NCBI RefSeq assembly: GCF_013371465.1 | Contig: NZ_JABWDU010000003.1 | Span: 248,001-312,000, forward strand | Source of the DNA: Ensifer oleiphilus | GTDB taxonomy: Bacteria > Pseudomonadota > Alphaproteobacteria > Rhizobiales > Rhizobiaceae | Reading direction: 5' to 3' | Length of the DNA stretch: 64,000 nucleotides | In this document: positions 1-64,000 of the stretch, piece after piece | How positions within the stretch are numbered: position 1 is the stretch's first letter | How the letters are laid out: each line of letters begins with the position of its first letter | Position numbers and translations under genes: made by a program | Notes under the pieces: generated by a model | Databases searched by the model: none | The model's input: the letters and a program-made list of their open reading frames with translations, nothing else | Told to the model about the DNA's origin: nothing

Positions 1-295
1 TCACGGAGCAAAGATCGATCGTCGCGGGCGTTGCGAAGATTGGGCCGTCGTAACCCATGCTCGAGAGCTTGGGCAGCAGGCCGGAATGATCTATATGCGC
101 ATGCGTCAAAATGACGGCGTCGATGGTTTCGGGCTCGAAGGGGAAGCGACGATAGTTCAACTCCTTTTCGGTCTTCGAACCCTGAAACAGGCCACAGTCG
201 ACGAGAATTCTTGCTTGAGGCGTCTCGATGAGCTGGCAAGATCCGGTAACCGCGCCGGCGGCACCGTGAAAATGAAGGGTTGGTTCCCTGGGCAT
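1..295 (-). CDS. MBL-fold (beta-CASP type) RNA/nucleic-acid hydrolase, 3' end outside window
   Basis: The minus strand from 295 to the window edge encodes 98 residues beginning [20 protein letters not shown]. The N-terminal pattern GAAGAVTGS, the segment LVDCGLFQG and the metal motif HAHIDH (about residues 68-73) are typical of the metallo-beta-lactamase proteins annotated as exonucleases or RNA-processing hydrolases (COG1236 type). The motif should bind a zinc pair at the active site. The ATG at 295 follows a GGAGG-like site in the stretch GGAGGCGTGCGAC. It lies 81 bp downstream of the carbamoyltransferase gene on the same strand, so the two probably form one transcript. The C-terminal beta-CASP and RMMBL regions are outside the window, so a role on RNA rather than another ester is only family inference. 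Confidence 0.85.
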
Positions 296-376
296 GTCGC
301 ACGCCTCCAAAAGCTGAGACCGTTTGCGTTTAGGTAGATTGCTTCTTTTTGCCATTGGCTGTTGCGCGACCCTGGG

Positions 377-1372
377 CTACAGCGCCAACGTGGCCACCAG
401 GATCGCCTTCGTCGCGTGCATGCGGTTTTCAGCTTGACCAAAGATAACCGATGACCTTGCTTCCAGGACATTTTGGGATGCTTCTGGCGAGCCGGAAACG
501 TTGAGCTCTGGCCGAGGTTTCTGATTTCCCTCATGAACAAAATCAGGCACGAAATGCATGAACTTAGTATGTGGATTGCCGGAAGCCTCAAGCGTTGCCA
601 TCCTGACACCGAAGGGTGTCAGGAGCTTTATATCCTGATCGATGCGTGCCGCGTCCTCGTCATGGGAAAACCAGCGGCTGGCATAAACGAAGTCCGCATC
701 GAGTACGCCAGCTGCGATGTCCTCCATCACGGTGAACCTGCCCCCGTTCTTCCAAGCCTCGGCTTTCACGCGATCGACAAATGGCTGATCCGGCCACAAT
801 TCCTTCGGCGACACCAGACGGAAATCCATGCCAATCTTGGCGGCGCCAGTAGCCAACGATCGAGCGCCGCTTGCGCGGCCGTTTCCGACGACCGACAACG
901 TTACGTCGGAAAGATGCTTGTGTGTGAATTCGCGCATCGTTTGAAAATCAGCGACGACCTGACAGGGATCGCATTCCTGCGACAGAGCATTATAGACAGG
1001 TATGCCCGCCTGTTCGGCGACACAAGCAACGACGCTGTGCGCAAGCCCGCAGCATTCGATCGCATCAAATATACGTCCCAGCATTCCAGCTACTATCCTG
1101 GTCTCGGAGACGGTGCCGCCCGCATATTGGCTCGGGCCAAGACAGGTGACGTGCGCTCCTTGGTCGTGTGCGGCCACCTCAAATGCCGCGCGAAGGAATG
1201 GAAATTCGCGCTCGTAGATGAATGCCAGGCTTTTGTCGTGGAGCTGCTTACTTTCGTTCCCGCTGCGTTTCGCGACTTTCAGGTCGCTCGCCAACTGCAA
1301 AAGGAAACGCAAATCGTTTGAGGAGAGCGCATCCACCGAAAGCACGTTCCGGCCATGGAGATTGATCGACAT
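377..1372 (-). CDS. ornithine carbamoyltransferase paralogue with lost catalytic motifs
   Basis: The 331-residue product aligns by eye along its length with anabolic/catabolic ornithine carbamoyltransferases: AAFEVAAHDQGAHVT, LGRIFDAIE, IPVYNALS and the C-terminal FGQAENRMHATKAI are all recognisable. The residues that define the enzyme are not conserved. The carbamoyl-phosphate loop STRTR is F57-P-F-L-R61, the HPTQ motif is D135-P-C-Q138, and the ornithine loop HCLP is H273-F-V-P276. The frame is intact, so this is a constrained but catalytically altered protein rather than a pseudogene. It is co-directional with the downstream MBL hydrolase gene, and an Fnr/FixK-like box lies about 95 bp upstream. 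Rhizobial FixK regulons are known to include OTC-like genes. A regulatory or alternative-substrate role is possible, and true OTCase activity looks unlikely. Confidence 0.85.
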   Translation of the reverse strand: MSINLHGRNVLSVDALSSNDLRFLLQLASDLKVAKRSGNESKQLHDKSLAFIYEREFPFLRAAFEVAAHDQGAHVTCLGPSQYAGGTVSETRIVAGMLGRIFDAIECCGLAHSVVACVAEQAGIPVYNALSQECDPCQVVADFQTMREFTHKHLSDVTLSVVGNGRASGARSLATGAAKIGMDFRLVSPKELWPDQPFVDRVKAEAWKNGGRFTVMEDIAAGVLDADFVYASRWFSHDEDAARIDQDIKLLTPFGVRMATLEASGNPHTKFMHFVPDFVHEGNQKPRPELNVSGSPEASQNVLEARSSVIFGQAENRMHATKAILVATLAL

Positions 1373-1694
1373 AGCGCCCTTCCCACCCTTCAGATGCGGT
1401 CGCCCCCTATGGCAACCCTGACGGCCAGTGAGCCTCGACTAGATCATAGACGGAAGCGGACAGCGTTGATCCCAGTCAACAACCGAGGGTGCTCGGCATC
1501 ATTTTGCCGGCGTTGATCGGGGTAAATGATCGTTCGAGTGGTTTGGCCAATGCTCTATCGGCACATGAGGATCGCATGTGTGTCGGTGGTTCTGAGCGCG
1601 ACCGCTCCGCATCGAACATGCGGAGGCCATACCTTAGCACCGCGGCACGTTTGTTTGACGATGTGCCGCGGCCGATGGCTGCTAAGCCACGGAG
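1373..1694. other. intergenic regulatory region, no gene seen
   Basis: This 322-bp stretch separates the carbamoyltransferase gene (minus) from a decayed small gene (plus). Apart from the Fnr-like box at 1466-1479 and the imperfect copy at 1513-1526 I see no coding sequence I would support. The overlapping reading frames here have no recognisable domain or ribosome-binding site. Confidence 0.5.
1466..1479 (-). promoter_or_regulatory. Fnr/FixK-like box upstream of the carbamoyltransferase paralogue
   Basis: TTGATCCCAGTCAA matches the Crp/Fnr-family pattern TTGA-N6-TCAA and differs from the FixK consensus TTGAT-N4-ATCAA at one inner position. Its centre is about 100 bp upstream of the start codon at 1372. 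A TATGAT-like element at 1448-1443 on the minus strand would put a start site roughly 37 bp from the box centre. A weaker second copy, TTGATCGGGGTAAA, lies at 1513-1526. Confidence 0.6.
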
Positions 1695-2137
1695 TTGGAA
1701 ATGGCGATGGCGTATCTCGTTGGACGTATCAAGCGTAACCAGGTCGATCGTGCGTATCGTCTGATCGAAGCCGTCGACTCTCCGGTCGATCCGGAGCAGT
1801 GGCGAAGCTTTTGCATCCGCCAACTCAATCGTCGCTTCATGTCCTCCTCACCACGTGACGTGATCACCGTCGAAAACTCCCTTGGCTACATCCAAGGCGT
1901 CAGTATCGCCTATCCGGGAAACGACGCGGGTTAGGGCATACCCTCGACGTGCCCGTCTTCGTGGTCGCGACCGTGTCAGACACTGCCGGGGTTTCCAGCG
2001 CTCTGATGGGTTCCTTGATGGCGATGGCGCGCGCCGACAGCTGCAGATACATTATTGGGGAAAGCATCGATCCGAGCGTGGGGACAGACAAAGGTCCTAA
2101 TCCCAGGAACGGTGTTGTGATACCGGTTGCCCTGTGA
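1695..2137 (+). pseudogene. small conserved-looking protein, frameshifted
   Basis: The first frame (1695-1934) encodes MEMAMAYLVGRIKRNQVD and continues to SLGYIQGVSIAYPGNDAG before a TAG at 1932-1934. The frame two bases over continues immediately with GHTLDVPVFVVATVSDTAG to a stop at 2137. Joined, the product would be about 145 residues with a plausible alpha/beta fold: an enzyme-like start, a GYIQGV strand and a VPVFVVA strand, as in some GNAT-like rhizobial proteins. A +1/-1 slip near 1925-1935 has probably inactivated it. A sequencing error or two unrelated short frames are alternatives. I cannot name the family with confidence. Confidence 0.4.
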
Positions 2138-2345
2138 CTATAGCCGCTCCGGGGGGACGCCGAAAACAAAGCTCCGTCACGGACTTGATCAGCGACGATG
2201 CGCAGGATCCTTCTCAATCTTGCGTCGCAATCGCGCCGAAACGACCTGAATCGCGATCTCGAACGTCCAGGATCGCGTTCAAGGACGCGCCGCTCTTTGT
2301 GTTTCGGCAAGTTCCGGCCTGACTTCACGGCCATAGGGAACTTCA

Positions 2346-3401
2346 ATGAAACTGATGTTAAAGATTGCCACTATGTTTTGCTGCCTCTCGCCAATGATGG
2401 TGCACCACTCTGCCGCTGCCAGCGAATTTGTCGGCGTGCAGCAGATCGCGGCTCCCTCCAAAGAACGTGGCAGCGATCTGGCTGTGACGATCTGGTATCC
2501 GGCGGAGGCGGGCGGCAAAGTCGTCACACTTGGCGAGAGCGCATTTTTTGTGGGGACGGACGCCATGCTCGAAGCCCCGATCACGCGCGGAAAATATCCG
2601 CTGATCCTGTTATCCCATGGCGCTGGCCTCGGAGGAACTCCGCAAGCCATGAGCTGGATTGCAACGTCATTGGCGAAGCAGGGGTTCATCGTGGCCGCCC
2701 CTACTCATCCTGGCAACACGGGAACAAACAGATCAGCAGCAGAAACGATGAAGCTTTGGCTGAGGCCTGCCGATATTGGCGCGACCTTGGATATGGTGGA
2801 AAAACAGCCGCTTTTCGAAAACCACCTTGAACCCGAGCGGGTCGGCGCACTTGGGCTTTCGATGGGCGGCAGCACTGTCCTGACGCTCGCCGGCGCCCGT
2901 ATCGACCCAATCCGTCTGGCAAGCTATTGTGACACCGATGTCCTCAATCCCTCGCTTTGCGGATGGGTTAGACAAAGTGGCGTCGATCTTCACGCCATGG
3001 ATATGAAGCTGGCTGGTCGAAACAACAAAGACAAAAGAATCCAGTTTGTTATGGCGATTGATCCTGCGCCGGTGGATGTGTTTCAGGTCAGCACATTTTC
3101 GGAGGCTTCTATTCCGGTCGATATTGTAAACCTTGGACGGCCAGGAAAGATCCCCCGGACCGCGCTCGCTTCGGAAATTGCAAAAGCCATTCCGGAGGGC
3201 AAGTATTCCACCATCGAGGATGCGAGCCATTACAGCATGTTTGGCGAGTGCAAGCCCAACGCGGCCGAAATCGCTGAGACCAAACAACTTGGCGATCCCA
3301 TCTGCTCTGACGGTGGCGGACAGTCCCGCCTCGAAATTCATGAGCAGTTGATCAAATTGGTAACTGAGGCTTTTGCTCGAGAGTTGAAAACGAAACGATA
3401 G
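2346..3401 (+). CDS. secreted alpha/beta hydrolase (dienelactone/PAF-acetylhydrolase-like)
   Basis: The 351-residue protein has a cleavable signal peptide (MKLMLKIATMFCCLSPMMVHHSAAA). A serine-hydrolase core follows: the oxyanion segment LLSHGAGLGGTP, the nucleophile elbow GLSMGG at about residues 175-180, and a late DASHYSMF segment carrying the likely catalytic histidine. The opening VGVQQIAAPSKERGSDLAVTIWYPA matches predicted dienelactone-hydrolase or platelet-activating-factor-acetylhydrolase-like enzymes. It should act in the periplasm on an ester or short acyl substrate that cannot be named. It stands alone, with a candidate intrinsic terminator 41 bp after the stop. Confidence 0.85.
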   Translation: MKLMLKIATMFCCLSPMMVHHSAAASEFVGVQQIAAPSKERGSDLAVTIWYPAEAGGKVVTLGESAFFVGTDAMLEAPITRGKYPLILLSHGAGLGGTPQAMSWIATSLAKQGFIVAAPTHPGNTGTNRSAAETMKLWLRPADIGATLDMVEKQPLFENHLEPERVGALGLSMGGSTVLTLAGARIDPIRLASYCDTDVLNPSLCGWVRQSGVDLHAMDMKLAGRNNKDKRIQFVMAIDPAPVDVFQVSTFSEASIPVDIVNLGRPGKIPRTALASEIAKAIPEGKYSTIEDASHYSMFGECKPNAAEIAETKQLGDPICSDGGGQSRLEIHEQLIKLVTEAFARELKTKR

Positions 3402-3441
3402 GCGCCCTGTTCTCTCGGGACCACTGATTTTTCCGAACTAC

Positions 3442-3474
3442 AGCGCGCCGCCTCATCTTCCGGCGCGTTGTTTT
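3442..3474 (+). terminator. candidate Rho-independent terminator of the hydrolase gene
   Basis: The arms CGCGCCG (3444-3450) and CGGCGCG (3461-3467) form a 7-bp perfect GC stem, extendable by two pairs including a G-T. The loop is 10 nt and TTGTTTT follows. It lies about 41-73 bp downstream of the stop codon at 3401. Confidence 0.65.
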
Positions 3475-3555
3475 GCTCCGCCGGCACACGGGGTTGACCT
3501 GCCACGGTTAATTTCCTCCAGATTGGAATAGTCCGGCTTGATTAGGGACGGACGA

Positions 3556-3820
3556 ATGAAGAAGCAGGGATTTACGGAAGCGTAGATTATTGCGTTGTTG
3601 AAGAAGCAGGAGGCCAGTGCGAAGGTGGTCAACCTTCGCCGCAAGCGCGGAATTTCAAAAGCGACGTTTTATAGTTGGAAAGCCAAATACGGGCGGCATG
3701 GAGGTCTCCGAGGCGAAGCGTCAGAAGGCGCTAGAAGAGGAGAACGCGAGGCTGAAGAAGCTGCTGGCCGAACAGATGCTGGATGCAGTCGCACTTCGTG
3801 CGCTTCTTGCAAAAAATGTG
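3556..3820 (+). pseudogene. IS3-family transposase orfA relic
   Basis: The reading frame from the ATG at 3556 encodes MKKQGFTEA, hits TAG at 3583-3585 (where IS3-type OrfA proteins usually have Q), and continues with IIALLKKQEASAKVVNLRRKRGISKATFYSWKAKYGG. One extra G near 3691-3695 shifts the frame to GMEVSEAKRQKALEEENARLKKLLAEQMLD. These are the helix-turn-helix and leucine-zipper parts of OrfA of the IS407/IS2-like groups. No OrfB, terminal repeats or target duplication was found, so this is an immobile fragment carrying a nonsense mutation, a frameshift and a truncation. Confidence 0.85.
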
Positions 3821-4017
3821 TCGTGCGCCCCGTCCGTGCAGGGTTCGCGACATCGCAATGACGATTCCAGTTGCATAAAAATATCCGGCCTTGCGAGAGG
3901 ACTGCAGTTGCAGCCAGGCCATGATGAGATCCGCACCCGCCGTTCCCAAATATGGATGGATCGGGCACAAAGCCCGCCGTTCCATTTCAAGGCCATCAGT
4001 TAGCGCGTAGCATTTCA

Positions 4018-4031
4018 TTGACGGGCATCAA
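4018..4031 (+). promoter_or_regulatory. Fnr/FixK-like box upstream of the P-type ATPase
   Basis: TTGACGGGCATCAA matches TTGAT-N4-ATCAA at nine of ten defined positions. Its centre (4024.5) is 41-42 bp upstream of about 4066. A TACTCT hexamer at 4055-4060 would serve as the -10 element of a start site there, the spacing of a class II Fnr-activated promoter. The ATPase start codon follows at 4104-4128. Confidence 0.7.
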
Positions 4032-4103
4032 GGTCGCTGGCTTCCAAGACAAGTTACTCTAGCGCTACGGATTTCAGTCGGTCGCGAGGTCCTTGTTCAA
4101 AAA

Positions 4104-6854
4104 GTGGAGTTGAGTGTGGAACCCGAAATGACCAGGGCGGAGACTTTGCCGCACCGTTCGCACGCCCTTTCGGTAGCGGCCGTTGCGGATCATTTTGGTG
4201 TGGACCTGGCAGTTGGACTAACCCAGAAAGAGGTTGCACGGCGGCTTGACCGTTTCGGGCCCAACAAACTAGCCGCGCGCAGGCCAGTCACCGAGATAGA
4301 CCTGATCCTGCGGCAGTTCGCCAGCTCCATTGTGGCGTTACTGATGGCGGCATTGGTCCTCTCGCTCATTTATGCAGAATGGAAACAGGCGGCGGCGATC
4401 GCCGCCGTGCTCGTGATCAATGCAGCCATAGGCTATTACACGGAGCGGCAAGCTGTGCGCTCAATGGAGGCGCTGCGGCAAATGGCGGCGCGCAACGCAC
4501 GGGTGCGGAGGGACGGCCAGCCTCGCCAGATTTCTGCCGACCAGCTCGTGCCCGGTGACGTCGTGGTCATCGACGCGGGCGACGTCGTGCCGGCCGACAT
4601 GCGGTGCGCAAGCAGTGCCGCATTGAGCGTGGACGAGTCTGCACTGACTGGCGAATCCCTCCCGGTCGACAAAGGTGTCGAGGCCAATTCCGAATTCGCC
4701 GCGCTTACCGAACGCAGCGCCATGCTGTTCAAAGGCACGCACGTCGTGCGGGGTAGCGGCGAGGCTATCGTCACCGGCACGGGAATTGCCACCGAGATCG
4801 GGCGTATCGCTGAACTCGTTGAGGAGGCCGAGAGCGGCGATTCACCACTGGAGCGGCAACTCGCACTCCTTTCCCGTCAGCTCATCTGGCTCACGCTAGC
4901 GCTCGCCGCCGTCGTCGCAGCTGCCGGCATCTATTCCGGGAGGCCGATCTTCCTGATGGCGGAGACTTCGATCGCGCTCGCCGTAGCGGCAATCCCGGAA
5001 GGTCTCCCGATCGTCGCCACGCTGGCGCTCGCCCGCGGCATGATGCGCATGGCCGGTCGCAATGCGCTTGTGGAGAACCTGGCGGCGGTGGAGACGCTCG
5101 GCTCCACAACACTAATCCTCACCGACAAGACCGGCACCATCACCGAGAACCGTATGGAGGTGGAGCGCGTTATCACCCCGTCCGGCGAGTTCTCCATCGA
5201 CCATTTGCGCGCTGTGATCCTGAAAGGCGGCCACCTGGTCGACCCCGCCACTGATCCAGCGCTGATGCGGGCGCTGCTCGTCGGTGTACTCTGCTCAAAC
5301 GCCGAATATGACCACCATGCGGATTTCGGCACAGGTGACCCGATGGAAGTGGCGCTCTTGCGTGCTGGCGGCTTTGCGGGACTCCGCCGCCGCGAGCAGA
5401 TCGACACCTATCCGGAAGTAGCCAAGCATCCTTTCGATACGGCGACCAAGCGGATGGCCACTGTGCACCGCCACGGCGAAGGCCACTTCGCCGCCGTCAA
5501 AGGTGCACCGGAAGAAGTGTTGGCGTCGGCCGATCGGATCGGCGTTGAGGCGACCTCGCTGGACGACACCGCACGAGCAGCATGGCTCGTCCGTGCCGAA
5601 CGCCTGGCGGCGGATGGCTTGCGTGTGCTCGCGGTCGCCATCCACCCGACAGCGGAGCCGCAGGAACCGGTTGCCCATAGCCTCACCTTTCTTGGCCTCG
5701 TCGCATTCCGCGATCCCCCAAGGCACGATATCGCCGATGCTGTCGCGGCAATGCGCGGCGCCGGCATCCGCGTCGTGATGGCAACCGGCGATCATCCGAG
5801 CACGGCTCTCAGCATCGCCCGGGCCGTGGGCATGACGGACCCAGATGCTACGGTGACGACCGGGGCAGAACTGTCGCGCCTCGGGGAAGCGGCGGAAACC
5901 GAGTGTAAGAAGATCGCTCGTCGTGATGTCTTTGCCCGCATGACTCCAGAGCAGAAGCTCAACCTGATCGCCCTTTTCCAGCGCGAGGGGGAGGTGGTTG
6001 CCATGATCGGCGACGGTGTCAACGATGCGCCGGCGCTGACTAAGGCCAATATCGGCATTGCCATGGGCCGGCGCGGCACCGACGTGGCGCGCGAGGCGGC
6101 CGACATGGTGCTGCTCGATGATGAATTCTCCACCATTGTGCACGCAGTGCGCGAGGGGCGGATCATCTTCGACAACATCCGTCGATTCTCGACCTATCTA
6201 CTCTGCTGCAATCTCGCCGAGGTGCTGGTGGTAGGCCTTGCCGTCTTTGCCGGCCTTCCGCTGCCACTGACGCCGTTGCAGATTCTCTTCCTCAATCTCG
6301 TGACAGATGTCTTCCCTGCCTTCGCACTCGCAACTGGTGAGGGGGAGGGAGATGTGCTGGCCCGTCGGCCCCGACCGCCGAAGGAACCGATGCTTTCAGC
6401 CGAACAGTGGCGCGCAGTGGTGAGCTTCGGCTTGACCATCGCGGCAAGCACGCTGATCGCGCTCGTAGTCGCTAACGGCTGGCTCGAGCTTGGAGCGCAG
6501 CAGGTGACGACGATCTCCTTTCTCACCATTGCGCTTGCACAGCTGTGGCAAGTTTTCAACATGCGCAGCCGCGGCAGTGGACTATGGAGGAACGCTGTAA
6601 TGAAAAATCGCCTCGTCTGGTATGCGCTCGCGCTGTGTCTCGGGCTGATCTTGGCAGCGGTTACAGTGCCGGTCTCGGCTGAAGCGCTTCAAATTGTGCC
6701 GGTTGGGCTCGCCGGATGGGCCCTGGCGCTCGGGTGCAGCTTGCTGCCGCTACTTGGGGGGCAGGCATGGCTGGTAGTGGGCGCGGCGTCCGGACGCCCG
6801 CGAATGTCAGCCCGGGCGGCAAGGCCAGGAGCGAGCGGTAAGGAAGCGCTTTAG
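4104..6854 (+). CDS. P2-type cation-transporting ATPase (Ca2+/Mg2+-ATPase-like)
   Basis: The 916-residue membrane pump has every P-type signature: TGES (182-185, actuator domain), IPEGLP in the fourth membrane segment, the phosphorylated DKTGT (D341), KGAPE in the nucleotide domain and GDGVNDAPAL (from 636). The PEGLP segment, the glutamate of CCNLAEV and the N and D of NLVTD match calcium-site residues of SERCA/PMCA-like P2A pumps, so divalent-cation export is the best guess. The N-terminal domain (HFGVDLAVGLTQKEVARRL) is the usual cation-ATPase N domain. The start is uncertain: GTG 4104 gives the longest frame, while GTG 4116 (GGAG six bases upstream) and ATG 4128 are good alternatives. The Fnr/FixK-like box at 4018 suggests low-oxygen induction, as known for cation pumps in rhizobial FixK regulons. 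Confidence 0.9.
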   Translation: MELSVEPEMTRAETLPHRSHALSVAAVADHFGVDLAVGLTQKEVARRLDRFGPNKLAARRPVTEIDLILRQFASSIVALLMAALVLSLIYAEWKQAAAIAAVLVINAAIGYYTERQAVRSMEALRQMAARNARVRRDGQPRQISADQLVPGDVVVIDAGDVVPADMRCASSAALSVDESALTGESLPVDKGVEANSEFAALTERSAMLFKGTHVVRGSGEAIVTGTGIATEIGRIAELVEEAESGDSPLERQLALLSRQLIWLTLALAAVVAAAGIYSGRPIFLMAETSIALAVAAIPEGLPIVATLALARGMMRMAGRNALVENLAAVETLGSTTLILTDKTGTITENRMEVERVITPSGEFSIDHLRAVILKGGHLVDPATDPALMRALLVGVLCSNAEYDHHADFGTGDPMEVALLRAGGFAGLRRREQIDTYPEVAKHPFDTATKRMATVHRHGEGHFAAVKGAPEEVLASADRIGVEATSLDDTARAAWLVRAERLAADGLRVLAVAIHPTAEPQEPVAHSLTFLGLVAFRDPPRHDIADAVAAMRGAGIRVVMATGDHPSTALSIARAVGMTDPDATVTTGAELSRLGEAAETECKKIARRDVFARMTPEQKLNLIALFQREGEVVAMIGDGVNDAPALTKANIGIAMGRRGTDVAREAADMVLLDDEFSTIVHAVREGRIIFDNIRRFSTYLLCCNLAEVLVVGLAVFAGLPLPLTPLQILFLNLVTDVFPAFALATGEGEGDVLARRPRPPKEPMLSAEQWRAVVSFGLTIAASTLIALVVANGWLELGAQQVTTISFLTIALAQLWQVFNMRSRGSGLWRNAVMKNRLVWYALALCLGLILAAVTVPVSAEALQIVPVGLAGWALALGCSLLPLLGGQAWLVVGAASGRPRMSARAARPGASGKEAL

Positions 6855-7047
6855 CCATCTTGCCCCTGGGTTTAGCCGCCAGAGCTGAGAGTTCCTCTCG
6901 ATACATTATTCGACCCCAGCACCAGCGAACCGATCGATGTCGAGGAAATAGGCCGGACCACCCACCATGCTCGGGTGCGAGCGCCACGGGAAGACGACGC
7001 TCGTGTCAGCGAGTGTGGCCGAGATGAGTTGTGTCGCGCCGGTGGAC
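6855..7047. other. convergent intergenic region with a possible gene remnant
   Basis: This stretch lies between the converging ATPase and xdhC-like genes. On the minus strand a frame of about 55 codons (roughly 7080 to 6912) reads through to a stop and contains SVVFPWRSHPSMVGGPAYFL. It has no start or ribosome-binding site and overlaps the end of the xdhC-like gene. It may be the tail of a lost gene. No hairpin terminator was evident. Confidence 0.3.
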
Positions 7048-8007
7048 TCAGCGGTGAGAATTTGGATTGAAGGCCGCTTCTAGCCGCGTCCGCGCATGCG
7101 CGATATCTGCTACAATAGAGATGGCGAGTGCACGTGCATCCCTTGCTTTGTCAAATATACCTATCGGCGCCTTGATGCGGGCAAGCACACTCTCCACTTG
7201 CCCGCACGCAAGTAGGGCCTCGCAACGCTTGGCATGCGTGCGGCGGCTCCCGAGGGCGCCGACGTAGAAAGCGTCTGACGCGAGCGCCGTGGTGAGCACC
7301 GCTAACTCACGGTCAACATCGTGAAATAGAAGAGCGACGGCCGTGTCAGCGTCGAGTTCGCCTGGCGACGGTACCTGTCCACGCTCGAGCGCCACTGTCT
7401 CGTAGCCGGCCGCGATGGCAACGCTTGCAACCGCTCCGACCTCCAACGGCGTGCCGGCAACGACGATCCGTGGCTTCGCCCGATAGGCCCGTACGAACCA
7501 CTCTCCTTCCCAGCCGCTTGCTCCTTCGCCCATCCGCAGGCAGAGGGCGCGCTTACCCGGACGATAACGCAGACACACCGGCATGCGGCGATCAAGAGCG
7601 GCCAGTGCCTTGCGTAAGACTGCGACGTCCGCCAATACATGAATCGCAAGCGTAATGCCGCCGCCACAGGGCAGAACAATATCAATAAAGGGCGATCCTT
7701 CACCAAGACGAAGCTGGCGATCCATGCCCTTCTTAAGGGCAATCATCGCGTCAGCGGCGACGGCAGCTTCCGTGCAGCCACCCGAAACGAAGCCACAATA
7801 AAGACCGTCATCGCGCACGACCATTTGCGCGCCGAGACGGCGCGCGGCCCCGCCTCGGATTTCGACGAGCGTGACGAGGGCGGCGCCGCGCCCCTCTTCG
7901 AGCGATTGAACGGCGTAGGCAAGGATATCAATCGCATCGTCCGAGAGGAAGGCGACGCGGGGTTCTGGTGCAAGCGTCTCCGGATCGGCGGCTATGCAGG
8001 CAGTCAT
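7048..8007 (-). CDS. xdhC: XdhC/CoxI-family molybdenum-cofactor insertion/maturation protein
   Basis: The 319-residue protein has the two XdhC domains: an N-terminal part with GAALVTLVEIRGGAARRLGAQM and FVSGGCTEAA, and a C-terminal Rossmann-like domain with PRIVVAGTPLEVGAVASVAIAAGYET and GSRRTHAKR. XdhC proteins bind and sulfurate molybdenum cofactor and load it into xanthine-dehydrogenase-type enzymes. It is the last gene of the UbiD/UbiX unit, starting one base after the ubiX stop in an overlapping-type junction, with GGGAGTGG upstream. Its natural client is the molybdenum hydroxylase encoded at 13434-17079, which suggests that both units serve one pathway. Confidence 0.88.
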   Translation of the reverse strand: MTACIAADPETLAPEPRVAFLSDDAIDILAYAVQSLEEGRGAALVTLVEIRGGAARRLGAQMVVRDDGLYCGFVSGGCTEAAVAADAMIALKKGMDRQLRLGEGSPFIDIVLPCGGGITLAIHVLADVAVLRKALAALDRRMPVCLRYRPGKRALCLRMGEGASGWEGEWFVRAYRAKPRIVVAGTPLEVGAVASVAIAAGYETVALERGQVPSPGELDADTAVALLFHDVDRELAVLTTALASDAFYVGALGSRRTHAKRCEALLACGQVESVLARIKAPIGIFDKARDARALAISIVADIAHARTRLEAAFNPNSHR

Positions 8008-8008
8008 G

Positions 8009-8593
8009 TCATTCCACTCCCTGTGTTCCCGGCCAGCGGCGCACGATGCCCGGGTCGAGGTCGAAGAGATCGAGCACCCGACCGACGGTGTGGTCGACCA
8101 TGTCTTCGATACTCTGGGGTTTCGCGTAGAACGCCGGCACGGGTGGATAGATGATACCGCCCATTTCGGTCACCTGTGCCATATTGCGGATATGGCCGAG
8201 ATGAAGCGGCGTCTCTCGCAGCATCAGCACAAGGCGACGCCGCTCCTTCAGCACCACGTCGGCTGCGCGAGAAATGAGGTTGTCCGTCGTGCCCGTGGCG
8301 ATCTCGGCAAGCGTCTTCACCGAACAGGGCGCAACGATCATGCCGAGGGTCCTGTAGGAGCCGGAGGAACAGACCGCGCCGATATCCTTGTTGGAATGGG
8401 TGGTCGTCGCCAGGGCTTCGAGGTCCTGCCTGGTAAAGATCGCCTCGGCCGCAAGCGTAATGCATGCGGCGCGCGACATGATCAGGTGCGTCTCGATCTC
8501 GAGATCGCGCAGCAGTTCGAGGATACGCTTGCCGTAGACCACGCCAGAGGCGCCCGAAATGCCGACGATCATGCGTCGTGGATGCGTCATCAC
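8009..8593 (-). CDS. ubiX: UbiX-family flavin prenyltransferase
   Basis: The 194-residue product starts with the FMN-binding GISGASG segment. It carries the conserved block PCSVKTLAEIATGTTDNLISRAADVVLKERRRLVLMLRETPL found in UbiX/Pad1 enzymes, given here only as a description of residues about 100-140. UbiX prenylates FMN with dimethylallyl phosphate to make the cofactor of UbiD decarboxylases. The gene starts one base after the UbiD stop, so the enzyme and its cofactor supplier are translationally coupled. A dedicated copy beside a catabolic UbiD is common for aromatic or heteroaromatic (de)carboxylases. Confidence 0.93.
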   Translation of the reverse strand: MMTHPRRMIVGISGASGVVYGKRILELLRDLEIETHLIMSRAACITLAAEAIFTRQDLEALATTTHSNKDIGAVCSSGSYRTLGMIVAPCSVKTLAEIATGTTDNLISRAADVVLKERRRLVLMLRETPLHLGHIRNMAQVTEMGGIIYPPVPAFYAKPQSIEDMVDHTVGRVLDLFDLDPGIVRRWPGTQGVE

Positions 8594-8594
8594 C

Positions 8595-9968
8595 CTAACT
8601 CGCGCTTCTCAGGAGTGCTGCGGCGCGCGCGCAGGCCTCGTCGCTGATGCGGGCGCGCACGCCGTGGAAATTCGGACCGCGCGTGGCATCCAGACCCATG
8701 CGTGAGGTCGTACCGATACCGCTGGCCGAGGGATCGAGCGCGTTGCCCGGCAGGCCCTCGATGATGACGACGTCCTTGTGCGGCTGGAAATGGGTGGCGA
8801 GCGCCCAAAGCACTTCGCTGTCGCGGGTGATGTCCACATCCGCATCCACGACGACGACGGTCTTCAGGTACTGGTCCCAGCCGAGAAGGCCGAGCATGAC
8901 CTGCCGCGCCTCCCCCTCGCGCGTCTGGTTCATGGCGATGTAGGCGTGGAAATGCGTGCCCGACGAGGGGTAGTGTACCGCGGTGATTGAGGGGAAGCGA
9001 GCCTTCAGCTTCTCGACCACCTCCGCCTCGCGCGGCACACGGCCAAGGTTTAGGTGCTCGGCGGAATTACCGCCCGCTACACTGACGAGCATGGCATCGC
9101 GCCGGCGCATGATCGTTTCGACGGTGAAGAGATTGTTGGTCGAGCGGTCGGAGGAATAGCCGGTGAACTCGCCGAACGGCCCCTCCTCCACATGCGCCTC
9201 GGGATCCAGCACGCCTTCGAGCACGATCTCGGCATGGGCGGGAACGCGGATCCCGTGTTTCGGCGTGCGCACGACTTGAAGCGGTTCGCCGAGCAGGCCG
9301 CCGGCGACATCGCGTTCGTCTTCACCGAAGGCAAGGCGGGCGGAGGCGGCGATCATGAAGAGCGGATGACCGCCAATCACCATGGCAACCGGCATGGGTT
9401 CGCCCCTCTCTTTCGCCATATTCATCAAGCGCCAGAGATGCCCGCGTGAATGCAGCGAAGTCGCAAGCGCATTCTTCGAATGGATCATCGCGCGGTGATA
9501 GCTGAGATTGCCGGCACCGGTCTCGGGATGCTCGCCGATGATGACGCCGCTGGTGATGTATTTCGCGCGGTCCGTCTCGAAGTGCTTGAGCATCGGCAGC
9601 GTATTGAGGTCGACGGCATCGCCGGAGATGATCTCCTGCGTGATCGCTCCCTCTTCCAGGACCTCTGGCGTGAACGGCCGATTGGCGCGCGCCTGGTAGG
9701 CCTCGTGTAGCCTGTCGGCGGTCGACCCAAGAAGCCGCCCGATGCGGTCGCGCGAGGCAAAAATGTTGCAAAGGACCTCGCTGCCGATGCCGCTTACGTT
9801 CTTGAGGTGCAGCATGGGGTGCTGCCCCCTATCGGCCAGGTTCCAGATCAGCGCCGTCGCATCCTGGTCGTCCAGGACCGGCTGGTCGATGGTGATCACG
9901 TCCTCGGGGTGTTCTTCCCGATAGTCGGCCAGGAAGCGACGAACGTCTTGCTTGTGGTACTCGGTCAT
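8595..9968 (-). CDS. UbiD-family prenylated-FMN decarboxylase
   Basis: The 457-residue protein has the UbiD fold markers: ALIWNLADRG near the N terminus, the arginine segment SYHRAMIHSKNALATSLHSRGHLW, and the catalytic acid block VEEGPFGEFTGYSSD with the two glutamates of the E-R-E network. C-terminal PSASGIGTTSRMGLDAT is also typical. UbiD enzymes reversibly decarboxylate unsaturated or aromatic acids using prenylated FMN from UbiX. Here the gene lies between two amidohydrolases and ubiX in a catabolic unit, so decarboxylation of a heteroaromatic acid is likely. Ubiquinone synthesis is improbable in this context. The exact substrate is unknown. Confidence 0.92.
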   Translation of the reverse strand: MTEYHKQDVRRFLADYREEHPEDVITIDQPVLDDQDATALIWNLADRGQHPMLHLKNVSGIGSEVLCNIFASRDRIGRLLGSTADRLHEAYQARANRPFTPEVLEEGAITQEIISGDAVDLNTLPMLKHFETDRAKYITSGVIIGEHPETGAGNLSYHRAMIHSKNALATSLHSRGHLWRLMNMAKERGEPMPVAMVIGGHPLFMIAASARLAFGEDERDVAGGLLGEPLQVVRTPKHGIRVPAHAEIVLEGVLDPEAHVEEGPFGEFTGYSSDRSTNNLFTVETIMRRRDAMLVSVAGGNSAEHLNLGRVPREAEVVEKLKARFPSITAVHYPSSGTHFHAYIAMNQTREGEARQVMLGLLGWDQYLKTVVVVDADVDITRDSEVLWALATHFQPHKDVVIIEGLPGNALDPSASGIGTTSRMGLDATRGPNFHGVRARISDEACARAAALLRSAS

Positions 9969-10028
9969 ATCTTGGCCTCGGCGCGGCGGTTGGGTGAAGG
10001 CGCCCCCGGAAGGGCGCCGACGACTTGT

Positions 10029-10973
10029 TCAGGCAAATTCCTTGTGCTTCCCCGTGGCGCGGTCGACGCCGGCGTAGGAATCCTTCAGGCGCGCCTGAGC
10101 GTCCCTTAGGTCACGGGGCGGCGGCGACGGATCGATGCCGACGAGCTTGGCGATGTTGTTGCCGAGGTAACCTTCGAGATCGTCTTCGGACAGGTTGATG
10201 CCGTGCGGCGGGTCCTTGCAGAGCACTTCGAGTTCACGCAGCCACATGCCCGGATCATTCGGCGGGCTGTCCGTGCCGAAAACGATCTTGTTCTTCGGCA
10301 GCTGCTGGGCGAATTCCACGATGCGCGACTGGAAGCACCAGCCGGATTCGCAGTAGACGTTCGGGGTGTCCATCGCCATCCAGAAGGATTCGAACGAGTA
10401 GTTGCCGCCCGTCTGGATGCCGAAGTGACCGATGATGAAGTTGACCATCGGAAACTCGCGAATGATCGGATAGAACATCGTCGGGATGGTGTACGGGCCG
10501 TCTCCCGTGTGGATGAGAACCACCACGCCGAGTTCTGCGCATTTCTTCATTGCCGGACGCAGCCAGTCGAGCGCCCGGTCGGGACGGTAGCCGTGCATGT
10601 TGGCGTGCAGCTTCAACATCTTGAAGCCGTATTCCTTGACGTGGAATTCCAGCTCGGCCGCGCCGTTTTCGGGTCCCCAGCGCGGGTTGTAGTTGAAGTT
10701 GCCGATAAAGCGGTCCGGGTATTTCTGGCAAAGCTCCGCGCAATAGGCCATGTAGTCGCGAATGCCCTCGCGGCCCTTGCGGTTGCCGTCGCGGTAACCG
10801 GTATTGCCCGGCGGCGGCTGGATAAAGCCCATGTCGATCCGGCGCGGCTTGCCGTTGATCATGTAGGGACCGTCCATCAGCTTGAGCATGCGCTCGCCCG
10901 TGAAGGGCTCGCCGGTATGGCGCCACGCCTCGTCAACGAGGTTGGTCGGGTGAAGGTGGGTATCGATGATCAT
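10029..10973 (-). CDS. amidohydrolase-2 family enzyme with intact metal site
   Basis: The 314-residue TIM-barrel protein belongs to the ACMSD-like amidohydrolase family. It begins MIIDTHLHPTNL, giving the HxH metal motif (H6, H8). It retains LIHTGDGPY, IIGHFGIQTGG and the late aspartate of FGTDSPPN, which complete a mononuclear zinc or manganese site. Family members decarboxylate or hydrolyse ring-derived acids such as 2-amino-3-carboxymuconate semialdehyde. It lies 18 bp downstream of a clearly homologous amidohydrolase gene that lacks the HxH, and 60 bp upstream of the UbiD gene. The two amidohydrolases may form a catalytic/non-catalytic pair. Substrate unknown. Confidence 0.9.
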   Translation of the reverse strand: MIIDTHLHPTNLVDEAWRHTGEPFTGERMLKLMDGPYMINGKPRRIDMGFIQPPPGNTGYRDGNRKGREGIRDYMAYCAELCQKYPDRFIGNFNYNPRWGPENGAAELEFHVKEYGFKMLKLHANMHGYRPDRALDWLRPAMKKCAELGVVVLIHTGDGPYTIPTMFYPIIREFPMVNFIIGHFGIQTGGNYSFESFWMAMDTPNVYCESGWCFQSRIVEFAQQLPKNKIVFGTDSPPNDPGMWLRELEVLCKDPPHGINLSEDDLEGYLGNNIAKLVGIDPSPPPRDLRDAQARLKDSYAGVDRATGKHKEFA

Positions 10974-10991
10974 TGTTCACTCCGTTCAATT

Positions 10992-11915
10992 TTACGCGGC
11001 AAGTGCTACGCCGTGCTGGCGCAGATACGCCTCGGCTTCCTCGACAGTGGCCGGTGGCTTCGTGGCTTCCAGGCCGATCATCCGGGCGACGTTGTTGCCC
11101 AGATAATCTTCGAGCGTATCCTCATCGAGGTTGAGGCCCTGCGGCGGCTCGTGGCAAAGGACTTCCAGAAGGTTGATCCACATGCCCGGCTCATTCGGCG
11201 GTGTGTCGGAGCCAAAGAGGATCTTGTGCTTGGGGAGCACCTTGGCGAATTCGACGATGCGCGACTGAAGGCACCAGCCGGATTCCACGTAGACACTTGG
11301 GGTGTCGAGCGCCATCTGCATAGGCTCGAACACGTACACGCCGCCGGTCTGAACCCCGAAATGCGCCAGGATGAAGTTGACTTCCGGAAACTCGCGAATG
11401 ATCGGATAGAACTCCGTCGGGATCGAGTACGGACCGTCACCCGTATGCACCTTCACCATCAGGCCGAGATCCGCGCACTTTTTCAGTGCCGGGCGCAGCC
11501 AGTCGAGCGCGCGGTCGGGCCGGTAGGCGTGCATGTTCGCCTGCAGCTGCACCATCTTGAAATCGAACTCCTTAGCATAGCGTTCGATTTCTTCGGCGCC
11601 GTTCGTTGTGCCGTAGCGCGGGTTGTAGACGAAGCAGCCAAGGAACCGGTCGGGATGCTCGGTCACCATCTTTTCCGTGTAGGCCATGTACTGGCGGATG
11701 GCGGCCTTGCCCTCTAGGTCCATGACCTCGTGGGTGTAGATGGTGTTGCCTTGGGGCGGCTGGATAAAAGCCTTGTCGATCCGGCGCGGCTTGCCGTTCA
11801 CAAAGTACGGGCCATCCATCATCTTGAGCAGTTTGTCGCCGGTGAACGGCGGTCCGTCGTGTCGCCAAGCCAGGTCCACCAGATCGGTGGGATAGCAGCT
11901 CAGGTCAATAATCAT
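10992..11915 (-). CDS. amidohydrolase-2 family paralogue lacking the HxH metal motif
   Basis: The 307-residue product is homologous throughout to its downstream neighbour (shared blocks RALDWLRPA, HTGDGPY, HFGVQTGG, SGWC, QSRIVEFA). Where the neighbour has D-T-H-L-H, this protein has D4-L-S6-C-Y8, so both N-terminal metal ligands are replaced by Ser and Tyr. The later His and Asp positions (KVHTGDG, LAHFG, FGSDTPP) remain. The start codon at 11915 follows AGGAGA, so the replacement is not a mis-set start. It heads the second unit (amidohydrolases, UbiD, ubiX, xdhC-like) after a 397-bp gap. It could be a structural partner of the active paralogue or use an altered metal site. Confidence 0.9.
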   Translation of the reverse strand: MIIDLSCYPTDLVDLAWRHDGPPFTGDKLLKMMDGPYFVNGKPRRIDKAFIQPPQGNTIYTHEVMDLEGKAAIRQYMAYTEKMVTEHPDRFLGCFVYNPRYGTTNGAEEIERYAKEFDFKMVQLQANMHAYRPDRALDWLRPALKKCADLGLMVKVHTGDGPYSIPTEFYPIIREFPEVNFILAHFGVQTGGVYVFEPMQMALDTPSVYVESGWCLQSRIVEFAKVLPKHKILFGSDTPPNEPGMWINLLEVLCHEPPQGLNLDEDTLEDYLGNNVARMIGLEATKPPATVEEAEAYLRQHGVALAA

Positions 11916-12312
11916 AGGTTTCTCCTGTCGTAGAGGGTCCGGTCGATGCGGGGCCGCGCGATGAACGCCATGCCGGCCGAAGCCAGGCGTGGATCCGCGA
12001 ACTCAGGAAATGCCGAAGACGGAGGGAACGGGCCGGCACATAAGCTCCCAAGGCGGGGCAACCGGGCATTCCTCTTGTAGTCAACATCGACATCGCAGCC
12101 TCATCTTCCAACAGACGGTGAGCAATTGTCGGTGCTTCTACTCGCCTTCAAGGGAACCACTCCGCGTGATTTCTGTCAACACAAAAATCTAGTTAAGTCA
12201 TTATTTTTAAATGCTTTTTTACGGGAAGCAGCAGCAACCGCCCGCGCTGGAGGTGCGCGGGCGGCTCAGACAGAAAGGCTTACGCAGGCACCCTCCGGCG
12301 GGAGACTCGCTG
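11916..12312. other. 397-bp gap separating the two halves of the catabolic cluster
   Basis: I see no gene here. It contains a strong stem-loop at 12238-12264 just downstream of the G3E GTPase gene and an AT-rich stretch (12168-12235). That stretch includes ATCTAGTTAAGTCATT at 12187-12202, resembling ATCTAGTAACTGAATG in the LysR/permease promoter region at 18678-18693. A second promoter for the amidohydrolase-UbiD unit is therefore likely in this gap. Confidence 0.5.
12238..12264 (-). terminator. 10-bp GC stem-loop after the G3E GTPase gene
   Basis: CCGCCCGCGC (12238-12247) and GCGCGGGCGG (12255-12264) are perfect complements around a 7-nt loop. The hairpin lies 49-75 bp downstream of the GTPase stop. 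It has no U-run on the minus-strand side, so it may be a Rho-dependent or attenuating structure rather than a classic intrinsic terminator. Confidence 0.5.
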
Positions 12313-13437
12313 CTAGGGCACCAGGCATGCACGCAAGTTTCTGTCGATGCTGACACGATCGAGATTGCGGCCGATAAACACGAACTTCGACTTCCGCTTG
12401 TCTTCACCCCAGGCGTGGTCCGGCCGGAAATCGACAAGTTTGTGCACGGCCTGGAGCACAAAGAAGCGGTCGTCGCCGGCAACGGAAACGATGCCCTTGG
12501 TGCGAAAAATGTCGCCGCCGTGCTCGCCGAGATAGTCCTTCAGGAAAGATGCGAGCTTCTCGCCATCGAAGGCTTCGGGAAAAACGAAGGAGTGGGAATT
12601 CACCGTCGCGTCATGCTGGTGCGGCCGCAGGGCGGTTTCATGCGGATGTCCATGGTCGTGGCCATGATGATGGTGCCCATGATCGTCATGCAGATGCTCG
12701 CAACAAGGCTCCTTGCAATCGTGATGATGATGATCGTCGTCCATGTCGATGTCGAGGATTTCCGCCCGCTCGCGCACATAGGAGGGCCGGAAGCCTTTGA
12801 CGCCGAGGATATTGGAGAGATCCACCTTGCCGTAGCTGGAGCGCAGGATGGGCGCCGTCTGGTTAAGCCTGCGCAGCGAGGTTTCCAGCGAGCCGAGGGC
12901 TTCCTCCTCGGCAAGGTCTATCTTGTTCACGAGGATTCGGTCCGCCGCGACGATCTGGTTGACCGCCTGGTTGTCGCTGCCGTCGAGAACCGGATCGTAC
13001 AGGTGCTGGTCGATATGCATCGCGTCTACCAGCGTCACGACGGCGTCCAGCTCCACCTCGTCGGCCACGCTGCGGTCTACGAAGAAGGCGGTGGCGACCG
13101 GGGTGGGGTCGGCAAGGCCCGACGTTTCGACGATGATGTGGTCGAACTTGTCCTTGTGGCTCAGGAGCTTCTTCATCACGTCGATCAGGTCGTTGCGCAC
13201 GTCGACGAAGCAGCAGATGCAGCCGTTCTGCATCTGGAAGATTTCCTCGTCGGAAGCGAGTACCAGATCGCTATCGACGTCGACCTCACCGTATTCGTTC
13301 TCGATCACCGCGATGCGATGGCCATGACGCTCGGTAAGAATGTAGTTGAGCAGCGTCGTCTTTCCCGACCCCAGGAACCCGGTAAGGATCGTGATCGGGA
13401 GTTTCTGCTGGCTCGCTGGCTCGATATGCATGTTCAT
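12313..13437 (-). CDS. G3E-family (CobW/COG0523) GTPase with His-rich metal-binding insert
   Basis: The 374-residue protein has the P-loop GFLGSGKTT (20-28), the family metal motif GCICC (72-76), ETSGLADP and the base-recognition NKID (171-174). Between the GTPase and C-terminal CobW domains, residues about 236-266 are extremely histidine-rich (runs such as DDDHHHHD and HGHHHHGHDHGH) with extra cysteines (CKEPCC). G3E GTPases are metallochaperones or metal-insertion factors. The gene overlaps the molybdenum-subunit gene by ATGA (13434-13437) and precedes the metal-dependent amidohydrolases. A dedicated role in metal delivery to those amidohydrolases is the simplest inference; nickel, cobalt and zinc are all possible. 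Confidence 0.92.
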   Translation of the reverse strand: MNMHIEPASQQKLPITILTGFLGSGKTTLLNYILTERHGHRIAVIENEYGEVDVDSDLVLASDEEIFQMQNGCICCFVDVRNDLIDVMKKLLSHKDKFDHIIVETSGLADPTPVATAFFVDRSVADEVELDAVVTLVDAMHIDQHLYDPVLDGSDNQAVNQIVAADRILVNKIDLAEEEALGSLETSLRRLNQTAPILRSSYGKVDLSNILGVKGFRPSYVRERAEILDIDMDDDHHHHDCKEPCCEHLHDDHGHHHHGHDHGHPHETALRPHQHDATVNSHSFVFPEAFDGEKLASFLKDYLGEHGGDIFRTKGIVSVAGDDRFFVLQAVHKLVDFRPDHAWGEDKRKSKFVFIGRNLDRVSIDRNLRACLVP

Positions 13438-15740
13438 GCGCCCTTCTCCCTCAATGCTTTGAGAACGTCTTCCGGAGTAATCGGATAGTGGTGGAAGCGA
13501 ATGCCGATCGCGTCGTGAATGGCGTTGGCGATGGATGGCCCGATCGCGATGATCGGGTCCTCGCCCACCCCCTTGGCGCCCCAGGGGCCGCCCGGATCGG
13601 GCGCAGCCTCAAGGATGATCGTCTCGATGTCGGGCATGTCCATGGACAGCGGCATCTTGTAGTCGACGAGGCCGGCGTTAAGTGATCGACCGGTCTTCTT
13701 GTCGATCACGTAATCCTCGGTCAGCGTATGGCCGATGCCCTGCTGAATGCCGCCTTCGATCTGCCCTTGTGCGGCGATCGGGTGGATGACCCGGCCGACA
13801 TCGTGCACCGGCACGACGCGCTTGACCTCGACGATGCCCGTTTCGATATCGACGTCGACCTCGGTGAAGTGCGCGGCGAAGGAATAGGACTTCGTCGGCT
13901 CGTAGGTGCCGTTTGCGACGATGTTGGCGGCTGGAATGCCGCGCGAGGGCCCCATGGCTTCCGACACCGTCATGGCGCGGTCGGGCTCGGCGATGACGAA
14001 GACCTTGCCTTCGGAAAGATCCACCTCGGCGGGTGAGACCTGGAGCTTCATCGCCGCCCGTTCGAGCACGGCGGCGCGGACCTTGCCCGCGGCCATCTTG
14101 GCGGCCGTGCCGACCAGGTACGTCGTGTGGCTGGCGAAGGCGCCGATATCCCACGGAACCACGTCAGTATCGCCATGGATGACGCCGACATCCTCGAAGC
14201 GAACGCCGAGTTCTTCCGCAACGATCTGGGCTAGGGCTGTGTGTGCGCCAGTGCCGAGGCCGGCCGCACCGGTTAGCAGTGTCACCGTGCCGTCCTCGTT
14301 GATCTTCACGGTGGCGTTGCCCTGTTCCTTGATGCCCGGATAGGCTGACGAGCCGTGCATTTCGCAGCCGATGCCCCATCCTTTGCGGATGTGCGGGCGC
14401 TTGGGATCCGGCGTTCGGTCACGGCCCCTCAGCGTCTTCCAGTCCAGTACGTCGATGCCGTGCTTGAGGCAGATTTCAAGCCCATGACCGATAATCGGAT
14501 GGCCGGAGGGTGCGATGTCGCCCGCACGCACGACGTTCTTTAGCTTCAACTCCGCCGGATCCATGCCGAGCCGTTCGGCCGCTTCGTCCATCTGGATGTC
14601 GAGCGCATAGTAGCTTTGCACAACGCCATAGCCGCGAAAGGCCCCGTTGATCGGGGTGTTGGTGTAGACGCAGCGGCCTTCCAGCCGCACATTCTCGCAG
14701 CGATAGAGCGAGGTGGCGGCAGTGGTGCCGACGATCGTCACGCCGGGACCGTGCGAACCGTATGCCCCGGAATCATAGACCAGCTTCATGTCGCGGGCGA
14801 CGAGTGTGCCGTCATTCTTGAAACCCTGTTTCAGCCAGATCCTGCAGGGATGGCGGGAGCGACCAGCCACGAATGTCTCGTGGCGCGTGAACTCCATCTT
14901 GACGGGCCGGCGGGTTTCCTTCGCCAGAAGCGCACAGAGAAACTCGTGCTGGAAAAGGTCTTGCTTGGCTCCGAAACCGCCGCCCATGTGATCTACGAGC
15001 ACCCGCACCTTGGTGAGTGGCAGGCCGAGCACTTCGGCGAGGATGCCGCGAACCATGAAGGAGGTCTGGGTCGAGGTCCAGAAGGTCAGCTTGTTGGAGC
15101 CGTCCCAGTCGGCGATGCAGACATTCGGCTCCATGTAGGCCGGGTGTGGCCGCCCGCCGGCAAACGTGCCCTCGAGAACGAAATCCGCCTCGGCAAAACC
15201 GGCTTCAACATCGCCGCGGTTGACGCGCACCGGATCGAGCACCAGGTTGCCACCGGGGCCGACGTCGTGGATCAGCGGCGCGCCTGGCTGCGCGGCGTCC
15301 TCCGGTTCGAAGACGGCCGGCAGGGCTTCATATTCCACCTCGATCAGGTCGAGGGCCTCGTCGGCGATCTCCTCGCTAATCGCGGCGACCGCGGCAATGC
15401 CCTCGCCCCAAAAGCGTACCTTATCGTCGAGGATGTACTGGTCCTTGGTGCAGGACGCCGAGCGCGGATGCGGCGAGCCATAGTGCAGGACGCGCGGCAC
15501 ATTCTCATGGGTCAGCACCGCCTTGACGCCGGGATAGGCGAGCGCCTTGCTGACGTCGATTGCCTTAATGCGGGCATGGGCGATCGCTGCACGCTTGATC
15601 TTGCCGTGCAGCATGCCTGGCAGCTTGATGTCGCCGGTATACTGCGCCTCACCCGTCACCTTTTCGAGCACGTCATCGCGGCGAACACTCTTGCCGACGA
15701 TCTTGAAGTCACGTTTTTCGATAGGGGTCGTCATGTTCAT
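13434..15740 (-). CDS. molybdenum hydroxylase large (Mo-cofactor) subunit
   Basis: The 768-residue protein has the xanthine-oxidase-family architecture: an N-terminal a/b-hammerhead domain ([19 protein letters not shown]), the first Mo-binding region with GGGFGAKQD and GAFRGYG, and the second with [11 protein letters not shown]. The C-terminal [10 protein letters not shown] contains the catalytic glutamate. These enzymes hydroxylate N-heterocycles or reduce hydroxyaromatic acyl-CoA esters using water-derived oxygen. It follows the 2Fe-2S subunit gene with an ATGA overlap. A second in-frame ATG at 15734 (MTTPIEK) is possible. Co-transcription with an NCS2 permease favours a nucleobase-like or other N-heterocyclic substrate over an acyl-CoA ester. 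Confidence 0.93.
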
Positions 15741-16219
15741 GATCTTGCTGCCTCCATCTCGCGCGCTGCGGATTTGATCGCGTCGAAAATCTTGGTGTAG
15801 CCAGTGCAGCGGCAGATATTGCCGGAGAGCCCGAAGCGGATTTCCTCATCGGTGGGCCGCGGATTGTCATCGAGCAGCTTCTTTGCCATCATCAGGATGC
15901 CTGGCGTGCAGAAGCCGCATTGTGAGGCCCCGTGCCGCATAAAGGCATCCTGCAGGGGATGAAGCGTATCGACGCCTGGCTGCAGCCCTTCGACCGTCTC
16001 GATCGCGCAGCCCTCCGCTTCGACGGCAAGCATCAGGCAGGCGTTGACCGGCTCGCCGTCTACGAGCACGGTGCAAGCACCACAGTCGCCGACGTCGCAG
16101 CCCTTCTTGGTGCCGGTGAGACCGACGTCGTCGCGAAGCGCGTCCAACAGCGACCGGCAGGTATCGACCGCCATCTCGCGCGGCTCGCCGTTGATGGTGA
16201 GTTCGACGATCCGTTTCAT
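15737..16219 (-). CDS. molybdenum hydroxylase small subunit, two [2Fe-2S] clusters
   Basis: The start at 16219 gives a 160-residue protein, [15 protein letters not shown] onward, of normal family length. An N-terminal plant-ferredoxin-type cluster motif ([13 protein letters not shown] followed by NACL) and the C-terminal four-helix cluster motif (CGFCTPG with NICRCTGY) are complete. It transfers electrons from the Mo site to FAD. The start overlaps the stop of the FAD-subunit gene as ATGA (16216-16219) and its own stop overlaps the Mo-subunit start the same way, so the three subunits are translationally coupled. Confidence 0.95.
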
Positions 16220-17079
16220 GCGAAGGCCTCCAATGCCTGTTTGATCGCACGGCCGGTGAGCACACCGATCATGTCGCGGCGATAATCTGCGCTGGCGCGC
16301 ACATTGCTGATTGGCGTGCACTCTTCCATCGCCTTCGCCGAGGCGTCTTTGACTGTTGCAGCGTCGAGCGCCGTGCCGCGCAGCATGCGTTCCGCCTGTT
16401 GCGCGCGCAGTACTGTCGCGCCCACTGCGCCAAGCGCGATGCGGATGTCGTTGCATACGCCATCCTCCATGGTCAGGCTGACGGCAACGCCGACCGTAGA
16501 GAGTTCCATCGCCTTCCGTCGGCCATGTTTCAGATAGGCCTTGCCGTTGTTTTCGGTAGCAGGCGGCACGGTAATGCCGGTGACGATTTCGCCCCTGGCG
16601 AGCACGCTCTTGCCTGGGCCCGTGAAAAATTCCGAAAGCGGGATCACACGCATGTTCGTGCGGCTGTAGATGTGTACGAAAGCGCCGTCGGCAATCAGCG
16701 GCGGAATCGTATCGGCCGACGGCGAGGCGCGACAGATATTGCCGACCACGGTGGCGCGGTTGCGCACCTGAATGGAACCCAGCGAAGCGAGCGCGGCCCT
16801 AAGGTTTGGATAGCGCGCGCCCACCAACGGCAGACGTTCGAGGCGGCCTACCGTCACCAGCGCGCCGAAGGTAAGGCCCCGCGTCTCGTCATAGGTGATG
16901 TCGGAAAGACCAGGGATATGCTTGATGTCAACGACGTTGCGCACACGCCGCAGCCGCTCCCTGATCTCAACCAGAAGGTCCGTACCGCCGGCGAACAAGA
17001 AGCTGTCGTCGCCAAGCTCGTTGAGTAGACGAGAGGCATGCTCCAGCGTTTCGGCGCGATGGTATTCAAAGCGTCTCAT
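16216..17079 (-). CDS. molybdenum hydroxylase medium (FAD-binding) subunit
   Basis: Translation from the ATG at 17079 (GGGAAAT upstream) gives 287 residues, [15 protein letters not shown] onward. FAD-binding signatures of the CO-dehydrogenase/xanthine-dehydrogenase medium subunit are present: [13 protein letters not shown] near residue 35 and [20 protein letters not shown] near residue 105, followed by the CODH_FAD C-terminal domain. A longer in-frame extension upstream has no family similarity, so it was rejected. The gene is second in the unit, 73 bp after the permease gene. Confidence 0.93.
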
Positions 17080-17152
17080 GAGATTTCCCTTTGTTCGGGG
17101 TTCTGGCGGGTCGCCGGCGACGCGACGCCGCTGGACATGTGTCGGTTGTGCT

Positions 17153-18544
17153 TCAGGCCGCGTCGGGCGCGGGCTCAGCGTGTTTAAGCTCGGATTCCTC
17201 CGGCTCCTTTGCGGGAACGCCGTTGAAGAGGATGTTGAGAAGTGCCGCGGCAAAGGTGCCGACGAGAACGCCGCTGTGCAGGAATTTTTCCAACGATTGC
17301 GGCAGCTGTTCGAAGATCTTGTCCGCAACCACGGGCACCATGGCGAGGCCGACGCTGACCGCCACAATGTAGAGATTGCGTCGGTTGTTTGTGAAATCCA
17401 CTTTGCTCAGGATCTTGACGCCGGTAGCCGAGACCATGCCGAACATCACGATGGCCGCACCGCCCACGACATAACTCGGGATGGATGCGCTGATGAAGGC
17501 GACCTTCGGCAGCGAGCCGAGCAGGATCAGGATGACGCCGCCCGTCGCCACCACCCAGCGGCTCATGACGCCAGTGATCTGCAACAGCCCGACGTTTTGC
17601 GCATAGGTCGTATAGGTGAAGGTGTTGAGGATGCCGCCAATGATGTTACCGACACCATCTGTCCTCAGGCCACGCGCCAGATCCGCCTGGGAAATCTTGC
17701 GACCCGTCATGTCGCCGACCGCAAGGATCTGCCCGGTCGATTCGACCATCATCACCGTCATGACGGCACACAGCGAGAAGATCGACCAGAACTCGAAAAT
17801 TGGCCATCCGAATGCAAGCGGCTGAATGATCCGCAGCCATTCGGCATCCCCCACACCGCTGAAGCTGACCTTGCCGGCGGCTATCGCGATGGCGAAACCA
17901 ACGCCGATGCCGAGCAGCACGGCCAGATTGGACAGGAAACCCTTGAGATACCGCGTCATGAGCAGGATCGCGACGAGCACGATCGTTGCGACGGCTAGCG
18001 CGAAGGGCGCACCGTAGGCCGGGTTGGGGATCATTCCATCCGGACCCTTGATCATCGGTTGGCCGCCGGCCGCCCAGTTCACGCCGACGCGCATCAGGGA
18101 CAAGCCGATGATCAGCATGACCGTGCCAGTGACAATCGGCGGGAAGAACCGCACCCATCTACCGAAATAGGGAGCGGCCAGCAGCGTGAAGATGCCGGAT
18201 CCAATCACGGCGCCAATGACCCCGGGCATTCCGAGCTCCGGGTTGGTGCCTGTCGCGATGATCGAGGGAACCGCGGTAAAAGCGATGCCCATCATGATCG
18301 GCAGGCGAATGCCGACATTGCCGATGCCAACCGCCTGGATGATGGTCACGAGACCACAACAGAACAGGTCCGCGCTGACCAGCATGGCGATCTGTTCCTT
18401 CGGCAGATGCAAGGCGCTGCCGATGATGAGCGGCACGGCAACTGCGCCGGCGTACATGACGAGAACGTGTTGTAGGCCCAGAGCAAAAAGGCTCGGGATC
18501 GGATACAACTTTTCGACGGGATCCGTCGTTGCAGAATTGGACAT
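17153..18544 (-). CDS. NCS2-family nucleobase/xanthine-urate type permease
   Basis: The 463-residue protein has about 12-14 membrane segments and the NAT/NCS2 signature AQNVGLLQITGVMSR (pattern Q-N-x-G-x4-T). It also has the conserved TM8-type segment MMVESTGQILAVGD. Family members carry uracil, xanthine, urate or ascorbate with protons or sodium. It is the first gene of the molybdenum-hydroxylase unit and is divergent from the LysR gene at 18705. It should supply the substrate of the pathway, pointing to a purine-like or other planar N-heterocycle. Confidence 0.92.
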   Translation of the reverse strand: MSNSATTDPVEKLYPIPSLFALGLQHVLVMYAGAVAVPLIIGSALHLPKEQIAMLVSADLFCCGLVTIIQAVGIGNVGIRLPIMMGIAFTAVPSIIATGTNPELGMPGVIGAVIGSGIFTLLAAPYFGRWVRFFPPIVTGTVMLIIGLSLMRVGVNWAAGGQPMIKGPDGMIPNPAYGAPFALAVATIVLVAILLMTRYLKGFLSNLAVLLGIGVGFAIAIAAGKVSFSGVGDAEWLRIIQPLAFGWPIFEFWSIFSLCAVMTVMMVESTGQILAVGDMTGRKISQADLARGLRTDGVGNIIGGILNTFTYTTYAQNVGLLQITGVMSRWVVATGGVILILLGSLPKVAFISASIPSYVVGGAAIVMFGMVSATGVKILSKVDFTNNRRNLYIVAVSVGLAMVPVVADKIFEQLPQSLEKFLHSGVLVGTFAAALLNILFNGVPAKEPEESELKHAEPAPDAA

Positions 18545-18673
18545 TCGCTTTCCTCCCAGCGAACAGCTTCCGGCGCGGTGGGGCTTCGTGGCCTCGTGAT
18601 TATGTCACCGCACGCCGTACGAGGAGGATCATGCGGCTGGCCAAATCAGCAAACAATCGGCATAATTATATTT

Positions 18674-18693
18674 ATTCATCTAGTAACTGAATG
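18674..18693. promoter_or_regulatory. candidate LysR-binding site in the divergent permease/LysR promoter
   Basis: The 160-bp divergent region contains ATTCA (18674-18678) and TGAAT (18688-18692), a 5-bp inverted repeat with a 9-nt spacer that satisfies the T-N11-A rule of LysR regulators. The surroundings are AT-rich (18660-18695). Its inner ATCTAGT recurs in front of the second half of the cluster at 12187. The site lies within 31 bp of the LysR start codon, consistent with autoregulation. Confidence 0.4.
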
Positions 18694-18704
18694 AATGAGG
18701 CGGC

Positions 18705-19601
18705 ATGGACATCACGCTGAAGCAGCTGCGGGCCTTTGTGACGGTGGCCAACCTCGGGCAGTTCACGCTGGCCGCCGACAAGCTCGGCTCATCGCAGTCG
18801 GCGGTGAGCACGTTGGTGCGGCAACTGGAAACCAACCTCAATCTCCGCCTCTTCGACCGGCATACCCGTCTCCTGCGCCTCACCCAGGCCGGCGTCGACA
18901 TCCTGCCGGTCGCGTCTCGCGCCGTGGCGGACATCGAGGGCATGGTGGAAAGCTCGCGTGAGTTGAACGCGCTTCGACGCGGCAAGGTCTCGATTGCTGC
19001 CGGCACCGTGCAGGCCGCGCTGCTGCTGCCCCCACTGATCAATGCCTTCAACAAGCTCTATCCCGAAATCACGGTCGCGCTGCACGACGTTGCCGAAAAG
19101 GCCGTGCTCGACTATGTCGCCAACGGCACTGCCGACCTCGGCGTCGGCACAGTGCCGGAGGAAGACACCGACCTGCTCGGCACCCGGCTGACGACTGACG
19201 AATTCCTGGTGGTACTGCATTGTGAAGATGCTTTGGTGAAACTCCCGGAGCTTCGCTGGACCGACCTTGCTGAGCGCAAGCTGATCGGCCCGCAGCGCGG
19301 CAACCCCATTCGCGACCGTCTGGAAAACGAGTTGGCGCGCAACGGCATCGTGCTGCCGCTCGACAAGACGATGCAGGAAGTCGCCCTGCCGTTGACCATC
19401 ATCGGCATGGTCGAAGCCGGTCTCGGCGTCGCGATCATGACCTCGGCGGTCGTGCGGCTGGCGACATCGATGGGGCTGATCGTGCGCACGCCGACCGAAC
19501 CACTCATCCGGCGCGAGGTTAGCCTCATCCAGAAACAAGCCCGCTCGCTCTCGCCTGCCGCCCGACGCTTCCGCGACTTCCTTCTGAAGGCGGTGCACTG
19601 A
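18705..19601 (+). CDS. LysR-family regulator of the molybdenum-hydroxylase/UbiD cluster
   Basis: The 298-residue protein has an N-terminal winged helix-turn-helix (TLKQLRAFVTVANLGQFTLAADKL, SSQSAVSTLVRQLE) and a periplasmic-binding-like effector domain. It is transcribed away from the permease/hydroxylase unit, the usual arrangement for a LysR activator of the adjacent operon. It is closely similar to the second LysR at 26307 in the first 65 residues (shared FDRHTR and LGQF), suggesting that the two clusters use related regulators and perhaps related effectors. Confidence 0.92.
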   Translation: MDITLKQLRAFVTVANLGQFTLAADKLGSSQSAVSTLVRQLETNLNLRLFDRHTRLLRLTQAGVDILPVASRAVADIEGMVESSRELNALRRGKVSIAAGTVQAALLLPPLINAFNKLYPEITVALHDVAEKAVLDYVANGTADLGVGTVPEEDTDLLGTRLTTDEFLVVLHCEDALVKLPELRWTDLAERKLIGPQRGNPIRDRLENELARNGIVLPLDKTMQEVALPLTIIGMVEAGLGVAIMTSAVVRLATSMGLIVRTPTEPLIRREVSLIQKQARSLSPAARRFRDFLLKAVH

Positions 19602-20179
19602 GCAAGCCCCTTGGAGCACGCAGCAATTCATCATCCAACGCTGCGAAATTACCGTGGCTGACCGGACAAAATACTCAGCGCTATCTGGCGTCGCTGCCGG
19701 ACTGTGCACTGCGCGAGCAGGCAGGGCGCAGAACCTTGGGGGTATTTCTGCGCGCGGTGTCCGGCGCACGATTGCGCCCCGGTCAGCCGTCGCTCCCAGC
19801 CACACCAGATCAGGAGCACCCATCGCCCACTCCCCGAAAGACCGTGCGGACCATTCTGAGGACTGCGGCCGACCGAATCGCCCTGCCTTGCCGCAGACAC
19901 CCTCCAAACCGCTAGGGAAGAACTCAGGCGCCGCTCGGCGCGTGCGCATCTCTACGCCATCCGTCGGCAGCTCAACGCGGAAGAACCGCAATACCGACAT
20001 TGACCAATCGTACGTCACACGTCTCGGCCAGGGAAGGCGGGCGTGCCACCCGACTGCTAAACGCACAATCGAAGCGCCTCCGATTATTGCGATTTGCTTA
20101 TTAAAATATTTAAATAATGAATTTGTTTGAATTAACGACGCGTGTTTAGCTTCGCCCCACAACAAAAAGGTGGGGACGA
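19602..20179. other. intergenic promoter region of the second catabolic cluster
   Basis: No gene is supported in these 578 bp. Frames present are rich in Arg, Ala and Pro without recognisable domains. The last 90 bp (20085-20160) are strongly AT-rich, with an AAATATTT core at 20104-20111, and end in GGTGGGGA just before the amidohydrolase start. I read this as the promoter of the downstream operon. Confidence 0.5.
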
Positions 20180-21490
20180 ATGGCACGTGACAATCCAATA
20201 GCGTCGCTCGCAAATCTGGCTGCCGGTCAGTCCTTTGCGCTTACGGGCGGCACCATCATCCATGACGATGGCTCGCAATCGATCAGCGACATCATCGTGG
20301 GCGCCGACGGGCGGTTCGTCGTCATCGAACCCTTTCTCAACACGGCATCCTGCAGAACCTGCATCGACATAAGCGGCATGCTGGTTTCGCCCGGTTTCGT
20401 CGATGCGCACCAGCATCTCGACAAGACCGGTGTGCTGCGGTTCACGCCCAACCCATCAGGAACGCTCCAGGGCGCCCGCGAGGCTTTTGCCAAGTATGCC
20501 CGCACGGCCGGCCCCGACGACATTCACAAGCGGGCGATCCGCACGATTGAACGGTGTCTGTCCCGCGGCACGACGGCCATTCGCAGCCATATCAACGTCG
20601 ACAAGGATGCCGGCTTCCACGGCATCAAAACGTTGGCTGGCATTCGCGACGGCGCGAAGGACCGCATCACCCTCCAGCTCGTGGCGTTCATGACGCCGCA
20701 CCCGGGCCAGGACTTCGACTGGCTGCGCGAAAACATTGATGGCGCGGTGGCGCTCGCCGATGCTGTCGGCGGAACGCCGGCCGTTTCCGAGGAGCCGCCG
20801 CGTTATCTCGACATGCTCTTTTCGGCCGCAGTCAAGGCGGACAAGCCCGTCGACCTGCATCTGGACGAACACCTTAACGCCAGCGTTCATCTTATTGATG
20901 CCGCCCTCGACCGGGTCGAGCGCTTCGGCATGCAGGGGCGCACCGTGTTCAGTCATGTCTCGGTCCTGAGCGCCCTGCCTCGCCGTAAATTCGAAAGCAT
21001 CGTCGAGCGCATCCTTGCCCTCGACGTCGGTGTCATTACCCTTCCTGCCGCGAACCTCTACCTGCAGGGACGTGATTACGAGATGCTTCCGCCGCGGGGG
21101 CTGACCCGGGTTGCCGAACTGCATCGCGCCGGTATCACAATTGCCACGGCCTCGGACAACATCCAGGATCCGTTCGTGCCGACCGGCTCAGGCGACATGC
21201 TGGAAATTGCGCGATGGACGCTGCTTGCAGGGCATCTGCGCGGCGATGAGCTTGCCGCGGCCCACCGCATGATCACCACGGCGCCAGCCCGCCTGATGGG
21301 GCTAGGCAAGGACTATGGGCTGCGCGCAGGCGCCCGGGCCGACTTCGTGGTCACGAATTGCTTCGACACCGACACGCTGGTTGCCGGCGGGCCGGACCAA
21401 GCCTTTGTCTTCTCAAGGGGACGTCTCGTCTCAGAAACGACGACCGCGCTCATGCGCGTCGAAAACAGCCACGTGAAGGAGGACGCATAA
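20180..21490 (+). CDS. cytosine-deaminase-like amidohydrolase (CodA/N-acyl-heterocycle type)
   Basis: The 436-residue enzyme has a composite beta-sandwich/TIM-barrel amidohydrolase layout: ALTGGTIIHDDG at the N terminus, the metal motif DAHQHLDK, LHLDEHLN for the central ligands, FSHVS, and ATASDNIQDPF carrying the final aspartate. The HLDEH and DNIQDPF patterns match cytosine deaminase and related pterin or triazine deaminases. It probably deaminates or hydrolyses a nucleobase-like ring in the cytoplasm. It is first in an operon with a BMP-type ABC importer, so its substrate is likely imported by that system. The start follows GGTGGGG. Confidence 0.88.
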   Translation: MARDNPIASLANLAAGQSFALTGGTIIHDDGSQSISDIIVGADGRFVVIEPFLNTASCRTCIDISGMLVSPGFVDAHQHLDKTGVLRFTPNPSGTLQGAREAFAKYARTAGPDDIHKRAIRTIERCLSRGTTAIRSHINVDKDAGFHGIKTLAGIRDGAKDRITLQLVAFMTPHPGQDFDWLRENIDGAVALADAVGGTPAVSEEPPRYLDMLFSAAVKADKPVDLHLDEHLNASVHLIDAALDRVERFGMQGRTVFSHVSVLSALPRRKFESIVERILALDVGVITLPAANLYLQGRDYEMLPPRGLTRVAELHRAGITIATASDNIQDPFVPTGSGDMLEIARWTLLAGHLRGDELAAAHRMITTAPARLMGLGKDYGLRAGARADFVVTNCFDTDTLVAGGPDQAFVFSRGRLVSETTTALMRVENSHVKEDA

Positions 21491-21542
21491 CTGATCTGCG
21501 GCTCCGGGGGGATTGAAACGACAATCGAATGGGAGGAATGAA

Positions 21543-22535
21543 ATGAAGAAAACTGCATTTTCACGTCGCTCGCTGCTTGCGTCCATTTTCGGATTGGCCC
21601 TCGCCGGAATGATCCGGCCCGACATTGCGCATGCCGAAGACTTCAAGATGGGCCTTCTCGTGCCTGGTAGCGTTTCGGAAGAGGGATGGAACCGGATCGG
21701 CTACAATGCGCTGAAAGGCGTTGAAGACCAGCTCGGCGCCAAGATCAGCTATGTCGAGTTGCAACAGAACCCGGCGTCCTTCGAAAAGGCCTTTCGCGAC
21801 TACGCGAGCCAGGGCTACAAGGTAATCCTGGGCCACGGATTTGAGTTCCAGGACGCAGCACTCGAAGTCGCCCTCGATTATCCGGATACTTATTTCCTGA
21901 TCTCGTCGAGCAGTATCCATGAAGGCAATGTCATCGGCCTCAATACCGATACGAGCCAGCCCTTCTATCTGATGGGCGTCATCGCCGCGAAGATGGGCCA
22001 AAAGGCCGGCCTTGTCGGCGGCATGGAGATCCCGCCGATCCAGCAGGCCTTCGCCGGCTTTAAGAACGGCGCCAAGAGCGTCAACCCGGACTTTCCTATC
22101 AGCGAGGCCTACATTGGCAACTTCACCGATACGACAGCCGCTAAGGAAGCCGCGCTTAGCATGATCTCGCAAGGCGCCGATTTCGTCGTGCCGAACGCGT
22201 CGGGGGCGACCGTCGGCGGCTATCAGGCCATATCGGAATCCGGGCCGGACGTGCGTTCTTTCTCGATCTTCAGCGACTTCACGGAGGTTGCGCCCAACAA
22301 CATTCTCGGCCTTTACGTCGCCGATTATGCGCAGGGCGTGGTGGAGGTCGTACGCTCTATTCACGACGGCACCCCGCCCACGCAAAACGTCGTCTTCGGC
22401 CTGAAGGATCCGAAGGTTATCTCGTTCACCTTCCGCGATGACGGCCCGGTCTCGGTGCCGGAGGACATCCGCGCGGAAGTGAAAGCGATCAGCGACAAGA
22501 TCGCCGCCGGCGAGATCAAGACAGACGCTCAGTGA
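21543..22535 (+). CDS. BMP-family ABC transporter substrate-binding protein
   Basis: The ATG at 21543 follows GGGAGGAATGA, giving a 330-residue product, MKKTAFSRRSLLASIFGLA onward. It has a twin-arginine-like export signal without a lipobox cysteine. The mature domain starts EDFKMGLLVPGSVSEEGWNRIGYNAL, characteristic of BMP (PnrA/Med-like) proteins that bind nucleosides, purines or related compounds. The middle VIGLNTDTSQPFYLMGVIAAKM is also typical. A longer in-frame start at 21513 (TTG) is rejected because it would bury the strong ribosome-binding site. Confidence 0.92.
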   Translation: MKKTAFSRRSLLASIFGLALAGMIRPDIAHAEDFKMGLLVPGSVSEEGWNRIGYNALKGVEDQLGAKISYVELQQNPASFEKAFRDYASQGYKVILGHGFEFQDAALEVALDYPDTYFLISSSSIHEGNVIGLNTDTSQPFYLMGVIAAKMGQKAGLVGGMEIPPIQQAFAGFKNGAKSVNPDFPISEAYIGNFTDTTAAKEAALSMISQGADFVVPNASGATVGGYQAISESGPDVRSFSIFSDFTEVAPNNILGLYVADYAQGVVEVVRSIHDGTPPTQNVVFGLKDPKVISFTFRDDGPVSVPEDIRAEVKAISDKIAAGEIKTDAQ

Positions 22536-22573
22536 CGTGCCATTGCTGCGGCCGGCCATAGCCGGTCGCAGCA

Positions 22574-23704
22574 ATGCATTCAACGCCGCACCAATATCGG
22601 GACCGATCCATGGAACAGGTAAACCAGGGAGCGCGTGATCACGTGTATCCCCAAGCAGCGCACGCCCTCTACCGGACGCTCTCGCAGGCGGCTATCAGCG
22701 CCGCGACCCCGATCGCCGCGGTCCTGGTCGCCCTTTCGTTCGGTGCTGCTCTTTTGTGGCTAAACGGCTTTACCGGCACAGACGTGGTTACGGTGATGGT
22801 GATGGGCTCCTTCCAGGATGCGCGCTCGATTGGCGAAATCCTGTTGAAGGCAACGCCGCTCATCCTGATCGGTGCGGGGCTTTGTGTCGCCTTTCGTTGC
22901 AGCATCTGGAATATCGGCGCTGAGGGGCAGCTCTATGTCGGCGCGATCGCCGCGACATTCGTCGGCACCAGCATCGATGGCCTCTCGGTCTGGATCCATG
23001 CCCCGCTCGTCATGCTGGCGGGCGCGTTGGCCGGCGCGGCATGGGCCGGCATCGCCGGCTATCTCAAGGTTCGATTCCAGGCGAGCGAAATCGTCACCAC
23101 GATCATGCTCAACTATATCGCCCTCATCCTCACGAGCTATCTCGTCACCGGACCGATGAGGGACGTAAGCGCTGCCTATCCGCAATCGGCCCGGCTGGTA
23201 CGCGAGGCCTGGACGCCGCGCATCGTTTCGGACATGCGCCTCCATATCGGTATCCTCGTCGCGATCGTGTTGGCAGTCGCACTCTATATTTTCCTGCAAC
23301 GCAGCAGCCGCGGTTTTGCGTTGCGCGTCGTCGGCCTCAACCCCCATGCAGCGCGTTATGCAGGCATGGACGTGCGCCGCAACGTTATGATCGCCATCTG
23401 CATCAGCGGCGCGATGGCCGGACTTGCCGGCGCCTTCGAGGTCGCGGGTGTCACGCACAGGCTCTATCAAAACATCTCGCCGGGTTACGGTTTCGAAGGC
23501 ATCGCCGTGGCGTTGCTCGCCAACAACAATCCCCTTGCCGCGATCCTGTCGGGCGGGCTCTTCGCCATGCTCCGGTCCGGCTCCGAGGTCCTCCAGATTA
23601 CATCGCAGGTCCCGCAGGTCCTCGTCCTCGTCATTCAAGGCATCGTCATCCTGTCGGTCGTGGCCTTCGCCAAGTTCCGCGGCATGTTCGCAGGCCTGCG
23701 TTAG
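22574..23704 (+). CDS. BMP-family ABC transporter permease 1
   Basis: The 376-residue inner-membrane protein has about eight to ten hydrophobic segments. It carries the family blocks LKATPLILIGAGLCVAFRCSIWNIGAEGQLYVGAIAA and VGLNPHAARYAGMDVRRN, described here by position (about residues 95-130 and 255-270). It pairs with the next gene to form the translocation channel for a nucleoside/nucleobase importer. An alternative ATG at 22610 (MEQVNQ) would remove 12 residues; neither site has a strong Shine-Dalgarno sequence. Spacing to the binding-protein gene is 38 bp. Confidence 0.9.
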   Translation: MHSTPHQYRDRSMEQVNQGARDHVYPQAAHALYRTLSQAAISAATPIAAVLVALSFGAALLWLNGFTGTDVVTVMVMGSFQDARSIGEILLKATPLILIGAGLCVAFRCSIWNIGAEGQLYVGAIAATFVGTSIDGLSVWIHAPLVMLAGALAGAAWAGIAGYLKVRFQASEIVTTIMLNYIALILTSYLVTGPMRDVSAAYPQSARLVREAWTPRIVSDMRLHIGILVAIVLAVALYIFLQRSSRGFALRVVGLNPHAARYAGMDVRRNVMIAICISGAMAGLAGAFEVAGVTHRLYQNISPGYGFEGIAVALLANNNPLAAILSGGLFAMLRSGSEVLQITSQVPQVLVLVIQGIVILSVVAFAKFRGMFAGLR

Positions 23705-23753
23705 CCAAACCACGCCCGCAAGGGACGAAGATGATCCAGAGAGGTCCACAACC

Positions 23754-24686
23754 ATGGACGACATGATGTTTTTCACGTTCCTCGCAGCGCTGATGGGCGC
23801 GGCCTGGAGGCTCGCGACACCGCTGATCTTCGCCTCGATCGGGGCGGTCTTTTCCGAACGGGCGGGGGTGCTCAACATCGGGTTGGAAGGCACCATGCTG
23901 GTCGGCGCCTTCTGCGGTTTCGCAGCCGCCTTCGCCACCGGCAGCATCCCGCTCGGCCTTCTTGCCGGGGTCGGCGGCGGCATGCTTTTCGGGCTGGTTT
24001 TCGCCTTCTTCACAATTACCATCAAGGCAGACCAGATCGTGGTGGGCGCGGCACTCAACCTTCTGGGGATGGGCCTCACTGCCTTCCTGTTCCGCACCTA
24101 TTACGTCTCGACCGGCAAGGGCATCGAGATTGCCCAGCCGGTCCATATCCCTTGGCTGAGCGATCTGCCCTTCCTGGGAGAAGCCTTCTTCCGCCAGAAC
24201 CTCATCGTCTACAGCACAATCCTTACTGCGATCCTCGCCACCCTCGTGCTCTATCGAACCGCCTTCGGCCTGACACTGCGCGCGGTGGGCGAACACCCGA
24301 AAGCAGTCGACGTCGCGGGCCGCAACGTCGCGACATACCGATACGCAGCAGTGATGGTCGGCACAGGTCTGGCCGGCCTCGGCGGCGCGTTCTTGACACT
24401 CGGACATTCCAACCAGTTCGTCGAGGGCATCACCTCGGGGCGCGGTTTCATCGCGCTTGCCGTCGTGGTCTTTGCGAGGTGGTCCCCAATCGGGGCTTTC
24501 TTCGTCTCGCTGCTGTTTGGCCTCTTCTACGCCCTGCAACTCATGCTCCAGGCACAGGCGTCCGTCGTGGTGCCCTACCAGGTCCTGCAAGCCCTTCCCT
24601 ACATCATGACGATCATCACGCTTGTCTTCGTTCGCGGCAAGGGCGCTGCGCCAAGCAAGCTCGGCCAGCCCTACGAGATGAGGTAA
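23754..24686 (+). CDS. BMP-family ABC transporter permease 2
   Basis: The ATG at 23754 with AGAGAGG upstream opens a 310-residue product, MDDMMFFTFLAALMGAAWR onward. Family blocks include ASIGAVFSERAGVLNIGLEG near residue 25 and VGEHPKAVDVAGRNVATYRY near residue 180. Membrane segments fill most of the sequence. It is the shorter of the two permeases, as usual in BMP systems. The frame stays open upstream into the preceding gene, but that part lacks family similarity and was excluded. Confidence 0.92.
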   Translation: MDDMMFFTFLAALMGAAWRLATPLIFASIGAVFSERAGVLNIGLEGTMLVGAFCGFAAAFATGSIPLGLLAGVGGGMLFGLVFAFFTITIKADQIVVGAALNLLGMGLTAFLFRTYYVSTGKGIEIAQPVHIPWLSDLPFLGEAFFRQNLIVYSTILTAILATLVLYRTAFGLTLRAVGEHPKAVDVAGRNVATYRYAAVMVGTGLAGLGGAFLTLGHSNQFVEGITSGRGFIALAVVVFARWSPIGAFFVSLLFGLFYALQLMLQAQASVVVPYQVLQALPYIMTIITLVFVRGKGAAPSKLGQPYEMR

Positions 24687-24691
24687 CGGAT

Positions 24692-26236
24692 ATGTCCTCC
24701 AGACCTTTCCTGCGTATCGACAATATCCACAAACGGTTCGGCCCCATCATTGCCAGCGATGGCGTGTCGCTTCAAATCGACGAGGGCGAAATCCACGCGC
24801 TGCTGGGTGAAAACGGTGCCGGCAAGAGCGTGCTGATGAGTATGATCTGCGGCATGGTGCGCCCGGATGAGGGGGAGATCGTCTACAAAGGCGTCCCCGT
24901 TCGCTTCAACAGCCCGCGCGAGGCGATTCGCCAACGCATCGGTATGGTGCACCAGCACTTCATGCTGGTGCCGAACCTCACCGTCGCGGAAAACTATATC
25001 CTCGGCCGGGGATCGGCGTTTCGGGTCATCAACGACATCGACAAGGTCCATGCAAAAATCCGCGAGCTCAGCGATCGATATGCGCTCGACGTACGCCCAG
25101 ACGCCCTCATCGAGGATCTCTCCGTCGGTGAACAGCAACGCGTCGAAATCCTCAAGGCTCTGTTCAACGGTATCGATCTCCTCATTCTCGACGAGCCTAC
25201 TGCTGTGCTGACGCCGCAGGAGACCGACCGCCTGCTTACCCTGATGCGTGACCTGGTCGCCGATGGGAAGACGGTCGTCTTCATCTCGCACAAGCTTGAC
25301 GAGGTGATGCGGGTCAGCGACCGCATCAGCGTCATGCGCGATGGGCGCGTGGTCAATACCGTCAGCGTCGATCACACGGATGCGCGAGGCCTTGCCCGCA
25401 TGATGGTGGGGCGCGATGTTGGCATGGAGCTTGTCCGCAGTGCGGCCGCCCCCGGTCGGCTCGTGCTGTCGGTCGAAAACCTCATCTGTCGTAGCGAAAC
25501 CGGGCTTCCGGCGGTGCGCGGCATCAGCCTCGGCGTGCACGCAGGCGAAATCGTCGGCGTCGCCGGCGTTTCCGGTAACGGCCAGAGCGAGTTGGCACTG
25601 GCACTTTCGGGCCTTTTACCCGTGGATTCCGGCCGCGTCGTGCTCAACGGCAAGGACATCACTGGCCTTGCCCCTGCCCGCATCAATGCTCACGGGTTTT
25701 CCCATATCCCGGAAGATCGCCACAAGCATGGTATCGTGCAGTCGCTTTCGCTCAGCGAGAACACCATACTCCAGCGATATGACCAGCCGCCCTTTGCCGC
25801 CCGCGGCATGCTCAGCCGGCGCGCAATCGGCACGCATACCCGCGACCTCATCAAGCGCTTCCGCATTAAGTGCCACAACGAGAATCAGCGCATTGGCGAC
25901 CTTTCCGGTGGCAACCAGCAGAAGCTGGTCGTCGCGCGGGAACTGGCGCGCAATCCCGATTTCATCCTCGTCAACCAGCTTGCCCGCGGCATCGATATCG
26001 GCGCGATGGAATTCGTCATGGAGGAGATGCTGAAGCAGCGCGAAAGCGGCAAGGCGATCCTGCTGATCTCGACGGAACTCGAAGAACTCTTCGCGATCTG
26101 CGATCGGATCCTGGTGATGTTCCACGGCGAAATCCTCGGGGAACTGCCACCGGACCGCGCTCGCCTCGAGGAACTGGGACTGCTCATGGCGGGTAAAACC
26201 GCCGATCACAGTGAGCAACCCACTCTTGCGGGCTAG
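24692..26236 (+). CDS. BMP-family ABC transporter ATP-binding protein (double domain)
   Basis: The ATG at 24692 gives 514 residues with two ABC ATPase domains, as in sugar/nucleoside importers. Domain 1 has Walker A GENGAGKS, Q-loop HQHF, signature DLSVGEQQR, Walker B LLILDEPT and the H-loop SHK. Domain 2 has a degenerate Walker A (VSGNGQSE, without lysine), signature DLSGGNQQK and FILVNQLARGID in place of Walker B plus D-loop. Loss of the lysine in the second site is usual in this family. It starts 5 bp after the permease 2 stop and completes the importer. Confidence 0.93.
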   Translation: MSSRPFLRIDNIHKRFGPIIASDGVSLQIDEGEIHALLGENGAGKSVLMSMICGMVRPDEGEIVYKGVPVRFNSPREAIRQRIGMVHQHFMLVPNLTVAENYILGRGSAFRVINDIDKVHAKIRELSDRYALDVRPDALIEDLSVGEQQRVEILKALFNGIDLLILDEPTAVLTPQETDRLLTLMRDLVADGKTVVFISHKLDEVMRVSDRISVMRDGRVVNTVSVDHTDARGLARMMVGRDVGMELVRSAAAPGRLVLSVENLICRSETGLPAVRGISLGVHAGEIVGVAGVSGNGQSELALALSGLLPVDSGRVVLNGKDITGLAPARINAHGFSHIPEDRHKHGIVQSLSLSENTILQRYDQPPFAARGMLSRRAIGTHTRDLIKRFRIKCHNENQRIGDLSGGNQQKLVVARELARNPDFILVNQLARGIDIGAMEFVMEEMLKQRESGKAILLISTELEELFAICDRILVMFHGEILGELPPDRARLEELGLLMAGKTADHSEQPTLAG

Positions 26237-26306
26237 ACAGAGGAGGCTGCACCATCGTTTGATGTAACCCGTACAACCGGCATGTCCGAAGGAGGGCGTC
26301 GCGTCC

Positions 26307-27221
26307 ATGAATATAACCCTGCGGCAACTCAGGGCCTTCATCGCGGTGGCCGAACTCGGCCAGTTCAACATCGCCGCAAGGAACCTTCACCTTACACAAT
26401 CGGCGGTCAGCATCCTCGTCCGGGACCTGGAGTCGGAAATCGGTGTGCGCCTCTTCGACCGCCACACGCGCATGGTATCGCTGACGCTGGTTGGGCAGGA
26501 GTTCCTGCCGCAGGCCCGCAAGATATTGAAAGACCTGGAGCTCGCTGTCGGCGACGTGCGCGACAACGCCTCGCTGAAACGCGGTCAGGTCACCGTCGCT
26601 GCAGCTATCGTGCTCGCCGCAACCATCGTGCCGCCGATCATCGCCCGGTTCCTGCGGATATATCCGGAGATTTCCGTCAGCATCCGCGACATGCCGGAGG
26701 AGGCGATCAGCCCCGCGCTCAAGCGCAACGAAGTCGACATCGCCGTCGGCACGCTATCCGAAGAAGATCCCGAGATCACCGCCACCCCACTTTTGCGTGA
26801 CAAGCTGATGCTCGTCTGCCGGGAGGACCACCGTTTCGCCAAACGAAAGTCCGTGCGCTGGGAGGAAATGAAGGACGAATCCCTTATCACGCTTGCAGCG
26901 GCCAACCCGTTGCGCAACATCGTTGAACACAACCTTATCCGCGTCGTGCCGAACTTTCGGCCGAAGTACGAGGTGCGATTCTCGACGACCGCCATCAGCA
27001 TGATCGCCGCCGGCATGGGCGTTGCCGTCCTGCCGGAGAATTCCAGCCAACTCGCATCCGCCGTTCGTGTCGCGACTATCGACCTGATCGAACCGGACGT
27101 GATGCGAGACGTCTCACTCTTGCAGCGCCGCCAGCACAGCCTTTCGCCGGCCGCCGAGCATCTTAAAGCCGTATTCGTCGCCTGGGCGGCCGACCGCACT
27201 GGCTTGTCCGTCCGCGATTAA
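26307..27221 (+). CDS. LysR-family regulator of the BMP/amidohydrolase operon
   Basis: The 304-residue protein has an N-terminal winged helix (ITLRQLRAFIAVAELGQFNIAARNL, LTQSAVSILVRDLE) and a LysR effector domain. It is last in the BMP operon, same strand, 70 bp after the ATPase gene. Its DNA-binding domain is very like that of the LysR at 18705, so the two may recognise similar sites and cross-regulate. GGAGGGCG lies upstream of the start. Confidence 0.9.
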   Translation: MNITLRQLRAFIAVAELGQFNIAARNLHLTQSAVSILVRDLESEIGVRLFDRHTRMVSLTLVGQEFLPQARKILKDLELAVGDVRDNASLKRGQVTVAAAIVLAATIVPPIIARFLRIYPEISVSIRDMPEEAISPALKRNEVDIAVGTLSEEDPEITATPLLRDKLMLVCREDHRFAKRKSVRWEEMKDESLITLAAANPLRNIVEHNLIRVVPNFRPKYEVRFSTTAISMIAAGMGVAVLPENSSQLASAVRVATIDLIEPDVMRDVSLLQRRQHSLSPAAEHLKAVFVAWAADRTGLSVRD

Positions 27222-27599
27222 AAGGCACATCCCCCTTCACTTCCTCGGCTCACAGCGAACTGTGCGCCGATAGTGGTCACGGGTAGCGGCATCTCAATCT
27301 GAGGCACAATCTCGACCGATCCATACCCTCGGCAAGGGCAGCAGGATCATGCAGTCGCGCTTCCACGACTGTCCTGTGATCCGCATCAACGAGATGCCCG
27401 ATGTCTCGCGAAATTCACAAAGTCGGCGGAGAAACCAATGGGGACCCGGCATAACATCCATCGGCCCGGCAGTTGCCAATGCATGGCAACTGCTGACCAA
27501 CGCTTCGGTGCGCCAACGTCACGTCGCAGCAGATCGGCCGACGCCGCATGGCCGCGCCGTCGGCGCCAATCACAACCATACGCGTGAATTCGCAGCGTT
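27222..27599. other. convergent intergenic region, no gene seen
   Basis: These 378 bp separate the LysR gene (plus) from the kinase gene (minus), whose stop is at 27600. Apart from the stem-loop at 27247-27268, I find no domain-bearing frame or repeat. Confidence 0.5.
27247..27268 (+). terminator. stem-loop after the second LysR gene
   Basis: GGCTCACAG and CTGTGCGCC pair over nine positions with one mismatch around a CGAA tetraloop, 26 bp after the LysR stop. No U-run follows, so only weak terminator evidence. Confidence 0.35.
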
Positions 27600-29429
27600 C
27601 TAGGTGGCCATGGCAGCGGCCATCGCACTTCTTGTGGCATCGACAAGCTGCTGGTCGCTAAACGGCTTTGCGACCACGGGAACGCCCTTAAATCTCGCCG
27701 GAAGGTTCTCCCGGCCGTAGCCGCTCACAAACACGAAGGAGATTTTCCTCTCCTGCAGTGCCGAAGCCACGGCGTCGACAGCTTGTCCGCGCAAGTTTCC
27801 GTCAAGGAGCGCAACGTCGATATCGGCGTGTTTGATGATGGTCAACGCCTCGTCAATGCTCGCAGCGATGCCGGCGATTTCAAACCCGTCGGCTTCGAGC
27901 AACGTCGCAATATCGAGAGCGACAAGCGGCTCATCTTCGATGATCAGTGCCCGGCTTGGTTTTTGACAAGGCAAGACATCGCCCATGGCAGCGATCCGAT
28001 CACTTTCACTCGCCGACGTCAGCGGCGATTGGCCGTCCGCGCCGTCAGGTACGTCTTCGATCGAAAGCTTGATATGCCACTCGATCCCGTTTGCCGTGAT
28101 TGACATGTGGGCGGATCCGCCCCCAGCCCTAGCGCTTTGCTCGATCAACGTGGTTCCAAATCCCTTTGGTGCCGTCGCTTCGATGCCCTTCTTGCCTTCC
28201 TCAACCCATCGCAGATAGAGCATCCCGTCCTTGAACTGCCAGTCAAGCCGCGCTCGGCCCTCGGCAACCGAGTAGGCTCCATACTTGATGGCGTTGGTCG
28301 TGAGTTCGTGCACGATCATCGCGATATGAAGAGCTTCCTGGGGCTTGAGATAGACCGCCGGACCCCCATGCGTGAAACGGTCCTCGTCGATCAGTCCGAG
28401 CCTGAGCTGGTCTTCGACGATCTCATGCAGCTTTGCCCCCCGCCAGGTTGCCGCGCTCAACATTGAATGCGCCCTTGACATCGACTGAATGCGCCCGCCG
28501 AACGTTTGTGCAAACGAGGCGGGATCACCGGTAAACCGGAGTGTATGAGCCGCCATGGCCTGAACAGTTGCCAGCGTGTTCTTGACGCGATGATTGAGTT
28601 CGCCGATCAGCAGACGCTGCGTTTCTTCGGCGCGTTTGCGGCCGGTGACGTCGAGGACCTGGACGCTCATGGATGACAGACGGCCCTGCGCATCGTAAAG
28701 CGCGGAGAGATACCACTCGCCGGTGAACAGCGTGCCCTTGCGATCGCGCGCGACGAGTTCGCAAACGCCCCTTCCGCTTGCTCCATCCTCCACGAGCGTC
28801 GCTGCAAGTGACGCGAACTGTTCGGCATCCCTTGGTCGGAACACCTCAAGCTCGGCAAATGTGCGGCCCATTGCACCTTGCGCCGCCCAGCCGAGCATGC
28901 GTTCGGCCCCTTTCGACCAGGATGTCACACGAAACTGGCAATCCAGCTGTATGAACGCCATCGGCGAGTTGTCTGTATGTGCCTGGATCAGCTCGAGTGC
29001 CTGGTTGAGCTTTGCGGTCTGCGCGCGAAGCGAATTTCGCTGGCGTGCCAATTCGAAGAAGACGGCTGTCTTGTTGTGCAGAACGATCGGGTCGATCGGC
29101 TTTTGCAGATAATCGACGGCACCTGCCTCGTATCCCCGGAAACGCCGTGCTTCGTCGGCCGGCAGGGCCGTGAGGAAGATGATGGGAATGCTGCGCGTGC
29201 GCTCGGGCCCGCGCATGACTTCGGCCAGCTCGAACCCGTCCATACCCGGCATCTGCACGTCGAGAAGCGCAAGAGAGATGTCGTGGACCAGCAGCAATTC
29301 CAGAGCCTCAGCACCGGAACCGGCTCTGATGATCTCGAGCCCATCACGAGGCAACAGTGCTTCGAGCGCAACGAGGTTTTCTTCCAGATCGTCGACGATC
29401 AGGAACTTGACGGTGTCACGGTCAGCCAT
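27600..29429 (-). CDS. receiver-PAS-HWE/HisKA_2 histidine kinase-receiver hybrid protein
   Basis: From the ATG at 29429 (AAGGAA eight bases upstream) the protein has 609 residues. Order: an N-terminal receiver (IVDD, phospho-acceptor D57 in LLDVQMPGMDG, K in YLQKPID); a PAS domain (about 160-270); an HWE/HisKA_2 phosphotransfer region with GELNHRVKNTLATVQAMAAH; and an ATPase domain with HELTTNAIKYGA and GFGTTLIEQ. A C-terminal receiver (IIEDEPLVALDIATLLEADGFE, D in ALLDGNLRG) completes it. It has no membrane segment, so it is cytoplasmic. The start overlaps the cheR stop by eight bases. Such kinases in Rhizobiales often feed general-stress or light/energy pathways. Confidence 0.9.
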   Translation of the reverse strand: MADRDTVKFLIVDDLEENLVALEALLPRDGLEIIRAGSGAEALELLLVHDISLALLDVQMPGMDGFELAEVMRGPERTRSIPIIFLTALPADEARRFRGYEAGAVDYLQKPIDPIVLHNKTAVFFELARQRNSLRAQTAKLNQALELIQAHTDNSPMAFIQLDCQFRVTSWSKGAERMLGWAAQGAMGRTFAELEVFRPRDAEQFASLAATLVEDGASGRGVCELVARDRKGTLFTGEWYLSALYDAQGRLSSMSVQVLDVTGRKRAEETQRLLIGELNHRVKNTLATVQAMAAHTLRFTGDPASFAQTFGGRIQSMSRAHSMLSAATWRGAKLHEIVEDQLRLGLIDEDRFTHGGPAVYLKPQEALHIAMIVHELTTNAIKYGAYSVAEGRARLDWQFKDGMLYLRWVEEGKKGIEATAPKGFGTTLIEQSARAGGGSAHMSITANGIEWHIKLSIEDVPDGADGQSPLTSASESDRIAAMGDVLPCQKPSRALIIEDEPLVALDIATLLEADGFEIAGIAASIDEALTIIKHADIDVALLDGNLRGQAVDAVASALQERKISFVFVSGYGRENLPARFKGVPVVAKPFSDQQLVDATRSAMAAAMAT

Positions 29430-30294
29430 GACGCATTCCTTCATTGATATGATGCCGCGTGTGCTTGCGGTAGATTTTCTCAGCCCGGCCAAAGACATCG
29501 AACCGGTCTGCATATGCCGAAAAGCTCAAGGTCTCCTGCATACCGAGCCCGAGGAACCCGCCATGCACGAGCGAGTGATCGAACACAGCGATAGCGCGAT
29601 CCTGCAGCGCCCTGTCGAAATAGATGAGCACGTTCCTGCACGAGACCAGATGGACTTCCGAGAACACCTGGTCGCTCACCAGGCTATGTTCGGAAAAGAC
29701 GGTGCGTGCCCGCAGCGATTTGTCGAAAACGGCCGAGCCATAGGCCGCGGTATAGTAGTCGGACAGCGACGACCTTCCGCCGGACAAACGGTGGTTCTCG
29801 GTGAAGCGCGCCATGCGATCCAGCGCATAGATGCCCGCCTCCGCCTTCTTCAGCGCAGCCGGATTGATGTCTGTCGCATAGAACATGGTGCGGTTTTCGA
29901 GACCCTCTTCCCGAAAAAGGATGGAGAGAGAGTAAAGCTCCTCTCCATCGCTGCAGCCCGCAACCCAGACTTTGAGCGAAGGGTAGGTTTTCAGGTGCGG
30001 GATCACCTTCTCCCGCAGCACACGGTAATACTCGGGATCGCGGAACAACTCGCTCACCTGCACAGTCAGGAAATTGAGCAATTCACGAAAAGTCGAGGGC
30101 TGATGGAGCACAAGGTGCTGAAGCATGGAGAGGCTGCTGCACCCGAAATGGACCTTCGCCTGTTCCATCCGTCGCGCCAGCGATGCCTGGGAATAGCCCC
30201 TGAAGTCGTAGTGGCTCTTCTGGTAGATGGCCTCCAGCAGCAAGGTGAGCTCGATCTCGTCAATCCTGCTTGCAGGCATTGCAGCGTCGGTCAT
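29422..30294 (-). CDS. cheR: CheR-family protein glutamate methyltransferase
   Basis: The 290-residue product has the CheR all-alpha N-terminal domain (YDFRGYSQASLARRMEQAKVHFG) and an AdoMet-dependent methyltransferase domain with VWVAGCSDGEELYSLSIL, FYATDINPAALKKAEAGIY and LVSCRNVLIYFD. CheR methylates chemoreceptor glutamates. No che genes, receptors or CheB lie nearby; instead the gene is sandwiched between two hybrid kinases with overlaps on both sides (29422-29429 and 30291-30294). That argues for a non-chemotactic signalling module of the type where CheR-like proteins act with PAS/kinase proteins. Confidence 0.9.
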   Translation of the reverse strand: MTDAAMPASRIDEIELTLLLEAIYQKSHYDFRGYSQASLARRMEQAKVHFGCSSLSMLQHLVLHQPSTFRELLNFLTVQVSELFRDPEYYRVLREKVIPHLKTYPSLKVWVAGCSDGEELYSLSILFREEGLENRTMFYATDINPAALKKAEAGIYALDRMARFTENHRLSGGRSSLSDYYTAAYGSAVFDKSLRARTVFSEHSLVSDQVFSEVHLVSCRNVLIYFDRALQDRAIAVFDHSLVHGGFLGLGMQETLSFSAYADRFDVFGRAEKIYRKHTRHHINEGMRHG

Positions 30295-33200
30295 CGCGAG
30301 ATCCAGACCCGCGCCAAAGATAGAAGCTTGTCGACATCAAGCGGCTTGGCCAGATAGTCGTTGGCCCCGGCGTCGATCGACTGCTGCTGATCCTGAGGCA
30401 TGGCTTTTGCCGTCAGCATGATGATCGGCAGGCTATTCAGACCCGGCCGCCTGCGGATTTCGCGAACCGCGGTCAATCCGTCCATTTCGGGCATCATCAC
30501 GTCCATGAGCACGAGATCGAATGGCGATCCGGTGCCGGTGCCTTGCTGCTGCCCCTCGTCTATTGCCTTCAATGCCTCCAGCCCGTTTCTGGCGATGGTG
30601 ACACTGGCGCCATGTGTTTCGAAGATGCTGGTCAAGGCATAGACATTGCGCACGTCGTCCTCGACGATCAGGATCCGCCGGCCTTGCACCGCTTCATCGC
30701 GATTGAGCGATTTTGCCAGCATTTCCTGCTGCTGGTTTGGAAGCGTGGAGACGACCTGGTGCAGGAAAAGCGTGACCTCGTCGAGCAGGCGCTCGGGCGA
30801 CTTTGCTCCCTTGATGATGATGGATTTGGCGTATCGCCTCAGGCGCAGCTCGTCGTCCGGGGTTATGTCGCGACCGGTATAGACGATGACCGGCGGGAAG
30901 GCGATCGACGAGTCCTGGCTCAGTTCGTCGAGCACATCCAGGCCCGAGGCGTCGGGCAGGGTCAGATCCAGCACCATGCAATCGAACGTCTCGCCTCTCA
31001 GCTTTGCCAGGCATTCGGCTGCGGTCTTGGCGCCGACCGTGCTGACATTGCGGGAGCCCAAGAGCAGTTGCACGCTTTCAAGCTGCGTCGCATCGTCCTC
31101 GACCACGAGCACGCGCCGAACGGGTTCGAGCATCTTATGCTCCAAGCCTTCCAGCGCCTGCACCAGTTCTTCGCGCTTGACCGGCTTAAGCGTGTATCCA
31201 GCCGCGCCCAGCGCGCGCGCACGGCGAACGTAATCGGACGCGGAGACGACGTGCACGGGGATGTGGCGGGTCCGCAAATCATGTTTCAGCCTGTCGAGTA
31301 CGAACAGGCCCGTATGATCGGGAAGACCGATATCAAGGATGATGGCATGTGGAAGGTACTGGCGGGCAAGAATGACGCCATCTTCCGCAGTGCCGGCGAC
31401 AATGCATTGGAAGCCGAGCTCGTGGGCGAGATCGTAAAGGATCTCGGCGAAAGTCGCATCATCCTCGACTGCGAGCATAACGCGTCCACCGGCCGTCAAT
31501 TTGCCGCGGTCGTCCGGGATCAGCTTGGGCGGGCTGCTGATCGTTGATCCCTCTTGCGAGGAACGCGCCTGCAAGGGTGGCGTGTGTGTAATTGTCGGCC
31601 GGGCGACGACAGACGCTCTGGTCGGCATCGGTACTGCCGCTTCAAGCTCCAGAGGCAGGACGAGCTTGAAAGTGCTGCCCTTCCCTTCCAGGCTTTCCAC
31701 CTCGATGCGGCCACCGAGCATGGTACCGAGTTCGCGCGAAATCGAAAGTCCGAGACCGGTTCCGCCGTATCTGCGGCTGATCGTGCCGTCGGCCTGCCGG
31801 AACGGTTCGAAGATCGCCTGCTGGTGTTCTTCGGAAATTCCGATCCCGGTGTCTCGAACGCTGAACGCGATATGGCGTCCTCCGCTCTTTTCGATAGCCA
31901 GCGCAACTTCGCCACTATGCGTGAACTTGATCGCGTTGCTGAGGAAGTTCTTGAGGATCTGCTCCAATCTCAGCGGGTCGGTGACGACTGTCGCCGGCGT
32001 CTGGGGTTGGATGTCCGTGCGAAGCTTCAGCCCTTTCTCGACGGCGGTGGTTTCGAACATGCCCTTCAGCTTGCCGACGATATCGGCAATTGCGACCGAG
32101 CGAGGTTGCACCTCGACTTGGCCGGCCTCGATCTTGGATATGTCGAGGATATCGTTGATCAGCAGCAGAAGGTCGTTACCCGAGGACTTGATCGTGTTGG
32201 CGAACTTGACCTGTTCCGCGCTCAGGTTGCCCGCCTTGTTGTCGGCGAGCAGTTGGGCAAGGATGAGCAACGAGTTCAATGGTGTCCGCAACTCGTGCGA
32301 CATATTGGAGAGGAACTCGGATTTGTAGCGGCTTCCCTTTTCCAGGTCTCGGGCCTGCTGCTGCAGCACCAGTTTGGCGCCAGCGAGGTCGTCGCGCTGT
32401 GCCTCGAGTTCGCGTGTCTGCCGCTCAAGCTGAGCGTTGTTCTGCTCCAGTTCGGTCTGCTGAAGCTCCAGCCGTGATTGCGAATCCTGCAAGGACCTGC
32501 TTTGAGCCTCGAGCTCGTCATTGGCGGCGCGCATCTCGTCGCTTTGTGCCTGAAGTTCGGCCGCCTGTTCTCGCGTCTCTTCGAGAAGGTCGCGCAAGCT
32601 TTCGCGATATTCCACCGAACGGATGGCGATGCCGATCATGGGAGACAGCCGTTCAACGAGCGCGGCGGCGTCCGTTTGGTTATCGTTGAGGAAGCCGAAT
32701 TCCAAAACAGCGTTGACGACACCGTTATCCTGTGCGGCAAACATCAAGAGATTGCGTGGAACCGCGCGGCCAAGACCCGAGCCGACATAGAGGTAGTTCT
32801 CCGGGACGGCCGTGAGTGTGATGGTCTTGCCATCCTTCGCGACCTGACCGATGAGACCGTCTCCGATTGCGACCGACTGCGGGACCGGCGCATCGTCCGG
32901 CACGCCGAACGAAGCCTTGCGACAGAAGGTGGCGTCCTTGCGGATAAAGATCGCTGCACTCTGTGCACCAAGAAAGGACGTCAGATAGTCGAGCACGTTG
33001 TCAGAGAGCTGATCGATCGTCTGCTCGCCCGCTATGCGCCGAGCAAGCCCCACCTGGCCCTCCTGCAACCACTCCTGGCGACGAACCTCGGTCTTGTTCC
33101 GGATGAACGCAAAGCCGGTGGCCGCCAGGACCCAAATGGTCGCGACGCAGAGGGAGCGGTTGATCTGAGCGAGGCTTTCGGAGACACCGCTCGGAGCCAG

Positions 33201-33419
33201 AAAATACCCGATGACGATCAGGATGGTCGACACGAGCGCCACTATGATGGGCACCTCTTGCCGCCAGGCAAAGAAGGATACGGCGGCCGCCAGAATGTAG
33301 ACCACCCAGACGGCGGTGCCGAGCGGCAGCATGAGGTCGGCGGTAAAGGGCAACACGACCAAGATCGCGAGGAGAGCATAAATCCAAGGGGCGGATTTTT
33401 CCGCCGATGCAGTCGTCAT
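30291..33419 (-). CDS. membrane GAF hybrid histidine kinase with three receivers
   Basis: From the ATG at 33419 the protein has 1042 residues. It has three or four N-terminal membrane segments, a GAF domain (about 125-270), a long Q/E/L-rich coiled coil (about 275-365), and HisKA with FLSNMSHELRTPLNSLL. HATPase_c (NFLSNAIKF, DTGIGI, GGTGLGLSIS) and three receiver domains follow (LDIGLPDHTG, LDLTLPDASG, MDVMMPEMDG). This matches the GAF/HAMP-type hybrid kinases that carry multiple C-terminal receivers. Its stop overlaps the cheR start by four bases (TGA within ATGA-like overlap at 30291-30294), so kinase, cheR and the second kinase form one operon. A TTG start at 33428 would add three residues but has poor spacing. 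Confidence 0.9.
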   Translation of the reverse strand: MTTASAEKSAPWIYALLAILVVLPFTADLMLPLGTAVWVVYILAAAVSFFAWRQEVPIIVALVSTILIVIGYFLAPSGVSESLAQINRSLCVATIWVLAATGFAFIRNKTEVRRQEWLQEGQVGLARRIAGEQTIDQLSDNVLDYLTSFLGAQSAAIFIRKDATFCRKASFGVPDDAPVPQSVAIGDGLIGQVAKDGKTITLTAVPENYLYVGSGLGRAVPRNLLMFAAQDNGVVNAVLEFGFLNDNQTDAAALVERLSPMIGIAIRSVEYRESLRDLLEETREQAAELQAQSDEMRAANDELEAQSRSLQDSQSRLELQQTELEQNNAQLERQTRELEAQRDDLAGAKLVLQQQARDLEKGSRYKSEFLSNMSHELRTPLNSLLILAQLLADNKAGNLSAEQVKFANTIKSSGNDLLLLINDILDISKIEAGQVEVQPRSVAIADIVGKLKGMFETTAVEKGLKLRTDIQPQTPATVVTDPLRLEQILKNFLSNAIKFTHSGEVALAIEKSGGRHIAFSVRDTGIGISEEHQQAIFEPFRQADGTISRRYGGTGLGLSISRELGTMLGGRIEVESLEGKGSTFKLVLPLELEAAVPMPTRASVVARPTITHTPPLQARSSQEGSTISSPPKLIPDDRGKLTAGGRVMLAVEDDATFAEILYDLAHELGFQCIVAGTAEDGVILARQYLPHAIILDIGLPDHTGLFVLDRLKHDLRTRHIPVHVVSASDYVRRARALGAAGYTLKPVKREELVQALEGLEHKMLEPVRRVLVVEDDATQLESVQLLLGSRNVSTVGAKTAAECLAKLRGETFDCMVLDLTLPDASGLDVLDELSQDSSIAFPPVIVYTGRDITPDDELRLRRYAKSIIIKGAKSPERLLDEVTLFLHQVVSTLPNQQQEMLAKSLNRDEAVQGRRILIVEDDVRNVYALTSIFETHGASVTIARNGLEALKAIDEGQQQGTGTGSPFDLVLMDVMMPEMDGLTAVREIRRRPGLNSLPIIMLTAKAMPQDQQQSIDAGANDYLAKPLDVDKLLSLARVWISR

Positions 33420-33578
33420 GTGTCTCAATGTCCTCGAGCCGATGCCACGTTCAGCTCACAACTAGCCCTGTAGCAACGCGCCAGATAGGGCCGGGCATCG
33501 CATTGTCCAGTCAAGGCTGGATAAATATTCAGCCCCTTCGCAGAGCCTTCGCGACGCCGTCGGGTGCAGCGCCCCCCG

Positions 33579-33863
33579 TCACTTGGTTTGGCTGGTCTTT
33601 GTCCGGGGCCATTTTCCCGCGCGCGTCGGCTCATAGACCGAAACAAGATCAATCAGGCCCTTATGGCGGCTGGCGGCAAGTTGGAGTTTGGGGACGGTGT
33701 CATGACCCGCCCGGAAAAGGCTAAGCAAGATAGCCGCCGCTAGTGCGGTATCTGGGTGATCCCTGGGCAGCGACTGCCGCTTGCGCCATTCGTCGAGCAC
33801 CGTTTCGACCGTTTGGATGTCGCCGGGTCCGAAGGTGGTTTCAAGAAAACTTTTTATACGCAT
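33579..33863 (-). CDS. small hypothetical protein
   Basis: From the ATG at 33863 the product has 94 residues, MRIKSFLETTFGPGDIQTVE onward. It is predicted mostly helical, with a central TALAAAILLSLFRAG helix and a basic C terminus (RAGKWPRTKTSQTK). I do not recognise the family. Codon use resembles the neighbours, and the pattern of a short acidic-to-basic protein without signal peptide is typical of rhizobial conserved hypotheticals. Only a weak GGACC precedes the start. It is separate from the kinase operon (start 33419). Confidence 0.5.
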   Translation of the reverse strand: MRIKSFLETTFGPGDIQTVETVLDEWRKRQSLPRDHPDTALAAAILLSLFRAGHDTVPKLQLAASRHKGLIDLVSVYEPTRAGKWPRTKTSQTK

Positions 33864-34349
33864 TTTGCAGGTCCATTGCGAAACGACAGCGATTTGGAGC
33901 GGCAGATGGAGGGTTAAGGGCCAGATCCGGGCGCTCAAGATCGCTACAGGAAGATCGCAGACGTCTTGTAACTCTCCCCAGCCGTTTCGGTTCCACTAAC
34001 GATGTTTGCCGAACGACGACCTTTCCAATGCGGGCGCCGCCTCGAGCAAACGGCACTGGAACTTGGGCCAATGAAAATTCCGGAATGGCGTTCGACGTGG
34101 CGAACCGTGATATTCGTAGAAACGAATGTTCTTCTTGCCGTCGTGATCGATGATCCGGCATTGGCAACTGCTGCCTTGGGATTGACGGAGAGCTAATATG
34201 CCAAGACTATAGGCGGCCCGAAGCGGAGGTGGTTCTTAACGTTATCGAGCCTTCCCCATGATTTCATTTGCCCGGCAGGCTTAAGACGGTAGTGCAGTGC
34301 GAGTTATCGCTTGAAAGACGGTGTGCCAGTGCCTCGGTGATGGTGAGGA
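33864..34349. other. intergenic region with weak gene remnants
   Basis: I find no gene I would call. A plus-strand frame ending at 34196 contains VIFVETNVLLAVVIDDP, reminiscent of the N terminus of a PIN-domain toxin, but it stops after about 27 more bases-worth of residues and has no antitoxin partner. The stretch borders an IS relic and probably represents decayed DNA. Confidence 0.4.
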
Positions 34350-34545
34350 CTTGAACATCAAGGTCGGATCGAGCGGCGGGCGGCCGTGATCGGCCCAGTA
34401 AAGACCTGCAACACGATCGTGCATGAAGGAAAAATCGATCACCGCGTCTATTCTGCGAAGCAGGTGATCCTTCGAAACCAAGCTATCGAGCGTAACCATC
34501 TCGAGAGATGTCTGTTCGGGAACGGGTTTGTCAACATGACCCAGT
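34350..34545 (-). pseudogene. IS1182-family transposase N-terminal relic
   Basis: Reading down from about 34545 the minus strand encodes LGHVDKPVPEQTSLEMVTLD and then SLVSKDHLLRRIDAVIDFSF, DRVAGLYWADHGRPPLDPTLMFK, ending at 34350. This is the conserved start of IS1182/IS5-like DDE transposases. After MFK the frame continues into unrelated SSPSPRHWHT sequence, so the catalytic domain is deleted. No start codon is preserved in frame at the expected place. It is a truncated, inactive relic. Confidence 0.8.
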
Positions 34546-34572
34546 GAATCACAAACCCCCAGCTCTCGCCAA

Positions 34573-34630
34573 GGGTTTGTCAGCAGTCTGACCCCGCCAG
34601 AATTTGACGGGGTTTGTTTGCAGTCTGGCC
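34573..34630. repeat. two 21-bp direct repeats next to the IS1182 relic
   Basis: GGGTTTGTCAGCAGTCTGACC (34573-34593, two bases over 20 so described in halves GGGTTTGTCA and GCAGTCTGACC) recurs at 34610-34630 with three substitutions, a 37-bp period. A shorter GGGTTTGTCA copy lies near 34526. These are probably terminal or subterminal repeats of the lost insertion sequence. Confidence 0.5.
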
Positions 34631-34673
34631 GCAGTGACTTTCACCGCAGCTTCGCCTTTTGAACGTCAGACAT

Positions 34674-37600
34674 TCAGAACTGCTTTGAGGCCGTCGCTCT
34701 GCCGCCAACGGATTTCTGTCCATCGCCCTCGATGTTGAAAAGCAGGCTTGCCTCAAGCATCCAGAAATCGGCGGTCTCCAGTGTCAGACCGGCGGTAAGT
34801 GAAGCAAACGCGCCCGAACCATCGAGACCGGAATAACCGCCAGTGACACCAAGTTTCGGTGTCAGCGTCGAACCGTTCTCGACCGTGAAGGATCGGGCGA
34901 TCTCAGCCCCAAGGCTCACGCGGAACTGTTCTGCGTTGAAACCATCTATGGTGAGTTCGTCGCCCGCCGCGTTGCCAACCGCATAGTCCTCGACCTCCTC
35001 GTTGAAGTAGACGGCTCTAAGTTCCGGCGTCAGGACTGTCACCTCATCGACCTGCCACTCACCTATAAGCGCGGTGTCGATCATCCATCGCGTCGTATCG
35101 AAGCCGCCGTCCCAGAAGGAAGTATCAATATCGTTGGCGGAGCCACCATAGAGCAGGCTCGTATCCCAGAACACACCCTTGCCGATCTCGAAGGAGGCAT
35201 AGGGACCAGCCAGCCAGCCGTTGCCGCTCAGCTCCGCGTCGGCGTCTGTCGGATCGGTCATCCGGTCGAAGTGGAACGACAGGCCGACCAGCGCCTTCTC
35301 CGAAAGCAGATAGTCAGCTCCCAAGCTGATCATGCCGAAGCTGCCCCACTTTCCGCCATTCTCCTCCCGATTATGTGACATCAGCGTACCGTCAATCCAA
35401 ATATTGAACGGTGAGGAATAGCTGCCGGCGACGCCGTCCGCGCTGTCACGCGCCGCTTCCATCTGTACAAGGCTGGTCGAGAAGTTGGCAGTCATGCCTT
35501 CTTCCGATGGGGTCATGCGGGCGGTAACCGGGTTGGCGGAGCTCCCCACCTGCCGGCGGTCCAGAAGGCCCGGAACCTTGATCGTCGATGAGATCATGCT
35601 CTGCCGCGTGCGGACGAAGTCGTGCACGAGACCATCAATCGCCTCTGCGACCTTGGCCGGATCGTAGCCGAGCTTGTAGGTCACGGTTCCGCTGTCTGAG
35701 GCTCCGAGCGAGCTCGTCAGCGTGAAACCGACACGTACCGTGCCCGAGAAGGCCGGGTCAGGGATGAACTTCAGATACCAGCCGAGAGGCGTGGAGCCAC
35801 TCGCCTGTGCGAACTCTCCTCTGACGATGCTCGCCGTGCCGGCATTGGCCGGCTCCACAAAAGTCCACTCGGCATCGGTGAACGGCCCGCCAGTGGAACC
35901 GTGTTCCAGATTGACATTGGCGGGCGTTCCGCCGGCCGCAACGACGATCGTTTTGTCGGTGACGGTGACGATGCGTTCTTTCACATTGAGGGTGTAACGC
36001 GCCGCTCCGGTCGCACCGGCGCCGTCGCGCACCCCGATGGTGAAACTGTATTCCTTCACTTCTGCGTTTACATCCAGCGGGCCCGTCAGTTCCCCAGTTG
36101 AGGTGTTGAGAACCATGCCCGCCGGCAATTCGCCCGAGCCGAGACTGTAGGTCAGCGTGCCGGTTCCGCCTGTCGCGGAAATCTGCTGGCTGTAATCCTC
36201 GGCAGGCATGGCCTCTGCCAACGCGCCTCCCGCTGGCGAAAAGGAGAAAGTCACCACAGGCTTTACAGCCACTGTGTAGCTCGCTGCAGCGCGATTGGGC
36301 GGGACAGCGCTGTCCGTCGCCGTGATCGTGAAGCTGAAGCTTCCAGCCGTGATCGTGGTTCCACTTATCGCGCCCGTTGCAGGATCGAGTGTCAATCCGG
36401 ACGGAAGCGTTCCCGAAGTGACCGCATAGGCAATCGGGGTCGTGCTACCGGAAGCGATCGCAGTTATTGATTGGCTATAGGCTGTTTCGGCCCTTCCGTC
36501 AGGCAGAGCCCCTCCCGCGGGGGAGAAGACGAACGTTGGGGCTGCAACTGTTACGTTGACGGCCGCCGAGGTCGCAGCTGCATGATTGGTATCGCCGGTA
36601 TATTCGGCGGTAATGGAATGTGGACCGAGACTGAGCGCAGAGGTGACAAAAGTCGCCGCCGTGCCGGTGATCGTGCCGGTTCCCAACGTGGCGGCGCCAT
36701 CCTTGAAGGTGACAGTGCCGGTGGGTGATGCGCCGCCCGCCAAGGTGGCGGTAAAGGTAACCGGTGAACCGCGCACAGGATTGCTATTGGAAGCTGAGAC
36801 GGAGATCGTCGGGATAACCTGGCCGACTGTGACGGTGACGACCGCCGAGGCTGCAGCCGTATTGTTGCTGTCGCCGGCATATTCGGCGGTAATGGAATGC
36901 GGGCCGAGGGTGAGCGCCGAGGTAACAAAGGTCGCCGCGGTGCCGGTGATCGTGCCGATCCCCAGCGTGGCGGCGCCGTCCTTGAAGGTGACGACCCCGG
37001 TTGGCGATGCGCCACCCGCCAGCGTGGCAGTGAAGGTAACCGGCGCACCGAGTACAGGATTGCTGTCGGAAGCCGAAACGGAGATCGTGGGGAGACCGGG
37101 CGCCGCGTCATCATTGACAATGGTGCCGATAGCCTGGTGGTCGAGGACCGTCGCACCGGAGACATTCGCGACATTGACGAAGAAGGTTTCGTTCGGCTCG
37201 AGGTCGGTATCCCCGTTGACGATCACTGTAAACGTCGCGCTGGTGCTGCCGGCGGCAATGCTCAGGCTAGTCGAAGACTTGGCTGCATAATCGCCAGAGG
37301 CGCTCGCCGTGCCGTCCGCCGTGGAAACATCAAACGTCACTCCGCCTGCGCCGGCCGGTTTGTCCAGCGATACGGTGAAGTTGAAATTCGTGGTGCCGGC
37401 ATTGCCCTCCGACTGGCTGATATCGGCTATCGACAACTGCGGCGCCATGGTGATCACGATCTCATAATCGGCTGAAGAGGCGCCGCCCGCCATACCTGCG
37501 GCCCAGACCGTAAAGGGGAAGGTACCGGCCACCGTCGGCGTGCCGCTGATGGCGCCGGTCGCCGAGTTGATTGACAGCCCAGTCGGTAGGCTTGTGGCGG

Positions 37601-39449
37601 AATAATACATCGCCCCACTGCCGCCCGTAGCTGAGATCGAGGTGTCGCTGTAAGGCGCGCCAACCTCCCCGGCCGTCAGTGTCGTGCCGTCTGCGGGCAC
37701 GAGAACGACGGCGGGTGCGGCGATGGTAATGTTCACGAAAGTTTGGAAACTATAGGGGCCGGCTGCACCCGTCGAGCTGTCCGTGACCTTCACTGCGAAG
37801 AGGAAGTAGCCGCTCTGGGTGGGCGTTCCTGCCACCGCACCGGTCGCGGTGTTGAAGGTCATACCGTTTGGCAGCATGGGCGCAAACTCGAACGTGTAAG
37901 GCCCGGTCCCGCCGGTGGCGACAATGGTTTGCGTGGGGTAGGCAACGCCGAAGGCCCCCGCTGGAAGGGTCGTCGGGGAGAGCGAGATGGTCGGCGCGGT
38001 GACCGTGAGGGTGTAGTCCCGCGTACCGGTGCCGCCATTCGCGTCGGTCGCCGTCACCGTAATCGTAGGGAAGCTGCCACCCGCCGTTGGCGTGCCGCTG
38101 AGGACGCCGGCGGTCGAAAGGGTCATGCCCGCGGGAAGCGCCCCATTCGTCACGGCGAATGTATAAGGCCCCGTGCCGCCGGTGGCGGAGAACGAAACGG
38201 AGCCGTACGCCGCCCCCACTTTGGGGTTGGGCAGGCTCGAAGGTGTCAGGGAGATCGTCGGCGTGGCTACGGTAACTGTGACGGCGTTGGAGGTGGCGGC
38301 TGAGTTGTTGGCATCGCCTGCATATTCGGCCGTAATGGAATGCGCGCCGCTGGTCAGGGCCGAGGTGGAGTAGATTGCGGTGGCGCCGGAAATGGTGCCG
38401 GTGCCCAGCGTAGTGGCGCCATCCTTGAAAGTGACGGTTCCGCTCGGCGACGCGCCACCACCCAGCGTGGCGGTGAAGGTCACCGACGCGCCAAGCGCCG
38501 GACTGCTCTCGGAGGCCGAGACGGTGACAGTCGGTGCGGCTGGGCTTACTGTGTGCACCATGCCGCCGGTGAAACCCGCGAGCATAGCGTTGCCTGCCCC
38601 GTCGGCGATGTCCGTGCCACTAATTGTGTAGAGCCGGATTGTGCCCGTTCCGGCAATCCCACTCACCGTTACGTTGACCGAAGAGCCGCTTGCTGCCGAG
38701 ACGCTCGCTATCGTCCCGGCGGCAGTTCCAGTTGTCGAGAGGCTGAAATCATCCGTGCTCACATTGGAAACGGCTTTGGAAAATGCCACCGCAAACACAA
38801 CGCTTGCATCCGTGGGCTGAGCTCCGGCGTCGGGGGTTGTGGAATTTACGACTGGCCGAACGCCATCGACCAGAATGCCGACGGTCGACCCCACATTGTT
38901 CAGGACGAGATTGGCAACGCTGCCCGAATCGAGGATTGACCCACCGTTGAGTTGCAGTGACCCAAGGGAAATTCCGTTAGCATCCAGATCGCCCTCAGCT
39001 ATCGTATAGCGAAAAGTGAGTGTCGTGCCCCCGCTGCCGGAAGAATAGTCGGCATTGCGAGACTGCGAGCCAATCGTCAGGCCGAGCCGGGGCGTCCCTG
39101 TGACCGTAACGGCGCTGCTGAAGGTCACGCCGAAGTCGAGGTGCTGACCGATTGCATAGGTTCCGTTAGCCGGAACGGCGACGCTGGCGACCGTCGGATT
39201 AGACGCGAATGCTTGCGAGGCCATGGCTGGCATGGAGGCAACAACCAGAAGGGGCAGCAAGAGCAATCGGCGCAACGCGCGGCCCACCCAGGCCTTCCTA
39301 TTCAGACAATGAGAATGCTCGGAAAGACAATCTCTACCGCCAAGGCCGACCGACGAAGGCGTAGCGAGCGTCAAATGAAGAACCTTGATCGCGTTGCGTG
39401 CATGCCGACTGGCGCCTATCAATGACTGAAAAATCTTGGCTATATTCAT
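34674..39449 (-). CDS. giant Ig-repeat autotransporter-like surface protein
   Basis: The ATG at 39449 (GGTAGGA about ten bases upstream) gives 1591 residues. A long basic N region leads to the signal core LLLLPLLVVASMPAMASQAFA. The passenger contains a Big-like/SwmB-type start, three Ig-like group-3 repeats (VTFTATLxGGASPxGTVTFKDGA type), five putative-Ig (He_PIG) repeats with ATGGTGPYTF and GxLPxGL motifs, and one Calx-beta domain (LSIADISQSEGNAGTTNF to GTIVNDD). The last 270 or so residues form an autotransporter beta-barrel (SFGMISLGADYLLSEKALVG onward) ending in phenylalanine. It should be a type V-secreted adhesin-like protein. It is monocistronic, between an IS relic and a gene-poor gap. 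Confidence 0.88.
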   Translation of the reverse strand: MNIAKIFQSLIGASRHARNAIKVLHLTLATPSSVGLGGRDCLSEHSHCLNRKAWVGRALRRLLLLPLLVVASMPAMASQAFASNPTVASVAVPANGTYAIGQHLDFGVTFSSAVTVTGTPRLGLTIGSQSRNADYSSGSGGTTLTFRYTIAEGDLDANGISLGSLQLNGGSILDSGSVANLVLNNVGSTVGILVDGVRPVVNSTTPDAGAQPTDASVVFAVAFSKAVSNVSTDDFSLSTTGTAAGTIASVSAASGSSVNVTVSGIAGTGTIRLYTISGTDIADGAGNAMLAGFTGGMVHTVSPAAPTVTVSASESSPALGASVTFTATLGGGASPSGTVTFKDGATTLGTGTISGATAIYSTSALTSGAHSITAEYAGDANNSAATSNAVTVTVATPTISLTPSSLPNPKVGAAYGSVSFSATGGTGPYTFAVTNGALPAGMTLSTAGVLSGTPTAGGSFPTITVTATDANGGTGTRDYTLTVTAPTISLSPTTLPAGAFGVAYPTQTIVATGGTGPYTFEFAPMLPNGMTFNTATGAVAGTPTQSGYFLFAVKVTDSSTGAAGPYSFQTFVNITIAAPAVVLVPADGTTLTAGEVGAPYSDTSISATGGSGAMYYSATSLPTGLSINSATGAISGTPTVAGTFPFTVWAAGMAGGASSADYEIVITMAPQLSIADISQSEGNAGTTNFNFTVSLDKPAGAGGVTFDVSTADGTASASGDYAAKSSTSLSIAAGSTSATFTVIVNGDTDLEPNETFFVNVANVSGATVLDHQAIGTIVNDDAAPGLPTISVSASDSNPVLGAPVTFTATLAGGASPTGVVTFKDGAATLGIGTITGTAATFVTSALTLGPHSITAEYAGDSNNTAAASAVVTVTVGQVIPTISVSASNSNPVRGSPVTFTATLAGGASPTGTVTFKDGAATLGTGTITGTAATFVTSALSLGPHSITAEYTGDTNHAAATSAAVNVTVAAPTFVFSPAGGALPDGRAETAYSQSITAIASGSTTPIAYAVTSGTLPSGLTLDPATGAISGTTITAGSFSFTITATDSAVPPNRAAASYTVAVKPVVTFSFSPAGGALAEAMPAEDYSQQISATGGTGTLTYSLGSGELPAGMVLNTSTGELTGPLDVNAEVKEYSFTIGVRDGAGATGAARYTLNVKERIVTVTDKTIVVAAGGTPANVNLEHGSTGGPFTDAEWTFVEPANAGTASIVRGEFAQASGSTPLGWYLKFIPDPAFSGTVRVGFTLTSSLGASDSGTVTYKLGYDPAKVAEAIDGLVHDFVRTRQSMISSTIKVPGLLDRRQVGSSANPVTARMTPSEEGMTANFSTSLVQMEAARDSADGVAGSYSSPFNIWIDGTLMSHNREENGGKWGSFGMISLGADYLLSEKALVGLSFHFDRMTDPTDADAELSGNGWLAGPYASFEIGKGVFWDTSLLYGGSANDIDTSFWDGGFDTTRWMIDTALIGEWQVDEVTVLTPELRAVYFNEEVEDYAVGNAAGDELTIDGFNAEQFRVSLGAEIARSFTVENGSTLTPKLGVTGGYSGLDGSGAFASLTAGLTLETADFWMLEASLLFNIEGDGQKSVGGRATASKQF
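36546..37092 (-). repeat. tandem Ig-like repeat pair with high nucleotide identity
   Basis: Two about 270-bp units (about 36822-37092 and 36546-36812) encode nearly the same 88-residue domain. Both contain SNPV, VTFTATLAGGASPTG, VTFKDGAATLG, GTITGTAATFVTSAL and LGPHSITAEY with few substitutions. A third, more diverged unit lies at about 38272-38538. This indicates recent intragenic duplication within the autotransporter gene. Confidence 0.8.
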
Positions 39450-40330
39450 AGAATTGTGTCCTACCCCAGCGATGACACCCATTAAACGATAGCGCCGCCG
39501 TCTTCCCCCGCCTGTCGCGCCGTTCATTGCTTTCAAAGCCCTGAAACGACAGAATCTTTCTTGCAGGATTTTTTTCTTCAAAGAAAGCGCGAAATGCCCG
39601 TCCACGTTGAAGAATTGAGGTCACGTTCGATCGGAGATAGTCGGCGCGGCGCCGGTTTTCCTGCGTGGCCTGGCGCTACTTGTGCAAAAAACGCAACCAC
39701 GTCGGCCAACGTCAACCTCGCCATCTGAGCCATCTGAGCCGCGCTCAGCTCCAGGTGCAATATACCTCGGGGGAACACTTGTTCTGGGGAACGAGAAATG
39801 GCGAGCAGCGGTCGGCATTGAAAGTGAGCCTTTCAATGCCATGCGGAGTTGCGTCAATCTCGAGCGACGAGGACGGTGTCAATAGTTCGATAAGCTCGCA
39901 GCGTACACCGTAGACAAAACGGAGTCGAAAGGCGCGAACGGGTTATGGACACCCGAGATCATCCAGGGTGCCCGGCTCTTTTTGCCTGATAGTCGTGGGT
40001 TGCCGAAGCTGTATGTTCACACGTAACACCGCAAGATGTTTTGTCCTGCACAAGGAAACCCTTCGCATCGATGAACGCACCATCTGTCGCGAGGTGTTCT
40101 ACAACGTACTCACCCAGGATGGCGCAAGTCCGCCGCAGTACACCTCAAACGTGTCTAGCGACGCTAATCACCCAGCAATCCGCATCCCGGAAACGGTTCA
40201 CAGATGCAGCAGCTCGCTTCTGCCTGTAATATCAGAACACGTGCTTTCAGGGACGAAACAATGGTGCCCAAAGCCAAAGCGAGCCTGTCATCCATGCCTC
40301 CGACCCATGCGAACAGACATGCAGCGGCAT
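39450..40330. other. 880-bp gene-poor region upstream of the autotransporter gene
   Basis: I see no supported gene here. Several short frames exist on both strands but they lack ribosome-binding sites, domain motifs and consistent codon bias. The region must include the autotransporter promoter near 39450-39620. No clear operator or repeat was found by eye. Confidence 0.45.
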
Positions 40331-41017
40331 CTAACGGGTGGCCTGGGCTAGAAGTATGCGCCGAAGCGCCTCGGCCCCGCGCTCACAATCGACCCAGGCG
40401 ACCTGCCAATCCAGGATTGCGTCGCGGTCGATACCGACGAGCGCGCTTTCCGTCAACTCAAGCGCCATCGACACGTTGTGACCGGTCAAAGCGTCCAGCG
40501 CCCGATTGATCAAGCGTCTCCAGATCTGCCTCTCCGCAGAGGGCTCCATGCCAAGTAAATCGGCCACCGCGGCCGCCCGTTCAAGGTAGTGAGCAGCCTC
40601 CCCCACAGCGGAATGGCTTTCGCGAAATGCGCGTGCCCCTCGTTCGGCGGCCTCGCGCAGGAGCGGACTGACGATGCCTCCGCCGTCAATGCTCTCGTCG
40701 CGAACTTCGGCGACACGCTCGATTCCCAACCGATGTTCGACCGCCGCATAGGGACACTCCGACCACAGGAGAGTGAACGAACCGGCGTCGTTTCCATCGG
40801 GATCGTATAGCCGGGCCAGTGCGGAAGAGGGAAGCACCTGCGCCCGGTGCCTGCCATCGATAAAGAGATCGATGGTCTCGGCGTCATCGGTCCAGCATGT
40901 GAAAGGCGGGTTTTCGGCACGACGCTTTGCTGTAGATGCGCCAAGCGCACTGCGCCTTCTCCGGTCATCCTGCGGCCGCTTAATCCACGGCTCTTGCTCG
41001 TCATCCATCTCGGACAT
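40331..41017 (-). CDS. hypothetical protein, 228 residues
   Basis: From the ATG at 41017 (AAGGAGA upstream, good spacing) the protein begins MSEMDDEQEPWIKRPQDDRR. A charged N-terminal 40 residues precede a globular domain containing DAETIDLFIDGRHRAQVLP and LWSECPYAAVEHRLGIERV. A helical C-terminal half follows with EAAHYLERAAAVADLLGM and ALDALTGHNVSMALELTESAL. No signal peptide or membrane segment. I do not recognise a named family. The strong ribosome-binding site and uninterrupted frame support a real gene. It is isolated from its neighbours. Confidence 0.65.
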   Translation of the reverse strand: MSEMDDEQEPWIKRPQDDRRRRSALGASTAKRRAENPPFTCWTDDAETIDLFIDGRHRAQVLPSSALARLYDPDGNDAGSFTLLWSECPYAAVEHRLGIERVAEVRDESIDGGGIVSPLLREAAERGARAFRESHSAVGEAAHYLERAAAVADLLGMEPSAERQIWRRLINRALDALTGHNVSMALELTESALVGIDRDAILDWQVAWVDCERGAEALRRILLAQATR

Positions 41018-41506
41018 GCCGATCTCCTTACGCCGTCGTCTCCCTACGTCAAATGAAGTCGCGGCCGATGCCGCCCGGAGGGCATCATGGACCGAATGTC
41101 GCCGACCTTCCAGTGAAAGGAACCGAGCCGTCGCCTTGCGGCGACCCCTGGAATTGGCGCGATCGCTGCCCGCGCAATCGCCGCGACAGTGACAGAAGCG
41201 TCGCGTTCCAAATCCAAACGCCAACTATCTGCGCGGATAGGCCTGCCACCTCGGCACGATTCACCTGATGGCAAAGACCGGGTTGGAACGAACAGCAAAC
41301 AAGGCGATCCCAATCTCCGCGGGCTTCTCGCCGTCGGGCGGATGCGGTACCTCGCTTCGGCGGCAATGCCAAAGTGGCAACGAGGCGTTGGTCGCCGCAC
41401 TGGCATGATATTGAAGCCCGTCGGCTTCGGGCCTCAGCAAAAAGCGAGCGTACGAAGGCGCCGGCAGCAGGCAATGCCATCTACGCCCTTCGGCGTCCGC
41501 GTAGGC
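41018..41506. other. intergenic region without recognised gene
   Basis: Frames in this 489-bp stretch are Arg/Ala/Pro-rich and overlap on both strands, as expected of non-coding high-GC DNA. I see no ribosome-binding site, domain or repeat. It lies downstream of cutC and upstream of the hypothetical gene at 40331-41017, both on the minus strand. Confidence 0.4.
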
Positions 41507-42238
41507 CTAGGTCGGGAGGAGGGCCGTCTTCATCGCGCGGACGATGCCCGGTTCGGTGCGCTTCAGCCGTGGTGAAACGAACCCGAGTTGCAACGCCTTG
41601 CCCCCGGCCACGGCAGAAGCGACCGAGCAGGACGAGTGGATTTCGCTAAGGGGCAGCCCCGCACGGATGGCGCCAACCGTTTCGAGATTGACCCCGGATC
41701 CCGGCATGATCGTGATCCTATCACCGGCATGTGCGAAGTAGGCTGCCAAGGTATCGATCCCCGTGAGCGCGGTCGTCTCTCCGCCAGAGCTCAAGATACG
41801 TTCGAAGCCGAGTTCGACGGCAAGTTCGATGGCCGCGGCGAAGTCTGCCCCGGCAAGATCGAAGGCACGATGCAATGTCATCCCCAAGCCTTGCGCGTGA
41901 TCGGCAAGGCGCGTGAGTACATCACGGTCGAGCGCACCATCGATATAGTTGGCGCCAAGCACGACGCCCTGGAGCCCGGCAGCGCGCACCGCATCGATAT
42001 CGCCGAGAAGCGCAGCCATGTCGCGGTCGCCATAGACGAAATCGCCAGGTCGCGGCCGGATCATGGCATAGACCGGTATTGGCGCACTGGCCGCGAGAGC
42101 CATCAGGCCCGGCGAAGGGGTCAATCCGCCGATCTCCAATGCCGAGCACAATTCAATGCGGTCGGCGCCCCCCAAAATTGCTGCGGCGAGGCCTTCCGGG
42201 CTATCGACGCAGACTTCAAGCAGAATATTTTCAGACAT
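41507..42238 (-). CDS. cutC: CutC-family TIM-barrel protein
   Basis: The ATG at 42238 gives 243 residues starting MSENILLEVCVDSPEGLAAA. The CutC signatures GGADRIELCSALEIGGLTPSPG, VYAMIRPRPGDFVY and LTLHRAFD-like MTLHRAFDLAG are present, plus the later RILSSGGETTALTG. CutC was named for copper homeostasis, but its biochemical role is unsettled. Here it overlaps the ROK kinase stop by eight bases and sits in a sugar/glycoasparagine context, so a metabolic TIM-barrel function is at least as plausible as copper handling. Confidence 0.92.
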   Translation of the reverse strand: MSENILLEVCVDSPEGLAAAILGGADRIELCSALEIGGLTPSPGLMALAASAPIPVYAMIRPRPGDFVYGDRDMAALLGDIDAVRAAGLQGVVLGANYIDGALDRDVLTRLADHAQGLGMTLHRAFDLAGADFAAAIELAVELGFERILSSGGETTALTGIDTLAAYFAHAGDRITIMPGSGVNLETVGAIRAGLPLSEIHSSCSVASAVAGGKALQLGFVSPRLKRTEPGIVRAMKTALLPT

Positions 42239-43145
42239 TGGCGATCTCCTTGAGGCCAAGAGCGGCGGCGCCGAGAAGGCCAGGCTCGGTGGTCAGTGCC
42301 GCGCGTACCAGCAGCGGGTCGGCGGCACGGTGCAGGGTGCGCCCACGGACTTCGCGATCGAGCGCCTCGATGAGTTCCGGCACGTTCGCTAGTCCGCCGC
42401 CAACGGGCACGATGGAGGCACCGATGATGTTTAGGGTCAGCGCCAACGGCACGCTGACCAATTCGATGTAGACGTCGATGGTGCGGCTCGCCTTCGCCTC
42501 GCCGTCGCGCCAGCGGTCGATGATGTCGGTGCTCGCAAGCGCCTCCTCGCAGAGAAAGTCATGCAGCCGTTCCATGCCGCGCGCGCCGCCGACTGTGTCA
42601 AGGCAGCCCCAATGCCCACAACCGCAGGCAAAGTGTGGCACCTCGACCGGTGGTCGACCGACCCGCGTCTGCAGCGCCGTGCCATGGCCCCATTCGCCGG
42701 CATAGCCACCAGCGCCCGCAACGATGCGCCCGTCGATGACGAGCCCGCCGCCAACGCCGGTCCCGAGGATAACGCCGAAGACGTTGCGGTGACCTTTGCC
42801 GGCGCCGCCGGTTGCCTCTGCGAGCGCAAAGCAGTCCGCGTCATTGGCGATCCGTACCGGCACGCCGATGACGCGCTCGAGATCGAGGGCAATCGGCCGC
42901 CCGTCGATACAAGGAATGTTGGCGCATTTCAGGCGTCCGGAAGCCGGGTCGACGACGCCGGCGATCGATATTGAGGCCCCCAATGCGCCCTGCCCCCTCG
43001 ATGTCACACGTTCGGCGATGACGGAGGCAAAGGCGTCGAAATCATCGAGGGGCGTTGGCACGCGGTCGATGATTTCAATTTCGTCACTTGAAAGGGCGTA
43101 GGCGCTTTTTATCGTTGAACCGCCAATGTCGAAGCAGGTAATCAT
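42231..43145 (-). CDS. ROK-family sugar kinase (N-acetylglucosamine/mannosamine-type)
   Basis: The ATG at 43145 gives 304 residues, MITCFDIGGSTIKSAYAL onward. It has the phosphate-binding DIGGSTIKS, the substrate-loop NDADCFALAEA, ILGTGVGGGLVIDG and the ROK zinc motif with HFACGCGHWGCLDTVGG. ROK kinases phosphorylate glucose, N-acetylglucosamine or N-acetylmannosamine. Next to a glycosylasparaginase operon the most sensible substrate is N-acetylglucosamine released from glycoasparagine. It is divergent from the LacI gene (43225) and co-transcribed with cutC. A longer upstream frame lacks ROK similarity and was excluded. Confidence 0.9.
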   Translation of the reverse strand: MITCFDIGGSTIKSAYALSSDEIEIIDRVPTPLDDFDAFASVIAERVTSRGQGALGASISIAGVVDPASGRLKCANIPCIDGRPIALDLERVIGVPVRIANDADCFALAEATGGAGKGHRNVFGVILGTGVGGGLVIDGRIVAGAGGYAGEWGHGTALQTRVGRPPVEVPHFACGCGHWGCLDTVGGARGMERLHDFLCEEALASTDIIDRWRDGEAKASRTIDVYIELVSVPLALTLNIIGASIVPVGGGLANVPELIEALDREVRGRTLHRAADPLLVRAALTTEPGLLGAAALGLKEIANV

Positions 43146-43224
43146 CAAATCAGTTCCCGATGGAAATTCCGCTGCGGGGCATCCGACTGGGCACGCCGCA
43201 GACCGAGACTTGGGAAAGGTTACA

Positions 43225-44223
43225 ATGGAGAGTTCGCGCAAGGGACGCACGTCGCCCACCATCACCGATGTGGCCGAGCTCGCCGGCGTGTCGCGCGCCA
43301 TCGCCTCGCGCGCGCTGTCGCACGAAAGCCGTCCGGTTTCCGCCGATAAACGGGCGCGGGTGCTCGAGGCGGCCGAAAAGCTGGGTTTCAAGCCCAATCT
43401 TCTGGCGCGCAGCCTCACCACGAAGACGGTCAATCTCATCGCCGTCATCGTCAATCACATTCACGACTTCTCTGACCTCGACCTGTTCGACTTCCTGATC
43501 GGTGAGATTCAGTCGATCGGCAAGCAGGTCATCTTCGTGCGCGTCGGCTCGGTCCAACGTGCCGAGGAATTTCTGCGCAATGGCGTGGCCTATCACGTCG
43601 ATGCCGCACTCGTGTTCTCTGACTTCGCGGCGGCGGCTGACGTGCGCAAGATGTTTCGCAACGCTGCAGTCCTGATGTTGAATGGCATGCATGACGGCAC
43701 CTCTCCCTCTGTCGTGCCCAATGAAGTCATTGGCATCACCGAGGCGGTAGCGGATGCCGCTGGCAAAGGCGTTGCCACTGCCGCCATGGTGACCGGTCGC
43801 ATCTCCTCGCCTGTCGAGCAAAGCCGTATCGCCACTTACAAGTCCGAGATGAAGCGCCACGGTATCCGATTGGTTGCCGAACTGCGCGGCGACTACTCCT
43901 ATGCGAGCGGTCGTCAGATGGCGCAGTCGAGCGGCTGGACTGATGTCGATGCTGTGTTCTGCACTTCGGATGCCATGGCGATGGGCGTTATGGACGTCCA
44001 TCGTGAAGCGTTCCCGCATAACAAGCCTGCGCGCTTCCGGCTTTACGGCTTCGACAATCTATCGCTGACCGATTTCGAGGCGTATCCGATCTCGTCCATC
44101 GGCTACGACAAGAAGGCTTATGTCGGAGAGATCCTGCGATTTCTCACGCGCACCGGCGAGGTGGCCGGTGACAGGGTCGACGTAACGGTGCCGACCTTCT
44201 TCGTGTCGCGGGCAACGTCGTAA
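43225..44223 (+). CDS. LacI-family transcriptional repressor
   Basis: The ATG at 43225 (GGGAAAGG upstream) gives 332 residues, MESSRKGRTSPTITDVAELA onward. The N-terminal helix-turn-helix with hinge helix (VAELAGVSRAIASRALS, EAAEKLGFKPNLLARSL) and a periplasmic-binding-like effector domain define the LacI/GalR family. It lies between the divergent ROK-cutC unit and the convergent ABC/glycosylasparaginase operon. The 18-bp palindrome at 48102-48119 is a good candidate for its operator. Confidence 0.92.
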   Translation: MESSRKGRTSPTITDVAELAGVSRAIASRALSHESRPVSADKRARVLEAAEKLGFKPNLLARSLTTKTVNLIAVIVNHIHDFSDLDLFDFLIGEIQSIGKQVIFVRVGSVQRAEEFLRNGVAYHVDAALVFSDFAAAADVRKMFRNAAVLMLNGMHDGTSPSVVPNEVIGITEAVADAAGKGVATAAMVTGRISSPVEQSRIATYKSEMKRHGIRLVAELRGDYSYASGRQMAQSSGWTDVDAVFCTSDAMAMGVMDVHREAFPHNKPARFRLYGFDNLSLTDFEAYPISSIGYDKKAYVGEILRFLTRTGEVAGDRVDVTVPTFFVSRATS

Positions 44224-44257
44224 GAAGCGGCAGCCACGTTTCCCTGCCTGCCGCTTC
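44224..44257. terminator. bidirectional terminator between lacI and the ABC operon
   Basis: GAAGCGGCAG (44224-44233) and CTGCCGCTTC (44248-44257) are perfect 10-bp complements with a 14-nt loop. They fill the 46-bp gap between two converging genes, immediately after the LacI stop. No long U-tract on either side. Confidence 0.6.
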
Positions 44258-44269
44258 CATGTCAGTCGC

Positions 44270-45067
44270 TTACCAGAGCGGGGTCAGCGCCGGCGGGTTA
44301 GCCTTCTCGCCCCACCACTTCTTATAGTTTGCCTCGTAGGCGCCGCTCTGGATGTATTCCGACACGAACATGTCGATCCAGCGGGCGAAGCCGTCGTCAC
44401 CCTTTGCGACAGCGATACCGATCGGGTCGTTGGAGTACAGCCCGGGAAGCGTCACGAGGTTGTCGTTCTTGGTGGCGAGATAGTCCAGCAGCGAGGAATC
44501 TTCGATCGCCGCGTCAACACGCTTCTGCTGAAGCAGCAGCACGCCCTCGGGCGAGAAGTTGTCGGTGTAGACGAGTTCGGCTCCCGGAACCGCCTTCTGC
44601 ATGAAAGTCTCGCCGGTTGATCCGCGGCCGACCACGATCTTCTTGCCTGCGAGATCCTCGATCTTCGAGATGCCGGCATCCTTCTGCACTATGATGCGCA
44701 GGCCAGCACGGTTGTAGGGGATCGAGAAATCCACTGACTTGGCGCGCTCGAGCGTCGCCGAGGTGTTGGCGACGGCGATGTCGATCTGACCAGACATCAG
44801 CATCGAGATGCGGGCGTCACCTGACACGTCAACAAACTCTACCGGAACGCCAAGCTTCTCGGCGAGCAGCGTCGCAACGTCAACATCGTAGCCGACCGGG
44901 TTGTTCTGCGCGTCGCGGAACCCGATGGGTTCGCCGCCGAGCGACACGCCGATGCGGACGGTGCCGCGGTCGCGGATTTCGTCTATTTTGCCCGCCTGCG
45001 CCTCGCCCGCAGCCGTCAGACCGATGGCAACCGCCACGCCTGCCAGTTTCGCAATAAACCTTTTCAT
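44270..45067 (-). CDS. polar amino-acid-type ABC substrate-binding protein
   Basis: The 265-residue protein has a signal peptide (MKRFIAKLAGVAVAIGLTAAGEAQA) and a SBP_bac_3 domain: GTVRIGVSLGGEPIGFRDAQNNPVGYDVDVA-type opening, SGQIDIAVANTSATLERAKSVDFSIPYN and GSTGETFMQKAV. This family binds amino acids and amino-acid-like ligands. It is the last gene of the operon, 18 bp after the glycosylasparaginase gene, so the ligand may be asparagine-linked N-acetylglucosamine or a related glyco-amino acid. Confidence 0.93.
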   Translation of the reverse strand: MKRFIAKLAGVAVAIGLTAAGEAQAGKIDEIRDRGTVRIGVSLGGEPIGFRDAQNNPVGYDVDVATLLAEKLGVPVEFVDVSGDARISMLMSGQIDIAVANTSATLERAKSVDFSIPYNRAGLRIIVQKDAGISKIEDLAGKKIVVGRGSTGETFMQKAVPGAELVYTDNFSPEGVLLLQQKRVDAAIEDSSLLDYLATKNDNLVTLPGLYSNDPIGIAVAKGDDGFARWIDMFVSEYIQSGAYEANYKKWWGEKANPPALTPLW

Positions 45068-45085
45068 GCTCCCTCTCCTTGAAAG

Positions 45086-46009
45086 TTAGGATTTTACCGA
45101 TTCGGCGAAGCGACGTTCCGGTTCTGGCAGGCTCTCATCCCAATACCAATAACGGATCTGTTCTTCGCAATTCAGGCTGACAACCCTGTGGTTGCCGTTC
45201 GCGTCGAGCGCGTGGATGACGACGCCGGCAAGAAAACCCTGCTTGAGCTCAGTCAATTCCGTCACCGCCAGAGCGATGGCATCATCCAGCGAATGGCCGA
45301 GGCGCAGTGCCAGGACGATGGTACGCGCGGTGCCGCAGCGCATCGTCATCTCGCCCGTGTGGGTGCAGGCGGCTGCACCGAAGCGGCTGTCGGCATAGAA
45401 GCCGGCGCCGGGAATGGGAGAATCGCCCAACCGTCCCGGATACTTCCAGGCCCACCCAGACGTCGAGGTGACGACGTTGAGGCCGGCGGCGCTATCCTTG
45501 GAAAGAAACACGGTGGTGTCGCGCACGCGCTCCGGGTCGGTGATCGTGCGGCTGAGCGGCGCCAGGGGAATGTCGGGGAAGCTGGCGAGTTCTTCCGGCG
45601 AAAGCTCCTTTTCCAGTCGCTCCCACCACACGCGCCTGCTGTCCTCGTATAACGTCTCATCCACGGTAAAACCGATCTCGGTGGCAAAGCGGCGGGCACC
45701 GTCACCGGTCAACATGACGTGGGGCAGACGCTTCATGACCTCATGGGCAAGAGCCGAGACCGGAAGCGTATCGGGCACGGCGCCGACTGCGCCCACCTCG
45801 CGGGTGGTGCCATCCATTACGCCGGCGTCGAATTCCATACGACCGAGCATGTTCGGCCAGCCGCCGTAGCCGACCGACCGTACCTTGACTTCGCGTTCGA
45901 CCTCCCCGATGCCGGCGACCATGGCGTCGAGGCCATGGCGACCCGCTTTCAACAGATCAATTGACTTGGAGAAACCGGGCCAGGCCTCGGAATTGGCAAG
46001 GAGTATCAT
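45086..46009 (-). CDS. N4-(beta-N-acetylglucosaminyl)-L-asparaginase (glycosylasparaginase)
   Basis: The 307-residue protein is an N-terminal-nucleophile (type-2 asparaginase) hydrolase. Features shared with aspartylglucosaminidases: SVGYGGWPNMLGRMEFDAGVMDG near residue 45, the self-cleavage DT at D164-T165 within RVRDTTVF, and GRLGDSPIPGAGFYAD followed by AACTHTGEMTMR. Autoproteolysis before T165 should expose the catalytic threonine. The enzyme splits GlcNAc-Asn to aspartate, ammonia and N-acetylglucosamine. No signal peptide, so it acts in the cytoplasm after import. It lies directly beside a dedicated importer and near a ROK sugar kinase. Confidence 0.9.
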   Translation of the reverse strand: MILLANSEAWPGFSKSIDLLKAGRHGLDAMVAGIGEVEREVKVRSVGYGGWPNMLGRMEFDAGVMDGTTREVGAVGAVPDTLPVSALAHEVMKRLPHVMLTGDGARRFATEIGFTVDETLYEDSRRVWWERLEKELSPEELASFPDIPLAPLSRTITDPERVRDTTVFLSKDSAAGLNVVTSTSGWAWKYPGRLGDSPIPGAGFYADSRFGAAACTHTGEMTMRCGTARTIVLALRLGHSLDDAIALAVTELTELKQGFLAGVVIHALDANGNHRVVSLNCEEQIRYWYWDESLPEPERRFAESVKS

Positions 46010-46011
46010 CT

Positions 46012-46743
46012 TCAGTCTTTTCGCATCTTTGAGAGGAATTGGGCCACGCGTGGCATTGCCATACCCTTGTCGGAGAAGAAGTCTTCGGTCGGCAGGTCGG
46101 CGATCATCTGTCCCTTGTCGAGGAACGCGATGCGTGTGGAAATGGAGCGGGCAAACTCGATCTCGTGGGTGACGAACACCATGGTCGTGCCCTGCTTTGC
46201 GATATTGGCGAGGATCGACAACACCTCGGCAGTCATCTCGGGATCGAGTGCGCTTGTGACTTCGTCGAGCAGGAGATAGCTGGGCTTCATGGCCAGTGCC
46301 CGGCAGATGCCTACCCGCTGGCGCTGGCCGCCGGAAAGCTGGGCCGGATAAGCGTCGGCGCGTTCGGACAGACCCACCTGCTGAAGCAGCCGGCGCGCTT
46401 CTGCTTCGGCATCCTTTCGCGGGACGTTCAGCACCTCGACGGGTGCGAGCGCGATATTCTGCACGGCCGTCATGTGCGGGTAGAGGTTGAACAGCTGGAA
46501 CACGGTGCCTGACCGCTTGCGCGCGTCAGCTAGCTCGCGGGGCTTCGATACGTCGAACCCGTCGACCGTGACCCTGCCGCCATCGATCTTTTCCAAACCG
46601 TTGATGCAGCGGATGAGCGTTGACTTGCCCGATCCAGACGAGCCCAGCACCGAGACGACTTCTCCCTGACTGATCTCGAGATCGATGCCTCGCAGCACGG
46701 TTGCCGAACCGAAGGACTTGTGCAGGCCGGTGATGCTGATCAT
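46012..46743 (-). CDS. polar amino-acid-type ABC transporter ATP-binding protein
   Basis: The 243-residue ATPase has Walker A GSSGSGKST, Q-loop VFQLFNLYPH, signature LSGGQRQRV, Walker B YLLLDEVTSALDP and H-loop VTHE, as in GlnQ/HisP-type proteins. It ends two bases from the glycosylasparaginase start and starts next to the permease stop (46743/46744). Residue E in DEVTSALD is canonical. It energises the two permeases encoded just upstream. Confidence 0.95.
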   Translation of the reverse strand: MISITGLHKSFGSATVLRGIDLEISQGEVVSVLGSSGSGKSTLIRCINGLEKIDGGRVTVDGFDVSKPRELADARKRSGTVFQLFNLYPHMTAVQNIALAPVEVLNVPRKDAEAEARRLLQQVGLSERADAYPAQLSGGQRQRVGICRALAMKPSYLLLDEVTSALDPEMTAEVLSILANIAKQGTTMVFVTHEIEFARSISTRIAFLDKGQMIADLPTEDFFSDKGMAMPRVAQFLSKMRKD

Positions 46744-47415
46744 TTACAGACCCTTCCATTTGGTGTGGGCGCGAAGCCGCGTCTCAAGGCGCGCGCCGGC
46801 ATAGGCCACCAGCTTGGCGGTGAGGTAATAGAGCGCACCAACGATCGTCCAGACGACGAACGGCTTGAGCGTGCGCAGGTTGAGGATGTTGCCGACCTTG
46901 GTAAGGTCGATCACGCCGATCACCGAAATCAGCGAGGTGACCTGCAACTGATTGACCAGCAGTCCTGTCAACGGGCCGACGGCAAATGCCGCTGCCTGGG
47001 GTGCAATCACCCGGCGCAGGATTTGCCAGCGGTTGAGGCCGAAAACCCTCGCTGCCTCAAGCTGGTCGCGACCGACCGACTCGATCGCCGAGACGGCGAT
47101 AACGTAGATGAAGGCGGCGCTGTTGCCCGAAAGTGTGATAACGGCGGCCTCGGTCGGCGTAACGTTGATCTTGAGGAAGGCCGGCAGACCGAAGAAGACG
47201 AGGAAAAGCTGGACGAGCACAGGCGAGTTTTTGAGCAGCTCTGCTATGAAGGCAACGAGCTGCGCCAAGACCGGCAGGCGATAGAAACGGATCACCGCCC
47301 AGAGTGTGCCGACCAAGAGACCGATCAGCGTGGTCGACACGAACAAAGCCAGCGAAACGCTAAGGCCTTGCAACAGAAGCACGAGATCGTACGGCGTGAA
47401 ATCTCCGTAGCGCAT
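46744..47415 (-). CDS. polar amino-acid-type ABC permease (second)
   Basis: The ATG at 47415 gives 223 residues, MRYGDFTPYDLVLLLQGLSV onward. It has about five membrane segments and the EAA-loop EAARVFGLNRWQILRRVIAPQA of HisM/GlnP-type permeases, with LKNSPVLVQLFLVFFGLP typical of the family. The start overlaps the stop of the preceding permease gene as ATGA. A longer frame starting at 48030 is only an out-of-frame reading of the neighbour gene. Confidence 0.93.
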   Translation of the reverse strand: MRYGDFTPYDLVLLLQGLSVSLALFVSTTLIGLLVGTLWAVIRFYRLPVLAQLVAFIAELLKNSPVLVQLFLVFFGLPAFLKINVTPTEAAVITLSGNSAAFIYVIAVSAIESVGRDQLEAARVFGLNRWQILRRVIAPQAAAFAVGPLTGLLVNQLQVTSLISVIGVIDLTKVGNILNLRTLKPFVVWTIVGALYYLTAKLVAYAGARLETRLRAHTKWKGL

Positions 47416-48086
47416 CAGGCCACTCCCTCTGCCTGGTTGCGATTGAGATGACGATGCAGCGCCCCGATCACGATGGAAACAGACCAGGTCAGCGCCGCAT
47501 AGGCGACGAGCAGGACGAAATAGACTTCGAAGGGCCTGAAGGTCTGGGACGCCACGATCTTGGCCGAGCCGGTCAGTTCGTTGAGCGTGATCGTCGACAG
47601 CACCGAAGAGGTCAGGATCAGGTTGATGAACACCGAGCCCAAGGGTCGGACCGAGGTGCGCAAGGCTATCGGAAGGGCGATCCTGCGGAAGATTGTGGCC
47701 CTCTTCAGCCCGCTGACCTGTGCAGCCTCGATAACGCCGGGCTCGATCGCCAGAATGCCGGAACGGATGACGTCGGAGGTGAAGGCGCCGCCGGCGATGG
47801 ACAGGGCGATGATGCCCGTCGACAGCGCATCGATGTAGATGCCGATCTCGGGCAGCCCGAAATAGAAGAAGAACAGCTGCACGATGAAGGGGATGTTGCG
47901 GAACATATCGACGTAGACCGCCGACAGCCTGTTGAGAAACGTCGAGGAAGAGGTGCGTGCCGCGGCGACCAGGAGCCCGAGCACCAAACTGCCAATGACG
48001 GAAATCAGGCAGACCTTGAAGGTCAGCCAAGTCCCTTCGAGCAGGAAGGGTATGTGTTTGGCGAGGATCGACAGGTCGAACTGCAA
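47415..48086 (-). CDS. polar amino-acid-type ABC permease (first gene, TTG start)
   Basis: Translation from the TTG at 48086 gives 223 residues, MQFDLSILAKHIPFLLEGTW onward, the same length as its partner. GAGG lies eight bases upstream. The EAA-loop EAAQVSGLKRATIFRRIALPIA and FRNIPFIVQLFFFYFGLP identify an HisQ/GlnP-type permease. Upstream in-frame codons up to 48227 would place the LacI-type palindrome and promoter inside the coding region, so the TTG is preferred. It heads the five-gene ABC/glycosylasparaginase operon. Confidence 0.88.
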   Translation of the reverse strand: MQFDLSILAKHIPFLLEGTWLTFKVCLISVIGSLVLGLLVAAARTSSSTFLNRLSAVYVDMFRNIPFIVQLFFFYFGLPEIGIYIDALSTGIIALSIAGGAFTSDVIRSGILAIEPGVIEAAQVSGLKRATIFRRIALPIALRTSVRPLGSVFINLILTSSVLSTITLNELTGSAKIVASQTFRPFEVYFVLLVAYAALTWSVSIVIGALHRHLNRNQAEGVA

Positions 48087-48101
48087 GCGGCGTGCCTCAA
48101 T

Positions 48102-48119
48102 AGTGAAACCGGTTTCACT
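48102..48119 (-). promoter_or_regulatory. perfect 18-bp LacI-type operator
   Basis: AGTGAAACCGGTTTCACT is a perfect palindrome with the central CG pair typical of LacI/GalR operators. It lies 16 bp upstream of the TTG start at 48086 and just downstream of the predicted -10 region, so a bound repressor would block initiation. The LacI regulator encoded at 43225-44223 is the likely ligand. Confidence 0.85.
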
Positions 48120-48122
48120 TAG

Positions 48123-48145
48123 CAATATGAGCAAGTCCGTGTCAA
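48123..48145 (-). promoter_or_regulatory. predicted promoter of the ABC/glycosylasparaginase operon
   Basis: On the minus strand TTGACA (48145-48140) is a perfect -35 element. About 16-17 bases further a CTAAGT/GCTAAG hexamer forms a weak -10 that runs into the operator. The spacing places the transcription start within the palindrome. Confidence 0.55.
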
Positions 48146-48573
48146 CGGCAGCGGCGTTTTTCAGGGGGGTTGTTCCCCAACCGCCGCCACTCCTTTTGAC
48201 GTTCAACCAGGATAAAATGGTTGGCATCGAGATCGTCCGGCGCGCCGTCGGGGCACCGGTTCTTCAGATCATTGCGATCGCTGGCGCCTGAGGCTGCATT
48301 GCGACCGATCGTCCCCGGGGTGGAAAGCTCGAAAAGCACTTGACCTTCGCGCGCCGATTAGAGACGCGCCGCCTGGAGGGCGGGAACAGGAACCGACCAC
48401 CCCCGGCAAGCCCCTCCGCTCGGTCAAGGGAGCCATCGATCGCAATCAAACGCCCTCTCCCCTCACCGACCCGGTCGCGCCAGCGGCCGGGGCACTGGCG
48501 TTGATGTCGATGATGTCATTGATCGACTTGCCTTTCGCCTGACAGGCAAGCCGGACGAGAGAGCTTCAGCGTT
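48146..48573. other. intergenic region between the ABC operon and the tautomerase gene
   Basis: Apart from the promoter and operator at its left edge I see no gene or clear repeat in this stretch. The tautomerase gene and the ABC operon are both on the minus strand, so the end of the hyu operon and the promoter of the ABC operon meet here. Confidence 0.45.
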
Positions 48574-48768
48574 CTATGGCTTGACGCGTTGCGACAGAAG
48601 CTTGCCGGAGAAGGCCCAATTGTCGTCGCTGACGTCATTGAAGACGATGCTGACCGACTCGCGCGTACACCCACAGTGTTCGACCAGTGCCTGTGTGACG
48701 GCCTCGGCCGTTTTCTGCTTTTGCTCGACGGTACGACCTTCGGACAGGTCAATTCTTATCCACGGCAT
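48574..48768 (-). CDS. 4-oxalocrotonate-tautomerase-family protein
   Basis: The ATG at 48768 gives 64 residues, MPWIRIDLSEGRTVEQKQKT onward. Proline follows the initiator Met, so the mature protein has the catalytic amino-terminal Pro of tautomerases. RTVEQKQKTAEAVTQAL and later VSIVFNDVSDDNWAFSGKLL match the small 4-OT subunit. It is the last gene of the hyu unit, 81 bp after proC. Enol-keto isomerisation of a ring-opening product is plausible, but the substrate is unknown. Confidence 0.88.
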   Translation of the reverse strand: MPWIRIDLSEGRTVEQKQKTAEAVTQALVEHCGCTRESVSIVFNDVSDDNWAFSGKLLSQRVKP

Positions 48769-48849
48769 GACGGATTCCTCCCAGAAACGGTTCAGTGACA
48801 AAGGACGCTTTCGGGCCAGGCGGAAGCAGCGTCAAGCATTGCGACGTCG

Positions 48850-49686
48850 CTAGCTTTGCTCCGTTGCCAATTCCTTCGCGCGCGCCGCGGCTGCCGCGAC
48901 GGTCTGTCGTATCACTCGTGGCATAGCCTGCTCCTGCTCGAACTCGGCCAGCCCCGCTGCAGTTGTCCCATGAGGGCTGGTGACCGCGTGTTTGAGTTGA
49001 AGCGGCGAGCGAAGATCCTCCTCAAGGAGGCCGGCCGCACCGATGATGATCTGGCGCGCGAAAAAATCGGCGGTTTCCTTTGAGAACCCAATCTGTTCGG
49101 CTGCGTGCTGCAGATGTTGTACGAAGGAAAAGACGTATCCTGGACCGCTGCCTGTGACTGCCGTGGCAAGGTCGATTTCGTTCTCCGATTTCAGCCATTG
49201 GAAACGCCCTATGGCCCCGAAGACGAACTCGGCAAGCTCTCGATCTTCTGTTGATATCGCCCCATCGGCATAGCCGACGCTGATCGCCTTGCGAACGATC
49301 GCGGCAAGATTTGGCATGACCCGCACGACCCGCGCTCTGTTGGTTACACCCTGCTGCAGCTTCGCAAGTGGAACTCCGGCGGCAATGGAGATGACAAGAG
49401 AGGCCTGCAGATTCTGTTGCGCATCCACCAGCGTTTCCAATGCACTTGTTGGTTTAACCGCCAGAATGCACACGTCGAACTGCGCCGAACCGAGCCCTGC
49501 CCAATCGTTTACGACTTTGATTTTATTTTGACTTCCCAGAACCTGCCTTGTCCTCTCTTCATCCGGATCGATGACCGTCAGATCAAGGTTCGCGGCTTTA
49601 TCCTGAAGAGCAAGCGCAATTGCAGATCCCATGTTTCCGCAACCGATCAGCAGCACGGAGCGCCGTTTCGAGGCAGGCGACATCAT
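48850..49686 (-). CDS. proC: pyrroline-5-carboxylate reductase family enzyme
   Basis: The 278-residue protein has an N-terminal NAD(P)-binding motif LLIGCGNMGSAIALAL, ILAVKP, ARVVRVMPNLAA and the C-terminal dimer block TAVTGSGPGYVFSFVQHLQHAAEQIG with SPHGTTAAGLAEFE. ProC reduces 1-pyrroline-5-carboxylate to proline; related enzymes reduce other cyclic imines. It is inside a 5-oxoprolinase/hydantoinase operon, not a housekeeping proline locus, so it may process a cyclic imine derived from the imported substrate. Confidence 0.92.
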   Translation of the reverse strand: MMSPASKRRSVLLIGCGNMGSAIALALQDKAANLDLTVIDPDEERTRQVLGSQNKIKVVNDWAGLGSAQFDVCILAVKPTSALETLVDAQQNLQASLVISIAAGVPLAKLQQGVTNRARVVRVMPNLAAIVRKAISVGYADGAISTEDRELAEFVFGAIGRFQWLKSENEIDLATAVTGSGPGYVFSFVQHLQHAAEQIGFSKETADFFARQIIIGAAGLLEEDLRSPLQLKHAVTSPHGTTAAGLAEFEQEQAMPRVIRQTVAAAAARAKELATEQS

Positions 49687-49770
49687 CTTTTGACTCCATT
49701 CAGCGCGGATGATTGGCGACGCTTCGCGTTTTGCGCGAAGCGCCGCATGAGATAATTGCTATCCCGATTG

Positions 49771-51243
49771 TTACCTTTCGCCCCAATGGCCGATCAGCTG
49801 GTATTCGGCAGGGCGATGACGGCGCATCCAGAGGGCGCGACTGATGCCGAGCGCCAAGGCGACGAGATTGATGCTCGGAAGAATCCAGTTTATCGCTCCC
49901 TCCCGACCGGTAAACATCGGCAAGTTGCTGAGGACGAAGTAGACGAAGACCGCAAGCGCCACCGCGGAAATCGCAGGCGCAACCTTCCCTTCCCACCACG
50001 AGACGCCTCGGCTGTCACGCCAGAAGAAGGCGATGATCGAGATTGCCGTGAGCAATTCCATTGCTGGTATGCTGACCGCAACCGGCACGCTTCCGACGAT
50101 AAACAGGTCCAGATAGGGATCGAGGCCCTGCCACACGCAGAACAACAGAACGATGGCGCTGAAGAGGGTGTGGGCAAGGCTCGCCACCCAGACCGACCCG
50201 CTCCTCTTCGACTTTTTCGCAAAAACAGGATTGATGGCGCGATCGCGGCCGAGCGCATAGAGGTAGCGGGCAGTGGCATTGTGGAAGGCTAGAATGGACG
50301 CAAACCAGCTGCCGACGACAAGAAGCGTGATGACGTCGGCAAAGCCTGTCCCGACATATTGGCTTGCGGCCATGGTGAACATTTCCGTCGGCTTCTCGTT
50401 GGCAACGGCCACAGCCGAGCTGCCGAAACCCTGCACAATGGCCCAGGTGACAAGTGCCTGAAACACCGCGATCAGGCCAATTGACGCAAAGGTCGCCTTG
50501 CGGACGGTTGCAACGGGATTGCGCACCTCTTCGCGAAACAGCGCCGTGGCCTCAAAGCCTGCAAAGGCGGCGAAGACGAACAGCAACACAACGCCAATTT
50601 CGCCACCGACGACGGTGTCCGGACGAAACGGCTGGAGCGATAGCCCTTCCGCGCCCCCCGCAAAGACGATAGCGACAGAAAGGACGATCAAGACCACGAC
50701 CTCAACGACCATGATGACGCCGAGAACACGGATGTTCAGCTCGACATTCAAGACGCCGAGAACCCCCATCGCCGCCAATGCCCCGAACGCCCATGGCACC
50801 CAAGAGGTTTGCACGCCCGTCATCGATGCGAGCGCCTGGCTTGCAAAGACAGCGAAGGGACCGATGGCTCCCGTTGCCGCGATCGCATAGGCAAGTACCG
50901 CGACGAAGGCCGTACCAAGACCGAGTGGACGCCCCAGGCCAGCGGCGATGTAGGAGAAGAGCGCACCAGCGTTGGGCACAAAACGCGTCATCGCGGTGTA
51001 GCCGACCGCAAAGATCGCGAGCAACACGCCGACCACCAGAAACATGCCGGCCGTTCCGATACCGCCGCGCCCGATTGCAAGCGGCGTCGAGCCCACGGCA
51101 AAGCCGAGAGGTGCTGCGGCCGCGATGACAAAGAACACCACGTCTTTGGCCCCGAGCCGGCCTGCCCGGGCGCCCGCCGGCGCATCGGTCAAGCCCTGCG
51201 TCCCCGCGCCGGATTCGCCCGACGAGTACATGTTGGTCATCAC
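49771..51243 (-). CDS. APC-superfamily amino-acid/amide permease
   Basis: The 490-residue protein has about twelve membrane segments. The opening LGAKDVVFFVIAAAAPLGFAVGSTPLAI and the segment AFAGFEATALFREEVRNPVATVRKA are typical of APC amino-acid transporters. A polar N-terminal tail of about 30 residues precedes TM1. It follows hyuB by 45 bp and precedes proC by 84 bp on the same strand, so it should import the substrate of the hyu enzymes. Confidence 0.9.
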   Translation of the reverse strand: MMTNMYSSGESGAGTQGLTDAPAGARAGRLGAKDVVFFVIAAAAPLGFAVGSTPLAIGRGGIGTAGMFLVVGVLLAIFAVGYTAMTRFVPNAGALFSYIAAGLGRPLGLGTAFVAVLAYAIAATGAIGPFAVFASQALASMTGVQTSWVPWAFGALAAMGVLGVLNVELNIRVLGVIMVVEVVVLIVLSVAIVFAGGAEGLSLQPFRPDTVVGGEIGVVLLFVFAAFAGFEATALFREEVRNPVATVRKATFASIGLIAVFQALVTWAIVQGFGSSAVAVANEKPTEMFTMAASQYVGTGFADVITLLVVGSWFASILAFHNATARYLYALGRDRAINPVFAKKSKRSGSVWVASLAHTLFSAIVLLFCVWQGLDPYLDLFIVGSVPVAVSIPAMELLTAISIIAFFWRDSRGVSWWEGKVAPAISAVALAVFVYFVLSNLPMFTGREGAINWILPSINLVALALGISRALWMRRHRPAEYQLIGHWGER

Positions 51244-51288
51244 ATTCCCCTTTTTGTTGCTGTTTGGAGCTGGTCTTGTGCGTCTTCG

Positions 51289-52869
51289 TCAGGCTGCCTT
51301 GCCGAAGCCGCCGCCGCCGCCGGTCATGATCGACAGCCGATCACCCGCCGCGAGCAAAATTCCATTGGCTTTCAGAAGGTCGTCCCTGTTGACGCTGCCG
51401 TCTATTTCGACGCGTGGCGGAAGACCGGGCTCGCCCCCCATCAATCCCCAGGCAGGCGTTATCGACCGGTCCAGCCAAAGATAGAGCTGGGTCGGCGCGT
51501 CGAAACGATACCGACGCACGATACCGCAGCCACCGCGATTCTGGCCGGCCCCACCTGAACCCTCGCGAATGGCGTATTCGGTGACGGTCACCGGATAGCG
51601 CTCTTCCAGCGCCTCGACGGGCGTGTTCCGGAAACTGCCATTGAGCACGTTGATCACGCCATCGGCGCCGTCGGCGTTGGCCGACGCCCCCCAGCCACCG
51701 GCATGAGCCTCCACGCACATGTAGGATTGGCTGGGATCGTGCGGGTCCTGACCTGCGAAGTAGGTGATCATCGAGTCCCCGAACTGCGCAGCGGTAACGC
51801 GATCGGGCAGCACGGAGGAAAACGCGCTGATGAAGAGGTCGATCAAAAGACCAAACGACGAGTAGTACCAGGCACAGGCCGCCGGCTCGAGAGCGTCATG
51901 CAGCGAACCGGGTCGAGTAATGATCTCGATATTGCGGAAACATCCACCGTCAAACGAACGTTCTGGGGCCAAGAGCATCTTGTAGGCGACCCGCAGTGCG
52001 GCGACGGTCTGGGCGCGACCGCAGTTGATCGGTCCTTTCGTGGCGTCGGGGCTTTCGCTGAGGTCGACGACAAGCCGCTCGCCCTCGACATGGACCTTGA
52101 TCGCGATTGGAACCGGCTGGCCGAGCACGACGCCGTCATTGTCCAAATACCCCCTACCCTCATAGAGGCCATCAGGAATGGCCGAGACCGATTGGCGATC
52201 TGCAATTTCGCTTTGACGGAAGATTTCATCGCGGCAAGCCTCGACGGTGGCGAGGCCGAAACGATTGATAATCTCCAGCATACGCCGTTGACCCGTCCGG
52301 CAAGAAGCGATCATAGCGTTGATGTCGCCAACGATCAGGTCCTTGCTACGGCTGTTCCTGCGAATGATGTCGATGATGTCCTCGACTGGGCCGTGTTTGT
52401 TCCCGATCTTGACCGGCCCGAAGCGTATCCCTTCCTGATAGACCTCAGTCGTCTCGGTTCCGCCGCCAGGATCGCGCCCGCCGACATCTGTGACGTCGGC
52501 GCGTGCAGCAACATAGCCAACCAACTCCCCTTCCAGAAAAAGCGGCGCAAACATCGTCACGTCAGTGAGATGCGTCCCCTGAATATAGGGGTCGTTGAAG
52601 AAGACGATATCGCCCTCCTGAAGCCAATCTTTCCCGCCGCGCAACCGCACTGCTTCCTTGACTGCCTGATCGAGACTGCCGAGGAAGAGCGGCAGGCCGC
52701 TCGACTGACCAAGAACGTCCGCATTGCGGTCGAGCAGCGCGACGGCTGCGTCGCCATTTTCATAGATCAGCGGCTGAAAGGCTGATCGCACCAAAGTCGC
52801 CAACATATCGTCGGCAGCGGACAGTAACAGGTTTCGAACGATCTCGGTGGTAACGACGTCGACGGTCAT
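51289..52869 (-). CDS. hyuB: hydantoinase B/5-oxoprolinase B-type subunit
   Basis: The ATG at 52869 gives 526 residues, MTVDVVTTEIVRNLLLSAAD onward. HyuB family marks: GDIVFFNDPYIQGTHLTDVTMFAP and the C-terminal REGSGGAGQNRGGCGIVRRYRF glycine-rich block. With HyuA it forms an ATP-dependent amidohydrolase that opens 5-oxoproline, hydantoin or related lactams. The start overlaps the hyuA stop as ATGA (52866-52869), so the two subunits are translationally coupled. Confidence 0.92.
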   Translation of the reverse strand: MTVDVVTTEIVRNLLLSAADDMLATLVRSAFQPLIYENGDAAVALLDRNADVLGQSSGLPLFLGSLDQAVKEAVRLRGGKDWLQEGDIVFFNDPYIQGTHLTDVTMFAPLFLEGELVGYVAARADVTDVGGRDPGGGTETTEVYQEGIRFGPVKIGNKHGPVEDIIDIIRRNSRSKDLIVGDINAMIASCRTGQRRMLEIINRFGLATVEACRDEIFRQSEIADRQSVSAIPDGLYEGRGYLDNDGVVLGQPVPIAIKVHVEGERLVVDLSESPDATKGPINCGRAQTVAALRVAYKMLLAPERSFDGGCFRNIEIITRPGSLHDALEPAACAWYYSSFGLLIDLFISAFSSVLPDRVTAAQFGDSMITYFAGQDPHDPSQSYMCVEAHAGGWGASANADGADGVINVLNGSFRNTPVEALEERYPVTVTEYAIREGSGGAGQNRGGCGIVRRYRFDAPTQLYLWLDRSITPAWGLMGGEPGLPPRVEIDGSVNRDDLLKANGILLAAGDRLSIMTGGGGGFGKAA

Positions 52870-54878
52870 GGGTTGATTTTCCTGAGAATTAGAGTTCCGA
52901 ACTGTTGTTGGCGCGCAGCCCATCCAGGCGGCACCAGCGTGGTCGAACCATCTTCCAGAATGATCGCTGGGCCGGTGACAACGTCCTGACGATCGAGGCT
53001 TTCACGGTGGACAATACGTGCCTCGTGGCGCTTGCCATCGATGGTCACTGTCCGCTTCGTTTCGCCCCGTTCTTCAGCCGACGTGTGCCGGTCGAGAAAA
53101 TCGGCACCGATCTTTCCGGTTGCCGCAAGCCGCATCTGGACGAGTTCGACCGGCGCGCCTGGCATCGAGTGCCCAAAGCGCTGACGGTAGGTATCGTGAA
53201 ACGCCTGCAACAGGCTTTCGGGATCAACCATCTGGACGGAAACGGGATGGGCCTGGCCGGCGTAGCGCATCTCAACTGTTGCGGAGTAGCAGGAGGCAAC
53301 GTCCTCTACCCCTTCCTCCTGTAGAAGCCTGGCGCCCTGCTCACGAAGCAGGGCGTGTGTCTGCTCAAGGAGTGACCGAGCATCCGGGTTGTGGGCGAGA
53401 CCACTCAGCGGGGCAGAAACGTCATGGCGGATGTCGGCATGCAACATGCCCCAGGCCGACAGCACGCCAGTGCCGAAGGGAACAATGACCTCCGAAATGC
53501 CGAGTTCGTCAGCCAGAGCGGCGCCGTGCAGCGGACCTGCCCCACCAAAGGCGAGGAGCGAAAAATCGCGAGGATCGATACCGCGACGCATGGTCAACGT
53601 CCGGATGGCATTGGCCATCATCGCGTTCGCCACAGCGAGCACGCCCGCGGCGGCGGCGTCAACGTCGATGTTCAATTCACGGGCCAGCGACCCCATCGCC
53701 TCCTCGGCTGCGCCAACATCCAGGTTCATCCGACCGCCAAGGAACCAGGCTGGATCGATCCGCCCCAAGAGAAGCTGCGCGTCCGTAACGGTCGGTTGCG
53801 TTCCACCGAGCCCGTAACAGGCTGGACCGGGATTGGCGCCGGCGCTCAATGGTCCGACGCGCAATCCGCCAGCTTCCGCACGCGCGATCGATCCACCTCC
53901 CGCACCGATCGTATGCAATTCCACCACCGGCATCTTCATCACGTTGTCGGCGATGTCGCCTTCCGCGGACAAGGTCATGCGTCCGTCGATGACCAAGCTC
54001 ACGTCCGAAGACGTGCCGCCCATGTCGATGGCGATGATGTTCAGCCGGTTCAACGTTTGCGATATGGTCTCGGCAGCGACCACGCCCCCAGCGGGGCCTG
54101 ACAGAATGGTTTGAATGGGCTGGCGCGCGACAAGTTCGGCCGAACAAATACCGCCGCTCGAACGCATCACGTGCAAGGGTGCTGTGCATTCCCGTGCACC
54201 AAGTTCCCGCACGAGTTCAGCCAGATAGGTTTCGACCGTGCGGGCGACATAACCTGTTGCGACCGTCGTCGATGTCCGCTCGAATTCTCCTTGTTCCGGC
54301 GCAATCTCGTGGGAGAGCACCACGGAGATCTGCGGAAGACGCTTGTGGAGCAGCGCCTTGAACTCGAGCTCATGAACAGGGTTCTTGTGGGCGTGCAGGA
54401 AACACACGGCAACGCTGCGCACGCCCTCGGCGGCCAGCCAGTTTGCGAGCCTATCGACGTCCGCCACCTCGAGCCGTGTCTCAACCGAGCCATCATGACG
54501 GATACGTTCACGAACCGTGTGGACGTCTTTTGGGTGAACCAGCGGATCCGGCTTCTTGGGCTTCAGACTCCAGATATCCTTGTTGCCTGCCCGTCCGAGC
54601 GACAACACATCGTGGAAGCCTTCGGTTGTCACCAGCGCAATGCGCTCACCGGTGCGCGACAGAATGGCATTCAATCCCGCCGTCGTACCGTGAACGAGAA
54701 AATCGATCTCCCTTGCTATGCCAAGTTCATCCAGTCCCTGCAGCATCCCCTTTGCAGGCTCACGGGGTGTGCTGAGCACCTTGTATGTTCGAGTGCTTTT
54801 GGCGTGGGTATCGATCACGACGATATCGGTGAATGTTCCTCCGATATCGACCCCGACACGCAAATGGGGCGAACTCAT
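52866..54878 (-). CDS. hyuA: hydantoinase A/5-oxoprolinase A-type subunit
   Basis: The ATG at 54878 with GGAGG five bases upstream gives 670 residues, MSSPHLRVGVDIGGTFTDIV onward. It has the actin-like phosphate site DIGGTFTD, HGTTAGLNAILSRTG, the second-domain IAIDMGGTSSDVSLV and the RGIDPRDFSLLAFGGAGPLH block. HyuA carries the ATPase half of the lactam-opening enzyme. An earlier in-frame ATG at 54899 is less well placed. The upstream ABM-domain gene ends 70 bp before. Confidence 0.92.
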   Translation of the reverse strand: MSSPHLRVGVDIGGTFTDIVVIDTHAKSTRTYKVLSTPREPAKGMLQGLDELGIAREIDFLVHGTTAGLNAILSRTGERIALVTTEGFHDVLSLGRAGNKDIWSLKPKKPDPLVHPKDVHTVRERIRHDGSVETRLEVADVDRLANWLAAEGVRSVAVCFLHAHKNPVHELEFKALLHKRLPQISVVLSHEIAPEQGEFERTSTTVATGYVARTVETYLAELVRELGARECTAPLHVMRSSGGICSAELVARQPIQTILSGPAGGVVAAETISQTLNRLNIIAIDMGGTSSDVSLVIDGRMTLSAEGDIADNVMKMPVVELHTIGAGGGSIARAEAGGLRVGPLSAGANPGPACYGLGGTQPTVTDAQLLLGRIDPAWFLGGRMNLDVGAAEEAMGSLARELNIDVDAAAAGVLAVANAMMANAIRTLTMRRGIDPRDFSLLAFGGAGPLHGAALADELGISEVIVPFGTGVLSAWGMLHADIRHDVSAPLSGLAHNPDARSLLEQTHALLREQGARLLQEEGVEDVASCYSATVEMRYAGQAHPVSVQMVDPESLLQAFHDTYRQRFGHSMPGAPVELVQMRLAATGKIGADFLDRHTSAEERGETKRTVTIDGKRHEARIVHRESLDRQDVVTGPAIILEDGSTTLVPPGWAARQQQFGTLILRKINP

Positions 54879-54948
54879 TTCTTCCTCCAGGTAAGACATT
54901 TCATATTGTCGCGCCCTCCTTCGGCCTTAGCCGACGGGCAAGATATTT

Positions 54949-55278
54949 TCAGGCACCGTGCCGGGCGCACGGACCGACCTCGTAGAGTTTGGCTGCACCC
55001 ACAGCGTCAGCAGCACTGGAAAGCAAAGGCTGCATCTGCACGCCGTCCTCGTGGCGCCCGGCGGACTGCAGCCAGGTCTGGTAGCTTCCGACTGAGGCCC
55101 AGAGAGCTGTAACGAGCACCTCGTCGCCGTCAGGAAAAAGGGCTTGGACTTCGACCCCAAGGCATCCGGGCGACGCAAGGGCGCGTTCCGGAATGCGCCG
55201 ATCCCGAAAGAATCGCAGTAGATCCTGGCTCCCGCCGGCTTTGGGCCTCAAGCTCAGCACACTTCTGATCATGAACAT
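54949..55278 (-). CDS. ABM-like (antibiotic-biosynthesis monooxygenase) domain protein
   Basis: From the ATG at 55278 the product has 109 residues, MFMIRSVLSLRPKAGGSQDL onward. A ferredoxin-like alpha/beta pattern with LLRFFRDRRIPERALASPGCLGVEVQA and VLVTALWASVGSYQTWLQS resembles small ABM/HmoA-type domains. Such proteins are cofactor-free oxygenases or heme-binding proteins, and a function cannot be fixed here. It lies between the regulator and hyuA genes on the same strand. The start is uncertain; ATG 55272 is equally possible. Confidence 0.55.
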   Translation of the reverse strand: MFMIRSVLSLRPKAGGSQDLLRFFRDRRIPERALASPGCLGVEVQALFPDGDEVLVTALWASVGSYQTWLQSAGRHEDGVQMQPLLSSAADAVGAAKLYEVGPCARHGA

Positions 55279-55443
55279 CTCGCTATCAATTTCGGTTTTC
55301 TTTTGCGGAGCCGGTTCACCCTGCCCGTCGTTCTCTGCAGCCAACAGAAATCCCTCTCCCGCCGGCGTCAGCCAACGGGCAGTGCAACTGCGTTCAAATC
55401 GGGATCTTCTAACTGCCTGCGTTCATTGGCAGTCGAGCGGCAA

Positions 55444-56049
55444 CTAGGTCTCGGTCTCGATGTGAGGCGCGTCTTCCGGATCGTCTCCGAAATACTCCAT
55501 CGTACAGGTATGGAGCATAACCGCGATGCGGTCCGTGTGGTTCCAGGTCGTATGGGTTCGTGTTGAGGCGTAATGCAGCGAGTCGCCCTGTTCCAACACG
55601 TAGACATTCCCCTCGATTTCGACGGTCAGCGCCCCCTCGACCATGAAGATGAATTCCTCACCTTCGTGCGACATCGGCTCGGTTCGGCGGCCGGGCGGCT
55701 CAGTGATGAGCGCGCTGCTCAGGACGCTTCCGGGGAACTTCGTGGAGAGACGCTCGTAGGTGGCCGAGTTCGGACCAATTGCATACGGGACCCGCTTGTT
55801 GTGGCGGGTGTCGGCCGCGCCTCCGACCGGCTGCTCCAGGAACTGGTTGATGGAGCTATCAAGCGCCCGCGACAACGCCAGCAGCGACGTCAGCGAAGGC
55901 ATCGTCAGCCCGCGCTCGATCTGCGAAATAAAGCTGAAGGACAGCCCGGATTTCTCCGCCACATCCTTCAGGGTAAGCTTCAATTCCTTGCGTCGACGCC
56001 GCAGCCGCTCCGTCAGCCCGACGGAGCCATTAATCTGGTCCACAGACAT
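55444..56049 (-). CDS. XRE-cupin transcriptional regulator of the hyu operon
   Basis: The 201-residue protein has an N-terminal Cro/CI-type helix-turn-helix (LTLKDVAEKSGLSFSFISQIERGL) and a C-terminal cupin_2 domain (SHEGEEFIFMVEGALTVEIEG). This is the PuuR-like architecture, where the cupin senses a small molecule. It is the first gene of the hyu/permease/proC unit. The start may instead be GTG 56043, since GGGAGGG sits only one base from ATG 56049 but seven bases from the GTG. Two matching operator-like sites lie just upstream. Confidence 0.9.
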   Translation of the reverse strand: MSVDQINGSVGLTERLRRRRKELKLTLKDVAEKSGLSFSFISQIERGLTMPSLTSLLALSRALDSSINQFLEQPVGGAADTRHNKRVPYAIGPNSATYERLSTKFPGSVLSSALITEPPGRRTEPMSHEGEEFIFMVEGALTVEIEGNVYVLEQGDSLHYASTRTHTTWNHTDRIAVMLHTCTMEYFGDDPEDAPHIETET

Positions 56050-56058
56050 CCCTCCCAG

Positions 56059-56079
56059 AATTGTTCTGTGACTACAATT
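56059..56079 (-). promoter_or_regulatory. operator-like inverted repeat 1 upstream of the XRE-cupin gene
   Basis: AATTGT (56059-56064) and ACAATT (56074-56079) are perfect complements with a 9-nt spacer. The site is within 10-30 bp of the start codon and so would overlap the promoter or leader. It matches a second site 50 bp upstream. Confidence 0.75.
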
Positions 56080-56108
56080 TCGCCCAAGCCGGCGTCGCCG
56101 TCAAGAGA

Positions 56109-56129
56109 AATTGTAATGCCACTGCAATT
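56109..56129 (-). promoter_or_regulatory. operator-like inverted repeat 2 upstream of the XRE-cupin gene
   Basis: AATTGT (56109-56114) and GCAATT (56124-56129) repeat the arm and spacer layout of the first site (9-nt spacer) with one base changed. Centre-to-centre distance is exactly 50 bp, about five helical turns, which would let two dimers bind the same face of the DNA. Confidence 0.75.
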
Positions 56130-56578
56130 TTGTATCTGTTAGCGGATCTGTGCTGACGGTATGAACCGTAAGAGGTCAATGGGTAAAAGCACTTCGGTCG
56201 GCAATGCCGATCCGACCAGCAGAATCTCAGTTCCCCGACGGACCCCGGTGAATGCGGGCAGGTTATTGTTGAGGAGTGCAGTTCGTCACGCCCATTGTAA
56301 GCGTTAGCGTTAGTCTCAGCGGCAAACCGCCAGCGAACCGACCTTGTCGGGTATGATAGCGCATATGGGCAAGATGGAGAGGGCAATGACGATGGAGAAT
56401 CGGGATCTTCGTGAGCTTGTGCCCTGGCATCCACCGCTCGTCACGTCGTTTGCGGGCGGTCCATCTCCGCGTGAACTGGCCGCGCAAGCTCCGCGCATCG
56501 GCGTGCAGTGAGCGCGTGGAAGCGATAATTCCTCCTTGGGACGGCCGGCCAGACATGGCCGATCGCCCCATGGAGCTC
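56130..56578. other. intergenic region upstream of the XRE operon
   Basis: This stretch follows the operator sites of the XRE operon, which is read leftward, and so holds its upstream DNA. I see no gene I can support. The GC content and absence of a recognisable motif match non-coding DNA. Confidence 0.4.
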
Positions 56579-56743
56579 CTATCTTCCTCTCATGGGCACA
56601 TCAGGTGCAAGAGCCGAGACGGTATTGCCGAACATTGCGGTGATGCCGCCAACGAGAGGCGAAGGCTCTTTCGAGCTCGCATCGTAGATGCATGGCGTCG
56701 AGACGACGGCCGAGCAAAGCGCAAGGATGATAGCGAGTTTCAT
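56579..56743 (-). CDS. 54-residue secreted small protein
   Basis: From the ATG at 56743 the product begins MKLAIILALCSAVVSTPC, a plausible short signal peptide, and ends DVPMRGR after 54 residues. AAAGGAG lies six bases upstream of the start, an excellent ribosome-binding site. The middle YDASSKEPSPLVGGITAMFG is hydrophilic to mildly hydrophobic. No canonical lipobox. No family recognised. It lies 41 bp downstream of ohr on the same strand, so it may be co-transcribed with it. Confidence 0.55.
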   Translation of the reverse strand: MKLAIILALCSAVVSTPCIYDASSKEPSPLVGGITAMFGNTVSALAPDVPMRGR

Positions 56744-56784
56744 CACATGCTCCTTTGACTTGAGTGGGAGCTTGCGCCGCCTGC

Positions 56785-57201
56785 CTAGGCGACAGTGAAC
56801 TCGACATTGATGTTGCCGTGTGTCGCCTTCGAATAGGGGCACGTCTGATGGGCTTCATCGACGAGCGCCCGCGCGACGTCTGGATCGATGCCGGGGATGC
56901 TGATCCTCATCCGGGCCTGCAGGAGATAGCCGCCCTCGGCCGCGGCAAGATCGACTTCGGTGTCGACAGAAAGGTCGTCCGGGAGCTTGATCTTCCGGGC
57001 TGCAGCGGCAAAGCCCATTGCCCCGATGAAGCAAGCCGACCAACCGGCCGCAAAGAGCTGCTCCGGATTAGTGCCGGGCCGAGCGCTACCCGGAGGCGAC
57101 AGCTTGATATCGAGCTCGCCATCGCTGCTCCTGGCGACGCCATCGCGCCCGCCGGTGGTGCGGGTCTTGCCTGTATAGATAACCTTGTCGATCTTGGTCA
57201 C
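56785..57201 (-). CDS. ohr: organic hydroperoxide resistance peroxiredoxin Ohr
   Basis: The GTG at 57201 (GGAG seven bases upstream) gives 138 residues, MTKIDKVIYTGKTRTTGGRD onward, the usual Ohr length. The two catalytic cysteines are in GWSACFIGAM and HQTCPYSKAT, with the conserved RISIPGIDPDVARALV. Ohr reduces lipid and organic hydroperoxides with dihydrolipoyl-type electrons. No ohrR (MarR) gene is adjacent; instead a two-component pair and a shared promoter motif (57302-57317) are close by. ATG 57228 would add nine residues. Confidence 0.92.
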   Translation of the reverse strand: MTKIDKVIYTGKTRTTGGRDGVARSSDGELDIKLSPPGSARPGTNPEQLFAAGWSACFIGAMGFAAAARKIKLPDDLSVDTEVDLAAAEGGYLLQARMRISIPGIDPDVARALVDEAHQTCPYSKATHGNINVEFTVA

Positions 57202-57301
57202 GGGATCACTCCATCGCTTGTGTCGCATACCGTGCGACTGTGTTGACGGGGTGTGTTCTGACAGGCCAGCGTATCCGGCATGTTTTCAGAAGCGCCGGAA
57301 A

Positions 57302-57349
57302 TGTATCAATGTGTAGCTATGCTCGCACCGGATACAGTCTCGGACACAT
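57302..57349 (-). promoter_or_regulatory. candidate response-regulator site in the ohr promoter
   Basis: TGTATCAATGTGTAGC at 57302-57317, followed by GGATACA (57330-57336) and GGACACAT (57342-57349). The same elements recur in the divergent hydrolase/dipZ promoter with 14 of 16 matches in the first block. The motif lies 100-150 bp upstream of the ohr start, in the gap after the histidine-kinase gene. Confidence 0.55.
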
Positions 57350-57376
57350 GGCTGCCTAACCTTGTCGGGTCCAACG

Positions 57377-58699
57377 TCACGAGATCACCAGCTCGGCAGC
57401 CAGCCCGCCGCCATCACGATTGTAAAGCCGAACAGAGCCGCCGATAGCCGAGGCCAATTGTTGGGCGATGGCCAAGCCCAGACCAGTTCCGCCGGTTTCC
57501 CGATTGCGCGACTGTTCGAGCCGATAGAAGGGCTGCATGGCGGCCTCCAGGAGGTCATCCGGTATGCCCGGACCACGGTCCATCACCGTGATGGCGATCT
57601 CGCCCTGTTGCCTGCGGTCGACGCGGATTTCCGCCGCACCGGCGAACTTCAGGGCATTGTCGATGAAGTTCGATAGGATCCGGCGCAGTGCATGCGGCTT
57701 GGTCTCGATCCTGGCTTCGACGGCGCCGGTAACCGACACAGCCTTGCCCGTATCCTGATAGTCGTAGCAAATGCTCTCGACGAACGAGGCGATCTCGATG
57801 CGCGACGGCTTCTCGACGTTGCCATGCGCGCTGCGCGCATAGGCGATGCCGTCCTGCACCAGCCGCTCGATTTCGCCGAGGTCATTCAACAGCTTTTCCT
57901 TTTCCGGTGTATCGTCGGCGAGATCCGCCCGTAATCGCATGCGGGTGATCGGCGTCTGCAGGTCATGTGAGATCGCCGCAAGGATCTGCACGCGCTCGTC
58001 GAGGTAATGCGCGATCCGTTCGCGCATCGCGTTGAAGGCGCGGACGGCATGTGCGACTTCGCTTGGCCCCTCTTCACTCATCAACGGGGTCCTCCTGTTC
58101 GGATCCAGTGCATCGGCAGCCGAGGCAAGATCCGCAAGCGGTCGGATTGCCTGCCTGACGGCAAACCAGGCGCAGAACACGAGAAGTGCCATCTGCATCG
58201 CAAGGACATAGGGAAGCCATTGCGCCATCGGCATTACGCCTGTGGGCATGACGTCGATGGTCAGCGGGCTGCCGTCGCTGAGTGCAAGGTGGGCCTGCAG
58301 GCGTCTGTCGTCACCCGGAATGGACTCCACGCGCAGAGGAAAGCGGCCCCCCACTGCCTCCTCGATCCGACCGGCGATCTCCCGGCCTCTTGTCGACATA
58401 TCAGGCGCGCCGGGAAGGCCGGCGCCGAGCACCAGCCGATAATTGCCGCGGCTGAGCCGCTGGAGCCAAGGTTCCCTTTCATCGGCTGGCAATCGGTCAA
58501 GAACAGCGATCGACGTCGCGATATCGGTCTCGAACGTACCCAGCATCACGGCCTTCGCAGACATGTAGCGCTCGGCGAAAAGCACGCTGAACGCCAGTCC
58601 ATAGGCGATCACAAGGCCGACAAAGAAGATGAGGAAAAGCCGCGCCCTGAGGGTGCGGGGCCACAGCCCGCCGGATCGAAGCGCAACGCCTGCGGTCAT
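57377..58699 (-). CDS. EnvZ-like sensor histidine kinase
   Basis: The 440-residue protein has two membrane segments (about 20-45 and 160-185) around a periplasmic sensor region, then HAMP (RQAIRPLADLASAADAL), HisKA with AAISHDLQTPITRMRLR and HATPase_c with NFIDNALKF, DRGPGIPDDLL and GGTGLGLAIAQQL. It overlaps its response regulator stop by four bases (58696-58699), as coupled two-component pairs do. The target genes likely include neighbouring ohr and the hydrolase/dipZ genes. Confidence 0.92.
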   Translation of the reverse strand: MTAGVALRSGGLWPRTLRARLFLIFFVGLVIAYGLAFSVLFAERYMSAKAVMLGTFETDIATSIAVLDRLPADEREPWLQRLSRGNYRLVLGAGLPGAPDMSTRGREIAGRIEEAVGGRFPLRVESIPGDDRRLQAHLALSDGSPLTIDVMPTGVMPMAQWLPYVLAMQMALLVFCAWFAVRQAIRPLADLASAADALDPNRRTPLMSEEGPSEVAHAVRAFNAMRERIAHYLDERVQILAAISHDLQTPITRMRLRADLADDTPEKEKLLNDLGEIERLVQDGIAYARSAHGNVEKPSRIEIASFVESICYDYQDTGKAVSVTGAVEARIETKPHALRRILSNFIDNALKFAGAAEIRVDRRQQGEIAITVMDRGPGIPDDLLEAAMQPFYRLEQSRNRETGGTGLGLAIAQQLASAIGGSVRLYNRDGGGLAAELVIS

Positions 58700-59436
58700 C
58701 GGCGAGGCTCCGAAATCTCGACAGGCATGGAGAAGACATAGCCTTCGCTGCGCACGGTCTTGATATAGGTCGGCTCGCGCGCCTCATCCCCGAGCCTCTG
58801 TCGAAGGCGGCTCACCAACAGATCGATCGAGCGGTCGAAAAGCTCCGTTTCGCGCCCCTGGGTCAGGTTGAGCAGCTGGTCGCGGTTGAGCACCCGCTGC
58901 GGGTGATCGATGAAGACGCGGAGCAGCCGATACTCGGCGCCGCTGAGCGCAATCTCCGTACCTTCCTTGTCGAGCAGGTGACGGCCAACTGTGTCGAGCT
59001 GCCAGTCGCCGAAGGCAAGCAACTGACCGGCCTCTGATATCTGCAGATTGGGTGGCAGCATGCGGGTACGGCGAAGCACGGCCTTGATGCGCGCGAGCAG
59101 CTCGCGCGCGGCAAAAGGCTTGGGCAGATAATCGTCAGCGCCCATTTCCAGGCCGACGATCCGGTCGGTTTCATCGGAGCGAGCCGTCAGCATCAGGATA
59201 GGCGTTGCCTTGTGCTTTCCGGCCCGCAGTTCACGGCAGAGCACAAGCCCGTCGTCGCCCGGCATCATCAGGTCGAGTACGATCAGATCGGCCGTGTCGG
59301 CTTCGAGGAATTTCCGCATCTGGCGACCGTCCGCGGCGACGGTCGTTCTGAGGCCGTTCCTCGTGAGATAGCTGGAAACGAGTTCACGGATTTCGCGATC
59401 GTCATCAACAATCAGGATATGATCGACATGCTCCAT
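58696..59436 (-). CDS. OmpR-family response regulator
   Basis: From the ATG at 59436 the product has 246 residues, MEHVDHILIVDDDREIRELV onward. The receiver has the acidic pair DDD, phospho-acceptor D in VLDLMMPGDDG and K in YLPKPF. The C-terminal winged helix has RLLRVFIDHPQRVLNRDQLL and DLLVSRLRQRLGDE. It overlaps the sensor-kinase gene and is probably the regulator of the shared promoter motif found upstream of ohr and of the hydrolase/dipZ pair. Confidence 0.93.
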   Translation of the reverse strand: MEHVDHILIVDDDREIRELVSSYLTRNGLRTTVAADGRQMRKFLEADTADLIVLDLMMPGDDGLVLCRELRAGKHKATPILMLTARSDETDRIVGLEMGADDYLPKPFAARELLARIKAVLRRTRMLPPNLQISEAGQLLAFGDWQLDTVGRHLLDKEGTEIALSGAEYRLLRVFIDHPQRVLNRDQLLNLTQGRETELFDRSIDLLVSRLRQRLGDEAREPTYIKTVRSEGYVFSMPVEISEPRR

Positions 59437-59550
59437 CTCAAGGCTTCTTCCTTTGTCGGTGGACGTCCCCGGAGCGGCTCCGCGCCCCGGTTCCGTAGAC
59501 TTTAAGCTGGTCGTCGCGAAGAGCAATTCCCAATGCGGCGACCGCCTGCG

Positions 59551-60603
59551 TTAGAGCCGGGCGACATCGAGCACCGCCTGAGCGAAGGCCTCCGGCGCCT
59601 CCTGTGGCAGGTTGTGGCCGATGCCGCCGGTGATCGTGCGATGTTCGTATCGTCCCGAAAACTTGGCGGCGTACACTGACGGTTCAGGATGTGGCGCGCC
59701 ATTCGCATCGCCTTCCAGCGTGATCGTCGGCACAGAAATCTTCGGGCCGGTGGCAAGCTTTTCCTCAAGAGCATCAAAGCGGGCTTCGCCTTCTGCAAGG
59801 CCAAGACGCCAACGATAGTTATGGATCGTGATCGCAACGTGATCTGGGTTGTCTAGCGCCCGGGCTGACCGCTCGAAGGTCGCATCGTCAAACTGCCAGG
59901 CAGGCGATGCGGTGCGCCAGATCAACCCAGCGAACTGACGAGTGTTCTGCCGGTAACCCAACTGCCCGCGTTCGGTGGCGAAATAGAACTGATACCACCA
60001 GGCAAGCTCCGCCTCAGGCGGCAGCGGTTTCGCGTTTGCCATCCGGCTGCCGATCAAATAGCCGCTGACGGACACCATGGCTTGGCAACGTTCCGGCCAG
60101 AGCGCCGCCATGATGTTGACCGTTCGCGCGCCCCAATCACAGCCGGCAATGATCGCAGTTTCGATGCCCAGAGCATCCATCAATGCGATCATGTCTGCCG
60201 CGAGCGCGGCCTGCTGGCCGTTGCGCGGCGTCTCAGACGAAAGGAACCGGGTTGTGCCGTAACCGCGGAGATAGGGGACGATCACCCGATAGCCTTGGGC
60301 AGCGAGCAAAGGCGCGACATCGACGTAGGTATGGATATCATAGGGCCAGCCATGCAGTAGCAGGACGACGGGATCGTGCTCGCCCCCCGCCTCGGCATAG
60401 CCGATTTCGAGTTCGCCTGCCCTGATGCTGTTCAGGGATCCGAAAGAATTGTTGGCATCTGGCCTGACTGTCGGTCGCTGCATGGTCAATGCATCGGCTA
60501 ACTGCGCCCGAGCAGCACCAGGCAGACCAAATTCAACAGCAGCGACAGCCGATGCCGCCATGCCGAACAGGCGGCGGCGGTTGAGATTGATTTCACCTGA
60601 CAT
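59551..60603 (-). CDS. Tat-exported alpha/beta hydrolase (haloalkane/epoxide-hydrolase-like)
   Basis: The ATG at 60603 (GGAGAG upstream) gives 350 residues with a twin-arginine signal, NLNRRRLFGMAASAVAAVE. The fold marks are LLLHGWPYDIHTY (oxyanion region), AIIAGCDWGARTVNI (the nucleophile position, aspartate in DWGAR) and EHRTITGGIGHNLPQE (catalytic histidine). An aspartate nucleophile with the W next to it is typical of epoxide hydrolases. It is transcribed divergently from dipZ and shares the candidate regulator motif. Confidence 0.9.
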   Translation of the reverse strand: MSGEINLNRRRLFGMAASAVAAVEFGLPGAARAQLADALTMQRPTVRPDANNSFGSLNSIRAGELEIGYAEAGGEHDPVVLLLHGWPYDIHTYVDVAPLLAAQGYRVIVPYLRGYGTTRFLSSETPRNGQQAALAADMIALMDALGIETAIIAGCDWGARTVNIMAALWPERCQAMVSVSGYLIGSRMANAKPLPPEAELAWWYQFYFATERGQLGYRQNTRQFAGLIWRTASPAWQFDDATFERSARALDNPDHVAITIHNYRWRLGLAEGEARFDALEEKLATGPKISVPTITLEGDANGAPHPEPSVYAAKFSGRYEHRTITGGIGHNLPQEAPEAFAQAVLDVARL

Positions 60604-60681
60604 GGGGCTCTCCGTTCGTTCGATGACGATCGGGAGAAAGCCGTGCTCATGTATCCCGCTGATTTCCGCAGCGGCCTTTAT

Positions 60682-60760
60682 TGTATCGCTGTGTAGCGCC
60701 ATCAGCCTGTTCGTACAATTCGGTACGTTTTCCCCTCGCGCCGGACACATCCCGGATACG
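60682..60760. promoter_or_regulatory. candidate response-regulator site between hydrolase and dipZ
   Basis: TGTATCGCTGTGTAGC at 60682-60697 matches the ohr-promoter block at 57302-57317 at 14 of 16 positions. GGACACAT (60743-60750) and GGATACG (60754-60760) lie further on, in reversed order relative to ohr. The region serves two divergent genes, the hydrolase (start 60603) and dipZ (start 60841). Confidence 0.55.
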
Positions 60761-60840
60761 TCGCTCCAACTCCATGACAAGCGTTGCTGGAGCGGGTCGC
60801 CCCTCCGGAGACGCAGCAATCGATTTCAAGGGAAACGACG

Positions 60841-62601
60841 ATGACGCTCGCTATCATTGCCTATCTCGGAGGTGCGCTGACCATACTCAGCCCCTGCATC
60901 CTCCCCATCCTGCCTTTTGTCTTCGCCCGCGCGGGCCAGCCTTTCATGAAGAGCACGCTGCCCATGCTGGCCGGAATGGCCGTCACCTTCGCCTTCGTCG
61001 CCACGCTTGCCGCTGTCGGTGGCAGCTGGGCCATCCACGCCAACGAATACGGCCGGCTTGCCGCTTTGACGCTGCTGGCGCTCTTCGGCGCCAGCCTGTT
61101 GTCGCCACGGGTCGCAGGCTGGCTGACGCGCCCTGCCGTCGACTTCGGCAACAAGCTCAACCGCGTTGCCGGCCATCAAGGCAGCCCGACTGTGTTGGGC
61201 TCGCTCACCCTTGGCATCGCGACCGGCTTGCTCTGGGCTCCGTGCGCCGGACCGATCCTCGGCCTGGTTCTGACCGGCGCCGCGCTCCAGGGAGCAAACG
61301 TCGCGACCACGCTGCTGCTTGTTGCCTATGCAGGCGGTGCCGCGACATCGCTCGCGGTGGCCCTGTTTGTCGGCGGCAAGATCTTTGCATCGATGAAGCA
61401 ATCGCTCCATATCAGCGAACGCATCCGCCAGGGTCTCGGCGTCGCCGTTCTCGTCGGCGTCGCGACCGTCGCATCCGGCCTCGATACCGGGCTTTTGGCC
61501 CGATTGTCCTACGCAAGCACCTCGTCCTTCGAGCAGGCTTTACTGGGTCGGGTCGATACCCGAACATCGCCAAAGGTCGTGAGCAATGCAGCCGTCATGA
61601 CGGCTCGCGATACCAAAGAGCCCTTCCTGAGCGATTTGCCAGTCGAAGGTATCGCCCCTCCGCTTGACGGCGCTGTCCAGTGGCTCAACTCGGCGCCACT
61701 CTCCAACCAACAGCTACGCGGAAAGGTCGTTCTGGTCGACTTCTGGACCTATTCCTGCATCAACTGCATTCGCACGATTCCTTATGTCCGCGCCTGGGCC
61801 GAGAAGTACAAGGACCAGGGTCTCGTTGTGATCGGTGTCCACGCCCCGGAGTTTGCCTTCGAAAAGAAGATAGACAATGTCCGTGCGGCGGTTGCGGACT
61901 TTGGGATCGACTATCCCGTCGCCATCGACAACGATTACCGGATCTGGCGCGCCTTCGAGAACAGCTATTGGCCGGCGCATTACCTGATCGATGCCAAGGG
62001 GCAGATCCGCTACCATCATTTCGGCGAAGGCAACTACGCCCAGACCGAACAGGCAATCCAGGATCTGCTGCGCGAAGCCGGAAACAAGATGGCGGCCGAC
62101 GCGACGGTCGCGCCGGACGCCCAGGGTGCACATGCAGCGCCCGATCTCAGCCATATCGGATCGGGTGAAACCTACCTCGGCTACGAGCGTGCGTCCAACT
62201 TTGCCTCTCCCGAGGGTCTGCTCCCGGGCCGGCCGCGCGACTATTCCGTCGCCGAGCCCGGCCTTAACGAATGGGGCCTTTCCGGTCGCTGGGCGGTCGA
62301 AGCCGAAAGGGCTGTGCTCGACACCGCCGGCGGGGGCATCACTTATCGGTTCAAGGCCCGCGATCTTCACCTCGTGCTGGGTCCCGGTGAAGGTGGCAAG
62401 CCGGTTCGCTTTCGAGTGACGATCGACGGCAAGGCGCCCGGCAAGAACCATGGTGCGGATACCGACCACGATGGCAACGGCACGATCACCGCCACACGCC
62501 TCTACCAACTCGTTCGTCAGTCGGACCGGATCGAAGCCCGCAACTTCGAGATCCGATTTCTCGATCCAGGTGCGGAAGCCTACGCTTTCACGTTCGGCTG
62601 A
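60841..62601 (+). CDS. dipZ: DipZ-like CcdA-thioredoxin fusion protein
   Basis: The 586-residue protein has three parts. An N-terminal CcdA/DsbD membrane domain has conserved cysteines in LSPCILPILPFVF and WAPCAGPILG. A periplasmic thioredoxin-like domain has SCINCIRTIPY as its active site (CINC) and later WPAHYLIDAKGQ. A C-terminal beta-rich DipZ domain ends GAEAYAFTFG. It carries electrons from cytoplasmic thioredoxin across the membrane to periplasmic thiols. The start follows AAGGGA. Its divergent partner is an exported hydrolase and both lie near a redox regulator. Confidence 0.92.
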   Translation: MTLAIIAYLGGALTILSPCILPILPFVFARAGQPFMKSTLPMLAGMAVTFAFVATLAAVGGSWAIHANEYGRLAALTLLALFGASLLSPRVAGWLTRPAVDFGNKLNRVAGHQGSPTVLGSLTLGIATGLLWAPCAGPILGLVLTGAALQGANVATTLLLVAYAGGAATSLAVALFVGGKIFASMKQSLHISERIRQGLGVAVLVGVATVASGLDTGLLARLSYASTSSFEQALLGRVDTRTSPKVVSNAAVMTARDTKEPFLSDLPVEGIAPPLDGAVQWLNSAPLSNQQLRGKVVLVDFWTYSCINCIRTIPYVRAWAEKYKDQGLVVIGVHAPEFAFEKKIDNVRAAVADFGIDYPVAIDNDYRIWRAFENSYWPAHYLIDAKGQIRYHHFGEGNYAQTEQAIQDLLREAGNKMAADATVAPDAQGAHAAPDLSHIGSGETYLGYERASNFASPEGLLPGRPRDYSVAEPGLNEWGLSGRWAVEAERAVLDTAGGGITYRFKARDLHLVLGPGEGGKPVRFRVTIDGKAPGKNHGADTDHDGNGTITATRLYQLVRQSDRIEARNFEIRFLDPGAEAYAFTFG

Positions 62602-63117
62602 GGGATCTAACACCTCCACCAACCACCAAGGAGTGCGGGCGAACGATCGGTTTCATGAAGCGCGGCGATGCGGCAACCCCTTCTACGCCTGCACCGGAAC
62701 CGAACCTGGCACTGTTAAACCGCGCTACGCCTGCGCACTCGCCGCGCCGAGGGATACACAGCGCCTCTCACCTGCCAGCCCTCACGAGTGACCGAGCAAT
62801 GTCGATGATGTCGTCGCGGGCTCGAGGTCGCCCGTGGATCGGGCGACCTCGAGCCCGCTGCGAAACGGCCGCTATCCTTTGCGCACGGCATGAGGACATG
62901 GCATTCAGTCACTCATCGGGCAAAGTCTTCTGCTGCTGGCGTGCATAGAATGGGCCACGTAAATGCACCCACAAATCGCGGTTTTCAGAAGCAGAGCCAA
63001 GCCGGCAGCGTCCCAGGGATTCTGTTCAACGTGATGTGTGCGGTCCGCGATTTTCGCTGGGACCAAGAAACTGGGGAATTCGAATGCAAAGGCAGCCGCC
63101 AGGTTAGACCGCCGTCA
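62602..63117. other. intergenic region with long hairpin
   Basis: No gene is supported here. It includes an unusual 19-bp perfect hairpin at 62816-62858 and the left flank of a decayed oxidoreductase gene. The direct neighbour dipZ ends at 62601. Confidence 0.45.
62816..62858. repeat. 19-bp perfect inverted repeat (hairpin)
   Basis: The left arm 62816-62834 (GCGGGCTCGAGGTCGCCCG) and right arm 62840-62858 are exact reverse complements around a 5-nt TGGAT loop. The arms are GC-rich and contain CTCGAG. No U-run follows on either strand. It lies 215 bp after dipZ, so it may be a terminator for a Rho-type event, a protein-binding palindrome, or a remnant of an inverted element. Confidence 0.7.
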
Positions 63118-63715
63118 TGCGGCTTCTGCCTCAGGAGTGACTTGATGGACCGTGTAGTCGGTGTAGCCTTGCGCGCCACCGCCGTAATGGGTCTCGCGAA
63201 TGGACTTTGCCAGGATGTCGCGCCGCAGCCGCTCGACAAGGTCGGGTTTGGCAATGAAGGGCTGGCCGAAGGCATCACGATCAATCAGCCCATCCTGCAG
63301 GAACCCTTCGGCACGGCCTTTGCCCAGCGCGCGCCGGGGTGAGCGTGGCGGGATAGATTTCACGGAAGCTGCGAAGAGATCCTCCGAAAGCCCCGGGGAG
63401 CTGGCCGGTCCCTGGTCCTTCAGATGCACATAGGCGAACGAGCGGCCAGCGTAGGCGCCAGATGCATTTAGGTCTCCTCGATCTGCGGGTGATATTGAGG
63501 AACTGCTGCAACGGGTGGCCATTGGCTCGGTGGATTTCCACGCCGTCGAAGCCGGCGGCAACCTCACTGGTGGCAGAACGCGAATGGTACCAATGAATCA
63601 GCCAAAGTGGGCGGCGGGGTGCGACCGGCCTCAGTCCCGAGAGCCATTCCGGACGCCCCATGCCCAGCTTCACGCCGCGACTAATCAGTCGGGTTGGCTC
63701 CCCGCGACCGAACAA
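63118..63715 (-). pseudogene. old-yellow-enzyme (N-ethylmaleimide reductase-like) relic
   Basis: Two out-of-phase minus-strand frames carry recognisable pieces of an OYE-family NADH:flavin oxidoreductase. Near 63530 the [21 protein letters not shown] motif appears (family [20 protein letters not shown]). The neighbouring frame ends with AFGQPFIAKPDLVERLR and THYGGGAQGYTDY near 63118-63290. The pieces are in wrong frames and are missing about 100 residues between them. At least one frameshift and a deletion are therefore present, and the gene is inactive. Confidence 0.75.
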
Positions 63716-63718
63716 CGC

Positions 63719-64000
63719 TCAGTTTCGAAAACGCATGGCCTTGAAACCGGCCCTGATCTCTTCCGCAAAGATTTCGGGTTCCTCCCACGCGGCAAAGTGC
63801 CCGCCTTTCGCGGCACGATTATAGTAGACGAGCTTTGGATAGGCGTTTGACAGCCATTTTCTTGGCGGCCGATAGACCTCCCCAGGAAACACGGTTACGG
63901 CAACCGGAACCTTGACAGCGGAGAGCTTAGCCCCCGCCTTGAGGTTCTCCCAATAGATGCGTCCGCTCGAGGGGCCGGTGTTGGTCAACCAGTACAAGGT
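63719..64000 (-). CDS. C-terminal end of an epoxide-hydrolase-like alpha/beta hydrolase, 5' part outside window
   Basis: The frame is open to the right edge and reads TLYWLTNTGPSSGRIYWENL, then VPVAVTVFPGEVYRPPRKWL, then AKGGHFAAWEEPEIFAEEIR, ending near 63719. This matches the C terminus of epoxide hydrolases of the EHN family, with the catalytic histidine in GGHFAAWEEPE. The N-terminal half is beyond 64000, so its start and nucleophile cannot be checked. Confidence 0.8.
   Translation of the reverse strand, partial: TLYWLTNTGPSSGRIYWENLKAGAKLSAVKVPVAVTVFPGEVYRPPRKWLSNAYPKLVYYNRAAKGGHFAAWEEPEIFAEEIRAGFKAMRFRN

Follow-up and report, generated by a model that had tools for sequence, protein, structure and literature searches.

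Gene content of the locus

The window (the whole 64,000-nucleotide stretch of Ensifer oleiphilus DNA that was analysed) contains ten complete minus-strand open reading frames between 18544 and 7048, free of internal stops and separated in reading direction by 73, −4, −4, −4, 397, 18, 60, 1 and 1 bp. An earlier note on this DNA had described ten co-directional genes and a LysR gene; all ten frames were intact and their Pfam identities agreed with that description. The families named there were present, and the tenth gene, a CobW-type GTPase, was added here.

The run starts with ncs2 (17153..18544, 463 aa), which encodes an NCS2 nucleobase:cation symporter of the xanthine-permease subfamily (Pfam Xan_ur_permease, 2.7e-102) and is predicted to be a xanthine permease by NCBIfam TIGR03173 (pbuX; 516.6 bits, above the cut-off of 414.15). 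It is followed by the FAD subunit (16216..17079, 287 aa; FAD_binding_5 and CO_deh_flav_C), the 2Fe-2S subunit (15737..16219, 160 aa; Fer2_2 and Fer2) and the molybdopterin subunit (13434..15740, 768 aa; MoCoBD_1/2) of a Mo hydroxylase that resembles xanthine dehydrogenase (XDH) but is not a canonical XDH. The CobW/COG0523-type GTPase (12313..13437, 374 aa; cobW 4.8e-55, CobW_C 1.6e-22) has a His-rich stretch visible in its translation and is likely a metal chaperone. Downstream lie two Amidohydro_2 genes, ah1 (10992..11915, 307 aa; 5.8e-36) and ah2 (10029..10973, 314 aa; 1.9e-48), and a UbiD-type prenylated-FMN decarboxylase gene (8595..9968, 457 aa) with three UbiD domains (UbiD, UbiD_C, UbiD_N) and a TIGR00148 score of 299.3 (cut-off 244.85, passed). 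The last two genes encode a UbiX flavin prenyltransferase (8009..8593, 194 aa; Pfam Flavoprotein), which passed both NF004685 (267.5 bits, cut-off 188) and TIGR00421 (240.6, cut-off 108.9), and an XdhC-type maturation factor (7048..8007, 319 aa; XdhC_C 9.2e-19, XdhC_CoxI 9.4e-19).

The LysR regulator gene (18705..19601, plus strand) is divergent from the ten-gene run and has a counterpart in the same position in 16 loci (L003–L018; 85–93%). The interval 7048..18544 given in the earlier note is a real unit, but its right boundary was drawn too tightly: the system continues with a plus-strand operon at 20180–26236, comprising a deaminase and a BMP-type ABC importer, that co-travels with the ten-gene cluster. 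Its genes are cda (20180..21490, 436 aa), an amidohydrolase of the cytosine deaminase branch (4r7w, 3.3e-38) and proposed pterin/isoxanthopterin deaminase, a BMP-family ABC substrate-binding protein gene (21543..22535; Pfam Bmp, 2.2e-47), and open reading frames for two ABC permeases (22574..23704 and 23754..24686) and an ABC ATPase (24692..26236), assigned from the annotation of relatives. A second LysR gene (26307..27221, plus strand) accompanies the ABC/deaminase operon in several relatives. Both transporters, the NCS2 permease and the BMP importer, are of purine/nucleoside type. Rfam searches at gathering score over window positions 4000–30000 and seven related loci returned no match, xanthine riboswitches included, and riboswitch control was dropped; a promoter/terminator scan was uninformative.

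Conservation of the neighbourhood

The conserved neighbourhood was searched for in genomes, as the earlier note had proposed, and the core was found in Alpha-, Beta- and Gammaproteobacteria. The ah1–ah2 tandem was present in 80/80 fetched loci with ubiD directly following ah2 in 76/80, so the arrangement is not due to chance. Distant plasmid Amidohydro_2 relatives were left out (51 of 142 records, below 60% identity; none fell at 60–80%). In 17 of the 80 loci the DNA retrieved contained no Mo hydroxylase gene.

Deaminases linked to the cluster

A prior test point was whether Burkholderia-type clusters carry an isoxanthopterin deaminase. In locus L046 the gene immediately after the permease matched PDB 2PAJ (phmmer 2.7e-131; 45% identity), and a Foldseek search with its product placed 2PAJ, a structure whose title names a Sargasso Sea amidohydrolase, first. 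The isocytosine deaminase 7WW2 came close behind by fold, with the larger query TM-score of the two (0.88, against 0.83 for 2PAJ); 3HPA, likewise from the Sargasso Sea, also matched. As the Sargasso Sea wording suggests, 2PAJ is presumably the isoxanthopterin deaminase reportedly described by Hall et al. in 2010; the pterin deaminase Arad3529 is said to have been described by Fan et al. in 2013. According to a passage of PMC5270733, isoxanthopterin and pterin-6-carboxylate are deaminated by Sargasso Sea amidohydrolases, and part of PMC9513972 treats pterin deamination by Arad3529 and the Variovorax F1 enzyme as a step of folate/pterin breakdown, as in the route proposed below.

A relative of the L046 deaminase (at least 45%), here called 2PAJ type, was encoded in 37/80 loci, directly after ncs2 in 34 of these 37, whereas the window has the cytosine-branch cda instead. 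The cda type was present in 13/80 loci and stood directly after ncs2 in six of them, the slot being otherwise held by the 2PAJ type; none of the 80 loci carried both. The window's cda matched cytosine deaminase and N-isopropylammelide hydrolase, 2PAJ was absent among its 30 matches, and the test for a relation between cda and the 2PAJ type failed. The window's type of Mo hydroxylase and the 2PAJ type are joined in a single cluster in L100 and in L057 plus L101.

Co-occurrence was screened in genomes of the phylum and of the family; in each genome the few top-ranked candidates of a first look were scored. Among 398 phylum genomes ah2 was found in four, three of them with a 2PAJ-type deaminase (66–72%; two of the three belong to one genus) and the fourth with cda, whereas the 394 genomes without ah2 had the 2PAJ type in seven cases (47–59%) and cda in none (Fisher test for ah2 and 2PAJ type, p = 4.5e-5, shared ancestry ignored). 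Among 247 family genomes ah2 was found in nine; these nine also carried cda, at no less than 62%, and one further genome had cda at 43% (p = 1.2e-15, shared ancestry ignored). A search for cda only did not find it in the genomes of five ah loci. Of the seven genomes with a 2PAJ-type gene but no ah2, the neighbourhoods of three were inspected (L098, L102 and L103), and all three were free of ah and ubiD genes; the 2PAJ-type family is therefore wider than the pathway.

The amidohydrolase pair and the UbiD protein

Ah2 has the metal and catalytic residues HxH, H155, H183 and D235 in 81/81 sequences, whereas Ah1 has S6 and Y8 (S-x-Y) in place of HxH in 81/81 and retains His155, His183 and Asp235 despite this loss, so that a conserved pair of one intact and one motif-less protein is formed. 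The folds closest to Ah2 (TM-score about 0.5–0.6) were mostly decarboxylases, plus one hydratase: it has its fold in common with ACMSD, the 2,6-dihydroxybenzoate and 5-carboxyvanillate decarboxylases, LigJ hydratase and IDCase, at identities of 11–19% among the structural matches listed, and LigW also matched by sequence (5.1e-07). None of these enzymes is known to have a tandem partner that has lost HxH. Tetrahydroxypteridine cycloisomerase (EC 5.5.1.3), reportedly described by McNutt and Damle in 1964, converts tetrahydroxypteridine to xanthine-8-carboxylate, a ring contraction that is the reaction predicted for Ah1/Ah2. Ah2 is a candidate for the catalytic half of such a pteridine ring-contracting enzyme, and the pair would provide candidate genes for an activity orphaned since the 1960s, which a 2007 survey (PMC1940265) counts among the 'difficult' orphans that have no known sequence.

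In the window's UbiD the EGPFGE segment (E-x4-E region), whose residues are presumably catalytic as in other UbiD enzymes, aligned with 6h6x, E. coli UbiD and AnInD (7p9q). The best PDB matches were 6h6x/6h6v, which we take to be HmfF, and 7p9q ranked behind E. coli UbiD. HmfF and AnInD act on furan and indole acids, and their gene neighbourhoods are unlike that of the window's UbiD, whose substrate class may be new.

Proposed pathway and alternatives

Nearly every organism makes pterins, a group that takes in folate-type pigments and vitamin fragments, and the literature searched described no genes for dismantling the pteridine ring. The ten-gene operon and the neighbouring deaminase/transporter operon look like the missing genetic basis of a breakdown of pterins to xanthine. 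What is observed is the set of genes, its conservation, and the linkage and co-occurrence of deaminases with it; pteridine catabolism as such is well supported by this linkage and probable. To the full assignment, with all enzyme roles and with reactions and order deduced from the gene set, we give a probability of roughly 0.58.

On this assignment, pterins of the isoxanthopterin, pterin or lumazine type would be taken up and deaminated to a lumazine by Cda or, in other bacteria, by the 2PAJ-type deaminase. The XdhC-matured Mo hydroxylase would oxidize C7/C6 to give 2,4,6,7-tetrahydroxypteridine, whose pyrazine lactam would be hydrolysed by Ah1/Ah2, metallated with help from the CobW GTPase; the opened pyrazine would re-close to an imidazole, yielding xanthine-8-carboxylate as in EC 5.5.1.3. 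UbiD, with prenyl-FMN supplied by UbiX, would then remove CO2 to leave xanthine, which would be passed on to the ordinary XDHs of the genome. The ring contraction by Ah1/Ah2 and the UbiD substrate are the most conjectural steps. Several observations weigh against the assignment: the window's cda is unrelated to 2PAJ, an isocytosine deaminase is nearly as close in fold to the L046 protein as 2PAJ is, the nearest folds of Ah2 are decarboxylases and a hydratase, XdhB relatives, OHCU decarboxylases and riboswitches were absent from the loci searched for them, seven genomes have the 2PAJ type but no ah2, five ah genomes yielded no cda, and 17 loci no Mo hydroxylase. Even odds may be given to the boldest version, in which Ah1/Ah2 would be a heteromeric, half-dead amidohydrolase that carries out the contraction of pteridine to purine and the first pair of genes assigned to EC 5.5.1.3, UbiD the first purine-decarboxylating prenyl-FMN enzyme, and the whole a patchily distributed route by which nitrogen from pterins and folates re-enters purine catabolism.

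The scheme of the earlier note, uptake of an N-heterocycle followed by Mo-dependent hydroxylation, UbiD decarboxylation and ring hydrolysis, fits a purine-like compound, and the deaminase to the right has to be included in it. Its substrate class held as far as 'purine-like' goes, but the evidence favours pterins/pteridines over a pyridine or pyrimidine carboxylic acid, and the imported compound need not be an acid. The order given there (hydroxylate, decarboxylate, open) was right in part of its outline; ring opening and contraction probably precede decarboxylation.

Within the same pteridine pathway, UbiD might instead act on lumazine-6-carboxylate, which would arise by deamination of folate-derived pterin-6-carboxylate, with Ah2 as a later metal-dependent decarboxylase or a simple ring hydrolase. 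The decarboxylases among the folds nearest Ah2 speak for this version, as do the pterin-6-carboxylate activity of the Sargasso Sea deaminases (stated in the same passage of PMC5270733) and the naming of lumazine-6-carboxylic acid as a candidate intermediate of folate degradation in PMC9513972. It is nevertheless unlikely: the position of ubiD directly behind ah2 fits, without proving, a product–substrate pair, and pterin 6-carboxylate is presumably just one among the pterins that cells meet.

Less probable still is a pyridine-, pyrimidine- or imidazole-carboxylate pathway. Mo hydroxylases, UbiD and Amidohydro_2 enzymes are each known from such pathways, and Cda belongs to the cytosine deaminase branch; but the second deaminase type linked to the cluster falls in the 8-oxoguanine/isoxanthopterin branch, both transporters are of purine/nucleoside type, and the Mo subunit, aligned with the genome's two canonical XDHs, keeps the XDH-type E/R/E positions, which we take to be the substrate-binding Glu and Arg and the catalytic Glu.

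Relation to xanthine oxidation

Ordinary purine catabolism (of xanthine, guanine or 8-oxoguanine), for which the xanthine-type permease above its cut-off and the XDH-like Mo subunits could be cited, is very improbable, with two canonical XDHs (TIGR02965, 1396 and 1385 bits) and two OHCU decarboxylases encoded elsewhere in the same genome, a window Mo subunit below the XDH equivalog cut-offs (NF043082, 655.7 vs 780; NF007426, 641.5 vs 916; TIGR02965, about 332–335 bits vs 849.5) and neither UbiD nor a pair of Amidohydro_2 proteins being known to take part in purine catabolism. The cluster does not represent ordinary xanthine oxidation, one of the outcomes that the earlier note had named as refuting its proposal; this reading was set aside because the genome encodes its canonical XDHs at other sites and the Mo subunit of the window misses the model cut-offs. 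A link to ordinary purine catabolism was also dropped, as the 80 loci contained neither an XdhB relative at 45% or more nor a match to the OHCU decarboxylase frames at E 1e-5.

A literature search with approximate S. meliloti gene tags found no paper. The cluster also occurs in this laboratory model, in S. meliloti 1021, where it lies on pSymB and constitutes a testable gene set.

Gene content of the cluster

Ten intact genes were found on the minus strand, running from 18544 down to 7048 in the order ncs2 (NCS2 permease), moM, moS and moL (FAD, 2Fe-2S and molybdopterin subunits of a Mo hydroxylase), cobW, ah1 and ah2 (tandem Amidohydro_2 proteins), ubiD, ubiX and xdhC, with intergenic gaps of 73, −4, −4, −4, 397, 18, 60, 1 and 1 bp. 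The gene identities claimed in the earlier note were confirmed by the Pfam matches of all named genes; the one gene left unnamed there encodes a GTPase of the CobW type that contains a His-rich stretch. The permease scored above the xanthine-permease cut-off. A LysR gene (18705–19601) was divergent from the ten genes, and to their right lay cda (20180–21490), an amidohydrolase of the cytosine-deaminase branch, followed by an ABC importer of the BMP family and a second LysR gene. Between LysR and cda (19822–20000, plus strand) lay short remnants of the two termini of a class II aldolase gene; this gene was intact in Ensifer canadensis (locus L104, 5233–6033) and present in another relative (L003, 389–1174), and seems to be dispensable, or lost in the window. 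A large plus-strand ORF (4104–6854), by eye a cation P-type ATPase, was convergent with xdhC.

Proposed pathway

The enzyme set of the cluster suggested a route reportedly described by McNutt in the 1960s, in which isoxanthopterin is deaminated, oxidized to tetraoxypteridine, isomerized to xanthine-8-carboxylate and decarboxylated to xanthine. The earlier reading of N-heterocyclic acid degradation was partly upheld, and a more specific one, pteridine-to-xanthine catabolism with the right-hand operon included, is proposed. A pterin degradation pathway not described before is said to have been proposed around Arad3529 by Fan et al. in 2013, and the pteridine-pathway idea may therefore partly be in print already. 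The isomerization step is presumably EC 5.5.1.3 (tetrahydroxypteridine cycloisomerase). In PMC1940265, 5.5.1.3 is classed as an orphan and as 'difficult'; in PMC9513972, a pterin deaminase takes part in the breakdown of folate, and the steps after it are left open. Among the titles and abstract starts that searches of CC-licensed PMC literature listed, no paper tied UbiD or an amidohydrolase pair to pterin breakdown.

In alignment with the two canonical XDHs encoded in the genome, the window Mo subunit retained Glu, Arg and Glu at the corresponding columns, whose residues we take to have functional roles; in a third member of the XDH superfamily from this genome (L090), the Arg column held Gly. 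Assignment of the window subunit as an XDH was rejected by curated cut-offs. For the window UbiD, the nearest solved structures were, in order, 6h6x/6h6v (which we take to be HmfF), E. coli UbiD and AnInD, and its EGPFGE region aligned with theirs. The substrates of HmfF and AnInD are five-membered heteroaromatic acids, and the candidate substrate xanthine-8-carboxylate, an imidazole-2-type acid, would resemble this kind of compound.

The two amidohydrolases were 63% identical. H6, H8, H155, H183 and D235 were present in ah2 in 81/81 sequences (80 loci, described below, and the window); in the same 81 sequences ah1 kept H155, H183 and D235, always had S6 and Y8 instead of the HxH pair, and carried Q instead of K121 and H123. 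Since this motif change is fixed across three classes of Proteobacteria, the sequences suggest that ah1 is an obligate partner and not a decaying copy. The nearest folds to the predicted ah2 model (mean pLDDT 79.2) were, among the matches listed, 2,6-dihydroxybenzoate decarboxylase, ACMSD, LigW, LigJ hydratase and IDCase, at 11–19% identity; given this mixture and TM-scores of about 0.5–0.6, hydrolase and decarboxylase were not distinguished by fold alone. Amide hydrolysis and amide cyclization are typical amidohydrolase chemistry, e.g. in dihydroorotase. Here, ah1/ah2 would hydrolyse the pyrazine lactam of tetrahydroxypteridine, and the amine so released would then cyclize onto the other amide, losing H2O, to give xanthine-8-carboxylate. 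This mechanism and the roles of XdhC and CobW are putative.

Conservation in related loci

Genome contigs were scanned with ah2, and the best 80 of 256 relatives were kept, to which every locus count refers (ah2 identity 84–100%; mostly Rhizobiales, Rhodobacterales, Burkholderiales and Pseudomonas). The ah1–ah2 tandem was present in 80/80 and was followed immediately by ubiD in 76; ubiX was found in 75, cobW in 75 and the NCS2 permease in 64 (identity floors 50, 40 and 35%, respectively). Some missing genes reflected contig ends (L029, L059, L078). Three Rhodoplanes loci (L035, L044, L071) had ah1–ah2, Mo genes and cobW, with a more distant UbiD (39–40%) upstream; in L035 a solute-binding-protein-like gene (weak match, below cut-offs) lay between moS and moL. 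The Mo enzyme was XDH-like with three subunits in 32 loci, IOR-like in 31 and of both types in none; neither type was found in the fetched DNA of 17. The IOR-like enzyme replaced the XDH-like one in Burkholderia/Pseudomonas versions (L046, 4081–6339, and 30 other loci); its genes were on the opposite strand beside their own LysR, and its N-terminus looked twin-arginine-like by eye.

On plasmids, 142 records of ah2 relatives were obtained, 91 with at least 80% identity, 51 below 60% and none at 60–80%. Plasmids of Ensifer, Shinella and Ponticoccus carried the cluster, as did pSymB of S. meliloti 1021, where the gene order was rearranged and cda and the ABC importer lay beside it. A record named Enemella (L022; an actinobacterium by name) had the same layout as Mameliella L020, and because of this copied layout contamination is possible, as is transfer. 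Just downstream of the Ensifer canadensis cluster (L104, 20086–22847), two further genes were noted, one for an NCS2 permease that matched pbuX best, though below the cut-off of that model, and one for a deaminase-family amidohydrolase.

Identity and linkage of the deaminase

Two tests were set beforehand, namely whether cda is a relative of 2PAJ and whether the Burkholderia version carries an isoxanthopterin deaminase. The kinship test of cda against 2PAJ failed. In the Burkholderia-type cluster L046, the previously unidentified gene after ncs2 matched PDB 2PAJ (2.7e-131), 3HPA (1.6e-90) and the isocytosine deaminase 7WW2 (5.2e-86). According to PMC5270733, isoxanthopterin and pterin-6-carboxylate are deaminated by amidohydrolases from the Sargasso Sea. 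3HPA, also from the Sargasso Sea, is presumably an 8-oxoguanine deaminase, and 2PAJ (PDB title 'amidohydrolase from an environmental sample of Sargasso sea') we take to be the isoxanthopterin deaminase of Hall et al. 2010. With the predicted L046 model (pLDDT 80.0), 2PAJ ranked first by Foldseek E-value and 7WW2 was a close second, but with a higher query TM-score. The protein belongs to NCBIfam family PRK12393, for which PMC7373994 reports an association, in other operons, with a xanthine/urate riboswitch; this riboswitch was not found in the window region and seven loci.

A relative of the L046 deaminase (2PAJ type) was present in 37/80 loci at ≥45% identity (35 at ≥50%), cda in 13 and both in none; neither was found in the fetched DNA of 30. 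The 2PAJ type directly followed ncs2 in 34/37 and cda did so in 6/13, at a distance of 13–268 bp (tblastn ends). Genomes of 18 of the 30 deaminase-less loci were searched for cda (a nineteenth genome searched belonged to a locus already holding cda), and it was found in 13, no more than about 5 kb from the fetched DNA in 11 (by coordinates, with presumed contig identity) and elsewhere in two (Paracoccus). In the other five genomes no cda was found at E 1e-80; these were the MAG of L059, three from Rhodoplanes and one from Pseudomonas (L078, where the locus stops at a contig end). In one more of the 30, Cupriavidus L057, the 2PAJ type lay 4.8 kb past the fetched end.

Genome-wide controls

The phylum sample comprised 398 genomes, taken from shared handles as an identical draw across searches; in the 2PAJ-type (phylum) and cda (phylum and family) searches, scoring was limited to the top 4 to 7 candidates per genome from the first look. 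In the phylum sample, ah2 was found in four genomes, the 2PAJ type (E 1e-100) in ten and cda in one, the window's own. Three of the four ah2 genomes had the 2PAJ type (66–72%) and the fourth had cda; the 2PAJ type occurred in 7/394 genomes without ah2, at 47–59% (Fisher p = 4.5e-5 for co-occurrence, shared ancestry ignored). In the family sample (n = 247), ah2 was present in nine genomes and cda at ≥62% in exactly these nine, one of which also carried a second cda copy interrupted by a stop; a tenth genome had a relative at 43%, likewise interrupted (p = 1.2e-15 counting this genome, shared ancestry ignored). Two of the three phylum positives had ah2 and the 2PAJ type on one contig, about 5 kb (genome G310) and 13 kb (G570) apart, and the third had them on different contigs. 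In G570 (locus L100) and in Cupriavidus (L057 with L101), the window's Mo enzyme type (72–73%) and the 2PAJ type (67–68%) occurred in one cluster; the enzyme set of the window is thereby linked to the 2PAJ-type deaminase.
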